DNA of 64,000 nt from a virus: positions 1-64,000 of the IMG/VR virus record IMGVR_UViG_3300032282_005433; one strand, written 5' to 3'. Shown piece by piece: positions 1 to 64,000 of the stretch (positions within the stretch are counted from its first letter, which is position 1; the number at the start of each line of letters is the position of its first letter). The notes beneath the pieces are model-generated. The model did no database searches, was not told the DNA's origin, and saw only the letters and a list, made by a program, of their open reading frames with translations. A program made the translations under genes and the position numbers.

Positions 1-7
1 TAACATT

Positions 8-217
8 ATGGCATGTAGTAAATATACTTTAACAAACACTGGCTCAACAATAGTAAATTTTAATTATAGAAGATGTGACGATTCGATGTGGGATTACCAA
101 GTTGAATTGGAACCAAATCAAGTTAAAAATATATGGTTAATAGATAACACATATTCAACAGCATTTAAATCTTCAATAGAATTAATTGATGATGGGGCCT
201 TTCCTCCAACAACTTAA
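8..217 (+). CDS. Small hypothetical protein
   Basis: A 69-residue protein I do not recognise. It has alternating polar and hydrophobic residues typical of a small beta-rich domain, two cysteines (C3 and C23), and no signal peptide or membrane segment. It ends just before a strong terminator at 235-263, so it is probably the last gene of a unit that begins outside the window; a TAA at bases 1-3 could be the stop of that upstream gene. There is no Shine-Dalgarno sequence. A minor virion protein is possible, but nothing here proves it. Confidence 0.6.
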   Translation: MACSKYTLTNTGSTIVNFNYRRCDDSMWDYQVELEPNQVKNIWLIDNTYSTAFKSSIELIDDGAFPPTT

Positions 218-234
218 TTAAAAAAAAACAATTT

Positions 235-263
235 AAACCCTTCAAATTTTGAAGGGTTTTTTT
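235..263 (+). terminator. Rho-independent terminator
   Basis: A perfect inverted repeat, AAACCCTTC / GAAGGGTTT, encloses an AT-only loop and is followed by a T run. It closes the unit containing the gene at 8-217 and separates it from the glycosyltransferase cassette. Confidence 0.85.
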
Positions 264-288
264 ATTATTGAATATAAATTATATTTAA

Positions 289-1551
289 ATGAAAATTTTT
301 ATTCAAATCGCATCATACCGCGACCCCCAACTTGTTCCAACAATTAAAGATATGTTGGCAAACGCAAAACGTCCAAAAAATTTAGTATTATCAATCGCCA
401 GACAATTTAGTGAAACTGATGGTTTTGATAATCTTGATGAATACAGAAAAGATAAAAGATTTAAAATAATTGATATTCCTTATCAAGAAGCTAAAGGAGT
501 TTGTTGGGCAAGAAACTTGACACAACAACTTTATGATGGAGAAGAATATACACTACAAATAGATTCTCATATGAGATTTGTTAAAGATTGGGATGATATT
601 CTAATCAAGATGATAAAGGGTCTACAAAAGGATGGGTATCAAAAACCTTTACTTACGGGTTATGTCCCATCCTTTGACCCTGAAAACGACCCTGCAGGAC
701 GCTCACAAGAAGCTTGGAGAATGGTGTTTGACAGATTTATTCCTGAAGGGGCTGTATTCTTTTTACCTGAGACAATTCCAGGGTGGAGAGAAATGAAAAA
801 ACCGGTAACTGCAAGGTTTTATTCTGCTCACTTTTGTTTTACTTTAGGACAATTTTCAACAGAAGTTCAACATAATCCCGAATATTATTTCCACGGTGAA
901 GAAATTTCTATTGCGGCAAGAGCATATACATGGGGATATGATTTATTTCATCCACATATTCCTGTTGTTTATCACGAGTATACTCGTAAGGGTAGGACAA
1001 AACAATGGGATGATGATAAAGGTTGGGGCGAAAGAAATAGAATATCTCATTTAACTAATAGAAAGTTATTTGGTATGGATGGTGAAAAACAAGAAGGTCA
1101 TGATGGTTTATTTGGATTTGGACCTGTTAGGTCATTAAGGGATTATGAAAAATATTCGGGATTGCTTTTTGAAAGAAGGGCTATTCAACAATACACTATT
1201 GATAAAAAATATCCTCCAAACCCATATAATTATGCGTCAGAGGAAGAATGGAAAGAAGATTTTGCTTCTGTATTTAAACATTGTATTGATGTTGGATATT
1301 CTAGTGTTCCTGAAAAGGATTATGATTTTTGGGTTGTTGCATTTCACGGACCAAATGATGAAACTTTATTTAGAAAAGATTCTGATAAAAATGAAATTGA
1401 TGGATATTTTAGAGACCCAGATAAGTATTGTAAAGTTTGGAGAGAATTTCAAACGGCGATATTACCAACATATTGGGTTGTTTGGCCACACTCAGAATCA
1501 AAAGGATGGTGTGATAGAATTACAGGTCAATTAAATAATGTCGTAAGTTAA
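289..1551 (+). CDS. GlcNAc-type glycosyltransferase (GT60-like)
   Basis: A 420-residue predicted glycosyltransferase of the family known as Glycosyltransferase (GlcNAc), found in bacteria, phages and protists. The N-terminus IFIQIASYRDPQL (residues 3-15) is the family signature. It is followed by CWARN and by the metal-binding DSH motif at residues 92-94 in the context QIDSHMRF. A HGEEIS motif and an aromatic-rich C-terminal half follow. It probably adds a sugar to a polypeptide or glycan in the infected cell; the acceptor is unknown. It is the first gene of a seven-gene cassette and lies 11 bases from the next gene. The leader contains AT-rich TATAAAT and ATATTTAA elements but no Shine-Dalgarno sequence. 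Confidence 0.85.
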   Translation: MKIFIQIASYRDPQLVPTIKDMLANAKRPKNLVLSIARQFSETDGFDNLDEYRKDKRFKIIDIPYQEAKGVCWARNLTQQLYDGEEYTLQIDSHMRFVKDWDDILIKMIKGLQKDGYQKPLLTGYVPSFDPENDPAGRSQEAWRMVFDRFIPEGAVFFLPETIPGWREMKKPVTARFYSAHFCFTLGQFSTEVQHNPEYYFHGEEISIAARAYTWGYDLFHPHIPVVYHEYTRKGRTKQWDDDKGWGERNRISHLTNRKLFGMDGEKQEGHDGLFGFGPVRSLRDYEKYSGLLFERRAIQQYTIDKKYPPNPYNYASEEEWKEDFASVFKHCIDVGYSSVPEKDYDFWVVAFHGPNDETLFRKDSDKNEIDGYFRDPDKYCKVWREFQTAILPTYWVVWPHSESKGWCDRITGQLNNVVS

Positions 1552-1562
1552 AAACATATATA

Positions 1563-2375
1563 ATGAAAATTAAATTAATTGATGAAAATTTAGTAGGTCA
1601 AAAAGGATTATCAAAGTACTCTGACCCCGAATCGGGATGGGAAAGAGATATTACTGATTATGATGTTGCAATATATACTGACAACATGGGAAACACTCAA
1701 CCGATAGACATTAGTAAAATAAATTGTGCTTGGATTATTGAGCCCCCTATTATTAACGGAGAAAATTATATTAAAGTCATTAACAATAAAAATAATTTTA
1801 AATATATTTTTACACATATAAAAAACATAGGAGAAAAAACTGAAAACTTTGTTTATATCCCTCATGGTGGTACTTGGATTGAAGATTCAGATATTTCAAT
1901 TCATGATAAAACAAAATTAACAAGTTGTATTTTTTCTTGGAAAAATTGGAATTCATATCATAGTATGAGATTCAGAGTTTATGATAGATTAAAAAATGAT
2001 TCAAGAGTAGATTTTTATGGTAGTGGTTGTGATAAACCCATTGATAAAAAAATTAAAGCATTAAAAAACTATAGATTTTCTATTGTAATTGAAAATAGTA
2101 TTGAATCAGATTATTTTACAGAAAAATTGTTAGATTGTTTTTTAACCGGTACAATTCCTATTTATGTCGGCTCAAGAACAACTGGCACTTACTTTGATAC
2201 TAATGGTATTATATACTTTGAGGGGGACGAAGATTTACCAGAAATATTAGATAAATTAACAGAAGAATTATATTTGGAAAAATTTGAATCGGTTAAACGC
2301 AATTTTGATTTAGCAAAAAAATATATGCATCCTGAAAAAATAATTAATAAATTTTTAAAAGAAAAATTATTATGA
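1563..2375 (+). CDS. Fucosyltransferase-like glycosyltransferase (GT10)
   Basis: A 270-residue protein with the alpha-1,3/4-fucosyltransferase C-terminal signature. Residues about 172-205 read FSIVIENS, then DYFTEKLLD, then GTIPIYVGS, which matches the GDP-sugar-binding core of GT10 enzymes. It is short for the family and lacks any membrane anchor, as expected for a phage or bacterial cytoplasmic form. Family members transfer fucose from GDP-fucose to a glycan; donor and acceptor here are inferred only from the family. Its last bases overlap the next start in an ATGA junction, so translation is probably coupled. Confidence 0.85.
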   Translation: MKIKLIDENLVGQKGLSKYSDPESGWERDITDYDVAIYTDNMGNTQPIDISKINCAWIIEPPIINGENYIKVINNKNNFKYIFTHIKNIGEKTENFVYIPHGGTWIEDSDISIHDKTKLTSCIFSWKNWNSYHSMRFRVYDRLKNDSRVDFYGSGCDKPIDKKIKALKNYRFSIVIENSIESDYFTEKLLDCFLTGTIPIYVGSRTTGTYFDTNGIIYFEGDEDLPEILDKLTEELYLEKFESVKRNFDLAKKYMHPEKIINKFLKEKLL

Positions 2376-3010
2376 CATATTGTTCACAATTAGGTCAGGA
2401 TAGATTTATAGATGAGTTATTTAAAAAGAAGAGAAATGGGGTTTTTGTCGATATAGGGGCAAATGAAGGTGTTCAAATTTCAAATACATTATTTCTTGAA
2501 AAAGAAAGAGGATGGACTGGAATATGTATTGAACCTTTGCCTGTTGAATTTAAAAAATTAACAGAAAACAGAAATTCAATAAATTTGAATATATGTGTTT
2601 CTGATTTTGAAGGAGAAACCGATTTTACATATGTTGAGGGTTATGCAAACATGTTATCGGGTATGTCTGACCAATATAATAAAATTCATATGGAAAGAGT
2701 TTTGGGAGAGGTAAATCATTATGGAGGTAAAATACATAATATAAGAGTACCGGTTAAAACATTACAAAGTGTTCTTGATGAACATAACGTTTTGAATATT
2801 GATTTTTGTTCAATTGATACTGAAGGTTCTGAATTTAGTATAGTCAAATCTATTGATTTTGATAAAACTAATATAAAAGTTTTTATTATTGAAAATAATT
2901 ATAAAGAAACTAATATCAAAAATTTTCTTGAGACAAAAGGATATTCTTTGTATAATAAATTAGAATGGGATGATGTCTTTGTTAAAAATGAAATAATCAG
3001 TAATGTATAA
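2372..3010 (+). CDS. FkbM-family methyltransferase
   Basis: A 212-residue SAM-dependent methyltransferase of the FkbM type. The SAM-binding loop VDIGANEG lies at residues 26-33, an acidic IEPLP follows strand 2, and the family motif FCSIDTEGSEFSIV lies near residues 145-158. FkbM enzymes often sit in polysaccharide and glycan gene clusters and O-methylate sugars, for example capping a glycan chain. Here the gene overlaps its upstream glycosyltransferase by 4 bases and its downstream neighbour by 8, which fits methyl-capping of the sugar this cassette makes. That role is inferred from context. Confidence 0.85.
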   Translation: MTYCSQLGQDRFIDELFKKKRNGVFVDIGANEGVQISNTLFLEKERGWTGICIEPLPVEFKKLTENRNSINLNICVSDFEGETDFTYVEGYANMLSGMSDQYNKIHMERVLGEVNHYGGKIHNIRVPVKTLQSVLDEHNVLNIDFCSIDTEGSEFSIVKSIDFDKTNIKVFIIENNYKETNIKNFLETKGYSLYNKLEWDDVFVKNEIISNV

Positions 3011-3761
3011 TAATGTTATTATAACCGCAACAAATAGTCCTTATTTTGAATCTTTATTAACATTGATTAGTAGTATTCATAAAAATGGTTTAAATACGGT
3101 GGATAAAATATTGGTATATAATATAGGTTTAACAACAGATGAGATAAATCAATTATCTAAATTAAAAAAAGTTGATTTAATCACTTTTACTGATTTTGAA
3201 ATAAATCAACATCCGTTATTTTTAGAAGGTAAAAGTCATGTATATAAATGTTATTGTTTATACCATGCGTCAAAATTATCAAACAATGTTTTATGGATTG
3301 ATTCCGGAGCATTTTTTTTAAAAGACTTTAAAATAATCTTTGATATTATTAATAATGATGATATATTTTTAGTGGGTGATGTTCATATAAATAAAACTTA
3401 TACTCATTCAAAATGTATTAAAATAATGGGGGCAACAGAATCTGAATTATCTGATAACCATTTATCTTCAGGTGTTATTGGGTTTAAATCAAATGGTAAA
3501 TATCAAAAACTTATAGATGAATCGTCATACTATTCTTTAATTGAAGGATGTTGCGATGGGGATTATGAAAATCATAGACATGACCAAAGCGTCTTATCTA
3601 TATTGGCTTCAAGATATGATTGTCAAAAACAAGACATAGACACATATGGTTATTGGACAGATTTTAAAAGAAATTTAATAACTGCAACAGAAAGGGGTGC
3701 AGTTATTTTTGTTCATAGAAATGGACTTAATGATAAAAGTAATTTAATATATGAAGATTAA
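3003..3761 (+). CDS. GT-A-like glycosyltransferase, family uncertain
   Basis: A 252-residue protein with the layout of a nucleotide-sugar (GT-A) fold: an N-terminal strand VIITATNSPYFESL, a helix with LLTLISSIHKNG, and a metal-site-like WIDSG near residues 98-102 preceded by NVL. A later segment, HRHDQSVLSILA, resembles the acidic helix of GT8 and related families. I do not assign a numbered family. It overlaps both neighbours (8 and 11 bases), so it belongs to the same translationally linked cassette. Substrates are unknown. Confidence 0.65.
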   Translation: MYNNVIITATNSPYFESLLTLISSIHKNGLNTVDKILVYNIGLTTDEINQLSKLKKVDLITFTDFEINQHPLFLEGKSHVYKCYCLYHASKLSNNVLWIDSGAFFLKDFKIIFDIINNDDIFLVGDVHINKTYTHSKCIKIMGATESELSDNHLSSGVIGFKSNGKYQKLIDESSYYSLIEGCCDGDYENHRHDQSVLSILASRYDCQKQDIDTYGYWTDFKRNLITATERGAVIFVHRNGLNDKSNLIYED

Positions 3762-4473
3762 TTTTAATGAAATACCTAAGTTTGTTGTAAACTTAAAAAG
3801 AAGAGAAGATAGGCTTGAAGAGGTGAAAAAAGAATTTGAATATATGGGTTGGAGCTTTGAAAGATTTGATGCCATTGATACAAATAGCTATATTGGTTGT
3901 GGATTATCACATCAAGAAATTGCAAAAATAATTCTAGAAAGAGGTTATTCACATGCAATAGTTTTTGAAGATGATATATTTTTTATGCCGTATGCGAAAA
4001 AACTTATTGTGGAGATTGAAAAAGAATTAAACAAAATAGATTGGGACTTTTTCCATTTTGCACCATCAATACACAGACCTTTAAATAAATTCTCAGAAAA
4101 TTTAGTTGATTTAACAAATCTACCACCTAAAGACCCTATCAGACACAGAGGCATTTTTGGTACTTCAGGATTTATTTTAACACCAAAGGCATGTGAATAT
4201 ATTATCAAGTGGGATACAAATGATATTATTGAAAATAGCCATAGGCAAGTACCTATTGATGAATTTTTAAATAATGGTGTATATCCAAACATTAAATCTT
4301 TTTCCGCTAAATTACCATTAATTGTTCAAAAAACAGGATACTCGGATATTAATGGAACTATAGATTCAAACCATTATATAATGACATATAATTGGAATGT
4401 TTATTTTCCTGATAAATTAGAAAATGTTTATTTAGATTATAATAATTGTATAAAAATTAGAAATGAAAGTTAA
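3751..4473 (+). CDS. Glycosyltransferase family 25 (LPS-type)
   Basis: A 240-residue GT25 protein. Residues about 11-29 carry the signature FVVNLKRREDRLEEV, followed by a GCGLSH motif typical of the family and the acidic FEDD metal-binding motif near residues 72-75. GT25 enzymes transfer hexoses onto LPS cores or proteins and are common in phages with surface or virion glycosylation. The gene overlaps its neighbours by 11 bases on each side. The acceptor cannot be read from the sequence. Confidence 0.85.
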   Translation: MKINFNEIPKFVVNLKRREDRLEEVKKEFEYMGWSFERFDAIDTNSYIGCGLSHQEIAKIILERGYSHAIVFEDDIFFMPYAKKLIVEIEKELNKIDWDFFHFAPSIHRPLNKFSENLVDLTNLPPKDPIRHRGIFGTSGFILTPKACEYIIKWDTNDIIENSHRQVPIDEFLNNGVYPNIKSFSAKLPLIVQKTGYSDINGTIDSNHYIMTYNWNVYFPDKLENVYLDYNNCIKIRNES

Positions 4474-5347
4474 ATTTATCACCGCAATATATAATAATTT
4501 GTTTGGTACCGAATTAGGAGGAAGACCAAGTAGAAAAGGACATTACAAATACAGTTTGCTATCTTTATTAAAGATGACAGATGCAGACTTTTTATGTTAT
4601 ACAAATGAACAAGAGTTAAATGAGTTGGAAAATTTTTTCTATACTGAACATTTAATTTCAAAAGAACAATTACAATTTAAAATTTTTAATTTATCCAATA
4701 CAAAATTTAAAGATATTATAAACAAATATAAAGATACTGAAAGTTCAAAACGTTCTGATAGATGTATCGAAATACAATATTCAAAATTTCATTGGTGGTG
4801 GAATGAGGATAAATCTTATGATTATTATTATTGGATTGATGCCGGATTATCTCATTGTGGTTTAATACCAAATGTGTATCTACAAGGTAGTAAACATTCT
4901 GAAAGAAAATATTATGAAAGTGAGTTGTTCAACAATACATTTTTAAAAAATTTGATAAAATTTTCGTCAGATAAATTTTTTATTATGATGAAAGATAATG
5001 TCAGAAATTATTGGTCTGGTACTGTAAACCCAAAATGGTATAATGAGTTTTGTATGGAATATCATGTGATTGGCGGAATGTTTGGAGGCAAAAAAGAAAA
5101 TTGGGATAATTTGGTTAATATATTTGAGAAATACGCCTATGATATAATAACAACAGATTATAATATTCCAATGGAAGAAAATATTATGACTTTGATGTAT
5201 TATAATCATAAGGATTTATTTTCTATAAAAACATTTGATACTTGGTGGTGTAAAGATAATGGGCCAAAAGATATGGATGAAAATTATTATGAAATAAATA
5301 AAAGTTTTTATAAAATTTTAGAAGAACTTAATAGAACATATGAGTAA
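4463..5347 (+). CDS. HtrL/YibB-family putative glycosyltransferase
   Basis: A 294-residue protein of the HtrL/YibB family. The N-terminus VKFITAIYNN leads to a motif-rich centre with YYWIDAGLSH near residues 122-131, the likely nucleotide-sugar and metal site. The phrase VIGGMFGG and an acidic helix MEENIMTLMY follow, as in family members. Bacterial HtrL/YibB genes sit in LPS or O-antigen clusters. The family is presumed to be glycosyltransferases, but its chemistry is poorly established. It overlaps the next gene, which begins with a second copy of the same domain. Confidence 0.75.
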   Translation: MKVKFITAIYNNLFGTELGGRPSRKGHYKYSLLSLLKMTDADFLCYTNEQELNELENFFYTEHLISKEQLQFKIFNLSNTKFKDIINKYKDTESSKRSDRCIEIQYSKFHWWWNEDKSYDYYYWIDAGLSHCGLIPNVYLQGSKHSERKYYESELFNNTFLKNLIKFSSDKFFIMMKDNVRNYWSGTVNPKWYNEFCMEYHVIGGMFGGKKENWDNLVNIFEKYAYDIITTDYNIPMEENIMTLMYYNHKDLFSIKTFDTWWCKDNGPKDMDENYYEINKSFYKILEELNRTYE

Positions 5348-7025
5348 TATAACATTAGTAACAGGTATTTGGGATATTGGTCGCGGAAATTTAAGCGAAG
5401 GATGGTCAAGAAATTATCAACATTATTTAGATAGATTTGAAAAACTTTTAGAAGTTGACACAAATATGATAATATTTGGTGATGAAGAATTAAAAACTTT
5501 TGTTTCGAGCAGAAGGAATGATTCAAATACTCAATTTATTGTACGACCATTATCATGGTTTCAAAATAATGAATTTTTTGATAAAGTACAAAAAATAAGA
5601 GTGAGGGAAGATTGGTTAAGTAGGTCAGGATGGTTAAGAGATTCTACACAAGCTAAATTGGAGAATTATAATCCTCTTGTGATGTCTAAAGTATTTTTAT
5701 TAAATGATGCTAAAATAATGGATAAATTTAATTCTGAATATATGTTCTGGATTGACGGAGGAATTACAAATACTGTCCATCCAGGGTATTTTACTCATGA
5801 TAAAGTATTGGATAAATTATCCAAATATATTTCAAAATTTTCTTTTATTTGTTTTCCTTATGGAGCTGAAACTGAAATTCATGGTTTTGAATATAATAAA
5901 TTAAATTCAATTGCCGGAAATAAAGTAAATAAAGTTGCCAGAGGTGGATTTTTTGGAGGTCCAAAAAATACAATATCTGATATAAATGGAATTTATTATA
6001 ATCTATTAAAATCTACATTAGATGAAGGTTATATGGGAACTGAAGAAAGTATATTTTCCATTATGGTGTATAGGCATTCTGATTTGATAAATTATTTTGA
6101 AATAGAATCAAATGGGTTAATTGGTAGGTTTTTTGAAGATTTAAAAAACGATACTTTATTAGTTAAAAGTGAAAATCAAATTAGTCCCGTTAATGAAGTA
6201 ACCAATAATTTAGATGTTAATAAATGTGGATTATATGTTATAACATTCAATAGTCCAAAACAATTTAGAACTTTAATTGACTCAATGTTGGCTTATGATA
6301 AAGATTATATAATAAAAACAAAAAAATTTTTATTAGATAATTCATCTGATTTATCAACCACAGAAGAATATTTGGAGATTTGTAAAGAATTTAATTTTGA
6401 ACATATTAAAAAAGATAATTTAGGTATTTGTGGGGGTAGACAATGGATTGCTGAACATTTTGAAAATACAGATTTAGATTATTATTTATTTTTTGAAGAT
6501 GATATGTTTTTTTACCCAACAGAAGGTAAAGTATGTAGAAATGGGTTTAATAGATACACTCCAAACTTATATACCAAGTCATTAGAAATAATGAAAAAAG
6601 AAAATTTTGATTTCCTAAAATTAAATTATTCCGAATTTTTTGGAGATAATGGAACTCAATGGTCATGGTATAATGTACCACAAAATGTTAGAAGTGAATT
6701 TTGGCCAAGTAAAACAAGGTTACCAGAAACAGGATTAGACCCAAATGCGCCAAAAACACAATTTAATAAAATATTATCATATAACGGTATACCATATGCG
6801 GTTGGTGAAATTTATTATTGTAATTGGCCTCAAATAGTTAGTAGAACAGGAAATAAAAAAATGTTTTTAGATATTACATGGGCTCACCCTTTTGAACAAA
6901 CTTGGATGAGTCATATGTACCAATTGGTTAAAAAAGACGAATTAAACCCTGGAATATTACTTATGACTCCCACAGAACATAATAGATTTGAACATTACGA
7001 CAGGGGGCTTAGAAAAGAGTCATAA
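5340..7025 (+). CDS. Two-domain HtrL/YibB + GT-A glycosyltransferase
   Basis: A 561-residue fusion. Residues 1 to about 275 repeat the HtrL/YibB domain: an N-terminal NITLVTGIWD, WIDGG near 137-141, and the GGFFGG plus acidic TEESIFSIM motifs. From about residue 298 a second GT-A-like domain begins with GLYVITFNSPKQF; it has the GT2-like acidic FFEDDMFFY near residues 384-392 and a GICGGR loop before it. The two domains probably act in sequence on one acceptor, each adding a sugar. It is the last and longest gene of the cassette. The termination region leads directly into a promoter motif at 7,029-7,037. Confidence 0.75.
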   Translation: MSNITLVTGIWDIGRGNLSEGWSRNYQHYLDRFEKLLEVDTNMIIFGDEELKTFVSSRRNDSNTQFIVRPLSWFQNNEFFDKVQKIRVREDWLSRSGWLRDSTQAKLENYNPLVMSKVFLLNDAKIMDKFNSEYMFWIDGGITNTVHPGYFTHDKVLDKLSKYISKFSFICFPYGAETEIHGFEYNKLNSIAGNKVNKVARGGFFGGPKNTISDINGIYYNLLKSTLDEGYMGTEESIFSIMVYRHSDLINYFEIESNGLIGRFFEDLKNDTLLVKSENQISPVNEVTNNLDVNKCGLYVITFNSPKQFRTLIDSMLAYDKDYIIKTKKFLLDNSSDLSTTEEYLEICKEFNFEHIKKDNLGICGGRQWIAEHFENTDLDYYLFFEDDMFFYPTEGKVCRNGFNRYTPNLYTKSLEIMKKENFDFLKLNYSEFFGDNGTQWSWYNVPQNVRSEFWPSKTRLPETGLDPNAPKTQFNKILSYNGIPYAVGEIYYCNWPQIVSRTGNKKMFLDITWAHPFEQTWMSHMYQLVKKDELNPGILLMTPTEHNRFEHYDRGLRKES

Positions 7026-7028
7026 CAA

Positions 7029-7037
7029 TATATTTAT
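7029..7037 (+). promoter_or_regulatory. TATATTTAT promoter motif
   Basis: TATATTTAT lies only 4 bases before the ATG at 7,042 and 4 bases after the stop of the glycosyltransferase cassette. It separates the cassette from the next transcription unit and implies a very short or absent leader. No -35-like element is seen at normal spacing. Confidence 0.5.
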
Positions 7038-7041
7038 TGTT

Positions 7042-7419
7042 ATGGAATTTTTTATCAAAAAGAATGCAACTTTGCCTGTTTTAAAAATGCAAGTTGTTAA
7101 AGACGGTAGAAGCGGATATGACCAATTCATGAATGATTTGATAATATCATCAATTTATTTTTCAATGATTGATGTTCAAACCGGAATACCTAAAATTGTT
7201 TCGGCCCCTGCAGATATTGTCGGATTACTTTTACCTGAAGGTTCAACAACTGAATATTACATATATTTTAAATTTACAAGTAGAGATACAAATACCCCTG
7301 GAAGATACCAAGGTCAATTTTTAATTAAAAATGATGAAGGAAATCTTATATTACCATTAAGAGAAGAATTGTATATTAATATTCAAGATTCATTTATTTC
7401 TGAAACTGCTTGTTGTTAA
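7042..7419 (+). CDS. Hypothetical beta-rich protein
   Basis: A 125-residue protein read from the ATG at 7,042. The open frame extends upstream to 6,988, but that extension overlaps the preceding gene and the promoter motif, so the downstream start is preferred. The sequence resembles an immunoglobulin-like or ligand-binding beta-sandwich: alternating hydrophobic strands, FKFTSRDTNTPGRYQGQF, and a C-terminal double cysteine (CC). There is no membrane segment. It is separately transcribed between the sugar cassette and DNA polymerase. A virion role is possible, but I do not recognise the family. Confidence 0.6.
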   Translation: MEFFIKKNATLPVLKMQVVKDGRSGYDQFMNDLIISSIYFSMIDVQTGIPKIVSAPADIVGLLLPEGSTTEYYIYFKFTSRDTNTPGRYQGQFLIKNDEGNLILPLREELYINIQDSFISETACC

Positions 7420-7420
7420 T

Positions 7421-7451
7421 TTGATTAATCAAAATCATTTTTTATATTTAT
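7421..7451 (+). promoter_or_regulatory. Promoter of DNA polymerase gene
   Basis: TTGATT at 7,421-7,426 is followed after 16 bases by TATATTTAT at 7,443-7,451, about 60 bases upstream of the polymerase start. The TTGATT lies inside a small palindrome (7,420-7,433) that could also act as a weak terminator for the previous gene. The paired -35-like element sets this site apart from the structural-gene sites. Confidence 0.5.
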
Positions 7452-7510
7452 TTATTAAGGTTAACTTCACTATAATGTGAAAGCTAATGAACCATTTTAA
7501 ATAAACTATT

Positions 7511-10297
7511 ATGATATCTAACGAAGAGATTGAATCATTCCTATTAGGTAATGACCCCGAAGAATTTATTGTAGCAATCGAATTTGACTACTTATCTAAT
7601 TCAATTTACAAAATCAAAGAAATTCCTGGTAAAGGAAAAGAAATTAGAAAAGACACATTTATCCCATTTGCTTGGGTTGGTGATTTACGCGGACTAAAGT
7701 TTTATAATGACTCCAAAGGAGTTCAGAAAGAAGCCATGACTAAGTATGGTATTATGATTGAGAAATTAGAAACTCATGATAATGAAAGGCTTAATAATGG
7801 TATGACTTTTATGGTTAAATCATTAAAAGGTTATAGAGAGTTAATTCAATTTTTTAGGGATGGTGGATGTGACCCTTGGGGTGATAGGGCAAAAGATAAA
7901 ATTATAATTCTACCTCCTGTAGAACAATATTTAATTGCAAGAGAAAAAAGATTATTTAAAGGATTTGAAGATTACAATCAAATTACTCGACTTGTATTTG
8001 ACTTGGAAACAACTTCATTAGAACCTGAAAATGGTCAGATATTCATGATTGGTATAAAAACCAATAAAGGGTATCATAGGGTTATTGAATGTATTGATGA
8101 GGACCAAGAAAAGGGTGCAATTATAGAATTCTTCAAGGTTATTGATGAGTTAAAACCAAGTATTATTTCGGGTTATAATTCAGCAAACTTCGACTGGCAT
8201 TGGATATTTGAAAGATGTAGAATTTTAAAGATTGACCCTAAAAAGATTTGTAAATCTTTACACCCCCAACATTCGTTTACAAGAAAAGATAGTATGTTAA
8301 AACTTGCCAACGAGGTTGAAAATTTTGTTCAGACATCGATATGGGGTTATAATAGTATTGATATTATTCATGCTGTTCGTAGAGCTCAAGCGATTAATTC
8401 AAGTATTAAGAGTGCTGGTTTGAAATACATTACAAAATATATTAAATCGGAATCTGCAGACCGAGTTTATATTGAACATGAGAATATTGGTAAAATGTAT
8501 ACTAACAAAGAAGAATATTGGTTGAATGTTACTAATGGTAATTACAAAAAAGCAACAGAGTATACTGATTTAGATATAAAGTTCCCTGGAATATATCAGA
8601 AAATAACAGGGGATAAGTTGGTTGAAATGTATCTTGATGATGACTTGGATGAAACTTTAAAAGTTGACCATGAGTTTAATCAGGCATCGTTTTTGTTAGC
8701 TTCGATGATTCCAACAACATATGAAAGGGTTTCTACAATGGGTACTGCAACATTATGGAAAATGTTAATGTTGGCTTGGTCTTATAAACATAATTTGGCC
8801 ATTCCCGCAAAACAAGGTAAAACTGATTTTGTCGGTGGTTTATCTAGATTGTTAAAAGTGGGATACTCAAAGAATGTTTTAAAACTTGACTTTAGTTCAC
8901 TATATCCATCAATCCAATTGGTTCATGATGTATTTCCTGAATGTGATGTTACGGGGGCGATGAAAGGAATGTTAAAGTATTTTAGAGATACCCGTATCAA
9001 ATACAAAGAACTTGCGGAAAAGTATTATACTACTGACCCTGAAAAGTCTGCGTCATACGGTAACAAACAATTACCGATTAAGATATTCATTAACTCAATG
9101 TTCGGTGCGTTATCGGCACCTCAAGTTTATGCTTGGGGGGATATGTTTATGGGAGAACAAATTACCTGTACAGGTAGACAATATCTTCGTCAAATGATTA
9201 AATTCTTTATGTCTCGTGGATATACCCCTCTGGTGATGGATACGGATGGTGTAAACTTCTCATCTCCTGATAACGTGGATGAACACACGTATATTGGTAG
9301 GGGTCTAAATTGGAAGGTTAAAGAGGGTTTAGAATATACTGGTCCTGAAGCGGATGTGGCAGAATATAACGATATTTTTATGAGAGGTGAAATGGCTCTT
9401 GATACTGATGGTGTTTGGCCGTCATGTATTAATTTGGCTCGTAAGAATTATGCGGTAATGGATTCAAAAGGAAAAATAAAATTGACAGGTAATAGTATTA
9501 AATCAAAAAAACTTCCTTTATATATTGAAGAATTTTTGGATATTGGAATTAAGTTTTTATTACAAGGAGACGGGAAATCATTTGTAGAATATTACTACGA
9601 GTACCTACAGGTAATATTTGATAAAAAAATACCGTTAAGTAAAATCGCACAAAGAGCTAAAGTTAAATTAACTCTTGATGATTATAAAAAAAGGTTATCA
9701 ACTAAGACTAAATCCGGTAATAGTATGAGTAGAATGGCTCATATGGAACTTGCAATACAAAATAACTTGAGTGTTAACTTAGGAGATGTTATTATGTATG
9801 TTAATAACGGAACTAAAGCATCTCAGGGTGATGTTCAAAAGATGACTGTAAAACAAATAAAAGATACAAACGCCGTTAATTTATTTAACAATCCAAAATC
9901 TAAACCTATCACAGATGGTGTAATGGTTAATTGTTATATGTTAGATAAAGATATTTTGGATACAGACCCTAAGTTAACTGGAGATTATAATGTACCAAGA
10001 GCAATTGCAACATTTAATAAAAGAATTGAACCTTTAATGGTTGTTTTTAAAGATGAAGTTAGAAATGGATTAATTGTTAGTGACCCTGCCGAAAGAGGTA
10101 TATTTACAACGTCCCAATGTGAACTTATAAATGGACATCCATTAGACGAAGGTTCTCAAGATAGTTTAGAAGAAGTTATGACATTATCTGACGGGGAAAT
10201 ATCTTACTGGGAAAAAAGAGGCCTTGATTCAAATTATATGTATAAATTGGCTGAAGAAGGCTGGGAAGATAAATTAAGATTGCTTCAACCCGTCTGA
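7511..10297 (+). CDS. gp43: DNA polymerase, family B (T4 gp43-like)
   Basis: A 928-residue replicative polymerase close to the length of T4 gp43. The 3'-5' exonuclease is intact: Exo I FDLET (D164, E166), Exo II NSANFD (D228) and Exo III YTDLD (Y351, D355). The polymerase motifs are also intact: motif A DFSSLYPSI (D460), motif B K524 to G532 (KIFINSMFG) and motif C DTDGV (D577, D579). No intein interrupts it. It copies the phage genome with gp41 and gp32, both encoded further right. Its 3' end overlaps the convergent gene at 10,274 by 24 bases. Confidence 0.96.
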   Translation: MISNEEIESFLLGNDPEEFIVAIEFDYLSNSIYKIKEIPGKGKEIRKDTFIPFAWVGDLRGLKFYNDSKGVQKEAMTKYGIMIEKLETHDNERLNNGMTFMVKSLKGYRELIQFFRDGGCDPWGDRAKDKIIILPPVEQYLIAREKRLFKGFEDYNQITRLVFDLETTSLEPENGQIFMIGIKTNKGYHRVIECIDEDQEKGAIIEFFKVIDELKPSIISGYNSANFDWHWIFERCRILKIDPKKICKSLHPQHSFTRKDSMLKLANEVENFVQTSIWGYNSIDIIHAVRRAQAINSSIKSAGLKYITKYIKSESADRVYIEHENIGKMYTNKEEYWLNVTNGNYKKATEYTDLDIKFPGIYQKITGDKLVEMYLDDDLDETLKVDHEFNQASFLLASMIPTTYERVSTMGTATLWKMLMLAWSYKHNLAIPAKQGKTDFVGGLSRLLKVGYSKNVLKLDFSSLYPSIQLVHDVFPECDVTGAMKGMLKYFRDTRIKYKELAEKYYTTDPEKSASYGNKQLPIKIFINSMFGALSAPQVYAWGDMFMGEQITCTGRQYLRQMIKFFMSRGYTPLVMDTDGVNFSSPDNVDEHTYIGRGLNWKVKEGLEYTGPEADVAEYNDIFMRGEMALDTDGVWPSCINLARKNYAVMDSKGKIKLTGNSIKSKKLPLYIEEFLDIGIKFLLQGDGKSFVEYYYEYLQVIFDKKIPLSKIAQRAKVKLTLDDYKKRLSTKTKSGNSMSRMAHMELAIQNNLSVNLGDVIMYVNNGTKASQGDVQKMTVKQIKDTNAVNLFNNPKSKPITDGVMVNCYMLDKDILDTDPKLTGDYNVPRAIATFNKRIEPLMVVFKDEVRNGLIVSDPAERGIFTTSQCELINGHPLDEGSQDSLEEVMTLSDGEISYWEKRGLDSNYMYKLAEEGWEDKLRLLQPV

Positions 10298-10609
10298 ACT
10301 TAAAATATACCAACTACCTCCACAAAATCTAAATTCAACACAAGCGTATCTGTCCAATAAAATTTCATCATAGTCTTCATCAATTCTATTAACATCAGGT
10401 CTTATTGTTGTTCTAATCATTGATTTAACAACAATATGGTCTGTTGTTTTTGAATTTAAAATAACTATAGATTCCGATACTCCCATCGTTATAATACAAT
10501 CTTCTCCGTTTGTACTATATTCTAATTCGGAAATTAATGATACTTCTGAAGTGTTAATTATTTCTCCGTTAATAATTTTTTGTGCGGGTATTGTTCTTAT
10601 TATTGCCAT
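10274..10609 (-). CDS. Hypothetical protein, probably virion-associated
   Basis: A 111-residue beta-rich protein without cysteine clusters or membrane segments. Its C-terminal segment ACVEFRFCGGSWYILSSDG has the look of a beta-propeller blade or collar-like domain often seen at the ends of phage structural proteins. Its start lies 6 bases after the stop of the neck-like gene upstream on the same strand, so the two are co-transcribed and it is probably a minor structural protein. The 3' end overlaps that of the polymerase gene on the other strand. No family was recognised. Confidence 0.6.
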   Translation of the reverse strand: MAIIRTIPAQKIINGEIINTSEVSLISELEYSTNGEDCIITMGVSESIVILNSKTTDHIVVKSMIRTTIRPDVNRIDEDYDEILLDRYACVEFRFCGGSWYILSSDGLKQS

Positions 10610-10615
10610 AAATAA

Positions 10616-11731
10616 TTATATTACATATATTTGTCTTGGGAAAGCCCTAAACTTCATTTGTTTATTTAAATTTTCCGCAATTAAAGCCTCTTTTTCCATT
10701 TGTTTTTCAGGCCTTAATCTTTCAAGTCGTAATTTTAATTCTTCTTCTAATTTTGTTTTTTCATCTTTTCCTTCTGTTAAAAGACTGGTATAATCCATTG
10801 TAATTTCGGAATCAGGTGTTTTTAAGTTACCACTATATTTTCCTCTAACTCTACCTAGCGTTTCTTTAACGTATGCGGTAAACCATCTTCTTACCCATTG
10901 TTGTGCCGGCACATTTAAGTCCACCCAATTTAATTCTTCAAGAGGAACATCAGAAGGTAATTTTATTACATCTTTATTTTGTTTTAAACACGCTGCTCTA
11001 TCGTCAGGTCCTACATCATAATACCAATACCAAACAGCCTTTCCTACGTACATACTATAATTATTCCAATTAAATCTTCCTCCAGGTGTATTATATAACA
11101 TAACATTTTTCTTACCATCAGGTAATCCTGTAACTCTATATGTTAATGAGCCACCTAATATTCTGTTAAGAATATTGGCTTCTTGCATTCTGATTAAATA
11201 ATCAAATCCTGACATCATATAATAAGAACCTTGATTACCCATTTGAGCAAATCCTGCTTGGTCACCACCAAGTCCTATACCACCACCAACACCAGCAAAC
11301 CCACCCAAACCAAATGCGGTCCAAGCCTGATTACTAAACCAAAGAAGTTCATTTATTTCTCTACCAGCAGGTATTTCGTAATTCTGTGTGTTGGCACTTA
11401 ATACAAAATAATCCTTTTTTAAAACCCACGGACCCATTGTTTGTAAACCAACAATTTTTGAATATGAATAAGCAAACTGTTGTTCAAAATCCATAGTTCT
11501 TGTTATCAACGCATTTGCTACGGATTTTTCAGACATATTTAAGTTAACTAAATTAACCCATTGACTTTCTATGAGCCAATCTAAAGTATATTGTTCATAG
11601 TCTTGAATAGAAAGTTCCATTAAAGAATCCATCATTTCATCTTCAATTTCAACACTTCTTAATGGAGCCCCCAATAAATGTCTAACTCTTGTATATATTT
11701 TCGACCTTTCTGGTTCTGGTATTACAGGCAT
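10616..11731 (-). CDS. Putative neck / head-tail connector protein
   Basis: A 371-residue structural protein. The N-terminus IYTRVRHLLGAPLRSVEIED, with following helices, resembles head-tail adaptor proteins. The middle has MGPWVLKKDYFVLSANTQNYEIP, then a Gly-rich stretch, and the C-terminus is a charged helix rich in Lys, Glu and Leu. I suggest a T4 gp13-like neck role because it lies beside gp14/gp15-like candidates, but the family match is not secure. The frame stays open to 11,758; however a TATTTAT promoter motif lies in that extension at 11,745-11,752, so the ATG at 11,731 is preferred. Confidence 0.6.
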   Translation of the reverse strand: MPVIPEPERSKIYTRVRHLLGAPLRSVEIEDEMMDSLMELSIQDYEQYTLDWLIESQWVNLVNLNMSEKSVANALITRTMDFEQQFAYSYSKIVGLQTMGPWVLKKDYFVLSANTQNYEIPAGREINELLWFSNQAWTAFGLGGFAGVGGGIGLGGDQAGFAQMGNQGSYYMMSGFDYLIRMQEANILNRILGGSLTYRVTGLPDGKKNVMLYNTPGGRFNWNNYSMYVGKAVWYWYYDVGPDDRAACLKQNKDVIKLPSDVPLEELNWVDLNVPAQQWVRRWFTAYVKETLGRVRGKYSGNLKTPDSEITMDYTSLLTEGKDEKTKLEEELKLRLERLRPEKQMEKEALIAENLNKQMKFRAFPRQIYVI

Positions 11732-11744
11732 ATCTTTTTTTATA

Positions 11745-11752
11745 ATAAATAT
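11745..11752 (-). promoter_or_regulatory. ATATTTAT promoter motif, minus strand
   Basis: On the minus strand ATATTTAT ends 13 bases upstream of the preferred ATG at 11,731. It shows that the motif follows gene orientation, since this gene is transcribed leftward. It lies within the longer open frame and is the main reason for choosing the shorter start. Confidence 0.5.
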
Positions 11753-11794
11753 CATCAATAATGTTCTATTTCACATATTGACTATGACATATAA

Positions 11795-13552
11795 TTATTG
11801 TCTTAACTCATTAATTCTTTGTAATATTTCTTCAGCTGCGTTTGCGGAGTTTTGATTATCCCCCATTACTGTGGCAATTACTTGTTTTTTATTATTTAAT
11901 ATGTCGTATATGACACCTTCAATTGTATTTTCAAATATCGGGTAGTAAACCAAAACATTATTTTTTTGACCGTATCTATAACTACGGTCTTCTGCTTGTG
12001 AGTGGTCTGAAGGTAAAAAAGATAAATCATTCATTATGACAGCTTCAGCGGCTGTTAGTGTAATACCAACACCTGCCGCTTTAATATTACCAACAAATAC
12101 TTTTATTTTTTCATTTTCTTGAAATTGGTCAACGCTGTTTTGTTTTTCTATTTTTGACATTGTCCCATTTAACTTAACGGCAATTTTACCAAAGTGTTGG
12201 GTTATCTTTTCTAAAGATTCTGTAAAATTACAAAATATGATTACTTTTTTTCCTTGTTCAATAATATTTTCAGCCAATTCAATTGTCTGTTCTATTTTTT
12301 CATTGGCGATGATTTGTCGTATCTTTGTAAGTTTTGTAAATTGAATTGTTAATGATTTTGATTCTTCAGGATTTTTATCATACCAATCATAATATTCACC
12401 CATAACTTCTTCATATTCTTTAGATTTTAATCTAAGATAGATTGGTGTGATTATTTTTTCAGGTAAATCAAGAACATCTTCTTTTAATCTTCTTAAGATT
12501 GTTGGAGCTGTCCTATCTCTTAATTCTTCCAAATTTGATGCTCCAACAACGTTCCAAACTTTTCTACCCCCGACATTAAATTGATATCCTTGACAATATC
12601 TAATGGCATAAGCCATCCAATTTTTTGCGGTAGGAGAATCAACCAAACTTAATAAATTAAAATAATCAATAGGTCTAGATGTCATCGGTGTACCCGATAA
12701 TAACCATAACCTGTCAATATTTTTTACAAAATCATTAATTAGTTTTGTTCTTTGTGCTGTAACATTTTTGATATAGTGTGCTTCATCAATAATAACCAAA
12801 TCAAAATTGGCTCTAACAATTTCTGACTTATCTTTCTTTTTAATTTCATGGAAGTTTTTTATTATGTCGTAATTTATAATAACAAAATCGTGTTCTGTAC
12901 TAAAGTTTTTACCTTCAGAAATAAACACCGACTTATCTGTATAATTTTCAATCTCTCTTTTCCAATTTATTTTTAAAGTTGCCGGACAAATTATCAGAAC
13001 TTTTTTTACGCCAGACTCTAAAGCCGCAATAATTGTACTGGTGGTTTTTCCAAGACCCATATCATCGGCCAAAATAAATTTTTTATTTTCAACTAACTTT
13101 TGAATCGCTTCTTTTTGATGTGGTAATGGAGGACGATTAGAATATTTTTCATAATTAATGACAACATCTTTTACTGTGTTATCTTTAATAATTGATGCCT
13201 TTGGTAACCAAAAATCGTGAAGTTGTTCTGTTTCAAAAACTTTTCCCCAAACATGGTAAGCCTTTTCTTTATCTGCTAATAATTTTTCAATCCAAACTTT
13301 TTCAGGTATTTGTGTATATAATTTATCATCAGCCAATTTTTGTGCAAAATATGTATCTAATATTACCCACTTTTTTGCAACCTTTGGGGGATTGTCGTGA
13401 AAATTAATTATATATTCAGACTGACTTCTTGTTGGATAAAACTTTTTATTAATTTGAGATTTTCTTTTTAATTCAAAGATATAGTTATTACCTCCATCAT
13501 ATGTTTCAAGGATGGACATTGCTTTTGACTCTAAACTTATTTCTTTATTCAT
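11795..13552 (-). CDS. SNF2-family DNA helicase/translocase
   Basis: A 585-residue superfamily 2 ATPase of the SNF2 branch. Motif I ADDMGLGKTT lies near residues 160-169, motif II IIDEAHYIKN near 254-263 and motif III LLSGTPMT soon after. The C-terminal RecA domain has motif IV-VI features, including QAEDRSYRYGQ, the SNF2 signature QAxxRxxRxGQ. The length and an N-terminal extension of about 140 residues resemble SMARCAL1-like enzymes that remodel forks. It may do the fork-remodelling work of T4 UvsW. Its start overlaps the stop of the SET gene in a TAATG junction, so the two are translationally coupled. Confidence 0.92.
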   Translation of the reverse strand: MNKEISLESKAMSILETYDGGNNYIFELKRKSQINKKFYPTRSQSEYIINFHDNPPKVAKKWVILDTYFAQKLADDKLYTQIPEKVWIEKLLADKEKAYHVWGKVFETEQLHDFWLPKASIIKDNTVKDVVINYEKYSNRPPLPHQKEAIQKLVENKKFILADDMGLGKTTSTIIAALESGVKKVLIICPATLKINWKREIENYTDKSVFISEGKNFSTEHDFVIINYDIIKNFHEIKKKDKSEIVRANFDLVIIDEAHYIKNVTAQRTKLINDFVKNIDRLWLLSGTPMTSRPIDYFNLLSLVDSPTAKNWMAYAIRYCQGYQFNVGGRKVWNVVGASNLEELRDRTAPTILRRLKEDVLDLPEKIITPIYLRLKSKEYEEVMGEYYDWYDKNPEESKSLTIQFTKLTKIRQIIANEKIEQTIELAENIIEQGKKVIIFCNFTESLEKITQHFGKIAVKLNGTMSKIEKQNSVDQFQENEKIKVFVGNIKAAGVGITLTAAEAVIMNDLSFLPSDHSQAEDRSYRYGQKNNVLVYYPIFENTIEGVIYDILNNKKQVIATVMGDNQNSANAAEEILQRINELRQ

Positions 13553-13953
13553 TAAATTAATTTAGTATGAGGCCTATCTTTCCAATAAAATTCATCACCA
13601 TAAAAAACAAAAATTTCTTCGTCTGATTGAATGTCTTTAATTGAAAAAAATTCAAGTGTTTTGTTTATGTAGTTTGCCTTCCACCTTGCACTTGGATTAG
13701 TACTATGGTTATAAAGACTACCAAATCCTAAACAAATAACTTGTTCTGTCCATTGATTAGTTTCTGGAGGCCAATTAAATGTGTAGTCAAATAAAATATT
13801 ATTATTAATATATTCTTGAGGTGTAACATCTAAACGTATCAAAGGGCATTCTTCTATTAATTCTCCTTTTTTTATGAATTTAGATGAAAAAACCCCCAAT
13901 CCATGTATAGTACTTTTAGATACATATGTTTTATTTGACGGTAAAATCTTCAT
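13552..13953 (-). CDS. SET-domain protein (putative lysine methyltransferase)
   Basis: A 133-residue stand-alone SET domain. The N-terminal motif IHGLGVFSSKFIKKGELIEE binds SAM in SET enzymes. The central YNHSTNPSARW matches the NHS-x-x-PNA core, and EEIFVFYGDEFYW matches the GEELTxxYG motif with its catalytic tyrosine. SET enzymes methylate protein lysines; the target is unknown. The frame continues upstream to 14,025, but that part is hydrophobic junk-like sequence crossing the intergenic promoters, so the ATG at 13,953 is chosen. It is coupled to the SNF2 helicase. Pre-SET and post-SET cysteines are absent. Confidence 0.82.
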   Translation of the reverse strand: MKILPSNKTYVSKSTIHGLGVFSSKFIKKGELIEECPLIRLDVTPQEYINNNILFDYTFNWPPETNQWTEQVICLGFGSLYNHSTNPSARWKANYINKTLEFFSIKDIQSDEEIFVFYGDEFYWKDRPHTKLI

Positions 13954-13969
13954 AAAAAACTTTGAGTTA

Positions 13970-13998
13970 ATTATAACAATAATTTGAATATTTATCAA
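13970..13998 (-). promoter_or_regulatory. Possible sigma70-like promoter for the SET-SNF2 unit
   Basis: On the minus strand TTGATA (13,998-13,993) is followed after exactly 17 bases by TATAAT (13,975-13,970), about 16 bases before the SET start codon. This is a textbook sigma70 arrangement, but Bacteroidetes sigma factors prefer a different -7 box, and AT-rich DNA yields such matches by chance. It overlaps the plus-strand TATTTAT motif. Confidence 0.35.
13989..13995 (+). promoter_or_regulatory. TATTTAT promoter motif
   Basis: TATTTAT lies 24 bases upstream of the ATG at 14,020. Between motif and start is CAATAAGGAAAAAATAAACATA, whose AAGGA is one of the few Shine-Dalgarno-like stretches in the window. 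The motif shares bases with the -35 of the divergent minus-strand promoter. Confidence 0.5.
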
Positions 13999-14019
13999 TA
14001 AGGAAAAAATAAACATAAT

Positions 14020-14532
14020 ATGCAAAAATTAGTTCCAGTAACACGTCTCGGTAAATTCTTTGGTGATGAAGATTATAATTTAGATATTAATATGGGTGAA
14101 GAATGGTTGTTGGGAGATATGAATTTTACAATAATATTGTATCGTGTTGATAGGTATAAAACAAAAACGGATGATGTTTATGGTGAAGCATTAAAAGACG
14201 GAATTCAATTTTTGTCCCCTATTGAACTTAAAGGTTATGTTCAGATTATGGCTCCAACAAATCAAAAACTTGGAACTTCAAAAGTTCAACAAGATGAGCC
14301 AGGAAATTTAAGATTCTCTATTTATCAACAAACCCTTAGTGAAATGGATGTTGATATTCAGTTTGGAGATTATATTGGATATTATGAAAATGAGAAAAAG
14401 GTAAGATACTATAGTGTGTCTGATGATGGTAGGGTGGTTTCAGATAATAAACATAACTATGGAGGTGTTCGTCCTTTTTATAGAACGGTTATAGCAACTC
14501 CTGTAAATGAAAACGAATTTAGAGGAATATAA
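14020..14532 (+). CDS. Putative neck / virion structural protein
   Basis: A 170-residue protein at the start of the rightward tail operon. It is rich in beta-strand and aromatic residues (GEEWLLGDMNFTIILYRVDRYKT; VQFGDYIGYYENEKKVRYYSV). Position between a gp13-like candidate and a gp15-like candidate suggests a gp14-like neck or head-completion role, but no motif makes this certain. It is followed after 6 bases by the next gene. There are no cysteines or membrane segments. Confidence 0.6.
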   Translation: MQKLVPVTRLGKFFGDEDYNLDINMGEEWLLGDMNFTIILYRVDRYKTKTDDVYGEALKDGIQFLSPIELKGYVQIMAPTNQKLGTSKVQQDEPGNLRFSIYQQTLSEMDVDIQFGDYIGYYENEKKVRYYSVSDDGRVVSDNKHNYGGVRPFYRTVIATPVNENEFRGI

Positions 14533-14538
14533 AATATT

Positions 14539-14952
14539 ATGAAAATTGTTATTAACGAATCTCAATTTGATTCTTTATTTATAGGTAAAAAAGTTATGGT
14601 TTATTATAATCTACATAAACATACTTTTTCGGTAACATATGACGGTAAAGTTATTATGCATGCCGATTATGTTAAACTTGGCGATGTTGAGTTTAGAGTT
14701 AGACAAGGGGGTAAAGAAAAAGTTAGGGTTGAAAAAAGTAAAAATGTTCATGCCTTTGTAATAGGTAAATTATTAGATTATTGTGAATTTCCTTGTGATG
14801 ATTTACCTGTAAATACATTTGGAAAAATTGTAACATACAATCCTTATATGTTTGATAGTTTTGTATATAAAGATAATCAAGAACCAGTTTATTCTGCAAA
14901 TGAAGTTAATATGATAAATTCTAAAGATAAAATATTTGTAACAAAAAAATAA
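14539..14952 (+). CDS. Conserved-type phage hypothetical protein
   Basis: A 137-residue protein starting MKIVINESQFDSLF. Its middle has YNLHKHTFSV, then HADYVKLGDVEFRV, and a KNVHAFVIGKL motif. This layout resembles a small protein found in many unrelated phages whose function is unknown; I make the comparison from memory. It sits between two putative neck/tail-terminator genes with 6- and 2-base gaps, so it is expressed with them. It may be non-structural despite its position. Confidence 0.6.
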   Translation: MKIVINESQFDSLFIGKKVMVYYNLHKHTFSVTYDGKVIMHADYVKLGDVEFRVRQGGKEKVRVEKSKNVHAFVIGKLLDYCEFPCDDLPVNTFGKIVTYNPYMFDSFVYKDNQEPVYSANEVNMINSKDKIFVTKK

Positions 14953-14954
14953 TT

Positions 14955-15995
14955 ATGGGGTTTCCAAAACAAATAAAAAAAACATTGCCGTTAGTTCCAA
15001 AAAAAGAACTATCTGAACGCAGACATCAATTATTAGAATATATTAATAAGGATGGAACGTATCTACCTAAATCAGTATTGCATGCAGATTTGGATAGAGG
15101 AATGTTAGATTTTGTTAAAAACGATTTAGCAGTTGTAAGTGAGGGTGCAATTGTGCCTATGATTGATATTATGATTACAACACAAAACTGGTCTCAGTTT
15201 GCGGAAACAGGAACTTTTCAAGATAACGATTTAAATGTTAAACTCCCATTTATAACTGTTGTTAGAAGTCCCGAAGTTAAATACGGAACAAACCCGTCAC
15301 TTCAATATACAATACCAAATAGAAAACAATTTTATTACGCATCAGTTCCAACTTGGGACGGAAACAGACAAGGTATGGATATATACACAATACCACAACC
15401 TGTACCTGTAGATATTAATTATAGTGTAAAAATTATTTGTAATAGGATGAGAGAATTAAATCAACTTAATAAAGTTGTTTTACAAAAATTTTCTTCAAGA
15501 CAATCATACACTTTTATTAAAGGACAATACGTTCCAATAATAATGAATAATATTTCTGACGAATCTGTTATGGATTTAGACAAAAGAAAATATTATATAC
15601 AAAATTATGATTTTACAATGTTGGGATATCTAATTGATGAAGAAGAGTTTCAAGTTAAACCCGCCATTTCAAGAGTGGTTCAATTATTTGAATTTGATAC
15701 AAGTACATTAAAAAAGAAACCTTTGAGGTTTCCTGAAAATCCTGACGAATTTAAATTAGATTTTTTATTTGTCGTTGGTAATAATATATTAAGCGATGTT
15801 ACGGATTTTACCGCAAATATGAATTTAGTATCAACAGAGAATGTTGACTCATTTGATGTTTATATAAATAACAATTATTATGGTAGTGACGTAGAAATAA
15901 TTCAAATTACAACAAACGATATTCTAAGAATTGAAGTAACCAAAAATGATGATACAAAAGATGCAACAATTATTTATAATTGTAAGTTAGTTTAA
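14955..15995 (+). CDS. Putative tail sheath terminator (T4 gp15-like)
   Basis: A 346-residue protein. The central part (about residues 110-250) follows the plan of T4 gp15: a proline-rich start, PVPVDINYSVKIIC, helix RMRELNQLNKVVLQKF, then GQYVPIIM, SDESVMDLDKRKYYIQNYDFTMLGYL and a FQVKPAISR end. gp15 caps the tail sheath and joins it to the neck. The C-terminal 90 residues form an extra beta domain not expected in T4. Its position just before the sheath gene supports the call. The last 4 bases overlap the convergent small gene on the minus strand. Confidence 0.55.
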   Translation: MGFPKQIKKTLPLVPKKELSERRHQLLEYINKDGTYLPKSVLHADLDRGMLDFVKNDLAVVSEGAIVPMIDIMITTQNWSQFAETGTFQDNDLNVKLPFITVVRSPEVKYGTNPSLQYTIPNRKQFYYASVPTWDGNRQGMDIYTIPQPVPVDINYSVKIICNRMRELNQLNKVVLQKFSSRQSYTFIKGQYVPIIMNNISDESVMDLDKRKYYIQNYDFTMLGYLIDEEEFQVKPAISRVVQLFEFDTSTLKKKPLRFPENPDEFKLDFLFVVGNNILSDVTDFTANMNLVSTENVDSFDVYINNNYYGSDVEIIQITTNDILRIEVTKNDDTKDATIIYNCKLV

Positions 15996-16153
15996 TTCTC
16001 ACCATAGATATCTTTCTTCTCTTTACACTTTTCAAAAATCAAATTTTCCAAAAATTTATAAATCTTAATACCCCTCTTATCACAGTATTTTTTTAACACA
16101 TCATGTGATTCTGGGGATATTTTAATGTTCTTTATTTCCTTCTTTACTTTCAT
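15992..16153 (-). CDS. Small putative ribbon-helix-helix protein
   Basis: A 53-residue basic protein read from the ATG at 16,153; the frame extends to 16,186. The part NIKISPESHDVLKKYCDKRG with helix KIYKFLENLIFEKC has the strand-helix-helix pattern of RHH DNA-binding proteins or antitoxin-like regulators. It is the only minus-strand gene within the tail operon and overlaps the stop of the gp15-like gene. Upstream, at about 16,189-16,196 on the minus strand, TATATTTG matches the Bacteroidetes -7 box, and it lies too close to 16,186 to allow a leader, which favours the inner start. It might regulate the adjacent sheath promoter. Confidence 0.55.
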   Translation of the reverse strand: MKVKKEIKNIKISPESHDVLKKYCDKRGIKIYKFLENLIFEKCKEKKDIYGEN

Positions 16154-16188
16154 AGGTAGAAAAAAGGCAGAATTTATTCTCACCATTT

Positions 16189-16196
16189 ACAAATAT
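16189..16196 (-). promoter_or_regulatory. Possible host-type -7 box (TATATTTG)
   Basis: Minus-strand TATATTTG is an exact fit to the Bacteroidetes -7 consensus TAnnTTTG. A TTG lies upstream but at short spacing (about 11 bases), so the -33 element is not convincing. It would drive the small minus-strand gene. Confidence 0.3.
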
Positions 16197-16232
16197 ATAT
16201 TTAAAAGTCAAGTTTTTTCACATTCTATTGAA

Positions 16233-16239
16233 TATTTAT
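16233..16239 (+). promoter_or_regulatory. TATTTAT promoter motif of the sheath gene
   Basis: TATTTAT, preceded by GAA, lies 34 bases upstream of the sheath ATG at 16,274. The leader is A-rich with no Shine-Dalgarno sequence. This should be one of the strongest late promoters because the sheath is made in many copies. Confidence 0.55.
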
Positions 16240-16273
16240 CATTAAAATAAATCCATAATAGAATTATTAAATA

Positions 16274-19200
16274 ATGGCAACAGCACAAGCAAATCAAAAA
16301 GTATATGTATCACCAGGCGTATACACTTCTGAGACAGATTTATCATTTGTAGCTCAAAGTGTCGGTGTTACTACGTTAGGTTTAGTAGGGGAAACTATAA
16401 AAGGTCCTGCATTCGAACCAATCTTTATCACTAATTACAATGAATTCCAAGCTTACTTTGGGGGCACAGAGCCCGTTAAGTTTGTGAATACTCAAATTCC
16501 TAAATACGAAGCGGCATATATTGCCAAATCTTATTTACAACAATCAAATCAATTATTTGTAACCAGGATTTTAGGATTATCTGGTTATGACGCTGGTCCT
16601 TCGTGGAGTCTTAGTTTGATTGCTAATGTTGACCCAACAACAATCGATATTGATTCTGCAATATCTGTGGATACTTGGACAGCAAATTTTACAGGTAATT
16701 CATCGGCAAATACGTTATCATTCACAACTACTTTACCTAATGAAATTTTGGTTAACTTAAACAAACAATATAGATTATCTGACGGTAGTGTATCGACACT
16801 ATCTGAAGATTTTACTAATATAATTAATTCTATCTACGATAGTCCTCAAACATCGGCAACAACTGTTGTTATGTATGGTGCAATACCTGAAGACGATTAT
16901 ACTGGACTTACAGCAACATATTCCGCAATTACTAATGTTTATGGATGTGATACAAATGATTTGGCAACAAATGATTTAACTGCATCTTCTAATGACCCTT
17001 GGTTTTACGCTAATTTTGACATTACAAGTGGTAATGATTATACAGGATATTCTTTTGATTACGTTGTAACATCTTTAGTTTCTGGCGCATCAAGTACTTT
17101 TACCGGTACAATATCAGGAGCAACATATTCTTTCACAGGAACAGCTTATACTAATTTTAATAATATGGTTGTTTCAACACTTCGTTCTAGAGGTATATCA
17201 TTATATTCTAATAATAGTAGTAGTGTTGACCACGGACCTGTTTATGAAGTTAGTGGATTGACTGATTTACAATTAGTTTGTAGTGGTCAGTATTCAGGTA
17301 TAACTCAAAACCCATATGCAACATTTTTACTTTCAGGTATTACTAAAGATAGTAACACTTTCTCATTTGAAGTTTCAATGTTAGCATCTTCTTCAAAATA
17401 TATTACAAAAGTTCTTGGCATTGATAACTTCGGTAAAAATAGAACTCAAGTTCCTATTTTTGTTGAGGAGTACTATCAAGCAACATTAAATTATGCATAT
17501 AATAAAGGTTATATCCGTGGTTTAAAATGTGATTTAATTGCTCTTCCAGATGCAAGAAGTGAAAACCCTTCATCAATTGCTTGGAATTTGGAAAAATATC
17601 AATCTCCTGAAACACCTTTCTTAGTTTCAGAATTAAGAGGTAATAAGGTTTATAGATTATTTAAATTTATTTCAATATCTGATGGAGCAGCAGCGAATAC
17701 AGAAATTAAAGTTTCAATCGCAAATCTATCATTTAATAATATGACATTTGATGTGTTAGTTAGAAATTTCTATGATACAGATGCAAATCCTGTAGTTATT
17801 GAAAAGTTCACAAATTGTACTATGGACCCAGGTTCAAATAGCTTTGTTGCTAAAAAAATAGGTTCTTCAAATGGTGAATTTGCTTTAATTTCAAAATACA
17901 TTATGTTGGAAATGGCCGATGATTATCCTATTGATGCACTTCCTTGTGGATTTTATGGATATATTCAAAGAGAATATGAGAGTGTTGATAACCCATCTCC
18001 ATATCCTGTATATAAAACAAAATATTATTATCCTGGTGAAGTAGTATTTGACCCTCCATTTGGAACAAGTTCAGGAGGTTCTAATGCTGTTGAATCTGGT
18101 GGTGATATTGTTAGAAGAACTTATCTAGGATTTTCAAGTCAATTTGGAATTGATGAATCTTTCTTAGAATACAAGGGTAAACAAAATCCTGTAGTTGGAT
18201 GGGCAGATGCAACTGATTCATTACCATGGAATTACCTAAGTAAAGGATTCCATATGGACTCAGGAGCTACTGTAGTTTCAATTTCTAATTCAGCTTTATT
18301 GACAAGTGGTGAAACTGCTTTTGAATGTGGAGTTGCCGATTTTAGATTTGACCCAGAAACTCAAGAAAATCCTTATTATTTTATTTACTCAAGAAAATAT
18401 ACAATATGTTTTGCTGGTGGATTTGACGGATGGGATATCTACAGAGAATATAGAACAAACCAAGATAGATTCCAATTAGGTGCTTCCGGTTATTTAGCAG
18501 GAGCAGCACCTTCAACAAGATACCCAACAGCAACAGGAGACGGAATGTTCAAGAGAATTGTTGTTCAAAATAATACTCAAGATTTCGCAAACTCTGACTA
18601 CTACGCTTACTTACTTGGTATTTTAACTTTCGCAAATCCTGAAGCAACAAACATTAATGTTTTTGCAACTGCAAGTATTGATTATGTTAATAACTCTAAT
18701 TTAGTAGAAGAGGCAATCAATATGATACAGTATCAAAGAGCGGATTCTGTGTATATTACAACAACACCAGATTACAACATGTATACTCCTGATGGAACAA
18801 GTCAATATGACGTGATTTATCCACAAGAAGCTGTTGATAACCTCGATAACACAGGAATTGATTCAAACTATACAGCAACTTACTATCCTTGGATACTTGT
18901 AAGAGATACTGTAAACAATACACAAATATATCTTCCACCAACAGGTGAAGTTTGTAGAAACTTAGCATTAACAGATAACATTGCATTCCCTTGGTTCGCA
19001 TCAGCGGGTTACACAAGAGGTCTTGTAAATTCAATTAAGGCTAGACGTAAGTTAACTCAAGAAGATAGAGATACACTTTATCAAGGTAGAATTAACCCAA
19101 TCGCTACTTTCTCCGATGTAGGAACTGTAATTTGGGGTAACAAAACTTTACAAGTAACTGAATCAGCATTAAATAGGTTGAATGTAAGAAGATTATTATT

Positions 19201-19483
19201 ACAAGCTCGTAAATTAATATCTGCTGTAGCTGTAAGATTATTGTTTGAACAAAACGACCAAATTGTTAGACAACAATTCTTAGATAGTGTTAATCCTATT
19301 TTGGATTCAATCAGAAGAGATAGAGGTCTTTACGATTTCCGTGTAACAGTTTCTTCTTCTCCAGAAGATTTGGATAGAAATACACTAACAGGTAAAATAT
19401 ATCTTAAACCTACGAAGGCGTTAGAATTCATTGATATTGAGTTCTTCATCACACCAACAGGTGCTTCGTTTGAAAATATCTAA
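16274..19483 (+). CDS. gp18: Contractile tail sheath protein (gp18)
   Basis: A 1,069-residue sheath protein, much longer than T4 gp18 (659). The N-terminus VYVSPGVYTSETD and GLVGETIKGPAFEPIFITNYNEF are sheath signatures. KYITKVLGIDNFG and VPIFVEEYY are typical of T4-type sheaths, and the C-terminal domain about residues 890-1,069 (SVNPILDSIRRDRGLYDF; GKIYLKPTKALEFIDIEFFI) carries the intersubunit arms. Residues about 110-370 are an inserted Ser/Thr-rich beta region that probably decorates the outside. The sheath contracts to drive the tube through the host envelope. A strong terminator follows. Confidence 0.95.
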   Translation: MATAQANQKVYVSPGVYTSETDLSFVAQSVGVTTLGLVGETIKGPAFEPIFITNYNEFQAYFGGTEPVKFVNTQIPKYEAAYIAKSYLQQSNQLFVTRILGLSGYDAGPSWSLSLIANVDPTTIDIDSAISVDTWTANFTGNSSANTLSFTTTLPNEILVNLNKQYRLSDGSVSTLSEDFTNIINSIYDSPQTSATTVVMYGAIPEDDYTGLTATYSAITNVYGCDTNDLATNDLTASSNDPWFYANFDITSGNDYTGYSFDYVVTSLVSGASSTFTGTISGATYSFTGTAYTNFNNMVVSTLRSRGISLYSNNSSSVDHGPVYEVSGLTDLQLVCSGQYSGITQNPYATFLLSGITKDSNTFSFEVSMLASSSKYITKVLGIDNFGKNRTQVPIFVEEYYQATLNYAYNKGYIRGLKCDLIALPDARSENPSSIAWNLEKYQSPETPFLVSELRGNKVYRLFKFISISDGAAANTEIKVSIANLSFNNMTFDVLVRNFYDTDANPVVIEKFTNCTMDPGSNSFVAKKIGSSNGEFALISKYIMLEMADDYPIDALPCGFYGYIQREYESVDNPSPYPVYKTKYYYPGEVVFDPPFGTSSGGSNAVESGGDIVRRTYLGFSSQFGIDESFLEYKGKQNPVVGWADATDSLPWNYLSKGFHMDSGATVVSISNSALLTSGETAFECGVADFRFDPETQENPYYFIYSRKYTICFAGGFDGWDIYREYRTNQDRFQLGASGYLAGAAPSTRYPTATGDGMFKRIVVQNNTQDFANSDYYAYLLGILTFANPEATNINVFATASIDYVNNSNLVEEAINMIQYQRADSVYITTTPDYNMYTPDGTSQYDVIYPQEAVDNLDNTGIDSNYTATYYPWILVRDTVNNTQIYLPPTGEVCRNLALTDNIAFPWFASAGYTRGLVNSIKARRKLTQEDRDTLYQGRINPIATFSDVGTVIWGNKTLQVTESALNRLNVRRLLLQARKLISAVAVRLLFEQNDQIVRQQFLDSVNPILDSIRRDRGLYDFRVTVSSSPEDLDRNTLTGKIYLKPTKALEFIDIEFFITPTGASFENI

Positions 19484-19490
19484 TAAAAAT

Positions 19491-19519
19491 AACTGGGGTA
19501 CATTTTGTATCCCAGTTTT
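19491..19519 (+). terminator. Rho-independent terminator after the sheath gene
   Basis: An 11-base-pair stem (AACTGGGGTAC with GTATCCCAGTT, one G-U pair) with loop ATTTT and a TTTT tail begins 7 bases after the sheath stop. It limits sheath readthrough into the HAD gene, whose start lies 8 bases downstream, so the HAD gene should be expressed at a lower level. Confidence 0.85.
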
Positions 19520-19527
19520 AATTTAAC

Positions 19528-20355
19528 ATGAGAAAAGAATTTAAAGAAGGTTTTAAAGAAGAAGGTACTCCTGATATGAAATATTATGCATTCGATTGGG
19601 ATGATAATATTGTTCATATGCCAACAAAAATTATTCTAAAAAATGAAGAAGGTGATGAAGTCGGAATGAGTACTGAAGATTTTGCCGAATATAGAACAAT
19701 GATTGGTAAAGAACCCTTTAATTATAATGGAGAAAAAATTGTAGGATTTGCTGAAAGTCCTTTTAGAAACTTTAGAACCGAAGGAGATAAAACTTTTCTG
19801 ATTGATGCGATGAAAGCAAAACCAGGACCAGCATTTGATGATTTTAAAGAATCAATAAATAATGGGTCGATTTTTTCTATAATCACCGCTAGAGGACATA
19901 ATCCAAACACATTAAAACAAGCAATATACAATTATATTATTACGGGATTTAACGGAATTGATAAAAATGAGTTAGTTAAAAACTTAAAAAAATATAGGTC
20001 TTTTGTGGATGAAGACGATATGTCAGATAATGAACTTATTAAATCTTATTTAGAACTTAACAAATATCATCCTGTAACGTTTGGTGGAGGTTCTAGTGCT
20101 AACCCTGAAGAATTAAAGGTTATGGCAATGGATGATTTTGTATCATACATAAAAGGAATGGCGGCGTTATTAAATAAAAAGGCGTATTTAAAAAAAGATA
20201 TTAGCAATAAATTTATACCAGATAAACCATTAATTGGATTTTCTGATGATGATATTAGAAATGTTGAAGTAATGAATAAACATTTTAAAGATAAACCAGA
20301 TAAACTAGTTAAGACTTATTCTACTGCCGGAGGAATTAAGAAGGAAGTTAAATAA
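19528..20355 (+). CDS. HAD-superfamily phosphatase-like protein
   Basis: A 275-residue HAD-fold protein. Motif I is FDWDDN with nucleophile D23 and acid/base D25. Motif II is in IITARGH with T120. Motif IV is FSDDDIRN (D240-D242), the metal site. The set is complete enough to expect phosphatase activity. The sequence style, with DWDDN and a GFSDDD ending, resembles the 3'-phosphatase half of polynucleotide kinases and other nucleic-acid or nucleotide phosphatases. It sits between sheath and tube genes without an own TATTTAT motif, so it relies on readthrough of the terminator. The substrate is unknown. Confidence 0.75.
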   Translation: MRKEFKEGFKEEGTPDMKYYAFDWDDNIVHMPTKIILKNEEGDEVGMSTEDFAEYRTMIGKEPFNYNGEKIVGFAESPFRNFRTEGDKTFLIDAMKAKPGPAFDDFKESINNGSIFSIITARGHNPNTLKQAIYNYIITGFNGIDKNELVKNLKKYRSFVDEDDMSDNELIKSYLELNKYHPVTFGGGSSANPEELKVMAMDDFVSYIKGMAALLNKKAYLKKDISNKFIPDKPLIGFSDDDIRNVEVMNKHFKDKPDKLVKTYSTAGGIKKEVK

Positions 20356-20404
20356 GAAATAATTTATTTAAAAATAAAGTAAATAGAAAAATTTTTAAGT
20401 ACGA

Positions 20405-20413
20405 TATATTTAT
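20405..20413 (+). promoter_or_regulatory. TATATTTAT promoter motif of the tube gene
   Basis: TATATTTAT, continuing as TATATTTATA, lies 32 bases before the tube ATG at 20,446. The leader is almost pure A and T. No -35-like element is seen. Confidence 0.55.
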
Positions 20414-20445
20414 AGAAATAAACAAAAAAACAAAATTATAATAAT

Positions 20446-20934
20446 ATGGCTGATTTACTAATGAAAATGCCGATACCGTATGAACCGAAACGCCAGAATC
20501 GATTCATTTTAAGATTTCCATCAAGTTTGGGAATAAATGAGTGGTTTGTAGAAACAGCCCAAAGACCTCACATCACTATCAATCCTGTAGAAATACCTTT
20601 TTTAAATACATCAACATATGTTGCTGGTAGATTTCTTTGGCAAACACTTAGCGTGACGTTTAGGGACCCAATAGGACCTTCAGCATCACAAGCCTTGATG
20701 GAATGGGTTCGTCTACACGCTGAGTCTGTTACAGGTAGAATGGGATACGCTGCGGGGTATAAGAAAGACATTGACTTGGAAATGCTGGACCCAACTGGAG
20801 TTGTTGTTGAAAAATGGATATTATATGGTACATTTTTAACAGATGTTAACTTTAATACATTAGCTTACAATGCAGATGCTTTGGCAACAATCGCAGCAAC
20901 ACTAAGAATGGATAGATGTGTATTAGTTTACTAA
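20446..20934 (+). CDS. gp19: Tail tube protein (gp19)
   Basis: A 162-residue tail tube protein, nearly the same length as T4 gp19 (163). The start MPIPYEPKRQNRFILRFPSS is characteristic, as are VEIPFLNTSTYVAGR, LSVTFRDPIGPSASQALMEW and the C-terminal LRMDRCVLVY. It stacks as hexamers to form the inner tube through which DNA passes. It has its own promoter motif upstream, and a terminator-like hairpin lies 43 bases after its stop, a monocistronic arrangement that fits a high-copy protein. Confidence 0.95.
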   Translation: MADLLMKMPIPYEPKRQNRFILRFPSSLGINEWFVETAQRPHITINPVEIPFLNTSTYVAGRFLWQTLSVTFRDPIGPSASQALMEWVRLHAESVTGRMGYAAGYKKDIDLEMLDPTGVVVEKWILYGTFLTDVNFNTLAYNADALATIAATLRMDRCVLVY

Positions 20935-20948
20935 TTTTTTAAAGAAAA

Positions 20949-20955
20949 TATTTAT
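20949..20955 (+). promoter_or_regulatory. TATTTAT promoter motif upstream of the leader hairpin
   Basis: TATTTAT begins 14 bases after the tube stop and lies 63 bases before the next start. A strong hairpin (20,978-21,009) lies between this motif and the gene, so a transcript starting here would carry the hairpin in its leader. Confidence 0.45.
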
Positions 20956-20977
20956 TTAAAAATAATAACAATTATAC

Positions 20978-21016
20978 TTAACCGTAAAGCACATAAACTT
21001 TACGGTTAATTTTTTT
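20978..21016 (+). terminator. Terminator hairpin abutting the gp26-like start
   Basis: A perfect 12-base stem, TTAACCGTAAAG / CTTTACGGTTAA, with an 8-base loop is followed by seven Ts. The T run ends two bases before the ATG at 21,019. It should terminate tube transcripts; for messages that read through or start at 20,949, it sits in the leader and could act as an attenuator or block ribosome access. Confidence 0.85.
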
Positions 21017-21018
21017 AT

Positions 21019-21762
21019 ATGGATAATCAAACTAGAGACTACGCTCAACAAAATTTTACATTACCACACGATGTGGTTCCTTTACCATCACAAGGAGTTT
21101 TTTATAAAAATAAAAAAAAGTCAATTAAAGTTGGATACTTAACAGCTTCTGATGAAAATATATTAATGGCTGGAGGAACAGACCTTACATTAAATCTTCT
21201 TAGAGCAAAAATATATGAACCGGATGTTAGGGTTGAAGATTTGTTAGAAGGTGATGTTGAATCAATCTTAATATTTTTAAGAAATACCGCTTTCGGGCCA
21301 GAAATTAATTTAAACTTAACTGACCCCCAAACAAGGAAACCATTCCAAACAACTGTTAGATTGGATGAATTACCAATAATTAATGGACAAACTCCATTAG
21401 AAGATGGTACGTTTGTAACACCATTACCTAAATCACAATCAACAGTTAAGATAAAACCATTAAGTTATGGTGAGGTTATGGAAATACAAAAAATGACAGA
21501 ATCGTACCCTCAAGGAAGGGTTGCCCCAAAAGTAACATGGAGACTACAAAAAGAAATTATTGAAGTTGACGGAAGTACTGATAGAGCCGAAATTGCAAAG
21601 TTTGTAGAACAAATGCCTATTGCGGATTCAAAATATATTAGACAATTTATGGATTCAAACGAACCAAAATTAGATATGAATAGAACAGTAACAGCCCCAT
21701 CAGGAGAAAAACTAACATTTAATGTTGGGTTTGGGGTTGATTTCTTTCGCCCTTTCTTCTGA
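21019..21762 (+). CDS. Baseplate/tail assembly protein (T4 gp26-like)
   Basis: A 247-residue protein of the T4 baseplate protein family that includes gp26. The signature LPSQGVFYKNKKKSIKVGYLTASDENIL lies at residues 22-49 in two overlapping parts, followed by VRVEDLLEGDVESILIFLRNTAFG. These proteins help assemble the baseplate hub and tail. The position, after the tube gene and before the tape measure, is where tail assembly chaperones sit in most long-tailed phages. Its 3' end overlaps a different-frame gene at 21,722-21,901. There is no Shine-Dalgarno sequence, and the ATG directly follows a hairpin. Confidence 0.75.
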   Translation: MDNQTRDYAQQNFTLPHDVVPLPSQGVFYKNKKKSIKVGYLTASDENILMAGGTDLTLNLLRAKIYEPDVRVEDLLEGDVESILIFLRNTAFGPEINLNLTDPQTRKPFQTTVRLDELPIINGQTPLEDGTFVTPLPKSQSTVKIKPLSYGEVMEIQKMTESYPQGRVAPKVTWRLQKEIIEVDGSTDRAEIAKFVEQMPIADSKYIRQFMDSNEPKLDMNRTVTAPSGEKLTFNVGFGVDFFRPFF

Positions 21763-21901
21763 TTATAGGAAAGGTCAAATAGATGAATTTTACTATTTGA
21801 ATACATTAATGAAAATAACGTATCAAGATTTCGAAAAGATGCCAATTTTCGTCAGAAAATATCTTCTTGATAAATGGATTGAAGAAAACAAGAAGGACTG
21901 A
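21722..21901 (+). CDS. Small out-of-frame protein overlapping gp26-like gene
   Basis: A 59-residue frame in +1 relation to the gp26-like gene, overlapping its last 41 bases. It continues well past that gene's stop and ends exactly at a 12-base-pair hairpin. The C-terminal half YYLNTLMKITYQDFEKMPIF, then VRKYLLDKWIEENKKD, is charged and helical, like the downstream half of frameshift-made tail assembly chaperones. The position matches T4 gp51 (gene order 26-51-27-28-29). It may be made from the ATG at 21,722, by frameshifting near TTC TGA T, or from the inner ATG at 21,809. I cannot choose between these. Confidence 0.6.
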   Translation: MLGLGLISFALSSDYRKGQIDEFYYLNTLMKITYQDFEKMPIFVRKYLLDKWIEENKKD

Positions 21902-21917
21902 AAAATCAGTCCTTCTT
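21890..21917 (+). terminator. Hairpin overlapping the stop of the small gene
   Basis: A perfect 12-base stem, AAGAAGGACTGA / TCAGTCCTTCTT, with loop AAAA. The TGA stop of the 59-residue gene lies in the left arm. The T run after it is weak (CTATTTATAG), so it may terminate inefficiently or protect an mRNA end. The tape-measure promoter motif begins 2 bases later. Confidence 0.7.
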
Positions 21918-21918
21918 C

Positions 21919-21925
21919 TATTTAT
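21919..21925 (+). promoter_or_regulatory. TATTTAT promoter motif of the tape measure gene
   Basis: TATTTAT starts 2 bases after the hairpin and 20 bases before the ATG at 21,946. The tight hairpin-then-motif layout recurs at 44,025-44,066. Confidence 0.5.
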
Positions 21926-21945
21926 AGTATAATAAAAAAAATATT

Positions 21946-23907
21946 ATGGAGAATAATTTTTCTTTTTCGGAACAAGACCCAAAAAAATTAAGTGAAAATT
22001 TAAAAGAGGTTGCAGAAGCTATGTCAAATGCTGTGACTAGAATAAGCGATTTAGTTTATAATTTTTCAATTTCTGCCGAGCAAATGATGAATGCTGCTCA
22101 ACAGTTAGATAGGATTTTTTTACAAAGTGGTTCAAGAATTGAAGAAATGGAATCGGCTTTTGCCAAATCAATTCCTGTTGTGAGAAGTCTTGGAGGGTCT
22201 ATAGATGACGTTGGAAACACAATAGCACTAATTGCGCAATCTTCTAGAAGAAATGTTATTGAGACGGAAGAAGTTGTTGGAAAATTATATGCAACATCAA
22301 AAGTTTTGGGTCAAAACGTTGGTACTATTGTTACTTCATTTACTAATGTTGGAATTCAAACTGAAAATATTGGTAAAAATGTTGAAGATTCTGTGCATTA
22401 TGTCCAAAGTATTGGACTTAATGCTAGTACAGTTATGGAAGATGTTGTAAAAAACATGGAAATGTTAAATCGATTTAGCTTTAGCGACGGAGTTCAAGGT
22501 TTAACAAAAATGGCAGCACAAGCCTCTATGTTAAAATATGATATGAGTAAAACCGCAGATTTTGCGGATAGAGTTTTAAGTCCTGAGGGAGCTATAGAAG
22601 CTGCTTCAGCCTTCCAAAGATTAGGGGTTGCTGTTGGTGACTTAGGCGACCCACTAACAATGATGAACGATGCTTTGGTAAACCCCGGTGCGTTACAAGA
22701 TAGTATTATTAAAGTTGCTGAACAATTTACAGAATTTGATGAAAAAACAAAAACATTTAAAATAAATCCACAAGGAATTTTAATGTTTAAAGAATTAAAA
22801 GATGTAACAGGTATTAGTGCCGCTGAAATGTCAAAAACAGCAATTGCGTCTGCAGAATTAGGTAGAAGATTGTCTGATGTTAAATTAGATATACCTGAAG
22901 ATGATAGAAAATTATTGGCTAATATGGCGGTAATGAAAGACGGCAAATATCAAATTAAACTTGGTATGGAGGGAGGTGAAGATATATGGGAAGGACTTGA
23001 AGACGTTACAAAAGAACAATATCTTAAATTGAAAGAAGTTCAAGAAAATGCTCCAAAAACTATGGAAGAAATCTCGTTTCAACAGTTATCAATTGAAAAA
23101 CAAGGTTTAGCAATGCTTACAACAATAGCCGATAAAATTGGATATGGCTTTGCAGATGTTGGACTTGTTAGAAGAACGCTTGCGGGTATTCAAAGGATTT
23201 CTACTTCAGTAACTAGTTCAGTTAGTAAAGTTAGTAAAGATGTGCCAATTACCAAAGAACTAGAATCAATAGTAACTGCAGTTAAAAGTTTAGTTGATGG
23301 TAAAGGTAAATTGACTGATAAGGAGGCTCAATTAAAATTACAAGAAACTGAAAAAAATCTTGAAAATAAATTTAAAGGATTACCTCAAAATGTGTTAGAC
23401 GCGTTAAAAGGAGTGGTTAAGGATATTGATAAAAAAACAACTTCTAGAAGTGAACTTGAAAAATATCTTAAAAGTGAAGTACTTGAACCCTTATCAACCT
23501 ATTTAAATAAAGAAAAACCAACAACAAATCAAAAACCAACCACACAAGTAACAAATCCAAATACAAGTAAACCACAAACAAAAACAGTACCAGCACAAAC
23601 AGGAGTTGGCATGCCAGTTACTTATTCAGAAAAACCAAATCAAGTAGAATCAATTGCCGCGAATAATTATAATAATTTAAAAGGGGTTGGTAATGAATCA
23701 TTAACAACAGCTATTGACGGACAAATTGATTTTGGTTCTTTAACTATGAATATTAATATTAATTCAACATTAGGTGTGGATAAAAAATTACTTGAAGATA
23801 GTTTGGGGAGTGTTGAATTTAAAAAAGAATTTAAAGATGGTGTCATTGGTTTTGTTAGAAAAAGTTTAATTGAGAGCGGTTCAATAAAAGAAACAGGGAT
23901 GACCTAA
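21946..23907 (+). CDS. Tail tape measure protein
   Basis: A 653-residue protein that is largely alpha-helical and rich in Ala, Asp, Ser and Val heptads, as tape measures are. Residues about 1-330 have long amphipathic helices (NVGTIVTSFTNVGIQTENIG; GVQGLTKMAAQASMLKYDMS; GAIEAASAFQRLGVAVGDLG), resembling the phage-tail tape-measure core. A Thr/Pro/Gln-rich linker near 515-555 precedes a beta-rich C-terminus. T4 gp29 has 590 residues; at about 0.15 nm per residue this one would set a tail near 100 nm. The place between chaperones and hub genes supports the role. No enzymatic domain was seen. Confidence 0.7.
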   Translation: MENNFSFSEQDPKKLSENLKEVAEAMSNAVTRISDLVYNFSISAEQMMNAAQQLDRIFLQSGSRIEEMESAFAKSIPVVRSLGGSIDDVGNTIALIAQSSRRNVIETEEVVGKLYATSKVLGQNVGTIVTSFTNVGIQTENIGKNVEDSVHYVQSIGLNASTVMEDVVKNMEMLNRFSFSDGVQGLTKMAAQASMLKYDMSKTADFADRVLSPEGAIEAASAFQRLGVAVGDLGDPLTMMNDALVNPGALQDSIIKVAEQFTEFDEKTKTFKINPQGILMFKELKDVTGISAAEMSKTAIASAELGRRLSDVKLDIPEDDRKLLANMAVMKDGKYQIKLGMEGGEDIWEGLEDVTKEQYLKLKEVQENAPKTMEEISFQQLSIEKQGLAMLTTIADKIGYGFADVGLVRRTLAGIQRISTSVTSSVSKVSKDVPITKELESIVTAVKSLVDGKGKLTDKEAQLKLQETEKNLENKFKGLPQNVLDALKGVVKDIDKKTTSRSELEKYLKSEVLEPLSTYLNKEKPTTNQKPTTQVTNPNTSKPQTKTVPAQTGVGMPVTYSEKPNQVESIAANNYNNLKGVGNESLTTAIDGQIDFGSLTMNININSTLGVDKKLLEDSLGSVEFKKEFKDGVIGFVRKSLIESGSIKETGMT

Positions 23908-23930
23908 AATTAAAAAAATTATAGATAATC

Positions 23931-23937
23931 TATTTAT
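23931..23937 (+). promoter_or_regulatory. TATTTAT promoter motif
   Basis: TATTTAT lies 16 bases before the ATG at 23,954, in an AT-rich gap of 46 bases with a small ATAGAT/ATCTAT palindrome just upstream. Confidence 0.45.
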
Positions 23938-23953
23938 TATAAATAACGTATAG

Positions 23954-26900
23954 ATGCCAAGTCCACTACTGATAGATTCTGCGGGGTTTAGAAAAAAATT
24001 GATAACAAGGAACTTAGTACCTTATGCCAAGTCCCCCAATAAAGCTGACCCCCCAATTGATTACGAAGTAATTCAATCAGATTTATCTGTTATAGATAGT
24101 CCGGACCAACTTATTGATGAACCTTCCTTTGCGAATAAATTATTTCCATTAAACCAATATGGTAATGATGGTGGATATAAACAAGTCCCTGACCCAGGTT
24201 CTTTGTTAAATAATAAATCAAATGAAGGTGAATATGGGTTCCAAGATGCCAATATAATTGATGAGGGATATGATGCTCCAAGAAATTGGAGACCATTAAA
24301 TGCTTATGCGGATACAACACAAATTTTTGATGCGGCAAATGCTATAGCATCTTTTGAAACGGTAAGACCTGACCAAGATAGAACACCAAATAGTCAACCA
24401 TATCCGGCATCAATAGTTAATTCATCATATTCTCCTGTATCTATTTTATTAACCAAAGACCCTTTAGGTAGTAATGGTTTATTAAGTCAAGATTCTTTTT
24501 TGGCTAGATTAGGTGCTGTAAAATTAAAAGAAGCATTTGAAAACAATATTAATAGGGAAGTAGCAAAAAATACTATAGGAAGAGCTAACATCTTTAATGT
24601 TAGAAGTGGTACTGACGTATTGAATTTAGTTACAGGTAGGGTTCCACTTATAGAGCCTGACTATACTATTACGATGCCAGCTAATCCTGTATTGGCAGCA
24701 ACAAGTTATGCTTTAAGATTGGCCGGAAGTATATTACCCGTATCAACAATACCTGGTTCTTATTTTGACACAAGTATTAATCCAGGACAACCAACAACAA
24801 TACAACAATTACAAAACGCTTTTAGACAATCAAATAATGGTGTTGGTAAATTTTTCAATAGATTATTAGGGGGAGATAAAACTGGCTCACAATTATTTTT
24901 AAATAATACAGGAGGAGGTCAAAAATCAAGATTATTTGGTAATTTAGATTATAACAAATTTAAACCTGATTACGACAGAACTCTATTTGATAGAGTAGCT
25001 GGAGTTCTTGTAGGGTCAACAACTAACAATAGTGATTTTTATGTTGGCTCAAAAACGTCTGACCCATCAAGAATATTTTCACCTGGAGGTGATTTACCTG
25101 TTAATGAATTTGGACAAGAAGTTCAATCTCCTGTTTATGGCCCACAAGAAATGGCTCAGTTATATGAGGGACCAAGTCAGGATGTAAGGTTGGGTGCTAA
25201 CGGACCTACATATAGTGACGGAGGTGGAGTTGAAGGAGGATTTACTTGGGTATCTCCAAAGTATAAAGGAAACGCTGGTAAAAAAGTTGGTATTGGTGGA
25301 GAAGTAACAAATCAAAGCGAAGACTTTAAACAAACATCATATGATTCAACAGAATCAACAAATAGAACATTTAGAGAAGGTTCAATACTTGATGATACTC
25401 AAAGGATTATTGATAGTCAACCAAGCGGAGGAAGAAGGTTACAACACGTAGGTAACGCTATTGACCAAGTTAGTAAAGTATTCAATGATGGATATAAAGA
25501 ATTAACAAAAGGTTCAAGAGTATTAAGTTACGTTGGTTCGATAGGAAACGAAGTTGGAACAGAATATTGTAGAGTTTTTGCAAAAGACATACCGTATCTT
25601 CAATATAATAATTTACAAAAAACAGATGGTATGACAACTGAAGGTAGAAAATTCAGTTATTCTGTTTTTGACAAAACATATAATCTTAATATTGTACCAA
25701 ATAAACGAGAAGGTGGACAGGATTCAAGTAATTTAATTGGAGACACAACTCAAATTTATGCTAAGAAATATATGTTTTCATTGGAAAACTTGGCATGGAG
25801 AACAGGCGGTTCACCTGGATATACGGTATCTGATTTGGCAATATGTGAAAGAGGACCAAATGGGGGTAGAGTAATGTGGTTTCCTCCGTATGGATTAGTT
25901 TTTACTGAAGCCGTTAGTGCGAATTGGAACACCACCGATTTTATTGGAAGACCAGAACCAATATACACATACAAAAATACAAGTAGAGGTGGTACTTTAC
26001 AATGGAAAGTTGTTGTTGACCATCCATCAGTTTTAAATGTTATTGTAAATAAAATATTAACAAATGAAACAAACAAAGCAAGAATAGACCAAATGTTAGA
26101 ATCTTTTTTTGCGGGATGTTTAAAATATGACTTATATGAATTGGCTAAAAAATATTATACAATACCACCAAATGATTTACAAAACTTACAAGATGCAATT
26201 TCATCAAAAAATTTAACAAAAGAACAATTACAATACTCACTTCAAACAGTACAATCTGGTAATAACTCTCCTGGTAATAGCGCTAGTCAACCGATTACCT
26301 CAAGTAATGGTGCAAATTCCGCACCAGAAGTAACATTTAAAACTTTTGAAAATTTAGGGTTTTATTTTGGAAATGATTATCCAAAAACTTTTGGTGTTAA
26401 TTACGATACTGAATATAGTAGATATACATCATCAAGTAATAAAACATATTATCAACAACAATCACCAAGCACTTCAGAACAAACCTCATCATTTTTTAAT
26501 AGCGTTGTAACATCTAACTATGATAAGTTATATGATTTTATAAATGAACTAGACAAACAATTAACTAATAATACAGAAGGAACTGTAACAATAACTATTG
26601 ATGGAACAACTTCACCTCCAGCATCAAAAACATATAATCAAACACTATCTGAAAAAAGAATTGATTCTGCGTTTATATTTTTTTCATCAAATACCACCAT
26701 CCAAAAGTGGATTAAAACAACAAGATTAATTATTAATAAAGGAAAGGCTTTGGGGGAAAATGCTGAGGTATTAAAATATGATGCAAAATCTGCTAAATTT
26801 ATGCCAGCAGAAAAAGTTAGTTGTAGTGATAATGATGGGGATAATCAAAAAATTTCTAAAGAAATTTATACCACAAATGCTATGGCTTGTAGAAGAGCAT

Positions 26901-29011
26901 ATATATCATCTATAATATCAACGCTGAAACAACCACCACCACAAGAACCGGTAAATGTAACACAACAAAATCCACCAGATGTTTTAGTTGGAACAAGAGT
27001 TCCGGCAACAACAAAACCACAAAATTTAGAACAAAATCCTAAACCTAATGATAATATAACAAAAAAAGTTTTAAGGGCTTTATTGTCAGAATGTGATTAT
27101 TTTGAAACAATAAAACAGGATACACCCATGGTGTATGATAATTTAAAAGAAAAATTAAAATTCTTTCAACCGGCCTTTCATTCTACAACACCTGAAGGAT
27201 TAAACTCTAGACTTACTTTTTTACAACAGTGTATGAGACCTGGAGATACAATACCAACAATAAAACAAAATTCACCTGACGGTAAACCAGAATTACAATA
27301 CAACAATGCGACAAATACGGCTTTTGGAACACCACCTGTTTTAGTGTTAAGAGTCGGTGATTTTTATAATACCAAAATTATCCCGACAAGTTTAAATATA
27401 AGTTATGAAAATTTAGATTTAAATCCTGAAGGAATTGGAATACAACCAATGATTGCAAACATTACTTTAGGGTTTAATTTTGTTGGAGGTAGCGGATTAA
27501 AAACGGCTGTTGATAAACTTCAAAATGCTTTATCGTTTAATTATTATGCCAATACTGAAATGTATGATGATAGAGCGGATGTAACGGATGACAGTTTAAA
27601 AATTATAGATAAAAACTTTTCAGATTATCTAAAAACTGTTCCACCAACAACAAATCAAGTTCAAAACAATAATGGACAATCTAATGGTGATACTATCGGG
27701 TCAATAATTTCAACAGTAAAAAATGTAAGTGGAGACACTTCAGGAACAATATCTTATGCAACATTTATGGATAATTTTTCCGAAGCATCTCAAAATTATT
27801 TTACCAATTTTATTAATAAAAGTAAAGAATCTCTTAAACAATATAATAATGCGTTACTTCAAAACTGGACGGCTGAAAGGTTATATGTTGATGGAAATTT
27901 ATTATCAAATACAATCTTTAATGTACAATTAATTGGAAAACCAAATTTAGATAGTAAAAAGAATGGATTGGCTTATAGAATAGATAAAGTATTTGACGAT
28001 TTAATATCTAACATTAAAACCGATAATGAAGAAGAACAGGATAGATTTATAAAGTACATGTCACAAAAAAAACTTGGGTTTTCTGAAAAAGTTATTAGAC
28101 AGTTAAAACATAATTATGGTAATTTTATTAAAAATAAAAAATCAAGATATCAAAACGATATAACACAGATAACACAAAGTATAACAATTGCTCAACAAAA
28201 TTATATACAGTATCTTAGTAAAGCTAATGTGTTGTTGTATCCACCAACTCCAACGGAAGGGACTGACGGGTACCAACAAAAAAATGGTAATACTGTAATA
28301 TACAATATTAGTGGAACAACAGATGTTTATCAAGGAAGCTCAGGAACAACACTAGACGAATTAAATCAAGACATTAAAAAAATTGGAGACGGATTGATTG
28401 GATATTATCAATTGGCTCAAAATCCGGTATTGTTTAGATATGAATCAACAGACTATAATGGTTATTTATTATATGGTGGAAATAGTGAAAATGATAATAC
28501 GAGCGCAAAAACATTATTAAATGAGGTTTTTAATCCATTTAGTAAATTGAAAGAGTTTACTAATAAAACTTTCAGACGAATGTATATGATTTTATCAAAC
28601 GACATCATTGACGATAAAAATTTTCAAACGTTTAAAAAAGCAATTATTGGTGATATTATGAATAATTCAACTATACTTGGTAATGGAAATACTGATATAG
28701 ACAAAGAATTTTCTTTTTATTGGTTAAGTATTGCAAAACCTAAATTTGAAAATGAAAATAATATTACAACAGAATTTCTAAATAGTATTGAAAAAGTTGC
28801 GTTTAAGGATTTCGTAGTTTATACACCTTTTCCAAAAAACAAAAAAAGAGTGTTTACTTATAACATTTCAATCAGTCCACAAAATGAACAAAAAAAATTA
28901 ATTACCGGTTTGAATAACGCAACACAGGCTGGAAATCAAAATACTAATACAAAAACATGGAACACTTCGGTTGGAACAAATGTATATATTTCTAAAATAA
29001 AATTAAACTAA
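23954..29011 (+). CDS. Large baseplate protein with OmpA-like domain
   Basis: A 1,685-residue baseplate-region protein. Residues 1 to about 600 are Gly/Asn-rich and low in recognisable motifs. Near residues 797-980 there is an OmpA-like peptidoglycan-binding pattern: ENLGFYFGNDYPK, helix NSVVTSNYDKLYDFINEL, strand VTITIDGTT, then YNQTLSEKRIDSA and a late MACRRAYIS. Near residues 1,130-1,190 the stretch VLRVGDFYNTKIIPTSLNIS and later NLDLNPEGIG resembles LysM-type tail proteins that cap the tube. I infer a baseplate/tube-initiator role, perhaps in the position of T4 gp48/gp54. It meets the gp53 gene in a TAATG junction. Confidence 0.65.
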   Translation: MPSPLLIDSAGFRKKLITRNLVPYAKSPNKADPPIDYEVIQSDLSVIDSPDQLIDEPSFANKLFPLNQYGNDGGYKQVPDPGSLLNNKSNEGEYGFQDANIIDEGYDAPRNWRPLNAYADTTQIFDAANAIASFETVRPDQDRTPNSQPYPASIVNSSYSPVSILLTKDPLGSNGLLSQDSFLARLGAVKLKEAFENNINREVAKNTIGRANIFNVRSGTDVLNLVTGRVPLIEPDYTITMPANPVLAATSYALRLAGSILPVSTIPGSYFDTSINPGQPTTIQQLQNAFRQSNNGVGKFFNRLLGGDKTGSQLFLNNTGGGQKSRLFGNLDYNKFKPDYDRTLFDRVAGVLVGSTTNNSDFYVGSKTSDPSRIFSPGGDLPVNEFGQEVQSPVYGPQEMAQLYEGPSQDVRLGANGPTYSDGGGVEGGFTWVSPKYKGNAGKKVGIGGEVTNQSEDFKQTSYDSTESTNRTFREGSILDDTQRIIDSQPSGGRRLQHVGNAIDQVSKVFNDGYKELTKGSRVLSYVGSIGNEVGTEYCRVFAKDIPYLQYNNLQKTDGMTTEGRKFSYSVFDKTYNLNIVPNKREGGQDSSNLIGDTTQIYAKKYMFSLENLAWRTGGSPGYTVSDLAICERGPNGGRVMWFPPYGLVFTEAVSANWNTTDFIGRPEPIYTYKNTSRGGTLQWKVVVDHPSVLNVIVNKILTNETNKARIDQMLESFFAGCLKYDLYELAKKYYTIPPNDLQNLQDAISSKNLTKEQLQYSLQTVQSGNNSPGNSASQPITSSNGANSAPEVTFKTFENLGFYFGNDYPKTFGVNYDTEYSRYTSSSNKTYYQQQSPSTSEQTSSFFNSVVTSNYDKLYDFINELDKQLTNNTEGTVTITIDGTTSPPASKTYNQTLSEKRIDSAFIFFSSNTTIQKWIKTTRLIINKGKALGENAEVLKYDAKSAKFMPAEKVSCSDNDGDNQKISKEIYTTNAMACRRAYISSIISTLKQPPPQEPVNVTQQNPPDVLVGTRVPATTKPQNLEQNPKPNDNITKKVLRALLSECDYFETIKQDTPMVYDNLKEKLKFFQPAFHSTTPEGLNSRLTFLQQCMRPGDTIPTIKQNSPDGKPELQYNNATNTAFGTPPVLVLRVGDFYNTKIIPTSLNISYENLDLNPEGIGIQPMIANITLGFNFVGGSGLKTAVDKLQNALSFNYYANTEMYDDRADVTDDSLKIIDKNFSDYLKTVPPTTNQVQNNNGQSNGDTIGSIISTVKNVSGDTSGTISYATFMDNFSEASQNYFTNFINKSKESLKQYNNALLQNWTAERLYVDGNLLSNTIFNVQLIGKPNLDSKKNGLAYRIDKVFDDLISNIKTDNEEEQDRFIKYMSQKKLGFSEKVIRQLKHNYGNFIKNKKSRYQNDITQITQSITIAQQNYIQYLSKANVLLYPPTPTEGTDGYQQKNGNTVIYNISGTTDVYQGSSGTTLDELNQDIKKIGDGLIGYYQLAQNPVLFRYESTDYNGYLLYGGNSENDNTSAKTLLNEVFNPFSKLKEFTNKTFRRMYMILSNDIIDDKNFQTFKKAIIGDIMNNSTILGNGNTDIDKEFSFYWLSIAKPKFENENNITTEFLNSIEKVAFKDFVVYTPFPKNKKRVFTYNISISPQNEQKKLITGLNNATQAGNQNTNTKTWNTSVGTNVYISKIKLN

Positions 29012-29334
29012 TGGGATTTCCTTACTATAATAGATATAGCGAATTTTTAATAAATGGAGAACAAACAGTGGTTCCTTTTGTTTATTTACCTCAAAAGACA
29101 ACTGATAAGGCTTATATATATAAAGTTGCTAAAAGTAGGTTGGATAAAGTTTCTCAAGAATATTATAACTCACCTTATTTTGGATGGCTAATTTTGCAAG
29201 CAAATCCTCAATTCGGAGGGCTAGAAAATTATATATATGATGGTGCAGTATTGATTATTCCATTTCCGCTCATACCATCATTACAGGACTATAAAGCGGC
29301 ATTAGAAAATCATTTTTATTATTATGGCAGGTAA
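29011..29334 (+). CDS. gp53: Baseplate wedge protein gp53-like (LysM fold)
   Basis: A 107-residue small baseplate protein. The middle YIYKVAKSRLDKVSQEYYNS followed by FGWLILQANPQF and GAVLIIPFPL is the LysM-like core of the gp53 / tail protein X family. T4 gp53 has 196 residues, so this is a compact version. gp53 clamps wedges onto the hub. It is coupled to its neighbours by one-base (TAATG) and 11-base overlaps, showing that the OmpA-domain protein, gp53 and the hub are made together. Confidence 0.8.
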   Translation: MGFPYYNRYSEFLINGEQTVVPFVYLPQKTTDKAYIYKVAKSRLDKVSQEYYNSPYFGWLILQANPQFGGLENYIYDGAVLIIPFPLIPSLQDYKAALENHFYYYGR

Positions 29335-32300
29335 ATATACATCAGATAATAGCGGAAACATTCTTGTTGAATTTGACTACAATAATATTATTGTTGTTGA
29401 CCCAAATAAAACAATTGATGCTTTTGGAAAAGTATCTGAAAGATTAATTGACCATGAAAATATGGTCATGTATGCTAACCTTGAAGCGGAAATAGTGCCA
29501 AGAACTAAATTGGCTATTGGAGGTAGTCCTGAAGATAGGTTAAGAACATTATCAATCGCCAAAATAAATTTTTTAAAACCGTCAAAAAATGGATATTTGG
29601 ATGATGGTTATTATGATGAACTTACAGGTAAAGATACGTTAAATAAAACTGGTCAAAATCAAACTAAAGAAGAAACAATTTATCCTAAAAATGGTAGTAA
29701 ACCTTACATTGTAAATACTGTTGTTGACCCACAAAATGTTATTGATAATGGATTACTTGGTATTACAAGCATAATTGTAACCACAAATACATCTTTTATA
29801 CCATCAGTTACAATTGAACTTGAAGATGTACAAGGAAGAGCATTATTCCAACTTGGAAATAATTCACCATATTCGGCGTTTTTTAACATGCCGTTTTGTC
29901 CCTTTTATTTAACTTTAAAGGGGTATTATGGACAAGCTATAAGATATCAATTAAATCTTGAAAGATTCAATGCTAGATTTAATTCACTTAGCGGAAACTA
30001 CGGAGTTACTTTAACTTTTCATGGATTTAAATTCAATGTATTAAATGAGATTTCAGTGGGTAACTTGGTCGCCACACCAAACATGTATAGTCAAAGATTT
30101 GATGTTACAAAATCAGTAACAGATTTGTCGCAAAACAATACAAATGTGGAAGGGCAAGTAAAACAATCAGGAAACAATAAACAAGCGTCAAATAGTAAAG
30201 ACGCTATTGTTGAACAACTATTGACTGAAAAAGGATATCAAAAAATTGTTGAAGTTTATAGCGAATATAAATCAAAAGGATTACTCGCCCCAAATTTTCC
30301 AGAACTTACCTTAATTCAATTATCAGCTAAATTAGATAATTTTGAGAAAACAATTGCCGATTCATATAAAAAAGCGGATTTGGAACCACTAACAAATATT
30401 CGAACATATAAAGAAAATTTAAAAAAATATTTTGATGAAATAAGAACGGCTCAAAATTCTTGGTTTAACACATTTTTAAATCCAAGACCAATTATTTTAA
30501 TCGATAAAACTTTAGTTTATACTTTTAGAGAAAATCTTGATACTGCAGCAAAAAGTGGAGCGGAAACAAAACTAAAAGAAATTGTTGAGAGATATAATGG
30601 ACTTTTAGCAAATAACCCAACGTTAGGTAATAAATCAAAAACCGAAATTAAAAATAGTATTAAATATGATATTTTTAAAAAAGATGTTAATTTTAATTTA
30701 ATAGATTGGAAAGAAACAACAAAAAGACAAACCGGTGTTACAACGGCAACAATTGAAAGTATAAAAAAAATAATAGAAACATATAAAGATTTATTTAAAT
30801 TAACATTCGATATTAAACTTGAGGATATTGGAATTAACAACATTCAAGTTCCAATACCTGAAAAAATTGTTCCACCTAGTTTTTTTGTATTTGATGGAGA
30901 AGAAAGATTTGATAAGACAATTTCAAGAATGGAAGCCGAAGCAAATAAAAAATTGTCAGAATACGAAACATTGTTAACTGCGGATTTAGCTAAAAAAATT
31001 GAAAGTTCTACAACAGGAATTGGGTTTAAACCAACAGTAAGAAATATAACAGCGGTTATTATGGCATCTGCAGAAGCGTTTATAAGATTGATGGACGATG
31101 TTCATACTAATGCTTGGAATGTTAAGTATGACCCTATTAGAAAGAGGGCAATTATGGATAATCCATCTTCAGCTCCAAGTACTGAAAATAGAGGGAACAT
31201 TAAAATTTCTGCCAATGCTCAACAAGCAAATCAAGGATTGAGTACTGCTCAAGAACCAGTTTATCCTTGGCCACAATTTTTTGTGGAAACACCGGAAGAT
31301 AAAAAAGGAAGATTTCAATTAAAATATATTGCCGACCCATCAATTGTTGACCAAACACAAGGATGGAATTATCAAGTATGGCCTGAAGTTGAGTTTGTTG
31401 AAGAATTTTTGAGAGGACTTATTAAAAGGTCTGATAATCCAACATCACAACCCACAACAGATTCTAATACAGTAACAAATTTAATTAATATAAATGCCAT
31501 TGAATTTCCACAAACAGGAATTGCTTATCAAAATAAAGAAGAAATTAAGTTTTTTTATGAAATTTGGGAAAGACAATTATTAACATCTCATTATTCTGGA
31601 TTAATAAGAGCAAATCAAAACCAAGTTAGTGATTTAATTACTTTAAACATTGAAACAGAAACTAATAATATTGTTACTAGTTTAGGTGTTAGTTCACCTT
31701 ATTTGGCATTAAAGTTAAAAAACTTTAACTATAATTCGAACGATTATCAATCTTTTTTGAAAGATATATCAAATCAAGGAACGGGAAGAGCGTATCAAGA
31801 TTTTATAAAAGATTTTTATGTCACCCCATATATTAAAGGTATTACTGAAAATTCATTTAGTATTTTAAATGTTACCGATTTAGGTAAAACACCACAAAAT
31901 AGTCCGCAATCGCCAGCATTAACTCAATTAGTAAAAAACGCATCAAACGAACCTTTAATTGTTGATACATATCCGTTTACAAATAATGAATGGGTGACTA
32001 AAAATATGAATTTGAGTTCTAATAATCAAAATCAATACGTTTATAATACAAATAAAGTTTTAACTGTTTTTCAAGATAGAAATGTAATTGCCAATTTTAA
32101 TGATGTATATAACTATACAGTTAATAGACCTGTTACAAATTTTTCATATTTAAATGTTAGTATACCTGCAATAACAAATTCTGAAGAATTAAATGCTTTT
32201 TATTTTAAAAGAAAACCAAAAGACTTTATTCCTAGTGAAGGGTATTGTTATTTTGTTTCTCCAAATAAAAATACGGGAAATCAGATACCAACAATACTTA

Positions 32301-35300
32301 ATACGAGTAAAAAAACAACGTCAATTTTAAACACACCTTATTTTATAAACGCAATTCAAAATGGTGTATATAATGTAAGAGGAAAAGATAAATACCCATA
32401 TATTCAAGCGGCATATCTTTTCTTAAACTCATTACCATTGGCATCTTTGAGAGAAAGATACCAATCTTTAAACAGTGAAAATTTGGATTATATCTCATCA
32501 TGTTTAAAGAAATTTGGAGCAATACATAAGATGCCATATCCGTGGGTTTTAAAATTTGGTTCTTTATGGTATAGGTATAAAAAATATAAAGAATCTGGCG
32601 TTGATATATTGGATGGAATATGGAGTAATTTTAATTATACTGAAAATTATGACCCGATAACAAATTCGATAGATAAAGAATATACTTTTACAAATACAGG
32701 AGAAGTTAATGAAACAAATATTGTTTTACAAGAAGAAGTTCAAATAGACGAAGGTCGACCAACAATAAAATTACAACCAGGATTTTATCCAAAAGTGGTT
32801 AATGATTTTAATGTATTTTATAATGGGTATGATTTATATAGTGGATATACGAGCGAAGAGATTCAAAAAAGTGTTAATAATGGGTTAAAAATATTTAACT
32901 TACAAGGTTCTAACATTAGTGGGATTCAAGGATACAAGGCATTAAATTTAAAAACTTGGTCTGTTTTATTACCGGATAAAATAGATGATTACTTAAGTGG
33001 TTCAGACTGTGCTCCAAAAGACAATACAAAAGAAGAAAAGTATTTTGTTGTCCCTTCTTTCGGTTCAATGATTAATCAAACAAAATCAGAATGTTTTATT
33101 GGAAATACCACAGTTGTGGATTTAACAAACAACCCTTCAATGTATAATGGTTCGGTTAGATTATTATGGGGTTCCTCCAACTACGGTTATTTTGATAATG
33201 ACCAAACGGTTAAACCAGAACCAGATTCTTATTTAAATTTTATTGACCCTAAAACAACGGAACAAACCCCAATGTCTTTATTGTCGGTTAACACATATTC
33301 AAAAATAGAAGAAATATTTTCTGTTTTTGATAAAAATGTTTTGGATAAATTTGAACAAGAGTTTTTAAATTTTTGTAAACCAGTTACAGATATAGATTTA
33401 GGGTTGATTACATTTGAACCTATTGACGCTTCTCAAATTGATATGAATAGTGGGTTTAAAAATTTCCAACTTTTATTTAGACATTTAATGACAATAAATC
33501 CTAAAGACAAAGCAACACCAGAACAAACATATTTTGAAGACACTATAAAAAATCAATTAACAAATTATGTAAATATTATAAAATCTTTTTTAGAATATGA
33601 TGTTATTTTGAGATATGGTAATCCATCAAATTATAATAGAAGGGTTTTTGATTCATTCATTTCATTAAACACAACACCAATAGTAGATAGTCCGATTCAG
33701 TTTAATCCGTATGTTATTGGTAGTTTACCTTCAAAATCAGGGCAAACAACTCTTGAAAGTTCTAAAATAAAATATCCATCTGAATGGTTGGCTTTAGAAA
33801 CAGAAGTTGGATTTTCAACTATACCTGAATTAGTATATAAAAATACCGGTTCCTTTATCACTGATTTTTTTATTGATAATAACATAGAATTTAGTGTTGA
33901 AAATATTGTCATATGTAATCAATTAATTAAAATGTATGCAACACAAAAATTAAATAATACCTCGCTCAATAGCGTAGAATTTAAGGCGGATTTATATCTG
34001 TATTTGAGTGATATGACAAATTTGCAATACAATTTTTTTAATACAACTTTAACCAAAGTAAGAGCAACATTACCAAATTATCAACAATTACCTGAAAAAA
34101 CAATACAAAGTGCTGTTGATGGAGAAGTGGGTAAAGTTCAAACTTACGAATCATTTAAAGCAATAAATGATAAATGGATTGCTGGTTCTGATTTTAAAAC
34201 AAAAACTTTGTTTGAAGATTTTATGTTTTTGGATAGAGCTTCAAGAAATATTGGAGACACAATTTTAGTGGATATTTTTAGTTTAAAAAACACACTAAAG
34301 GAAAGTTCTTTAAATATGAAAATGAGTGTGTATACACTCATAAGCGGTATTTTGATAAAAAATAATTTTGTAATAATGCCATTACCGGCATATGTTAATT
34401 TTTATAATGTACAAGATGTAAATGGACTTATACAAGATAACGCTGAAGGGTCATTAGATTTTGCAAATAATATGTGGGGAACATTTTTAAATGTTGATTA
34501 TAGAAACTCAAGCCCAAAAATGGTTTGTTTTTACGCTAGTAAACCATCAGGGTTATTAGATTTACCAAAGGGTAATTTTAGATTTAGAGATGATTCTTTT
34601 GATATGAGAAGAGCATCTGAAAGTCCATTAATAGAAGATTTTAAAAATAAAAAAGATTGGGCGGTTTCAAATAAATGTGTTGGGTTTAATGTGGATATTG
34701 GTATAAGAAGTCAAAATGTATTTTATTCTTTTAATGTTTCACAAGACAACGGAAAAGCAACTTCCGAAACTATTCAAACTTATTTAGACTTGGCCAGCAA
34801 TTTTACAGGAAAAAATGTTGCAACACAAAATGTAAGTTTATATAATTTATATACACAAAGAAGTTATCAATGTCAAGTTTTTAGTTTTGGTAATGCAATG
34901 ATACAACCGATGATGTATTTTAATCTTAGACACGTACCAATGTTTAATGGACCATATGTTATTACTGAAGTATCTCACACAATAACACCTGGACAATTTC
35001 AAACAAAATTTAGTGGAACTAGACAAGGAATATATGATTTACCGTCAATTGACAATTACCTCCAAAGTATTAATCAAAATCTATTAACAAAAATAGAAGA
35101 TATGATTAAAACAAAAAAAGAAGAAGCAATTAACGTAACGATTACTAATGAAAGTAAAACAGCAAATACATCTCAAAAGTCTGACAATACTAAAAGTACA
35201 ACTAATAGTTGTACCACTAAATTAGTACCGGCTTATGAAAAATATATTGTTGAAAACGAAGTGCAGACTAATTTAACTCCGCAACAATTGGTTGATGCTA

Positions 35301-36121
35301 TTAATAGTAGAACTAATAATGAAATATTAAAAACAATAATATATTCGATGTGTTATATTAGAACTTTCCCATTTCAAGAAAATGGAGAAGTTTTTAAGGC
35401 TTATAATTATAATATTGCTAATATAGAATTAATTCAAGATTATGGTGCGACAAGTGATTATTTTTCGCCATCATATTTTTGTATGAGTGTTGGAGGACAA
35501 AATAATTCTAATCCACAATCACTTCCAATCGCAACTTTTGCAAGTTTAGATTTCTTTATTAATTTTATGATTTCTAGATTATCTAATAATGTTAATAGAA
35601 TATTGCAAATAGGATTACCAAAATATTACTCATGTTATTGGGTTCCAAATGGAGTTAGTGAAAGTGCGTATGATGTAAAAAATTATACCACAGCAATATC
35701 AAGTTTTAAATCGGCATTAAATTCTGCTAAAAGTGTTGGATTAAATAGTTCTAAAAATAAAGAATTGTTGGAGGGGTCACTTCCATTAACAGCAACAACA
35801 GCAAGTACAATAAATAATTTAAATACAACTATATCCGTAACACCTACCTGCCCACCACCAACGATTAATTCTTTTTCACCGTCAACAGGAACTACAGGTA
35901 CTATTATCACTATTAAAGGTGTTGGATTAGAGTTTACGACAGGTGTCACAATTAATGGTATTTTAGTGACAACAGGTGTTAGTATTCTTAGTGGTGAAAT
36001 GATTGTGGTTTCTATACCTAAACCGGCACAAAACGTTTTACAAGAAAATAATATTGTTATTAGTAGTTCAAAAAACATAGTGGTGACTAGCGCATCTAAA
36101 CTTGTGTATGTCCCGAAATAA
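29324..36121 (+). CDS. Giant baseplate hub protein with C-terminal enzyme-like and IPT/TIG domains
   Basis: A 2,265-residue protein. Residues about 150-265 (VTIELEDVQGRALF; YYGQAIRYQLNLERFNARF; YGVTLTFHGFKF) and 1,800-1,905 (NAMIQPMMYFNLRHVP; GPYVITEVSHTITPGQF; FSGTRQGIYDLP) resemble the two halves of hub proteins of the T4 gp27/P2 gpD type, here split by about 1,500 residues. Residues about 1,960-2,150 have NEILKTIIYSMCYIRTFPFQ, FKAYNYNIANIEL and PIATFASLDFFINFM, a lysozyme-like layout that is not proven. Residues about 2,177-2,262 are an IPT/TIG immunoglobulin-like domain (PTINSFSPSTGTTGTIITIKG). It probably forms the central hub and tip that pierces the envelope. Confidence 0.65.
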   Translation: MAGKYTSDNSGNILVEFDYNNIIVVDPNKTIDAFGKVSERLIDHENMVMYANLEAEIVPRTKLAIGGSPEDRLRTLSIAKINFLKPSKNGYLDDGYYDELTGKDTLNKTGQNQTKEETIYPKNGSKPYIVNTVVDPQNVIDNGLLGITSIIVTTNTSFIPSVTIELEDVQGRALFQLGNNSPYSAFFNMPFCPFYLTLKGYYGQAIRYQLNLERFNARFNSLSGNYGVTLTFHGFKFNVLNEISVGNLVATPNMYSQRFDVTKSVTDLSQNNTNVEGQVKQSGNNKQASNSKDAIVEQLLTEKGYQKIVEVYSEYKSKGLLAPNFPELTLIQLSAKLDNFEKTIADSYKKADLEPLTNIRTYKENLKKYFDEIRTAQNSWFNTFLNPRPIILIDKTLVYTFRENLDTAAKSGAETKLKEIVERYNGLLANNPTLGNKSKTEIKNSIKYDIFKKDVNFNLIDWKETTKRQTGVTTATIESIKKIIETYKDLFKLTFDIKLEDIGINNIQVPIPEKIVPPSFFVFDGEERFDKTISRMEAEANKKLSEYETLLTADLAKKIESSTTGIGFKPTVRNITAVIMASAEAFIRLMDDVHTNAWNVKYDPIRKRAIMDNPSSAPSTENRGNIKISANAQQANQGLSTAQEPVYPWPQFFVETPEDKKGRFQLKYIADPSIVDQTQGWNYQVWPEVEFVEEFLRGLIKRSDNPTSQPTTDSNTVTNLININAIEFPQTGIAYQNKEEIKFFYEIWERQLLTSHYSGLIRANQNQVSDLITLNIETETNNIVTSLGVSSPYLALKLKNFNYNSNDYQSFLKDISNQGTGRAYQDFIKDFYVTPYIKGITENSFSILNVTDLGKTPQNSPQSPALTQLVKNASNEPLIVDTYPFTNNEWVTKNMNLSSNNQNQYVYNTNKVLTVFQDRNVIANFNDVYNYTVNRPVTNFSYLNVSIPAITNSEELNAFYFKRKPKDFIPSEGYCYFVSPNKNTGNQIPTILNTSKKTTSILNTPYFINAIQNGVYNVRGKDKYPYIQAAYLFLNSLPLASLRERYQSLNSENLDYISSCLKKFGAIHKMPYPWVLKFGSLWYRYKKYKESGVDILDGIWSNFNYTENYDPITNSIDKEYTFTNTGEVNETNIVLQEEVQIDEGRPTIKLQPGFYPKVVNDFNVFYNGYDLYSGYTSEEIQKSVNNGLKIFNLQGSNISGIQGYKALNLKTWSVLLPDKIDDYLSGSDCAPKDNTKEEKYFVVPSFGSMINQTKSECFIGNTTVVDLTNNPSMYNGSVRLLWGSSNYGYFDNDQTVKPEPDSYLNFIDPKTTEQTPMSLLSVNTYSKIEEIFSVFDKNVLDKFEQEFLNFCKPVTDIDLGLITFEPIDASQIDMNSGFKNFQLLFRHLMTINPKDKATPEQTYFEDTIKNQLTNYVNIIKSFLEYDVILRYGNPSNYNRRVFDSFISLNTTPIVDSPIQFNPYVIGSLPSKSGQTTLESSKIKYPSEWLALETEVGFSTIPELVYKNTGSFITDFFIDNNIEFSVENIVICNQLIKMYATQKLNNTSLNSVEFKADLYLYLSDMTNLQYNFFNTTLTKVRATLPNYQQLPEKTIQSAVDGEVGKVQTYESFKAINDKWIAGSDFKTKTLFEDFMFLDRASRNIGDTILVDIFSLKNTLKESSLNMKMSVYTLISGILIKNNFVIMPLPAYVNFYNVQDVNGLIQDNAEGSLDFANNMWGTFLNVDYRNSSPKMVCFYASKPSGLLDLPKGNFRFRDDSFDMRRASESPLIEDFKNKKDWAVSNKCVGFNVDIGIRSQNVFYSFNVSQDNGKATSETIQTYLDLASNFTGKNVATQNVSLYNLYTQRSYQCQVFSFGNAMIQPMMYFNLRHVPMFNGPYVITEVSHTITPGQFQTKFSGTRQGIYDLPSIDNYLQSINQNLLTKIEDMIKTKKEEAINVTITNESKTANTSQKSDNTKSTTNSCTTKLVPAYEKYIVENEVQTNLTPQQLVDAINSRTNNEILKTIIYSMCYIRTFPFQENGEVFKAYNYNIANIELIQDYGATSDYFSPSYFCMSVGGQNNSNPQSLPIATFASLDFFINFMISRLSNNVNRILQIGLPKYYSCYWVPNGVSESAYDVKNYTTAISSFKSALNSAKSVGLNSSKNKELLEGSLPLTATTASTINNLNTTISVTPTCPPPTINSFSPSTGTTGTIITIKGVGLEFTTGVTINGILVTTGVSILSGEMIVVSIPKPAQNVLQENNIVISSSKNIVVTSASKLVYVPK

Positions 36122-36137
36122 TTTAATCCATTAACCG

Positions 36138-36146
36138 TATATTTAT
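36138..36146 (+). promoter_or_regulatory. TATATTTAT promoter motif
   Basis: TATATTTAT, continuing TATAA, lies 14 bases before the ATG at 36,161 and opens the next short unit after the hub gene. Confidence 0.5.
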
Positions 36147-36160
36147 ATAAAAAGTATTTT

Positions 36161-36385
36161 ATGAATTTAAAATCAACATTAGACAATTATCTTGGAAAAT
36201 CTGTTAGATATTCTGAAGAAGATAATGGAAACGGAACAAAAGAAGTTTGTGATTTAGATACAGGAGATTGTTATACAGTAAGAGAAAGAGACGGGCTTAT
36301 TGAAAGGGCTGGTCATCAAGTTACTACAAACAGAAGAGTTAAAGTTGAAACCGCAAAGGGAATAAAACAATTATTAAACGGATAA
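36161..36385 (+). CDS. Small hypothetical protein
   Basis: A 74-residue hydrophilic protein with a balanced charge, two cysteines spaced C-x7-C in VCDLDTGDCYTV, and a basic C-terminus (VTTNRRVKVETAKGIKQLL). The central DLDTGDCYTVRERDGLIERA could be a small beta-hairpin nucleic-acid or protein binder. It is followed 4 bases later by the acidic coiled-coil gene, so the two share a transcript. I do not recognise it. Confidence 0.6.
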   Translation: MNLKSTLDNYLGKSVRYSEEDNGNGTKEVCDLDTGDCYTVRERDGLIERAGHQVTTNRRVKVETAKGIKQLLNG

Positions 36386-36389
36386 AAAT

Positions 36390-37067
36390 ATGAGCTTAGA
36401 TAGAAAAATATTAAACGAAATTGAAAGATACAGAAGTATCAATAATTATATTACAGAACAGAACGCTCCTTTACCACCAGAAGAACCCGGAGCTGATTTA
36501 GGTGCGTTGGCACCAGCACCTGGCGAACAAGGGGCAATTGCTCCACCAGCACCTGGAGGAGTACCATCCGCAGAAACCGCAACACCACCCCAAGTAATTG
36601 ATGTTGATGCTGATAAGGATGTTGAAAAAATAGATGACGATGGTGAATCAGAAGAAACTGAAAGTTCAGAATCTGAAGAACTTGATGTTACTGATTTAGT
36701 TGACTCACAAAAAAATATTGAAAAAAAGCAAGATGAATATTTTGAAAACCTTTTTAGTCAAATTTCTAAAATGGAAGAAAAATTATCTGAGATGGATGCA
36801 ATAATGAATAAACTTAATACTCTTGAAAATAAAATTGAAAAGTATAGAGAAAAGACTCCACAAGAAAAATTGGAACTTAGAACATACGACTCTTACCCCT
36901 TCAATCAAAAGTTAACAGATTTTTTTGACGACAAGCAAGATGAAATGCAAAAAACAGGAAAAAATGATTATGTGTTAACTTCAGACCAAGTAACCGATAT
37001 TAATAGTAACGATATTAAAAATTCATTCCAACCTAATAGTGGTGAGGATAATAATTATCAACAGTAA
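36390..37067 (+). CDS. Acidic Pro-rich coiled-coil protein
   Basis: A 225-residue protein with three parts: a short helical head (ILNEIERYRSINNYITEQ), a disordered Pro/Ala/Gly region with many Asp and Glu (about residues 28-105), and a coiled coil about 108-155 (NIEKKQDEYFENLFSQISKM; EMDAIMNKLNTLENKIEKYR). The C-terminal 60 residues are Asp/Asn/Gln-rich and polar. Such composition fits a scaffold, a tail-assembly factor or an internal head protein, but no family is recognised. A strong terminator follows. Confidence 0.65.
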   Translation: MSLDRKILNEIERYRSINNYITEQNAPLPPEEPGADLGALAPAPGEQGAIAPPAPGGVPSAETATPPQVIDVDADKDVEKIDDDGESEETESSESEELDVTDLVDSQKNIEKKQDEYFENLFSQISKMEEKLSEMDAIMNKLNTLENKIEKYREKTPQEKLELRTYDSYPFNQKLTDFFDDKQDEMQKTGKNDYVLTSDQVTDINSNDIKNSFQPNSGEDNNYQQ

Positions 37068-37086
37068 TAAAAATAATTTTTATTTT

Positions 37087-37114
37087 AAAGGGTCACCAAA
37101 TGGTGACCTTTTTT
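37087..37114 (+). terminator. Rho-independent terminator
   Basis: GGTCACC / GGTGACC with loop AAAT, extended by A-T and G-U pairs and followed by TTTTTT. It ends the unit at 36,161-37,067 and separates tail genes from the replication genes. Confidence 0.9.
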
Positions 37115-37116
37115 AT

Positions 37117-37148
37117 TTGACATAAGCTCAATTATTTACTATATTTAT
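37117..37148 (+). promoter_or_regulatory. Promoter of gp32 (TTGACA, 17 bp, TATATTTAT)
   Basis: A perfect -35 TTGACA (37,117-37,122) is followed after 17 bases by TATATT, the start of TATATTTAT (37,140-37,148). It begins 3 bases after the terminator and lies 31 bases before the gp32 ATG. This is the best-formed promoter in the window, as expected for an abundant protein. Confidence 0.6.
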
Positions 37149-37179
37149 TTAATAATATAAACAATTTAATTTAAAAATT

Positions 37180-38034
37180 ATGAGTAATGCATTAGACGCC
37201 GTATTGGCACAGTATGAAAAATCAAAACAATCATCGGGCGGGGCCCAAGGAAAAATGTCTCAAGACGAAAGAATGAAAAAGTATTTCGCTCTTATTCTTG
37301 GAGATAAAGAAAAAACAGGACAAAGAAAAGTTAGGATTCTCCCAACATCCGATGGTTCTTCTCCATTTAAAGAAGCTTGGTATCATGAGATTCAAGTTGG
37401 TGGACAATGGCAAAAGTTCTATGACCCAGGAAAAAATGACAATGAGCGTTCACCTTTGAATGAGGTTTACGAAGAACTAATGTCAACTGGAAAAGAATCT
37501 GACAAAGAATTGGCAAAACAATATAAATCTCGTAAGTTTTATATTGTTAAAGTTATCGACAGAGACCATGAAGAAGACGGACCAAAGTTTTGGCGTTTTA
37601 AACACAATTATAAAAATGAGGGTATCCTTGATAAGATTATTCCTATTTGGAGAAATAAAGGAGATATTACCGACGCTGAAAAAGGAAGAGACCTTGTTAT
37701 TGAATTAACTAAATCAAAGACAGGCAAAGGTAAAGAATATACTAGCGTATCAACAATAATGTATGATGACTCAACACCTGTTCATGCAGAACCTGCACAA
37801 GCTAAAGAGTGGATTAACAACCTTGAAACTTGGACTGATGTGTATTCTAAAAAACCTGTTGAATATCTTGAAGCAATTGCTCGTGGAGAAACACCACGTT
37901 GGGACATGGATAAGGGTGGATATGTATATGAGAATAACACAGAATCAACAGTATCTGTTGGTGGTGGAAAATCTAAAGATGGTTATGTTGACCCACAGGC
38001 TAATGATGAGCCAGATGAGAATTTACCGTTTTAA
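37180..38034 (+). CDS. gp32: Single-stranded DNA-binding protein (gp32)
   Basis: A 284-residue gp32-type protein. The helical basic N-terminus (ALDAVLAQYEKSKQ) precedes the OB core with KVRILPTSDGSSPFKEAWYH and YIVKVIDRDHEEDGPKFWRF, the latter a clear gp32 signature. The Zn-binding Cys/His cluster of T4 gp32 is absent. The end is acidic and closes in DEPDENLPF, like the C-terminal tip of bacterial SSB. It coats ssDNA and recruits replication and recombination partners. It has its own promoter and is followed by a very strong terminator, so most transcripts are monocistronic. Confidence 0.9.
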   Translation: MSNALDAVLAQYEKSKQSSGGAQGKMSQDERMKKYFALILGDKEKTGQRKVRILPTSDGSSPFKEAWYHEIQVGGQWQKFYDPGKNDNERSPLNEVYEELMSTGKESDKELAKQYKSRKFYIVKVIDRDHEEDGPKFWRFKHNYKNEGILDKIIPIWRNKGDITDAEKGRDLVIELTKSKTGKGKEYTSVSTIMYDDSTPVHAEPAQAKEWINNLETWTDVYSKKPVEYLEAIARGETPRWDMDKGGYVYENNTESTVSVGGGKSKDGYVDPQANDEPDENLPF

Positions 38035-38044
38035 TAAAATTAAT

Positions 38045-38090
38045 ATCATGTATGGTATCTTATATGGTACCATACATGATAATTTTATTT
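38045..38090 (+). terminator. Strong terminator after gp32
   Basis: A 13-base perfect stem, ATCATGTATGGTA / TACCATACATGAT, with an AT-rich loop and flanking AAAATT / AATTTT that can extend the stem, then TTTTATTT. It starts 10 bases after the gp32 stop. Confidence 0.85.
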
Positions 38091-38124
38091 GTAATAAAAA
38101 TATCTACGATTAAAAAAATATAAA

Positions 38125-39105
38125 ATGGCAATTAAGAAAAAAGAAAGTGGTGGGTTCAAAGACAAATTTTCAACCAAAACAAAATATAAAGAAACAAGTT
38201 ACTACAATTGTGGTGAAGCGTTTTTAAATGCTTGTGGAATACCTGGACCTGTTATGGGTGGTATTAATATGTTTTTAGGACATAGTAATAGTTCCAAAAC
38301 AACTGCCATGATATTAGCAGCAGCAGACGCTCAAAAGAAAGGACATCTACCTGTTTTTATTATTACAGAAAAGAAATGGTCATGGGAACATGCGGTAGAG
38401 TTAGGATTACAAGCTAATAAGAATGATGACGATGAATGGGATGGTGATTTTATTTTTAATGACGGATTTGATTATATTGAACAAGTTACTGATTTCATTA
38501 ATGAAGTTATTGATGCTCAAGAAAAAGGAGATATTAAACAATCTATTTTATTTCTTTGGGATTCAGTTGGTTCGATTCCATGTAAAATGACATTTGATGG
38601 TAAGGGTGGTAAACAACATAATGCCGCAACACTTGCAGATAAAATAGGTATGGGAGTTCACTCAAGAATTTCTAAATCAAAGAAAGAAGATTATGCATAT
38701 TATAACACTTTAGTTGTGGTTAACCAACCATGGGTAGCTCTTCCAGATAACCCATTTGGACAACCAACAATAAAAGCAAAAGGTGGTGAAGCGTTATGGT
38801 TGGCATCATCTTTAGTGTTTCTTTTTGGTAATCAAGCAAGTGCAGGTATTAACCATATCACAGCAACTAAAGGCGGGAGAACTGTGAGATATGCAATTAG
38901 AACTAAGATTTCAATTTTGAAGAACCACGTAAATGGTTTGGGATATAATGACGGTAAATTAATTGCAGTACCTCAAGGGTATATTGAAGATACTAAGGAA
39001 GCGTTAGAAACTTATAAGAAAGAATATTCTCAATATTGGAATGGAATTCTTTCTGGTACAGGTGAAATTGTATTAGAAGAGTCGGGTGATGATATTACAG
39101 AATAG
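38125..39105 (+). CDS. uvsX: RecA-like recombinase UvsX
   Basis: A 326-residue recombinase of the UvsX branch. The Walker A is the variant GHSNSSKTT at residues 52-60, with Ser in place of the second Gly, as in T4 UvsX. Walker B is ILFLWDSVGS, and TLVVVNQPWV plus the Gly/Lys-rich loop KAKGGEALWLASS follow. It pairs ssDNA with duplex during recombination-dependent replication. Its C-terminus is acidic (GEIVLEESGDDITE), a usual regulatory tail. It lies 91 bases after gp32 beyond a terminator, with only an A-rich leader and no clear promoter motif. Confidence 0.92.
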   Translation: MAIKKKESGGFKDKFSTKTKYKETSYYNCGEAFLNACGIPGPVMGGINMFLGHSNSSKTTAMILAAADAQKKGHLPVFIITEKKWSWEHAVELGLQANKNDDDEWDGDFIFNDGFDYIEQVTDFINEVIDAQEKGDIKQSILFLWDSVGSIPCKMTFDGKGGKQHNAATLADKIGMGVHSRISKSKKEDYAYYNTLVVVNQPWVALPDNPFGQPTIKAKGGEALWLASSLVFLFGNQASAGINHITATKGGRTVRYAIRTKISILKNHVNGLGYNDGKLIAVPQGYIEDTKEALETYKKEYSQYWNGILSGTGEIVLEESGDDITE

Positions 39106-39137
39106 AAACAATTTTATTCACGGATTAAATAAATAAA

Positions 39138-40130
39138 GTGACCAAAACACTTTTAGTAGACGGTAACAATCTTTTTAAGATAGGGTTTCACGGAGCTAAG
39201 GAACTTTTTTACGATGGTAATCATATTGGTGGAGTATATCACTTCATCAATATACTTCGTAAATTTTTAGAAGAACATAATCATGATAAAGTGATTGTGA
39301 TGTGGGATGGAGAAACAAACTCAGTTGCCAGAAAATTAATATATCCACAATACAAGGCAAATCGTTTTCAAACAAGTAGTGATGAAAGTTATGAATCATA
39401 TTTAAAACAACGAGAAAGAGTTAAACAATATTTGGAAGAAGTATTTGTTAGACAAATTGAAGTTGATGATAATGAAGCTGATGATTTAATTGCTTACTAT
39501 TGTCAGATTGCTAAAGACGAAAAAATAATTATATTTTCTGCGGACAAAGACCTAACACAATTAATTTCCGAAAATGTAACAATATATTCTCCGATATCTA
39601 AAACATATTTTAAATATGGAGATATGATTACTATAAATAAAGTTAACATACCACACTATAATGTTGCTTTATGTAAAATATTTGTTGGGGATAAATCAGA
39701 CAACATAGATGGAATTCAAGGGTTAGGGGAAAAAACTTTAGTTAAGTTATTTCCAGATATGCTTGAAAAATCATGCACTATTGACGAAATTTTAAGTTAT
39801 GCCCAAAAAATCGAGCAAAAAAAACCTATAAAAAGTTTATCAAATATTTTGACTGGTAAAACAAAAAGTGGTATACTTGGAGAAGAGTTTTATAAGACAA
39901 ATAAAAAAATCGTAGATTTGTCTGAATGTTTGATAACTGATGATGCAAAAGAATTAGTTGAACAAATGTTAAACGATACGATTGACCCATCCGATAGAGG
40001 ATATAAAAATTTAATGAGATTTATGATGGAAGATGGACTTTTTAAGTATCTTCCGAAAAATGACGAAGCTTGGATAAATTTTCTAAAGCCATTCATGAAA
40101 TTAATAAGAAAAGAAAAACGAAAAAAATAA
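39138..40130 (+). CDS. rnh: 5'-3' exonuclease / RNase H (FEN-type)
   Basis: A 330-residue FEN-type nuclease like T4 RNase H. Metal-binding residues are visible: VDGNN with D8, an acidic VDDNEADDLIAYY near residues 109-121, SADKDL (D136, D138), and VGDKSDNIDGIQGLGEKT near 183-200, which forms the helix-3-turn DNA-binding and metal site. It removes RNA primers and adjacent DNA on the lagging strand. The start codon is GTG. It follows uvsX closely and is 3 bases from the next gene, part of one replication operon. Confidence 0.9.
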   Translation: MTKTLLVDGNNLFKIGFHGAKELFYDGNHIGGVYHFINILRKFLEEHNHDKVIVMWDGETNSVARKLIYPQYKANRFQTSSDESYESYLKQRERVKQYLEEVFVRQIEVDDNEADDLIAYYCQIAKDEKIIIFSADKDLTQLISENVTIYSPISKTYFKYGDMITINKVNIPHYNVALCKIFVGDKSDNIDGIQGLGEKTLVKLFPDMLEKSCTIDEILSYAQKIEQKKPIKSLSNILTGKTKSGILGEEFYKTNKKIVDLSECLITDDAKELVEQMLNDTIDPSDRGYKNLMRFMMEDGLFKYLPKNDEAWINFLKPFMKLIRKEKRKK

Positions 40131-40133
40131 AAA

Positions 40134-40595
40134 ATGAGCACAATGAAAGAGCAAGAAATCACAAAAATGGAATTTCTTTTAACATTAAATGACAACATTA
40201 TTGTACAAAGATTTTTCAATGTTAGAGGTTATAATCCTAAAGCAAAAAATTCTGTGGATTTATATGATTATATCAAATCCCTTAAGGAAGACCTCCAATA
40301 TTATTTAAAAATGAAGACAGTTGTTTATATGATGGACAATGTCGATTCAATTATGGCAGACCCAAACATAATGGAAACATCTTTCACTGAAGGACCTGAG
40401 ATTTTTAACATTTTTGTTAAGGTTGGAGAACAGACAATTTGTCATAGAATTTTTGATGGTAAAATGTTTCCGCCAAAAGTTCGTTATACGGTTGACGTAA
40501 GACCATTTTTAAAAGATGTACTTAGAGAGTTAACTGACATCTTTTCAGATGACAAATTAAGTTACAAATATTTGGAATTTGATTTGAGTATGTGA
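40134..40595 (+). CDS. Hypothetical protein in the replication operon
   Basis: A 153-residue acidic-neutral protein with two similar halves: LLTLNDNIIVQRFFNVRGYN followed by VDLYDYIKSLKEDL, and FNIFVKVGEQTICHRIFDGK followed by VDVRPFLKDVLRELTDI. Both halves have a strand pair, then a VD-hydrophobic helix, so it may be an internal duplication. It lies between the exonuclease and helicase genes, where T4-like phages place helicase loaders or other replication accessories. No motif proves such a role. Confidence 0.65.
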   Translation: MSTMKEQEITKMEFLLTLNDNIIVQRFFNVRGYNPKAKNSVDLYDYIKSLKEDLQYYLKMKTVVYMMDNVDSIMADPNIMETSFTEGPEIFNIFVKVGEQTICHRIFDGKMFPPKVRYTVDVRPFLKDVLRELTDIFSDDKLSYKYLEFDLSM

Positions 40596-40624
40596 GTATT
40601 TAATTAATAGGGGTCAATAATATT

Positions 40625-42004
40625 ATGAATAAAAATTTCGATTATTTAGGGAACACTTTCCAAATACAGTTATTAAATCAGATTATAGTAGATAAAGAAT
40701 TCTCCTCAACAATAATGGATGTTATCGAGAGTGTTTATTTTGACAACAAATATTTCAAAATCATTTTACAAATGACAAAGGAATATTACTCAAAGTACGA
40801 ATCAACACCAACATTTGATACTCTTGAACAAATTGTAAAATCTGAAATCACCCAAGAACTTGTTGCTAAAATTGTTTTAGACACATTAAAACAAGTTAAA
40901 GAAGCTCCATTTGAAGGAGTAACTTTTGTACAAGAAAAGGCTTTGAAATTTTGTAAACAACAGGAATTACAAAAAGCTATGGACAAAGCTCAGAAGATTA
41001 TAAATGAGGGTGATTTTGAATCTTATGATAAAGTTGAAGGATTAGTTAGAGAAGCTTTGCAAGTTGGAGAAAGAGACACTGGAATTACAGATATTTTTTC
41101 TAATTTGGATACTGTACTTGATGAGGATTTTAGACACCCTATACCGATAGGTATACCAGGAATAGACAAACTACTTAAGGGAGGATTGGCTAAGGGAGAG
41201 ATAGGTGTTATATTAGCTCCTACGGGTGTTGGAAAAACAACCATTCTAACAAAGATTGCCAACACAGCATTTAATCTTGGATATAATGTAATTCAAATAT
41301 TTTTTGAAGACAATCCAAAAATTGTACAAAGAAAACATTTTACTCTTTGGACAGGAATTGCTCCCGATGAATTAGTAATTCATAAAGAAGAGGTTATGTC
41401 TAAGATTAATGATATTCATGATACTATGAAGAATGAATTAATTTTGAAGAAATTAGCTTCTGATAGTATGACAATGAATCAAATTAAGAATCAAGTTAGG
41501 AAGATGATTGCTGACGGTACAAAAATTGATTTAATTCTTTTAGATTATATTGATTGTGTGTTACCTGAAAGTTCAAGTAAAGATGAATGGAAAGCTGAAG
41601 GTTCTGTGATGAGAGGATTTGAATCTATGTGTCATGAATTGAATCTTGTCGGATGGACAGCAACACAAGGTAATAGGTCATCAATATCGTCAGATGTTGT
41701 AACAACAGACCAAATGGGTGGGTCAATTAAAAAGGCTCAGGTAGGTCATGTTATCATAACAGTCGCTAAATCTTTACAACAAAAAGAAATGAATTTAGCT
41801 ACAATCGCAATTACTAAATCAAGAATTGGTAAAGACGGTGTAGTATTTGAAAATTGTAAATTCAACAATGAGCTTCTTGAAATTGATACTGAAAGTTCAG
41901 TAACTTTCTTAGGGTTTGAAGAACAACAAGAAGAAAGAAAAAAAGACAGAGTTAAAGAATTATTGGAGAAAAGAAAAGAAAGAGAAGGACAAAAAAATAG
42001 GTAA
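40625..42004 (+). CDS. gp41: Replicative DNA helicase (gp41, DnaB-like)
   Basis: A 459-residue hexameric-type helicase. The N-terminal helical domain (1-140) is followed by a linker and a RecA-fold ATPase: Walker A LAPTGVGKTT near residues 196-205, Walker B LILLDYIDCV near 298-307, and a WTATQGNRSS motif with the sensor Gln. The charged C-terminus (KKDRVKELLEKRKEREGQKN) is Lys/Glu/Arg-rich. It unwinds the fork ahead of the polymerase. No primase gene is seen in this window. A weak TATTTAA lies 20 bases upstream of its start, beside the possible Shine-Dalgarno AGGGG. Confidence 0.92.
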   Translation: MNKNFDYLGNTFQIQLLNQIIVDKEFSSTIMDVIESVYFDNKYFKIILQMTKEYYSKYESTPTFDTLEQIVKSEITQELVAKIVLDTLKQVKEAPFEGVTFVQEKALKFCKQQELQKAMDKAQKIINEGDFESYDKVEGLVREALQVGERDTGITDIFSNLDTVLDEDFRHPIPIGIPGIDKLLKGGLAKGEIGVILAPTGVGKTTILTKIANTAFNLGYNVIQIFFEDNPKIVQRKHFTLWTGIAPDELVIHKEEVMSKINDIHDTMKNELILKKLASDSMTMNQIKNQVRKMIADGTKIDLILLDYIDCVLPESSSKDEWKAEGSVMRGFESMCHELNLVGWTATQGNRSSISSDVVTTDQMGGSIKKAQVGHVIITVAKSLQQKEMNLATIAITKSRIGKDGVVFENCKFNNELLEIDTESSVTFLGFEEQQEERKKDRVKELLEKRKEREGQKNR

Positions 42005-42078
42005 ATAAATATCTACTTTTTTTAAAAAAAACTTATTTTTTTTTAATTAAATATGTGGCCGAATTAAGTACTACCGCA

Positions 42079-42085
42079 TATTTAT
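42079..42085 (+). promoter_or_regulatory. TATTTAT promoter motif in the 135-base leader region
   Basis: TATTTAT, preceded by CGCA, lies 54 bases before the reductase ATG. The remaining gap sequence (42,005-42,139) is AT-rich with poly-T and poly-A runs; I see no other gene or structured RNA in it. Confidence 0.45.
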
Positions 42086-42139
42086 TATTAAAATCGACGA
42101 TTTTTTAATAAAAATTACACTTAAAAATTTAAACAAAAA

Positions 42140-44002
42140 ATGGACATTTCAAACAGAATTCTTAGTGATATTACCGTATACATGAAATACGCAAAATATT
42201 CACCTGAATTAAAAAGAAGAGAAACGTGGCAAGAATTGGTCACAAGAAACATGGAAATGCATATCAAACATTATCCTGAATTAGAAAAAGAAATTCGTGA
42301 AAATTACATGTATGTTTACAAGAAGCAAGTATTACCCTCAATGAGGTCTATGCAATTTGCTGGTAAACCTATTGAAATTTCACCTAACAGAATTTATAAT
42401 TGTGCATTTGCACCAATAGATGATTGGAGAGTTTTTTCTGAAATAATGTTTTTATTATTAGGAGGAACAGGTGTCGGGTATTCTGTTCAAAAACATCATG
42501 TTGAAGTTTTACCTGAAATTCAAAAACCAAACAAAGAAAGAAGTAGAAGATGGTTAGTTGCCGATTCAATTGAAGGTTGGGCAGATGCTGTAAAAACTTT
42601 GGTTAAATCATATTTTTTTGGAGGTTCTCACATTGAATTTGATTTCAGTGATATTAGAGCTAAAGGAGCTAGACTTGTAACGTCAGGTGGTAAAGCTCCT
42701 GGACCTCAACCACTTAAAGAATGTCTTATAAAGTTAGAAGGTATCCTTGACTCTAAGGAAAATGGTGAGAAATTGAGACCAATTGAAGTTCACGATATGG
42801 TTTGTCATATTGCAGATGCGGTATTGGCTGGAGGTATTAGAAGAGCGGCACTTATCTCATTGTTCTCAGCAACTGATGATGAAATGATTGGTTGTAAGTC
42901 AGGTGCTTGGTGGGAACAAAACGCCCAAAGAGGTAGAGCAAATAATTCGGCTGTGTTGCTCCGACACAAAATAACAAAAGATTACTTCATGGACCTTTGG
43001 AAGAGAATTGAAGCAAGCGGAGCTGGTGAACCCGGTATTTATTTAACAAATGATAAAGATTGGGGAACCAATCCTTGTTGTGAAATTGCTCTTAGACCAT
43101 TCCAATTCTGTAATCTTACAGAGGTTAATGTGTCTAATGTTGTATCTCAAGAAGATTATAATGATAGAGTTAGAGCGGCTACGTTTATCGGAACATTACA
43201 AGCAGGATATACTAACTTCCATTACTTAAGACCAATTTGGCAAAGAACAACTGAAAAAGATGCATTGATTGGAATTTCAATGACAGGTATTGGTTCTGGT
43301 GCAGTTTTAAAGTTAGATATGAAATCTGCGGCAAAAACAGTTAAGGAAGAAAATAAAAGAGTTGCGGAACTATTAAATATTAATCCTGCAGCAAGAACAA
43401 CAACTGTTAAACCAGCAGGAACAACATCATTAACTTTAGGAACATCAAGTGGAATTCATGCATGGCATAATGAATATTACATCAGAAGAGTTAGAGTTGG
43501 TAAGAATGAGGCAATTTATTCTCATTTAAAAAATAACCACCCTGAATTAGTTGAAGATGAATATTTTAGACCACACGATACTGCTGTTATTGGTATTCCA
43601 CAAAAATCACCTGAAGGTTCTATCTTAAGAAATGAATCTCCAATTCAACTTCTTGAAAGAGTTAAGAAAGTTCATATGGAATGGATTAAACCTGGACATA
43701 GAACGGGAAATAATTCACACAATGTTTCGGCAACAGTTTCAATAAGAGAACATGAATGGCCAGCAGTTGGTGAGTGGATGTGGAATGAAAGAGAGTCTTA
43801 TAATGGACTTTCAGTATTACCCTACTCTAATCACAGTTATAAACAAGCTCCGTTTGAGGATTGTACAAAAGAAAAATATGAAGAATTAATGAACGCTTTG
43901 AAAGATGTTGATTTATCAAAAATTGTAGAAATGGACGATGATACGGATTTAAGTGGAGAAATTGCTTGTGGGGCTAATGGTTGTGAAGTTACATTAGTTT
44001 AA
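42140..44002 (+). CDS. nrdJ: Class II (B12-dependent) ribonucleotide reductase
   Basis: A 620-residue adenosylcobalamin-dependent ribonucleoside-triphosphate reductase. Diagnostic parts are VLPSMRSMQFAGKP, YNCAFAPIDD with the first redox Cys, the GGTGVGYSVQ loop, NPCCEI near residues 310-315 with the active thiyl Cys, and PAGTTSLTLGTSSGIH. The C-terminal redox pair is C610 and C615 in ACGANGCEV. It makes dNTPs for replication. Unlike T4 class I NrdAB, a single oxygen-independent subunit suffices, but it needs a host cobalamin supply. A terminator follows its stop. No intron or intein. Confidence 0.92.
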   Translation: MDISNRILSDITVYMKYAKYSPELKRRETWQELVTRNMEMHIKHYPELEKEIRENYMYVYKKQVLPSMRSMQFAGKPIEISPNRIYNCAFAPIDDWRVFSEIMFLLLGGTGVGYSVQKHHVEVLPEIQKPNKERSRRWLVADSIEGWADAVKTLVKSYFFGGSHIEFDFSDIRAKGARLVTSGGKAPGPQPLKECLIKLEGILDSKENGEKLRPIEVHDMVCHIADAVLAGGIRRAALISLFSATDDEMIGCKSGAWWEQNAQRGRANNSAVLLRHKITKDYFMDLWKRIEASGAGEPGIYLTNDKDWGTNPCCEIALRPFQFCNLTEVNVSNVVSQEDYNDRVRAATFIGTLQAGYTNFHYLRPIWQRTTEKDALIGISMTGIGSGAVLKLDMKSAAKTVKEENKRVAELLNINPAARTTTVKPAGTTSLTLGTSSGIHAWHNEYYIRRVRVGKNEAIYSHLKNNHPELVEDEYFRPHDTAVIGIPQKSPEGSILRNESPIQLLERVKKVHMEWIKPGHRTGNNSHNVSATVSIREHEWPAVGEWMWNERESYNGLSVLPYSNHSYKQAPFEDCTKEKYEELMNALKDVDLSKIVEMDDDTDLSGEIACGANGCEVTLV

Positions 44003-44024
44003 TTAATAAAAAACTTTATCTTAT

Positions 44025-44055
44025 AAAGGTGAGTAATTAAACATTACTCACCTTT
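44025..44055 (+). terminator. Perfect hairpin after the reductase
   Basis: AAAGGTGAGTAA / TTACTCACCTTT, a perfect 12-base stem with loop TTAAACA. The T tail is only TTT, then CG. It lies between the reductase stop and the HNH promoter motif, 2 bases from the latter. Confidence 0.8.
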
Positions 44056-44057
44056 CG

Positions 44058-44066
44058 TATATTTAT
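44058..44066 (+). promoter_or_regulatory. TATATTTAT motif abutting the HNH start
   Basis: TATATTTAT lies directly after the hairpin and only 4 bases before the ATG at 44,071. If it is a -10/-7-type box, the transcript must start at or inside the start codon, giving a leaderless message. Confidence 0.5.
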
Positions 44067-44070
44067 TAAT

Positions 44071-44628
44071 ATGGGAAAAAAAGGACAAACAAAATATGAA
44101 GGCATGTTTTATAAAAATCAAACATTCAATAAATGGATGGTACTTGACGAAAAAGTAGTCATAATTAGAGAAGCTAGGCTTTTATGTAAATGCACAGAAT
44201 GTAATGTAACTGAAAAATATGTACCAATAATACAACTAATAAATAATGTAACTAAAAGATGTTATGGTTGTGGATATTCAAGAAAACAAAATGAGAATCC
44301 TGCTTGGAAAGGATTTAAAGAAATACCTTTTGCTTGGTTTAGTAAATATTTTCTTAGAAAAGGTAGAAAAAGAAAAGGTGAAATATCTATAGAAGATGTT
44401 TATGATTTATGGATAAAACAAAACAAAAAATGTAAGTTGTCAGGACTTGAAATTGATTTTATTAAAACAGAGAAAGGTATTTCAGCATCAATAGATAGGA
44501 TTGATTCTAATTGTGATTATATATTAGAAAATGTACAAATAGTCCATAAAGATGTTAATCTTATGAAAAATTCATTTCCGCAAGAATATTTTATCGAATT
44601 ATGTAAAAAAATTGCTTATGGAAAATGA
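44071..44628 (+). CDS. HNH homing-type endonuclease
   Basis: A 185-residue protein. An N-terminal zinc-ribbon-like region has CKCTEC near residues 44-49 and CYGC near 68-71, a DNA-binding module. The C-terminal half has an HNH-like core: KCKLSG, then ASIDRIDSNCDYILENVQIV and HKDVNLMKN. Free-standing enzymes of this kind cut specific DNA and spread between related phages. It lies next to the reductase gene, a common target of such elements, although that gene is intact here. Its last bases overlap the start of the DUF5522 gene. Confidence 0.8.
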   Translation: MGKKGQTKYEGMFYKNQTFNKWMVLDEKVVIIREARLLCKCTECNVTEKYVPIIQLINNVTKRCYGCGYSRKQNENPAWKGFKEIPFAWFSKYFLRKGRKRKGEISIEDVYDLWIKQNKKCKLSGLEIDFIKTEKGISASIDRIDSNCDYILENVQIVHKDVNLMKNSFPQEYFIELCKKIAYGK

Positions 44629-44806
44629 AAAAAAGAATCAAGATAAGATTCTCCCTTCTTATTATTACATAGAAGGAAAAAGTATTGTATTTACAGAACA
44701 ATATCATTTAGATAGAGGTCATTGTTGTGGTTCTGTTAATGGATGTCGACATTGCCCGTATGAGCCAAAAGGAATAAAAGGGAATAGTTGTTTAATAAAA
44801 AAATAA
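44618..44806 (+). CDS. DUF5522-like Cys-rich small protein
   Basis: A 62-residue protein read from the ATG at 44,618; the frame opens 6 bases earlier with TTG. It has IVFTEQYHLDRGHCCGSVNG followed by CRHCPYEP, with Cys-Cys and C-x2-C groups, the pattern of the DUF5522 family found in many bacteria, including Bacteroidetes. The four closely spaced cysteines plus His may bind a metal. Function unknown. The start overlaps the HNH gene, so it is probably translated from the same message. Such proteins are unusual in phages. Confidence 0.7.
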   Translation: MENEKKNQDKILPSYYYIEGKSIVFTEQYHLDRGHCCGSVNGCRHCPYEPKGIKGNSCLIKK

Positions 44807-44812
44807 TCAAAG

Positions 44813-44821
44813 TATATTTAT
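44813..44821 (+). promoter_or_regulatory. TATATTTAT promoter motif of gp25
   Basis: TATATTTAT lies 5 bases before the gp25 ATG at 44,827. A TTG at 44,788-44,790 could serve as a distant -33 element (about 19 bases between TTGTTT and the motif). A near-leaderless transcript is implied. Confidence 0.5.
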
Positions 44822-44826
44822 AACGT

Positions 44827-45297
44827 ATGGCAGATGGAACTACATATGGTTTAAATTTTCCCTTTAGAGATTCTATGAGAGGAGATTATTTAGAATTAAC
44901 TCAATTTGAATCTCAAGAAGTTAAAGCAGATTTAATACATTTATTACTAACGAGAAAAGGTTCTAGATATTTTTTACCAGATTTTGGAACAAGATTATAT
45001 GAATATATATTTGAACCTTATGACGGATTAACATTTGATGCAATAGAATCTGATATTAGAGACTCGATTCAAAAATACATGCCAAATTTATTGGTTAATA
45101 AAATAACAATAGAACCTGCAGATATTAATGATGAAGTTAGTCCTACAAATAGTAGGGATATTGAAGGAGACCAAATGTGGTCCATATATAGAGTTCCTGG
45201 TAAAGGAACTGCAGAATACACCGCTAAAGTTAAAATAGATTATGCAACAAACGCATCAACTTTCGCTCAAAGTGATTTCATTATTCTTAATATTTAA
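44827..45297 (+). CDS. gp25: Baseplate wedge protein gp25
   Basis: A 156-residue gp25-type wedge protein (GPW/gp25 family). The characteristic EVKADLIHLLLTRKGSRYFL followed by PDFGTRLYEYIFEP and the helix AIESDIRDSIQKYMPNLLV are intact. It forms part of the baseplate inner ring and contacts the sheath. A small insertion near 110-125 (NDEVSPTNSRDIEGDQMW) is more than T4's 132 residues. It is followed 5 bases later by gp6, as in many contractile-tail phages. Confidence 0.92.
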   Translation: MADGTTYGLNFPFRDSMRGDYLELTQFESQEVKADLIHLLLTRKGSRYFLPDFGTRLYEYIFEPYDGLTFDAIESDIRDSIQKYMPNLLVNKITIEPADINDEVSPTNSRDIEGDQMWSIYRVPGKGTAEYTAKVKIDYATNASTFAQSDFIILNI

Positions 45298-45302
45298 TAT
45301 AA

Positions 45303-47141
45303 ATGGCAAATCGTAAAATATCGTATACAACCAGAGATTTTCAGGCAATTAGAACTGAACTTTTAAATTATGCTAAAACATATTATCCTGATTTAATTCA
45401 AGATTTTAATGATGCTTCTGTATTTTCTATATTTTTGGATATGAACTCCGCTGTTGCAGATAATCTACATTATCATATTGATAGAAGTATTCAAGAAACT
45501 GTTTTACAATATGCTCAACAAAGGTCATCAATATATAACATAGCAAGAACTTATGGATTAAAACTCCCTGGACAAAGACCATCAGTTTCATTAGTTGATT
45601 TTTCAATAACAGTTCCCGCTTATGGAGATAAAGAAGATGAGAGATATCTTGGAACATTAATAAGAGGTTCACAAATTATTGGAGCTGGTATTGTGTTTGA
45701 AAACATTTATGATATTGATTTTGCTTCTCCATATAATGCGCAAGGTTTTCCAAACAGATTAAAAATTCCTAATTTTAATGCAAATAATGTTTTAATAAAT
45801 TATACAATAACTAAAAGAGAAATTGTTGTTAATGGTATTACAAAAGTGTTTAAAAGAGTTATTGGGGCAAATGATGTTAAACCATTTTTTGAATTATTTT
45901 TACCTGAAAAAAATGTTTTAGGTATAACAAGTGTTTTATTAAAAAATGGAACTGAATATACAAACGTACCAACAACTGCAGAATTTTTAGGATTAAGTAA
46001 TAGATGGTATGAAGTTGACGCTTTGGCGGAAGACAGGGTCTTTATTGAAGACCCAACAAAAGTATCAGACCAACCAGGGATTAAAGTGGGAAAATATATA
46101 CAAACTCAAAATAGATTTATGACAGAGTATACACCTGAAGGATTCAAAAAAATGACATTTGGAGGAGGAACAAATACTGCTCAGGATGCTTTAAATGAAT
46201 TTACAACATTAGGTACGACTTTAGAGTTACAAAAATATTCAAATAACTTTTCTTTAGGTTCTACTTTAACACCAAATTCAACTTTGTTTATTCAATATAG
46301 AGTTGGTGGTGGATTGGCAACAAACTTAGGTACAAATGTTATAAATCAAGTTGGAACTGTTTCTTTTTTTGTTAACGGACCTTCAGAGGTAACAAACTCA
46401 TCTGTAGTTAATTCTCTTAGATGTGTTAACGTAACTGCAGCAGTTGGAGGTGCGGGAGTACCATCTTTGGAAGAAATAAGAAATTATGTTTCGTTTAATT
46501 TTTCGGCACAAAAAAGAGCTGTTACAGTTCAAGATTATGAATCATTAATAAGAAATATGCCAGCACAATTTGGGGCACCGGCAAAAGTTTCAATTACTGA
46601 AAATGATAATAAAATTTTGATTCAAATATTATCATATGATACGTCAGGTAAATTGACAAATATTGTGTCAAACACTTTAAAACAAAATATTGCAAATTAT
46701 TTGTCTAACTACAGAATGATGAATGATTATATATCAATCTTTACTGCTGAAGTAATTGATTTGAGTGTTGATGTTGCAATTGTTTTAGATTCTGCACAAA
46801 ACTCAGGACAAGTAATATCTGAAGTTATTGATAGAGTATCCACATATTTCAACCCACAAACAAGACAATTAGGTCAAAATGTTTATTTGTCTGAATTAAG
46901 AAGTTTAATACAAAATCAAAATGGTATTTTAGCTGTTGCTAGTTTAAATATTTACAATGAAGTCGGTGGACAATATTCTTCGGCTGAAACATCTATGGAG
47001 TATTCTAATCCTGAAACAAAATTAATTGGGCCAGTTGATGATACAATATTTGCACAACCATCTCAGGTTTATCAAATAAGATATCCTAATAAAGATATTA
47101 GAGTATCTGTTAAAAATTTCCAATCGATTACTTTTTCCTAA
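45303..47141 (+). CDS. gp6: Baseplate wedge protein gp6 (baseplate J-like)
   Basis: A 612-residue gp6/baseplate J-like protein. The N-terminus ISYTTRDFQAIRTELLNYAK and FNDASVFSIFLDMNSAVADN are typical of gp6, as is SIYNIARTYGLKLPGQRPS. The C-terminal part with AVTVQDYESLIRNMPAQFG and KNVYLSEL-like ending (GQNVYLSELRSLIQ) is the baseplate J core. gp6 dimers join wedges into a ring. T4 gp6 is 660 residues. It is co-transcribed with gp25. Confidence 0.92.
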   Translation: MANRKISYTTRDFQAIRTELLNYAKTYYPDLIQDFNDASVFSIFLDMNSAVADNLHYHIDRSIQETVLQYAQQRSSIYNIARTYGLKLPGQRPSVSLVDFSITVPAYGDKEDERYLGTLIRGSQIIGAGIVFENIYDIDFASPYNAQGFPNRLKIPNFNANNVLINYTITKREIVVNGITKVFKRVIGANDVKPFFELFLPEKNVLGITSVLLKNGTEYTNVPTTAEFLGLSNRWYEVDALAEDRVFIEDPTKVSDQPGIKVGKYIQTQNRFMTEYTPEGFKKMTFGGGTNTAQDALNEFTTLGTTLELQKYSNNFSLGSTLTPNSTLFIQYRVGGGLATNLGTNVINQVGTVSFFVNGPSEVTNSSVVNSLRCVNVTAAVGGAGVPSLEEIRNYVSFNFSAQKRAVTVQDYESLIRNMPAQFGAPAKVSITENDNKILIQILSYDTSGKLTNIVSNTLKQNIANYLSNYRMMNDYISIFTAEVIDLSVDVAIVLDSAQNSGQVISEVIDRVSTYFNPQTRQLGQNVYLSELRSLIQNQNGILAVASLNIYNEVGGQYSSAETSMEYSNPETKLIGPVDDTIFAQPSQVYQIRYPNKDIRVSVKNFQSITFS

Positions 47142-47147
47142 CAAGTT

Positions 47148-47154
47148 TATTTAT
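47148..47154 (+). promoter_or_regulatory. TATTTAT motif (upstream of two)
   Basis: TATTTAT in the context TTTATTTATACG lies 6 bases after the gp6 stop and 88 bases before the next start. The second copy at 47,220 is nearer the gene. Confidence 0.35.
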
Positions 47155-47219
47155 ACGTTTATTGTTTTATAATTTATAATGTGGGCAATTGATTTTTCCC
47201 TGAAAAATTACACATAAAC

Positions 47220-47226
47220 TATTTAT
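47220..47226 (+). promoter_or_regulatory. TATTTAT promoter motif
   Basis: TATTTAT, continuing TATAAATTAAAGG, lies 16 bases before the ATG at 47,243. AAAGG upstream of the ATG could serve as a weak Shine-Dalgarno sequence. Confidence 0.45.
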
Positions 47227-47242
47227 AAATTAAAGGTGTCTA

Positions 47243-50200
47243 ATGGGACAATCGTATAGAATAAGAACGGAACAAGGAATTAATAAAACAATTACAGTTC
47301 AAATAGACCAAGAGTTTGAATTTTTAGAGATTTTATCTTTAAAGATTCAACAGGCAGACATCTATTTAAGAAATTGTTCTGATTATGGAGTTGTTGTTGG
47401 TAGAGTCACTGCAAATAATGGATTTGGTGTTCCAAACGCTAGAATATCCGTATTCATTCCTATCGACGCTGTAGACCAATCAAATCCAATAATCACCAGC
47501 ATTTATCCCTATAAGTCTCCTACAGATAAAAATGAAGATGGTTATAGATATAATCTATTACCATATGAAAAATCATATTCAAAACATGCCGCAACAGGAA
47601 CATTACCTTCAAGATTAGATGTACTAACAGGACAAACGGCTATTGAAATTTATGACAAGTATTATAAGTATACCGCAAAAACAAATGAAAGCGGTGATTA
47701 TATGATTATGGGAGTACCATTAGGTGCTCAAACATTATTCATGGATATTGATTTATCAGATATTGGTGAATTTTCATTAACACCACAAGATTTAATTAGA
47801 ATGGGATTGGCAACAGAAACCCAAGTTGAGGGGAATCAATTTAGTACTTCAAATGATTTAAATTCACTACCACAAATAATATCAATAACAAAAACTTTAG
47901 AAGTCGCACCGTTATGGGGAGACCCATCTATTTGTCAATTAGCTATTAATAGAGTTGATTTTGATTTAAGAGATGATGCAAATATTAACATACAACCGAC
48001 CGCTGTTTTTATGGGGTCTATGTTTACATCACCTGATAAATTTAGAATTAGAAATAATTGTAAGCCAAAAGATAACATGGGCAACCTATGTAATTTAGAC
48101 ACAGGTCCGGGACAAATATTAGCAATAAGACAGACTATAAATCAAGATTCAGATGGTAATCCAGTATTAGAACAATATCAGTTAGAACAATCCGGAAATA
48201 TTATAGACGGAAATGGGGTATGGTTAACTGAATTACCTATGAATTTAGAATATGTTATAACAAATGAGTTTGGTGAAAAAGTAGTGTCACATGACCCATC
48301 AATTGGAATTCCGACTAAAGGAAAATATAGATTCAAAATTAAATGGCAACAACCTGCAACGTTAACAGAACAAACCAGGAGAGCGTATTATCTTGTCCCA
48401 AATGTTAGAGAGTATGGATGGACAAATAGTTCAGAAGACCCGAATGATGACACTAATGGAAATATAACAATAGGACAACGAAATCAATTATCTAGTTCTT
48501 ATTATTTTGGGTTAAATTGGAGTGGATATACTGATGGATTATCAAATAACACAGAAAAAAATAATAAACTAGATGAAATTATTGATTGTCAAGATACTTT
48601 TTACGAATTTAATTTTAATAAAGTTTATACTGTTGCAAGTTTGATTGATGAATATAAAAATGGAGGAAGAGGTAGATTTGTCGGAATTAAAGAAATTGAT
48701 AATGACGATTGTTCAAGCACGGTCAATAAATTTCCAACAAATGATGGGTTTAGAAATTTTGATTTTTTATTTTTTATTTTTTCGTTATTACTTCAATTGT
48801 TTCAAGTAATTGGAATTCCTATTTTAATAGTTGCACATATAGTACTTTTTATTTATGCTATATTAATTTTTTTATTATGTAAATTATGTGGAATTAAAAT
48901 ACCTGTTATAAATGTAAGGCCATTTCAATTTATTTGTAACTTGTTAAATATTAAATGCCAAACACAAAATTTTACGGTAAGATTACCAATGATAACATAT
49001 CCTGAATGTGAGGCGTGTCAATGTAAAGATACAAATTTAATTTCTCAAGCTGTTGGAAATGGTGGAGATGGGGTACTATCTTATTTTTCGTATTCTTCAG
49101 ATTATTATGTAAATTTACAAAGTATAATAGCAGTAAACGAACCAGACCAAGAAAATGTAATAAACAAAGCACTAATGTATTCTCAAGCAATTGCTGGAAA
49201 TGGAGATAATGTTTCTGATTTGAATTTATTCAAAATGCCAAAATCTCAAGTTTTAAACCTTCCAAGTGACGATAATAGATATTTTGTACATTCAGTTGAT
49301 TTACCGTTAGGAGAAAGGATTAACATTTTTAATACAAGGGATTCTTATTTTAGTAATGAAATTAATAAAATTCAAGTTACTTTTGCAAAAGATTCCAATA
49401 ACGGTAAAATACATTTTGATAATACAATTACTGTTATTGCAAATGCTCCATTTACTTCAGGAGATTTGTTAACTTCGGTTGACCCCGCAACATCTTCCGA
49501 TTTAAATTTTTTATATACAGCAGTAACAGATAATGGTGTAGTACAGGGAATTACAGGTATTACACAAACACTTCCATTTCAATTACCTGTTGAATATGCC
49601 ACATCACAATCTTCAAATTCAATACCGGTATTGTATCAAATGCCAACAGGAACAACAATTAATAGGCAACTTTATCCTATGGATAGAGAATATTTTCAAG
49701 TTATAACAGCAATTACAATATCTGAAGCGTCTAAAATTTGGACAACATCGTCCGCACAATCTTTACCTGATATTTTAAATTCTAGTGTTAGTGTTATAAT
49801 GAGGAGACATACAAATTTAGGAGGTAAATATAAATACCACCGCACAGACACTTATAAGTATAGTGATGTGTTTGCTGATTTCGGGTCTCAGTATATTGTT
49901 ATATTACAAAGAGGCGTTGACCCATATTCACCAAAATTTAATAATGAATATGGGATAGGTAAAATTTTAGGAAAAACAAACGCATCCGATATAACAATTA
50001 CAGCATCAACAAGAGTTAATATACCAATACAAAAACTTAATTCAACAACTAAATCCGTTCAAACTTTTACTCAAAATAATGTTTTTTATCAATCAAAATT
50101 TTTTACACCTGGAAATGGATTTTCAGGATTTACAAGTTCTAGTGTTGGTTATTATGGGGCTCTTGATTCATCTTACCCAGCAGGAAGTCCTGCGGCTTTT

Positions 50201-51985
50201 ATTCCTACTTCTGTTAATGGAGCATTAGGAGTTGTCACATCAACAGCAAATAATTTTTATAATAGTAGTATAAACGCCGCTAAGTATGATATATCTGAAG
50301 ACGTATCTGGAGGTTCTTATATTTATACGGATTTTGATAACGATAATCAAGTCACATATTATGAGGTTGAATTTAGATATTTTACTCCAAACTTATATCC
50401 ATCATTAAATGGCTCACCAATGTCAATTGAAAATAAAGTGACAAATGTAATGAGAAACGATAGATTGCCATCGTCCGATGCTCTTAATGGACAAAGTTGG
50501 AATACCAATCCTGCATTATTACAACAAAATAATAATTTTAAATTTTATATAGTACCTGAGTTAGAACCTAATGCGACTGCTCCGGGATATGCGACAGGTG
50601 CGTCACAAGTGCAACCTGACCTTGAAGGACAACCATTGTCCGGTACTGTAATATCAAGTTTTTCTTGTGAAAATATGGTTGGTCTTAATTGTTATTCTGG
50701 TGATGGATATACTTTTGGTATTGAAGATAATTGTCCTGAAACTGATTCACTTGAGAGAGGATGTTATGTATTTTTAAGGGACCCAATTAGTTTAATTAAA
50801 GATACTGTTAGAGATTTAAAGGCGTTTTCTGAGTGGGGATATAGATTTAGATTTTTTTATGGGTTATGTAGAGGTGTTCTTGCACAATCATTTATGAATA
50901 ATTGGGTTAATGGAACATTGTATGCATTTCCAATACAGACAAATACATGGTATAATAAACAAAATCAACCATATACAACATATTGTACTGATTTAATTTA
51001 TTTTGACAGTAAAACAACCAATTTTTATTATCGAAGTAGCCCGTATAAGTATTCTACAAATGAATTTATTGGAAAAGAAGCTTTAGATTTTCGAGCAGTA
51101 AATAAAAAAAATCTTTTATTTCCAACAACAATTGTAAATTTAGGCGTAAAAGATTCGTTCTATCAAGAAATAACTTTTGACCCATCAAATAAAGCTTATA
51201 TTGTAGATAAACTAAATCCAACTAGTTATGGAGATAATTCTGATATTGTAAATTTATTTGTAACTTCAAGAATAGCAAATAGTTCATTTTTAAAAGAATT
51301 ATTTGGTGCAGCAGACAATGCATTAAATCAATTATTTAGTAGAGATAATGTAAGTTTATTTAATCAATCAAGAAGAATTGATGGTGATTTGGCACAATTA
51401 ATGTCTATAAATTCTGAAGTAGGTGTTATAAATTTTTCACCAGAATTTTATACAGGAAATACTATGTATGTGGGTAGCAACGGAAATAGTGCTGTTATAG
51501 GTATTTACTTTTCATCAACAACAGAAAATCTACAACTTAAAGATTATTTAACACCAGGAATAATAGATTTTAGAGGTGTTAATGGAACAGATTATTATCC
51601 ATACCCATATGGAATTAAATCACAAGTAGTCCCTTTTTACAAATGGCAACTTGCCAATACCGCTACTCCTAAAATTTTTGGAACAGAATTAAATAATTGG
51701 GCAACAGATACTTTGGATATTGCAAAAGGAAAACAATATCAATCTTTAGATAGAACAATGGAACCGTACTTTTTAAGTAGTACAGTGCCAAATGAAACGT
51801 ATAGAAGAGGGTATATTTTTAGTGTTGATAGTAACGGTAATTATAATGGTTACGCACCAGGTTCAAATAATGTTGTGATAAATTCTATATTTTTAGTTGG
51901 TGCTCCGTTTCATTTTTATTTTGGTGTAATAAAAGGAGAAAGTGCATTAGATAAATTTAAAACAAAATATTCTATAGGTGAATAA
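47243..51985 (+). CDS. Giant baseplate wedge protein with internal membrane-like hairpin
   Basis: A 1,580-residue protein after gp6, where T4 has gp7 (1,032 residues). The N-terminal part has a carboxypeptidase-regulatory-like beta domain (VVVGRVTANNGFGVPNARIS, later KTNESGDYMIMGVPLGAQTL, about residues 48-165). Residues about 507-550 are strongly hydrophobic (FLFFIFSLLLQLFQVIGIPI; LIVAHIVLFIYAILIFLL) and could form two membrane helices, followed by a Cys-rich region (CNLLNIKCQ; CEACQCKD). The rest is Ser/Thr/Asn-rich beta structure. I infer a wedge or peripheral baseplate role from position. The next gene's GTG start overlaps its end. Confidence 0.65.
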   Translation: MGQSYRIRTEQGINKTITVQIDQEFEFLEILSLKIQQADIYLRNCSDYGVVVGRVTANNGFGVPNARISVFIPIDAVDQSNPIITSIYPYKSPTDKNEDGYRYNLLPYEKSYSKHAATGTLPSRLDVLTGQTAIEIYDKYYKYTAKTNESGDYMIMGVPLGAQTLFMDIDLSDIGEFSLTPQDLIRMGLATETQVEGNQFSTSNDLNSLPQIISITKTLEVAPLWGDPSICQLAINRVDFDLRDDANINIQPTAVFMGSMFTSPDKFRIRNNCKPKDNMGNLCNLDTGPGQILAIRQTINQDSDGNPVLEQYQLEQSGNIIDGNGVWLTELPMNLEYVITNEFGEKVVSHDPSIGIPTKGKYRFKIKWQQPATLTEQTRRAYYLVPNVREYGWTNSSEDPNDDTNGNITIGQRNQLSSSYYFGLNWSGYTDGLSNNTEKNNKLDEIIDCQDTFYEFNFNKVYTVASLIDEYKNGGRGRFVGIKEIDNDDCSSTVNKFPTNDGFRNFDFLFFIFSLLLQLFQVIGIPILIVAHIVLFIYAILIFLLCKLCGIKIPVINVRPFQFICNLLNIKCQTQNFTVRLPMITYPECEACQCKDTNLISQAVGNGGDGVLSYFSYSSDYYVNLQSIIAVNEPDQENVINKALMYSQAIAGNGDNVSDLNLFKMPKSQVLNLPSDDNRYFVHSVDLPLGERINIFNTRDSYFSNEINKIQVTFAKDSNNGKIHFDNTITVIANAPFTSGDLLTSVDPATSSDLNFLYTAVTDNGVVQGITGITQTLPFQLPVEYATSQSSNSIPVLYQMPTGTTINRQLYPMDREYFQVITAITISEASKIWTTSSAQSLPDILNSSVSVIMRRHTNLGGKYKYHRTDTYKYSDVFADFGSQYIVILQRGVDPYSPKFNNEYGIGKILGKTNASDITITASTRVNIPIQKLNSTTKSVQTFTQNNVFYQSKFFTPGNGFSGFTSSSVGYYGALDSSYPAGSPAAFIPTSVNGALGVVTSTANNFYNSSINAAKYDISEDVSGGSYIYTDFDNDNQVTYYEVEFRYFTPNLYPSLNGSPMSIENKVTNVMRNDRLPSSDALNGQSWNTNPALLQQNNNFKFYIVPELEPNATAPGYATGASQVQPDLEGQPLSGTVISSFSCENMVGLNCYSGDGYTFGIEDNCPETDSLERGCYVFLRDPISLIKDTVRDLKAFSEWGYRFRFFYGLCRGVLAQSFMNNWVNGTLYAFPIQTNTWYNKQNQPYTTYCTDLIYFDSKTTNFYYRSSPYKYSTNEFIGKEALDFRAVNKKNLLFPTTIVNLGVKDSFYQEITFDPSNKAYIVDKLNPTSYGDNSDIVNLFVTSRIANSSFLKELFGAADNALNQLFSRDNVSLFNQSRRIDGDLAQLMSINSEVGVINFSPEFYTGNTMYVGSNGNSAVIGIYFSSTTENLQLKDYLTPGIIDFRGVNGTDYYPYPYGIKSQVVPFYKWQLANTATPKIFGTELNNWATDTLDIAKGKQYQSLDRTMEPYFLSSTVPNETYRRGYIFSVDSNGNYNGYAPGSNNVVINSIFLVGAPFHFYFGVIKGESALDKFKTKYSIGE

Positions 51986-53669
51986 CTATACAATCATACC
52001 GAGTAGTCTTAAATACAAAGCGGCACCATCTGTCGACCAAGAAATTTCAATTTCATTGGAAGAGAAAAGTCAGCAGATGATTGAGTATGATAGGAGTTCT
52101 ACAGTTAGTTTGGCGCAAGTATTTGATGATGAAAGACAAGGGTCTATGATGTTTAGGCCAACATTTAAAATAACATATTTATATGATAATGTTTATACTG
52201 GAACAACCAACTATCTACCATTCCAATATAATCTATATTATGTTAATCCTGAAACATCTAAGTCTAGTGGTACTTGGAAAGGATATCCGCAGTATTATGA
52301 GTTTGATTTTTTTAGACCCGATATAAAAGACCAGCATATTGTGTATAAGGCTAAAAGCGCTTATACGTATAATTGGACATATTACTTAAGTTATCCTTAT
52401 AAAAATAATTACGATAAAAAATTATTTACCGTAATTAATAGTATTGGTCAATGGACAGCATCGGAAGGAATTCCATTTTCAATAAATAACTCAACTCAAA
52501 ATGGGAATGGGTTAATATCGTTTGAATGTATTTCTCCTCACGGTCTTAGTGTTGGTGAGTATGTTGAATTATCAATATTTTATAATACAACTAATTTATT
52601 TCAAGTTAACTCGTTAGGTAATGATAGTTTTGGTAGTGGTGTGTATGTGTTTAATATTTTTAATATTGGATATACAGGAACCACATTTTCAAATGGTGTT
52701 ACAGGTACATTTAAAAGGGTAATAAATCCTGACAATTTGATTGAGACAAAATCTAAATATTATGTTAGAGAACATAAGATTTTAACAAACGCTAATGATG
52801 TTGTAATGACTAAAGACGGGTTTGAAAAAAATGTGTTTAATGAAAGTAAAAAATTTGAATATAGTTCTATAACACCAAATAACATATCTAGAATATCTCA
52901 AAAAAATAGTAGTAATGCGTATAATATAACAACAAACTATGATGTTAATTTAAAGGGGATTATAGATAATCAAAAAAGACCAATAAGCGAATTATTTCTT
53001 ACAATAATAAATAAAGGATATTCAGGATATTTTAATAACCCAAATCATGGTGTTGGTATTAAACAAGGGTGGGAATTTAATCTTGGAAAAACAACAAATT
53101 CTTGGTGGGATTCTAATACTGAAGGTTCCAATACCAATATACCCGTATCATCATATATTTTAACGAGTGGAGTAACACAAACTTTTTATTATAATAATGA
53201 TTTAAAAATCGGAGATGTTGTTGATGGGGACTTTTGTGAGTGGAATGATTACGAACAAATTGAAAGAGTGGTTTCACCATATTATCAAAAAATAAAATAT
53301 AACCAATTAGTATTTCAAACAAGTGATGCAAATGATACTAATTCGCCAGGGTATTATTATGAACCGCATCATCCAATGACTATAAGAGTTTTTTCTGATT
53401 ATATAGAAACTGGTGATGTAGGGTTTGTTGATGAAATTCCTAGTTGGTCTTATTACTCAAGTTCGGACCAACAATTTAGATGGAGAGATTTATATACATA
53501 TGGATTTATTGATAATTTAGGTAGAGGTGTTGATTATCCATTTTTGAATGGTGCTCAATATCCTTATGAAAATGCGTTTTTTAGATTAATACCTGAAGGA
53601 ATAAACTACAATTCCAATTTACTTGGAACTGGAATACCTGTTAAACCACTTATCGATGGATGCGATTAA
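51978..53669 (+). CDS. Hypothetical baseplate-region structural protein
   Basis: A 563-residue protein with a GTG start overlapping the upstream stop by 8 bases. The sequence is very rich in Tyr, Asn, Ser and Phe with repeated aromatic strands (TYNWTYYLSYPYKNNY; FKITYLYDNVYTGTTNYLPF), typical of large beta-structured tail proteins. No enzymatic motif, coiled coil or membrane segment was seen. It is part of the contiguous wedge/peripheral baseplate block and may correspond in position to T4 gp8, but no sequence match supports that. Confidence 0.7.
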   Translation: MNNYTIIPSSLKYKAAPSVDQEISISLEEKSQQMIEYDRSSTVSLAQVFDDERQGSMMFRPTFKITYLYDNVYTGTTNYLPFQYNLYYVNPETSKSSGTWKGYPQYYEFDFFRPDIKDQHIVYKAKSAYTYNWTYYLSYPYKNNYDKKLFTVINSIGQWTASEGIPFSINNSTQNGNGLISFECISPHGLSVGEYVELSIFYNTTNLFQVNSLGNDSFGSGVYVFNIFNIGYTGTTFSNGVTGTFKRVINPDNLIETKSKYYVREHKILTNANDVVMTKDGFEKNVFNESKKFEYSSITPNNISRISQKNSSNAYNITTNYDVNLKGIIDNQKRPISELFLTIINKGYSGYFNNPNHGVGIKQGWEFNLGKTTNSWWDSNTEGSNTNIPVSSYILTSGVTQTFYYNNDLKIGDVVDGDFCEWNDYEQIERVVSPYYQKIKYNQLVFQTSDANDTNSPGYYYEPHHPMTIRVFSDYIETGDVGFVDEIPSWSYYSSSDQQFRWRDLYTYGFIDNLGRGVDYPFLNGAQYPYENAFFRLIPEGINYNSNLLGTGIPVKPLIDGCD

Positions 53670-54480
53670 TTTTGTAATAAAAAAAGATGCTTTTGTTAAT
53701 AAACAAGTTAACATACCAATAAATTTAAGTTGGGATTATCTTGGAATAGAACAAAGTATTAATGAATATGAAACTGAGGTTATTAAAGATGTTGTTGGTA
53801 TTGGAAGAGATTTCGAGGTCGATAGATTTGCGAATGCCCCCTCAACAGGAATTACAGAATCAACAGAATTAAATTATGAATTTTATTTTTATTCTGGTGG
53901 TTCATTAGACGACAGAGCAAATTGGAGAAATGATTATCGAAGTGAAGGATTTACAACTCAAGAAGTTTTTTATTATACCAATAATTTTTCTAATTCTTTT
54001 TTTAAGTTAGACTTATATGATACTGTTGATGATAAAAAACAAACAAATTATATAACTCTTATAATACCAACACAACAAGGATTGAAGATGGATACAATGA
54101 TGCAAAGAACTCCAGTTTCAATAAACAAACCAAAATTTGTATTAAATTATGTTGGAGATAAAGAAGGGTTTTTTATTTATTGGTTAAAGAAAAGAACTTT
54201 TTTGGATATTAAAACTTTTTACATGACAGCTAAGTTTTATAATGCAAAAGACGGAACATTTATAAAAATGATGAACACGCCACAATCTGAAATTTCTGGC
54301 AACAAATATTCTTTTGATAGTAGTTCTTATTTTTATTATCAAGTTGATTTGGATTATGATAATCGTGAATATCAAGTTTTAAATATAAATCCCTATACTG
54401 CGGATTATCACCAATTTGGTGAAAGGGCTGGAACACCAGAACCCATAAAATGGTATGAATATGTTAACCCCCCACGATAA
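53656..54480 (+). CDS. Hypothetical baseplate-region structural protein
   Basis: A 274-residue protein read from the ATG at 53,656, which overlaps the upstream stop by 14 bases; the frame opens 33 bases earlier, but MDAINFVIKKDAF is a more natural start. It begins with an aromatic beta region and contains IPINLSWDYLGIEQSINEYE, NYITLIIPTQQGLKM and FIYWLKKRTFLDIKTFYMTA. It ends in PIKWYEYVNPPR. It joins the next gene in a TAATG junction. A minor virion role is inferred from position only. Confidence 0.65.
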   Translation: MDAINFVIKKDAFVNKQVNIPINLSWDYLGIEQSINEYETEVIKDVVGIGRDFEVDRFANAPSTGITESTELNYEFYFYSGGSLDDRANWRNDYRSEGFTTQEVFYYTNNFSNSFFKLDLYDTVDDKKQTNYITLIIPTQQGLKMDTMMQRTPVSINKPKFVLNYVGDKEGFFIYWLKKRTFLDIKTFYMTAKFYNAKDGTFIKMMNTPQSEISGNKYSFDSSSYFYYQVDLDYDNREYQVLNINPYTADYHQFGERAGTPEPIKWYEYVNPPR

Positions 54481-55559
54481 TGGATTATTATAATATTATA
54501 GTATCGCCAGAAAATATTGCAGGAGATTTATTTCTTGTTGATTATAATGGAACTGAAGTAGGTGTTTATTCTGCCATGACGCAAGTATTAACGGGTGGAC
54601 CAAATGGTAGTTCATTATTAACAGGATTAACTGTGCCGATATTGATAACTCAAACGGCAATTGATGCTGGGTATTATAGTCCTTTTGATGGTGCGGTATT
54701 ACAAAAAGATGTTGTCGCCAATTTTATATTTTCTGCAACAACGGGAGACCCATACACTTATTATGTATATAACACGTCAAGTGATTTTCAAAAGTTTCTT
54801 GACTTGTCGGCATATTTTATTGATTGGGGAGATGGTACTCCTAAAGAAGCTATTACAACGTATGCCCCTAATTCAATCAGTCATTCATATTCTCAATCGT
54901 CTACACAATATACTATAACATTAGAACAGACAAATCCTTGGGGAGTGACTAGGGTGTCAAAAACGGTACCAACACCATTTGAGAATGTTGTCATATATAA
55001 TCCTAATGGTGAAGCCCTTTTTGTTCCTGCGGGTGGTAATTGGTCTGGTACTCCGGTATCATACGATTATATTTTTTCTGGGGATGCTGTTAATGAGGTC
55101 GCACCTCAAACATCAATAAATTATGTTTCGGTTCCATTTACTATATCAGGAATAACAAAATCAAGAATAACTGAATTAGCTCTTTATGGAACACCAAAAT
55201 ATCAAGTCGGAACTCCTGTTATTGCAAACAATCAAATATGGGGAACTATTACTGACATGTCACCAATTTTTACTGCGTATACAATTACTGGTATTGATTA
55301 CTATGATTATGTTGACGGTATAACAATATTTTTCCAACAATCTTCAGGATTAACTGATAATAATTTAACTGCGGTACCAATCACAAAGGAAGAGGTTTTA
55401 TTGAAAGTAATGGACCAGCCACAGATACAGACAAATGTTTATATAGAAAGAGGTAAGAATTCTGCTTATGAAAGAATAATGAGATTGGGTGAAGTTGATA
55501 ATTTGGGAGATATGGTAAACTACGGGTATGGTTTTTTTAATGTTGAAAAAAGGAACTAA
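54480..55559 (+). CDS. Tail/baseplate protein with PKD-like domain
   Basis: A 359-residue protein. Residues about 110-170 (YFIDWGDGTPKEAITTY, then ISHSYSQSSTQYTITLEQTN) form a PKD-type immunoglobulin fold, recognised by the WGDGT and HxY motifs. PKD domains mediate surface binding. The C-terminal part is helical-beta and ends in a charged segment (ERGKNSAYERIMRLGEVDNL). It is coupled to the upstream gene. A peripheral baseplate or fibre-attachment function is likely but not shown. Confidence 0.7.
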   Translation: MDYYNIIVSPENIAGDLFLVDYNGTEVGVYSAMTQVLTGGPNGSSLLTGLTVPILITQTAIDAGYYSPFDGAVLQKDVVANFIFSATTGDPYTYYVYNTSSDFQKFLDLSAYFIDWGDGTPKEAITTYAPNSISHSYSQSSTQYTITLEQTNPWGVTRVSKTVPTPFENVVIYNPNGEALFVPAGGNWSGTPVSYDYIFSGDAVNEVAPQTSINYVSVPFTISGITKSRITELALYGTPKYQVGTPVIANNQIWGTITDMSPIFTAYTITGIDYYDYVDGITIFFQQSSGLTDNNLTAVPITKEEVLLKVMDQPQIQTNVYIERGKNSAYERIMRLGEVDNLGDMVNYGYGFFNVEKRN

Positions 55560-55561
55560 AG

Positions 55562-55568
55562 TATTTAT
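55562..55568 (+). promoter_or_regulatory. TATTTAT promoter motif
   Basis: TATTTAT, continuing TATAGTATATAATAA, starts 3 bases after the PKD-domain gene stop and lies 40 bases before the ATG at 55,609. Confidence 0.45.
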
Positions 55569-55608
55569 AGTATATAATAAAAAAATAATAGAAATTAAAT
55601 TATAAAAA

Positions 55609-56517
55609 ATGGCAATTGGAGCATACGGAACGATAAGACCATCAGATGTTAGTCCTGCTGATGTTGAGATTATAATGAATTATACTCCAACAAGGGACGT
55701 TACTGATGCATTTGTATTAACTAAATTAGATTCTCAAACAATTTTAAAACCGTATTTCAATAATACTGAAACAGGTGGAAATGCTGGTGTGGAAGTTTTG
55801 GGAGGATTGTATAATTTAACATTACCTGCAGAACAATTTAACGCTCTTGGAATATACACACTATATTTAAGACCAGCACAAATAAGGACGATAATTACGG
55901 ATTGTGGAGTTTTGAGTGCATTACCAAATGTAAAAGGAATTGTTATTGATTTAACTAATGTTCCTGTTGAATATCAAAATAAATTTGTTCCTCAGGGATT
56001 GGTTGGATTTAGAATTGAGTATTTGAATACTGACGGGTCAAAGATACCAAATTTCTTTAGAGTTGTTACATCTTGTTTCTATTGTGAGCCAGTGGTTACC
56101 AATGAAGTTAACACAACACAGAAAGCCATAAGATATAGATATATTGATGGAAATTCTAATTTATTGTTTTTAACATTATCACCATCTTCATCACCAACAA
56201 ACAAACCTAACGCAACTCCATATATTGGGCAACCTAGCCAAAGTATAATAATATCAAACACATATTTTAATCCAATTACTTTGGAAATTGAAATGGTTGA
56301 AAATGATATTTCAACATTGGCAATCGCTCTTTACGGTAACCAAACTAAATCTATTGATGACGGAATATATACAATTTATGACGCTCAAGATAACATTTAC
56401 AAACAATACAACTTGTATGAAATCAGAGACCAATTTAATGCATTATTATATGAGGTTAGACAAAGCAGAGGCAATAATATAGATTTTAGTAAGAACTTTA
56501 CAAACATAACAAGTTAA
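55609..56517 (+). CDS. Hypothetical baseplate/tail structural protein
   Basis: A 302-residue protein. The N-terminus AIGAYGTIRPSDVSPADVEI and a sequence rich in Asn, Thr and Ile suggest a beta-structured tail protein. Two cysteines are adjacent to an aromatic (SCFYCEP). A long helix near the C-terminus (NLYEIRDQFNALLYEVRQSR) could mediate oligomerisation. It joins the next gene in a TAATG junction (shared bases 56,517). It may belong to a Bacteroidetes phage-specific family, but I cannot assign a function. Confidence 0.65.
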   Translation: MAIGAYGTIRPSDVSPADVEIIMNYTPTRDVTDAFVLTKLDSQTILKPYFNNTETGGNAGVEVLGGLYNLTLPAEQFNALGIYTLYLRPAQIRTIITDCGVLSALPNVKGIVIDLTNVPVEYQNKFVPQGLVGFRIEYLNTDGSKIPNFFRVVTSCFYCEPVVTNEVNTTQKAIRYRYIDGNSNLLFLTLSPSSSPTNKPNATPYIGQPSQSIIISNTYFNPITLEIEMVENDISTLAIALYGNQTKSIDDGIYTIYDAQDNIYKQYNLYEIRDQFNALLYEVRQSRGNNIDFSKNFTNITS

Positions 56518-59495
56518 TGGCAACATCAAGAAGTAAATATTTTTATCCGCCGAGACCAGGAAGTGGTGCCGGAACATTTTCCGACAACATAGTTGGTTTA
56601 CAAACTGTTGAGGGTGGTGGACTTACGCAGGGTAATTTTGAATTTACTACAGGAGTAACTGAAAAAGTTAATAGACATTTTAATGTTGGGGCTTTTTCTG
56701 AGCCAATGACTTTAGATGGAATGAACATTGAAGACTTGGCGGAAAGTCGAAGAATAATGGCAACACAGTTTAGGGTTTATCCAAACTATGATGTATCACA
56801 AGTTCTTAACTTTTCAATGTATGGTTCGTTATCTAAAAGATTTAGCGTATCAGTAACAAAAATAATAAATTTTTTTCCAGCATCATTAGATGTTGTTTAT
56901 AGTAGTCTTGATTATACAACAGGAAACACCGCAACAAACATAGTATACAATAGTAATTTAGATGAAACATATTTTGAAATAAATGTTAGCAGGATTCTTA
57001 ATCCGTTTGACATTGATTATTCAGTTAGTGCAACAACTAATTTATCAATCAGAGAAATTACAACATCACCTTATAGAAATTTATATAACACTTATTTGGA
57101 TTATTGTATTAGTATTGACGATAACATATTTAAAGTATTATCGTTTCAACCATCAGAAACATTAAGTAGTGGATATATTGCTTTTTATGTTTCAGGTGCT
57201 CCGTTTGGAACATCTGCAACAACATCCAGTGATGATTATCAAGTAAGACCAAATGATTTTGTAGTTGATAGAGTATTTTCTGAAGATTTTGATGAGGTTG
57301 AAAAATTTTTGGTAAACAGGTTAGTAAGACCTGAATATACTGCGGTTTTTCAAATTCCACAACAAAACGAATATGGTCAATTCTATACAGAATATGCGCA
57401 AGTTACATGGCCTAAAGACGGTACGTGGAATTTAGATATTAGGTCATTTTTATTTGACGACTATTTAACACAATTACAAGATATTGCAGAAAATCTCGAT
57501 TCATTTAAAACAAATTTAATTTCAAGATTTTTAATAACTGGCGCTTTAAAAGATTTTGACACATTAGGACAAAAAGCTGAAAAGATATTTCAAATATATG
57601 GTAGAAGTTTTGACCAAATAAAACAATTTATTGATGGGTTAGCTTACATGAATTCAGTAAACTATAATCCGTCTAATGATATTCCATCACAACTGCTTGC
57701 CAATTTATCTCAAACATTAGGATGGAGTTCTAATTTTTCTCCAATAACAAATGACGACTTTTTAAGTTCTGTTTTTGGAAATACCTCAACACCAACATAT
57801 CCGGGATATGCAAGAGCTTTAACACCAACAGAATTAAATTATCAATATTATAGAAACTTAATATTGAATTCGGCATATTTGTTTAAATCTAAAGGAACAA
57901 GAAGGTCAATAGAGTTTCTTATGAGACTTATTGGGGCTCCCGATTCTTTAATTGAATATAATGAACACATTTATTTGGCCGACCAAAAAATAAATTTAGA
58001 CCAATTTTATACACAATATGCACAAATATCGGGAGGGACTTACGTAGACGAATCCCCAAGTTATTTACAAAATGACACATTTAAAGTTAAAGGTCAATTA
58101 TTTACGGCATTTACGTCTACATCAGTTTATCAAAACGTAACAATAAGACTTCCTGATTATCCAATGGATGCCGAAGGATATCCAAAGGCTCCATTAAATA
58201 CAGAAACGTATTTTTTCCAAATAGGTGCAGGTTGGTATGAAACAACTCCATCACACAGAAGTCCAGATGAAGTCCAATTAACCGGACTTGTATATACAGG
58301 ACAAAATTATAGTATACAAACACAATTAACACCTTTCACATATGGTCAAACTTATCTAAATAGGTATAGATATTTTCCATACATGACAGAAGGGTTTAAA
58401 TTAAGAAAAATTGTTGATAACAATAAATCTTGGTTAGCAACAGATGATAAAATAAGAGTATCAACACAAGGTGATTATAACGCATATTATTTTGTGGATA
58501 ATGAAAAGTTAGTATTAAATGTTAAAAATATTGATTTGTTTTTAAATCCGGCTCAAGGTCTTGTATATGACGTTTGGGATGAATCGAGAAGATATGATTA
58601 TCCAATACCTGAAAGTGGACTTACGGTTAACTACCCAGTTCCTGGAGGAGTTGATTCTACATATATTAAACCAAACCCTAAGAAAAAAACATTTTTTGAA
58701 TTTACCCAAACTTTTTGGGAGAATATGATTAATGTTAGAAATCGTCAATATATTACTGATGGTAAAACTGGAGGATATCCAACCCTACAATCTATTTTTT
58801 GGAAATACATTCAATCCGAAGAAACAGTTGGATTACCTAATAACAAATACACTTATCAAAAATTAATTGATTATGTGAATGGTATTGGTCCATATTGGAT
58901 GAAGTTGGTAGAACAAATGATACCAGCAACAACAATATGGAATGGAGGAGTAAAGTTTGAAAATTCAATTTTTCATAGACAAAAATTTGTTTATAGAAGA
59001 CAAAGAGGATGTCAGTTTATTCCGGTTCCTGTCGACCCTTGTTATATAATATCAAACATTTTTGACTATGCATGTTCTACTGAATATGTTGATTTTAATA
59101 TATATCCTTGGTTAAATGGGGATGTTACTGTTTCAAATTTCAGTAGTATCTTATACAATAGAGTTAATAATTTATTAACATCTAGTGGGTTAACATTAAA
59201 CCAATGTAATCAAAATTCTGTGGCAACTGATTGGTATGTTGATTTGAGAATTGATAATGAAATTATAATTCAACAACAATTTTATACAGGATATGGGATT
59301 AACGATGTCCCAACAAACATACAATGGAGAACGGCTTTGATTAATTATTTACCAAATTTATATGAGTATGGTTTTACTTATTTCCTTAATGGTAATATGT
59401 TAACTATAACTAGCCTAACATGTGACCCAAGGTACATTAATGAAACACTTTGTTTAAATGTTGGAATAAATATAGATATAAATTGTAACAAATAA
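56517..59495 (+). CDS. Large baseplate wedge protein, gpI/gp7-like core
   Basis: A 992-residue protein. Residues about 330-470 (KDFDTLGQKAEKIFQIYGRS; YMNSVNYNPSNDIPSQLLAN; TELNYQYYRNLILNSAYLFK followed by SKGTRRSIEFLMRLIGAP) follow the helical plan of P2 gpI and related wedge proteins, including part of T4 gp7. The flanking regions are beta-rich and probably extend outward. The C-terminus is Cys-containing (CQFIPVPVDPCY; NQCNQNS). The upstream junction is TAATG. This and the 1,580-residue protein may share the roles of T4 gp7, gp8 and gp10. Confidence 0.65.
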   Translation: MATSRSKYFYPPRPGSGAGTFSDNIVGLQTVEGGGLTQGNFEFTTGVTEKVNRHFNVGAFSEPMTLDGMNIEDLAESRRIMATQFRVYPNYDVSQVLNFSMYGSLSKRFSVSVTKIINFFPASLDVVYSSLDYTTGNTATNIVYNSNLDETYFEINVSRILNPFDIDYSVSATTNLSIREITTSPYRNLYNTYLDYCISIDDNIFKVLSFQPSETLSSGYIAFYVSGAPFGTSATTSSDDYQVRPNDFVVDRVFSEDFDEVEKFLVNRLVRPEYTAVFQIPQQNEYGQFYTEYAQVTWPKDGTWNLDIRSFLFDDYLTQLQDIAENLDSFKTNLISRFLITGALKDFDTLGQKAEKIFQIYGRSFDQIKQFIDGLAYMNSVNYNPSNDIPSQLLANLSQTLGWSSNFSPITNDDFLSSVFGNTSTPTYPGYARALTPTELNYQYYRNLILNSAYLFKSKGTRRSIEFLMRLIGAPDSLIEYNEHIYLADQKINLDQFYTQYAQISGGTYVDESPSYLQNDTFKVKGQLFTAFTSTSVYQNVTIRLPDYPMDAEGYPKAPLNTETYFFQIGAGWYETTPSHRSPDEVQLTGLVYTGQNYSIQTQLTPFTYGQTYLNRYRYFPYMTEGFKLRKIVDNNKSWLATDDKIRVSTQGDYNAYYFVDNEKLVLNVKNIDLFLNPAQGLVYDVWDESRRYDYPIPESGLTVNYPVPGGVDSTYIKPNPKKKTFFEFTQTFWENMINVRNRQYITDGKTGGYPTLQSIFWKYIQSEETVGLPNNKYTYQKLIDYVNGIGPYWMKLVEQMIPATTIWNGGVKFENSIFHRQKFVYRRQRGCQFIPVPVDPCYIISNIFDYACSTEYVDFNIYPWLNGDVTVSNFSSILYNRVNNLLTSSGLTLNQCNQNSVATDWYVDLRIDNEIIIQQQFYTGYGINDVPTNIQWRTALINYLPNLYEYGFTYFLNGNMLTITSLTCDPRYINETLCLNVGINIDINCNK

Positions 59496-59497
59496 AA

Positions 59498-61633
59498 ATG
59501 GCGGCATTTAATTATCAAATATCAACAACAGGAGATTGTTCAAATTCTTTAACAGGAATAATATCAATATTACCGTATGGAGGAACTCCACCATATACGG
59601 TAGATTGGCAAAGTCCTAATTTAGGTGTAGATACAACTACTTTAGTACCTTCAGTTAGAACAGGATTAAGTGGAGGAACATATGCACTTCGTTTAAATGA
59701 TAGTACTATACCGGTTAACCAACAATTTTATGTGAATATACCGGTGTCTGATGGAGTTTGCTGTAACATACTTGGTGTGAATAGTACTTCTTGTAGTTTA
59801 GATAATGGCTCAGTAACAGGAACATCAACTTCAAATTATTCTTCTACTAATTTTTATTTATTTGATTATACTGATACATATATCACATCAGGAGTAACAA
59901 ATACCTCAACAATTATTTTTGGAAATTTAAGTGCTTCAACATATTATTTAATTGCTGAAGATTTGGGAGGATGTACTGGACAAAGCCAAACATTTATAAT
60001 TGAAGAATCGGAACCTTTTGATTTTGGATTATATGTTGTACCAAACTCAAGTTGTGGAGGAACACCAATAGGTAAAATATATGTTACAGGTCAAACAGGT
60101 GTTTCACCATATTCGTATTATTGGAGTAATGGAGAAACAGGTAGTACAATAACCGGATTAACTTCTGGAAATTATTCAGTTCAAGTAATTGATGGTTTGG
60201 GATGTTCTAAAACTGAAAGTGCTCTTATAGAAGATGTACCTAGTGTGGGTTTTGGTCTTTTTACGGTAACACCACCTACTTGTTTTGCAAGCGACGGTGT
60301 TATTAATCTAACAATAACAGGAGGAACTGCTCCATATTACTATTCAGCCTCAACAGGATATTTTGAAATTTCATATAGTAAAACGTTTACTTTAGGTGGA
60401 TTGTCTTCGGGACAATATGATTTTTTAGTAACAGATTCAGGTCTTTGTACTTTCCAAGTTGGAACAACATTAAATACACCACAAGGAATTACTTCAGTTA
60501 ATGTTACTACTCAAAATTCTACGTGTTCAAGTACTGATGGTTCTATAACGGCAGTAGTTATTGGAGGTACAACACCATACACATACACATTAATTAATCC
60601 TGAGGGAAACACATTAGTGATTAGTACTTCTCAAGCTACACAAGTATTTTCAAATTTAGAGTCTGGAACATATACAATTTCAGTTCAAGATGCTAACGGT
60701 TGTGTTTTTATACAGGAAACCACAATAATAGCTGAAAATAAATTTACAATTTCAACATCAACCACACCAACAACTTGTGCACAAAATAATGGTATTATTG
60801 ATGTAACTAGAACAACAGGAGGTACTGCACCTTTTGATTTTTCTTTAGATGGTGTAATTAATATTATTGATACCAATCTTTATACGGTATCATTTACAAA
60901 TGTCGCATCTGGTCAGCACACAATAACAGTAACAGACGCTGTTGGATGTGCACAGACATCTCAAGTATATGTGAGCGGAAGTTCACTTGTTGACTTTACA
61001 TTATATAGTACTTCTTGTGGTAATGGTTCTGATGGTACAATTACCGCTCTTATTACTTCTGGAGTGCCACCATTTAGTTTTGATTGGTCGGATAATGTTG
61101 ATTCAAATCCACAACAAATACAAGTATCAAATCTTACTGCAGGGACATACAGTTTGACTGTTATGGATAGTAATTCATGTTCATTATATAGAACAGTTTC
61201 AATTGATTGTTCTGCTTTATATACATCTTATCAAACATATGCAATGGGATGTGAAGTATTTCAAGTGGAATCACCAAGTAAATACGGATTACCACAAATG
61301 TTAAATGAAGGATTTTTTGATTTAACATCAGGTAATACAAACTGTGATTTAATTTCTGCAATTTTTATTGCAAAAGTTTCAGTACAACCATTGGGAACTA
61401 TTGTGACTCAACCTTTTTATACGGCAACTACACTATCATCAGCACCTAGCGATAACTTATGGTATGATGAAATACAAAATCTATTACTTGGAATTCCAGG
61501 GATTGGTTCTGTAACTATAGATGCTCTTAATAATCAAATAACAATAACAACAAGTACAATAAATCCTATTCTTAATAATCAAGAAATAATTATAGAATTA
61601 ATTATTGTATATGATATTATGTGTTTAACATGA
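59498..61633 (+). CDS. Tail adhesin with SprB-like repeats
   Basis: A 711-residue protein with about seven repeats of roughly 70 residues between residues 10 and 565. Each unit follows C-x-DG-x-I, then GG-x-x-PY-x-Y/F, then L-x-x-G-x-Y, then V-x-D-x-x-GC; examples are GGTAPYYYSASTG, LTSGNYSVQVIDGLGC and LESGTYTISVQDANGC. This is the SprB repeat pattern of Bacteroidetes gliding adhesins. The C-terminal 140 residues form a different domain. It follows the gpI-like wedge gene by 2 bases. I infer a receptor-binding or host-mimic role; no chaperone or signal peptide is seen. Confidence 0.8.
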   Translation: MAAFNYQISTTGDCSNSLTGIISILPYGGTPPYTVDWQSPNLGVDTTTLVPSVRTGLSGGTYALRLNDSTIPVNQQFYVNIPVSDGVCCNILGVNSTSCSLDNGSVTGTSTSNYSSTNFYLFDYTDTYITSGVTNTSTIIFGNLSASTYYLIAEDLGGCTGQSQTFIIEESEPFDFGLYVVPNSSCGGTPIGKIYVTGQTGVSPYSYYWSNGETGSTITGLTSGNYSVQVIDGLGCSKTESALIEDVPSVGFGLFTVTPPTCFASDGVINLTITGGTAPYYYSASTGYFEISYSKTFTLGGLSSGQYDFLVTDSGLCTFQVGTTLNTPQGITSVNVTTQNSTCSSTDGSITAVVIGGTTPYTYTLINPEGNTLVISTSQATQVFSNLESGTYTISVQDANGCVFIQETTIIAENKFTISTSTTPTTCAQNNGIIDVTRTTGGTAPFDFSLDGVINIIDTNLYTVSFTNVASGQHTITVTDAVGCAQTSQVYVSGSSLVDFTLYSTSCGNGSDGTITALITSGVPPFSFDWSDNVDSNPQQIQVSNLTAGTYSLTVMDSNSCSLYRTVSIDCSALYTSYQTYAMGCEVFQVESPSKYGLPQMLNEGFFDLTSGNTNCDLISAIFIAKVSVQPLGTIVTQPFYTATTLSSAPSDNLWYDEIQNLLLGIPGIGSVTIDALNNQITITTSTINPILNNQEIIIELIIVYDIMCLT

Positions 61634-62022
61634 GACAGATAAGAATAACAGAAATATCGGGTGGTAAATATCCTGTATCGGTTTATATTGCGGATATTTA
61701 TGGTAACAATCAAACATTGATTGGGGCCGTACCTTCTGGGCCAGTACCACCAACAATAACATATAATACTACCATTCCAACTATTTTTGAAACAGCATCA
61801 GAAGTGATGCTTTTATTAATTGATGGGGATGGATGTCAAGTTTTTCGAATTTTAGAGTGTACATCATTTTGTTCTTTTGCAATCACAATTGAATTGGCTA
61901 CGTGTACAATGGAAATTATTATTGGACCAAATCCGACACCAACTCCGACACCAACGCCAACACTAACTTCAACACCAATGCCAACACCGGACAATACTCC
62001 AACGCCAACGCCAACTATTTAA
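61630..62022 (+). CDS. Small Cys-rich virion protein with Thr-Pro tail
   Basis: A 130-residue protein read from an ATGA junction at 61,630 with the SprB-like gene. Residues 1-95 form a beta domain with five or more cysteines near its end (CQVFRILECTSFC; LATCTM). The last 30 residues are a Thr-Pro repeat (NPTPTPTPTPTLTSTP and more). The fold and the Thr-Pro linker recur in the next gene, suggesting related fibre or tip proteins, here ending in the linker. A fusion partner may have been lost, or the linker may anchor the protein. Confidence 0.7.
   Translation: MRQIRITEISGGKYPVSVYIADIYGNNQTLIGAVPSGPVPPTITYNTTIPTIFETASEVMLLLIDGDGCQVFRILECTSFCSFAITIELATCTMEIIIGPNPTPTPTPTPTLTSTPMPTPDNTPTPTPTI
61930..62020 (+). 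repeat. CCAACA/CCGACA microsatellite coding Thr-Pro
   Basis: Imperfect tandem repeats of CCAACxCCx units encode the Thr-Pro tail of the preceding gene. Variation is mostly at third positions. The same type of repeat occurs at 62,379-62,551, so recombination between the two is possible. Confidence 0.75.
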
Positions 62023-62156
62023 AATGGGTGTAAAATTAGAATAATTAATACTCCATTAATAGTCATATAAACTTATCTTAATTAATTTAAACCTTTTTAG
62101 TGTAAAGTTATAATGAAACAGAATGACTGTGGTATTTATTTAATAAAACTCAGTGG
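62023..62156 (+). other. AT-rich intergenic segment with promoter motif
   Basis: A 134-base gap without a gene. It holds an AT-rich stretch, a TATTTAT motif at 62,133-62,139 and no terminator that I can find. Confidence 0.5.
62133..62139 (+). promoter_or_regulatory. TATTTAT promoter motif
   Basis: TATTTAT, preceded by GGG-like TGTGG, lies 17 bases before the ATG at 62,157. No -35-like element at normal spacing. Confidence 0.45.
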
Positions 62157-63173
62157 ATGACAACATACATTATAACAGTCGTAAATAATACACCAGGTTG
62201 TGCTAATACAGTAGAACAAGAAGTTACTGTAGATTGTTGTTCAACATACATTGTCAGACTTGACCCAGCGTCAAATGCAATCGGTCCATTTAGTGTTTAT
62301 ATTGATGATGTCCTTTTTGGTTCTGGATATTCAAGAACTGAAATGATTGACGGTGTTGTTATTACTTTACAATGTGTAACACCAAGTCCAACACCAACAC
62401 CAACAGTAACACCTGAAACTCCAACACCAACACCTACTGAAACTATTACTCCAACACCAACTGTTACAATAGGATTAACTCCAACACCAACCGAAACTGT
62501 TCCAGCAACTCCAACTCCAACACCTACGATAACTAATACACCAACTCCTAGCGGTTCTATGTATAGTGCTTATATCTTCCCTGAACCACAAGACAGTACT
62601 TCTCAAAATGATTTAGGTCAATATATGTATGACGGTGGGTCAAATAATTATTATGGATATACAAATAGTGGTGGACCTGCTGGGGGACCAAGTTATAGTT
62701 CTGATTTAGCAATATATGTTCAATATCCTGGATGGTCAGGTTCAAGTGGTAGTTTTGTTACAAATGTTGCAACTCTGGCAGGTAGTATTAAACAATCTCC
62801 TGGCGTTGGAACTGACACTTATGGATGTGTTCAAAATCAGTATGCATTCGGTAGCATTCCAATAACAACTTCAAATGTAAATGTTAATATACAATATGTT
62901 TATACTGTTTGGGTTCCACTTGATGGAGTCGGAGGAACATTAAATAATATGACACTTAATGTTGGTAGTGGTGGACCTTGTATATCTACAATAGTTGATG
63001 GTGGAATACCTGATACAACAAATGCGGGAATTAATGTTTCAGTTCCTTCAGGATGTGCAATACCTTCAGGAAACTATAGAGTTCTATGGATACTTGAATT
63101 GTATTTACTTCCCGCATTGGCAAATATACCATTTAATTCTACTTTATGGATAAAAGGTAATACAAAATCATAA
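62157..63173 (+). CDS. Virion protein with Thr-Pro linker and C-terminal beta domain
   Basis: A 338-residue protein in three parts: an N-terminal Cys-containing beta domain (TPGCANTVEQEVTVDCCSTY; FSVYIDDVLFGSGYSRTEMI) of about 75 residues, a Thr-Pro-rich linker (about residues 75-132), and a Ser/Gly/Tyr-rich C-terminal domain of about 200 residues ending in IPFNSTLWIKGNTKS. The linker with changing Thr-Pro spacing is like that of the preceding small protein. The design suggests a fibre or tip protein with a long extended stalk. No known domain was identified. Confidence 0.7.
   Translation: MTTYIITVVNNTPGCANTVEQEVTVDCCSTYIVRLDPASNAIGPFSVYIDDVLFGSGYSRTEMIDGVVITLQCVTPSPTPTPTVTPETPTPTPTETITPTPTVTIGLTPTPTETVPATPTPTPTITNTPTPSGSMYSAYIFPEPQDSTSQNDLGQYMYDGGSNNYYGYTNSGGPAGGPSYSSDLAIYVQYPGWSGSSGSFVTNVATLAGSIKQSPGVGTDTYGCVQNQYAFGSIPITTSNVNVNIQYVYTVWVPLDGVGGTLNNMTLNVGSGGPCISTIVDGGIPDTTNAGINVSVPSGCAIPSGNYRVLWILELYLLPALANIPFNSTLWIKGNTKS
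62379..62551 (+). repeat. Thr-Pro-coding microsatellite
   Basis: CCAACACC-type repeats interrupted by GTTACA, GAAACT and similar units encode the Thr-Pro linker. It is the longer of two such tracts within 600 bases. Confidence 0.75.
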
Positions 63174-63197
63174 AATAATAAAAATATATAATATAAA

Positions 63198-64000
63198 ATG
63201 TCATTTCCATATAAAAATCCATTAACATCCTATCAATTAGGGGCTTCAAATAGTGTATCAAGAACTAGTACTTTTGGTACTAATTTTTCTATATTAAGTA
63301 CTGGTGGATATATGGAGGTTTACTATCTAAGTGACCTTTTGTTGACATTGACGGCAACAACATACCCGTCAATAATACAGTTATCCGCAAATACAATACC
63401 AATCGCATTTACTAAAGGAACTGGCTCGGCCTTTTCTCCAGATGTTATTAATTTAAATTCGGATAATATTTCAAGTGGAAGAAGAAGATTAGGAATGCAA
63501 GTTTATGTCCAGGAAACCGATACGGTATATCAATATGTTATAACAAATTATCAAGAATTATGGAATAATTTATCTGGTCTTACAGGTAATTCTGGAGTAA
63601 CAATGACAGACTATTCTACAGTAGTTAATAGTCGTTCACAAGAAGGGGAGGATTTTATTAGTGCTTGGACAGCTTCAACAATTGAAGGATATAATGGTGT
63701 AGAAAGAAATAACGCTAGATGGAGAATAGTTCAAGGGACTGATATTCAAATTACAGGAGGAACGTATTTTTCGGGAACTCAAATTTTAGATTTATATAAT
63801 AGTACAGGAGGAACTATTGTAATTACTGGATTTACAGGTACGGTTACAGGAGGAACTTATGATAGTGGAACTTCAACTTTAACATTAAATAATAGTGATG
63901 GTACTCAGGTTTCTGTTACAGGTATTACATCAGGAGGAAGTCCTCTTACAGTATACGACTCTACATCTGGAGTAACAGCAACAAGTGTTACAGGTATAAC
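63198..64000 (+). CDS. Tail fibre-like protein, partial (runs off right edge)
   Basis: The frame starts at the ATG at 63,198 and is open to the end of the window (267 codons so far). The first 160 residues form an N-terminal domain (MSFPYKNPLTSYQLGAS; QELWNNLSGLTGNSGVTMTD). From about residue 188 the sequence becomes a beta-repeat: TGGTYFSGTQILDLYNSTGG, then TGGTYDSGTSTLTLNNSDG, with ITG/VTG turns, as in extended phage fibres. It is probably the first part of a long tail fibre whose tip domain lies outside the window. No promoter motif precedes it closely. Confidence 0.7.
   Translation, partial: MSFPYKNPLTSYQLGASNSVSRTSTFGTNFSILSTGGYMEVYYLSDLLLTLTATTYPSIIQLSANTIPIAFTKGTGSAFSPDVINLNSDNISSGRRRLGMQVYVQETDTVYQYVITNYQELWNNLSGLTGNSGVTMTDYSTVVNSRSQEGEDFISAWTASTIEGYNGVERNNARWRIVQGTDIQITGGTYFSGTQILDLYNSTGGTIVITGFTGTVTGGTYDSGTSTLTLNNSDGTQVSVTGITSGGSPLTVYDSTSGVTATSVTGI

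Follow-up and report, generated by a model that had tools for sequence, protein, structure and literature searches.

A protein of 711 residues, here named p711 and built from seven SprB-type immunoglobulin (Ig)-like domains, is encoded in the tail region of the virus in IMG/VR record IMGVR_UViG_3300032282_005433. The best overall explanation is that p711 is a conserved stalk-like structural part of a tail appendage whose tips and fibres bind the receptor, and to this we give a probability of about 0.6. The window analysed covers positions 1 to 64,000 of this 64.5-kb record, and p711 belongs to a widespread freshwater family of large phages. The sequence family, predicted fold, conservation, gene order and selection regime of p711 were established, and a stalk near the baseplate is the most likely role for such a protein. 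The original prediction, made from the DNA letters, had described a tail protein that borrows or mimics a host adhesin repeat for receptor binding.

SprB-type domains and the C-terminal domain

The reading frame of p711 is intact. Its product matches the Pfam SprB family (PF13573) with an E-value of 1.1e-27 and 95.8 bits, the curated cut-off of the family being 28 bits. Five SprB matches were detected in the record, all inside this one open reading frame, and four of them pass the cut-off singly (Table 1). No SprB match was found in 14 well-known control genomes searched in the same way, while all of the 37 p711 relatives scanned hit PF13573. The proposed membership in the SprB family was thus upheld by the profile search. 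Individual repeats of p711 score 22-39 bits and the best bacterial SprB repeats reach 57, and the p711 repeats are therefore regarded as divergent members.

The cysteine pattern noticed in the repeats is also real. Both the starting cysteine (C..s.DG.I) and the closing GC of the SprB repeat occur in p711, and at least two cysteines are present in 97% of 2098 repeats drawn from bacteria and from LR756502, a 642-kb uncultured phage record. The cysteines of the p711 domains and of its C-terminal part are kept in 47-48 of 48 relatives, with the exception of C89 and C585, and 14 domain cysteines are maintained across 46 complete copies.

An AlphaFold2 model of p711, based on an alignment of 37 sequences (mean pLDDT 82.5), consists of seven tandem beta-sandwich domains of 75-86 residues each, followed by an alpha/beta C-terminal domain. 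The earlier count, about seven repeats of roughly 70 residues each, was right in substance; the last 139 residues, which form this different domain, had not been mentioned. As the pTM of the model is 0.38, it does not establish the relative orientation of the domains and hence the straightness of a rod. Ig-like folds were also returned by comparison of the model with the PDB, where the top four matches are pieces of the Aureispira grappling-hook adhesin GhpA (best 1.5e-20). A single-sequence search of solved structures with p711 gave no hit, and the same search with a bacterial-type SprB stretch found no SprB structure either.

A profile search of solved structures gave only weak Ig-like matches, to the neck-whisker protein 9occ (E=0.037) and the phage decoration protein 5lxk (E=0.058). 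Together with a Hoc-like match among PHROGs (6e-6), these would fit a neck, whisker or head decoration protein instead of a tail stalk. However, these matches are probably due to a common Ig-like consensus, and in relatives the gene lies between baseplate and fibre genes, so that a place on the neck or head is improbable.

Residues 635-709 of p711 align with residues 917-990 of the 992-aa protein encoded directly upstream (30% identity over 76 aa, blastp E 0.056). Profile comparison of this shared domain is weak (hhalign probability 21%), and the order H-E-E-H-E-E-E is predicted for both C-termini. The 992-aa protein, which presumably resembles P2 gpI or T4 gp7-type proteins, has no hit in Pfam. 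Its AlphaFold model (mean pLDDT 36) is poor outside the C-terminal domain, the best-modelled part, and was for this reason left out of the fold search. Further, weak similarity to the C-terminus of the 992-aa protein is seen at the C-terminus of a 359-aa protein (54480-55559), with E-values of 0.007-0.07 among relatives. The domain common to p711 and the 992-aa protein is tentatively interpreted as a docking domain and, judged by sequence, may be shared by all three neighbouring proteins.

Table 1. Features of p711 and its neighbourhood in the window.
Feature	Position	Strand	Basis or remark
p711, SprB-type repeat tail protein, whole ORF	59498..61633	+	711 aa; profile match, model
Ig-like domain 1 (res. 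1-86)	59498..59755	+	degenerate SprB repeat: GGTPPY kept, closing GC absent; model strands, alignment
Ig-like domain 2 (res. 87-170)	59756..60007	+	degenerate repeat without GG.PY; model, alignment
Ig-like domain 3 (res. 171-245)	60008..60232	+	SprB match 60035-60139, 22 bits, singly below cut-off
Ig-like domain 4 (res. 246-325)	60233..60472	+	SprB match 60260-60358, 39 bits
Ig-like domain 5 (res. 326-410)	60473..60727	+	SprB match 60503-60601, 35 bits
Ig-like domain 6 (res. 411-492)	60728..60973	+	SprB match 60752-60853, 29 bits
Ig-like domain 7 (res. 493-572)	60974..61213	+	SprB match 61013-61099, 31 bits
p711 alpha/beta C-terminal domain (res. 573-711), probable docking domain	61214..61630	+	model, weak similarity to 992-aa protein
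992-aa conserved baseplate-region protein	56517..59495	+	immediately precedes p711 in every complete relative
About 130-aa protein, Pro/Thr-repeat tail	61630..62022	+	ATG overlaps p711 stop (ATGA at 61630)
338-aa protein: Pro/Thr linker, C-terminal domain variable among relatives (candidate tip)	62157..63173	+	
Giant fibre gene, start portion, open at window end	63198..63998	+	2030 aa in relative L011

Genomic setting and conservation of p711

The record encodes a tail sheath (16274-19483), a Baseplate_J-type protein (45303-47141) and a tape-measure-like protein, as well as a DnaB-type helicase, a family B polymerase and a class II ribonucleotide reductase. Collinearity with Microcystis phage Mel-JY01 extends over the sheath, tube, helicase, reductase and baseplate genes. 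The reductase (42140-44002) is 67% identical to that of Mel-JY01 and about 60% identical to proteins of small Vibrio and Oceanospirillum phages annotated as 'recombinase', which is probably a misannotation. A block at 289-7025 contains glycosyltransferase-like genes, the first of which shares 45-47% identity with genes of jumbo phages of Xanthomonas and Stenotrophomonas.

The gene order around p711 runs from the 992-aa baseplate-block protein through p711, a small overlapping protein and a Pro/Thr-linked protein to a giant fibre gene. Collagen repeats and a Peptidase_S74 chaperone are typical of phage fibres, and both occur in a 1706-aa fibre encoded two ORFs downstream of the p711 homologue in relative L029. 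The position between baseplate-type and fibre genes agrees with the tail context first suggested and makes a tail-appendage role likely; judged by gene position alone, p711 would be a component of the virion.

In IMG/VR, 520 stretches are related to the window by p711 and 309 by the 992-aa protein. The same baseplate-region gene precedes p711 in 46 of 46 complete copies. These distinct copies are 709-717 aa long, save six that are extended at the C-terminus by a Pro/Thr linker, most of them with a further domain. Two such extensions (L015:12979-16242 and L024:12964-16365) bear repeated YNP..NK.Y-like motifs past the linker and look like beta-propellers; a Pfam search with them gave no match. 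Repeats are neither gained nor lost among the copies and their positions correspond one-to-one; repeats sharing a position show 63% identity between phages, and those at different positions within one protein show 26%. Recent duplication of repeats within the phage was rejected because of this low likeness within p711. Prophage or host-genome copies of the p711 family were not found among 84,980 species genomes searched with conserved protein patterns.

Across 80 contigs the median identity to the window is 88% for a 302-aa gene, 80% for the 992-aa gene and 61% for p711, and the downstream tip gene is alignable only in part. The downstream Pro/Thr-linked proteins also vary in length (160-855 aa). 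In one pair (window versus relative L007, Nei-Gojobori), the dN/dS of p711 is 0.146, indicating purifying selection, and that of its upstream neighbours is 0.05-0.06; every p711 domain is under purifying selection (0.08-0.21). By this measure p711 changes about 2.5-fold faster than the neighbouring genes upstream, as expected of a more exposed protein. Taken together, identity and dN/dS suggest that p711 is a conserved part with somewhat greater exposure than the baseplate, and no fast-changing receptor binder. Since p711 is collinear and under purifying selection and the downstream tips and fibres are variable, the latter are better candidates for receptor binding.

Relation to Bacteroidota adhesins and the probable host

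The original link to Bacteroidota is well reflected in genome searches. The rod region of p711 (571 aa) has matches in 70 of 247 Bacteroidota genomes, almost always within long ORFs (best match 3.8e-43, 38% identity), and in only one of 194 control genomes, a MAG titled 'uncultured cyanobacterium' from whose group the controls were taken; the leading GhpA matches among solved structures point the same way. In that MAG (L221, CASBQM010000121.1), SprB repeats are confined to one 3.2-kb contig, apparently a misbinned contig of Bacteroidota. Compared with size-matched sets of bacterial repeats and with other repeats from phages, domains 1, 3, 4, 5 and 7 of p711 score higher with the bacterial sets, and domains 2 and 6 do not. 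Bacterial repeats that lie nearer to the consensus could yield the same scores, and acquisition of a ready-made array is therefore not proven.

Bacteroidota as the source of the repeats is the simplest account, and both the direction and the date of the transfer are inferred. The modules of p711 share ancestry with the surface adhesins of the type IX secretion system (T9SS) of Bacteroidota and were probably taken long ago from such a host lineage. Recent borrowing of a host repeat by one phage, as originally supposed, does not hold, as p711 is an old part of fixed length in a whole phage family.

The repeat family or fold of p711 is that of the T9SS adhesins SprB of Flavobacterium johnsoniae and GhpA of Aureispira. 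SprB is a giant surface adhesin of 6497 aa (PMC9870892). In contrast to SprB and GhpA, p711 has 711 aa, a fixed number of repeats and neither signal sequence nor sorting domain. A phage-encoded protein closer to the bacterial adhesins is found in LR756502 (L087:9310-14322); it has 1670 aa, with 13 SprB repeats and a PKD domain. Unlike p711, it bears a hydrophobic signal-like N-terminus and a CHU_C type IX sorting domain, and it therefore looks like a secreted host-type adhesin. LR745206 holds a relative of its C-terminal part. By analogy, p711 with its repeats of the same family could be a cargo gene for a secreted adhesin displayed by the host. However, p711 lacks an N-terminal signal sequence (MAAFNYQISTTGDC), and its N-terminus (MAAFNYQISTTGDCSNS), inspected by eye for an export signal, shows no hydrophobic stretch. 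A search for type IX domains (CHU_C or Por_Secre_tail) gave only sub-threshold internal hits in p711, none over the cut-off at the C-terminus or elsewhere, and the same search detects CHU_C in the LR756502 protein. As the gene also lies within a structural gene block, a cargo role is extremely improbable.

Shine-Dalgarno motifs precede 5% of genes in the window and 4% in shuffles. Their use is likewise low in the Bacteroidota phages FCL-2 and phiST, although such absence is not exclusive to Bacteroidota phages, and reaches 24-29% of genes in S-PM2 and Mel-JY01. The Bacteroidota promoter TTG-N20-TAnnTTTG is not enriched in the window; 14 related, non-independent contigs contain 110 copies versus 58 in reversed controls, mainly in the four largest. 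The SprB repeats, the lack of Shine-Dalgarno use and the promoters in related contigs together favour a Bacteroidota host, and the phage encoding p711 probably infects Bacteroidota.

Assignment of the host from the nearest named phage, Mel-JY01, was set aside, its label itself being doubtful. This phage (PP395634; L169, L170, L171, L088), labelled a Microcystis elabens phage, has 28 copies of TTG-N20-TAnnTTTG versus 8 in the reversed control, many of them 30-55 nt before ORFs, the copies at 68716, 69085 and 69447 being identical. With promoters of Bacteroidota type, its real host may be a Bacteroidota present in the culture.

Stalk role and comparison with known phage proteins

In the proposed mechanism, the seven SprB-type domains would form a rod of fixed length in large contractile-tailed phages, and the C-terminal alpha/beta domain would dock this rod, either to the baseplate or to the fibre assembly. 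Binding of the receptor would fall to the variable Pro/Thr-linked tips and the giant fibres of the neighbouring genes, and in some relatives such a tip is fused to the end of p711. Receptor binding or adhesin interlocking by p711 itself is less likely than this stalk role.

To our knowledge, no ligand of the SprB repeat alone has been described. The domains of p711 might nevertheless adhere to the host surface, by weak glycan binding or through the ligand of the host's adhesin, and would thus hold the phage on the cell until its fibres find the receptor. Arrays of this kind belong to adhesins in SprB (PMC9870892) and GhpA, mycobacteriophage Douge has Ig-like domains that bind to its host cells (PMC13033339), tail BACON arrays of gut phages have been read as possible host binding (PMC6949934), and p711 outpaces the baseplate genes in evolution. 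However, purifying selection acts on each domain, the repeat number is fixed and the variable tips lie elsewhere; surface adhesion by the domains is accordingly rather unlikely. As Ig-like domains of another phage bind host glycans (PMC13033339), some binding role is conceivable, and p711 is possibly a fixed stalk of SprB-type modules with weak surface binding.

Mimicry of SprB, by which the phage would interlock with or ride the moving adhesins of its host through putative repeat-repeat binding, draws on the family relation of p711 and on Flavobacterium columnare, where phage resistance accompanies loss of gliding and a receptor in the gliding machinery has been suggested (PMC7345892). Family relation, however, tells only of common fold and ancestry, the p711 repeats have diverged from the bacterial ones (mostly 30-38% identity), and gliding by the host is putative, which leaves mimicry very improbable. 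Scarcely more probable is a rod that engages host adhesin filaments or a surface ligand, the phage exploiting the moving gliding machinery towards an entry site.

The best viral fold match of p711 (3e-63) is A0A6J5LD72 of an uncultured Caudovirales phage (UniProt/BFVD), a 714-aa protein with 34% identity over the full length and clearly of the same family. It is already named 'SprB repeat' in UniProt, an automatic name only, and no description or function of it was found in the literature searched. Similarly, no open-access paper on SprB repeats in phage tails was found. In tailed phages, Ig-like domains usually occur singly or in small numbers, as I-set, FN3 or BIG2 types, and sit on proteins of the head or tail tube. 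Such proteins and p711 both carry Ig-like beta-sandwich modules on a virion-type protein, which p711 would be by its gene position, but p711 differs in its seven SprB-type domains with paired cysteines (Fraser et al., 2006, as cited in PMC13033339, on Ig-like domains of tailed phages). In crAss-like phages, tail-associated proteins contain tandem BACON arrays; successive duplications expanded one BACON lineage, and two others arose through transfer of individual domains (PMC6949934). As in p711, domains of Bacteroidota host type stand in tandem in a tail-region protein, but BACON is another domain family, and p711 has a fixed number of repeats in one-to-one positions. SprB-type Ig-like arrays as a fixed part of the tail appear to extend a known theme, the nearest described cases being the BACON arrays and the glycan-binding Ig-like domains of phages.

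A repeat module of Bacteroidota adhesins would have been adopted as a fixed structural part by a widespread family of freshwater phages, in parallel with the BACON arrays of crAss-like phages. By its sequence, the p711 gene may mark phages whose hosts are probably SprB-bearing bacteria, and the variable tip genes adjoining it are where receptor specificity should be sought.
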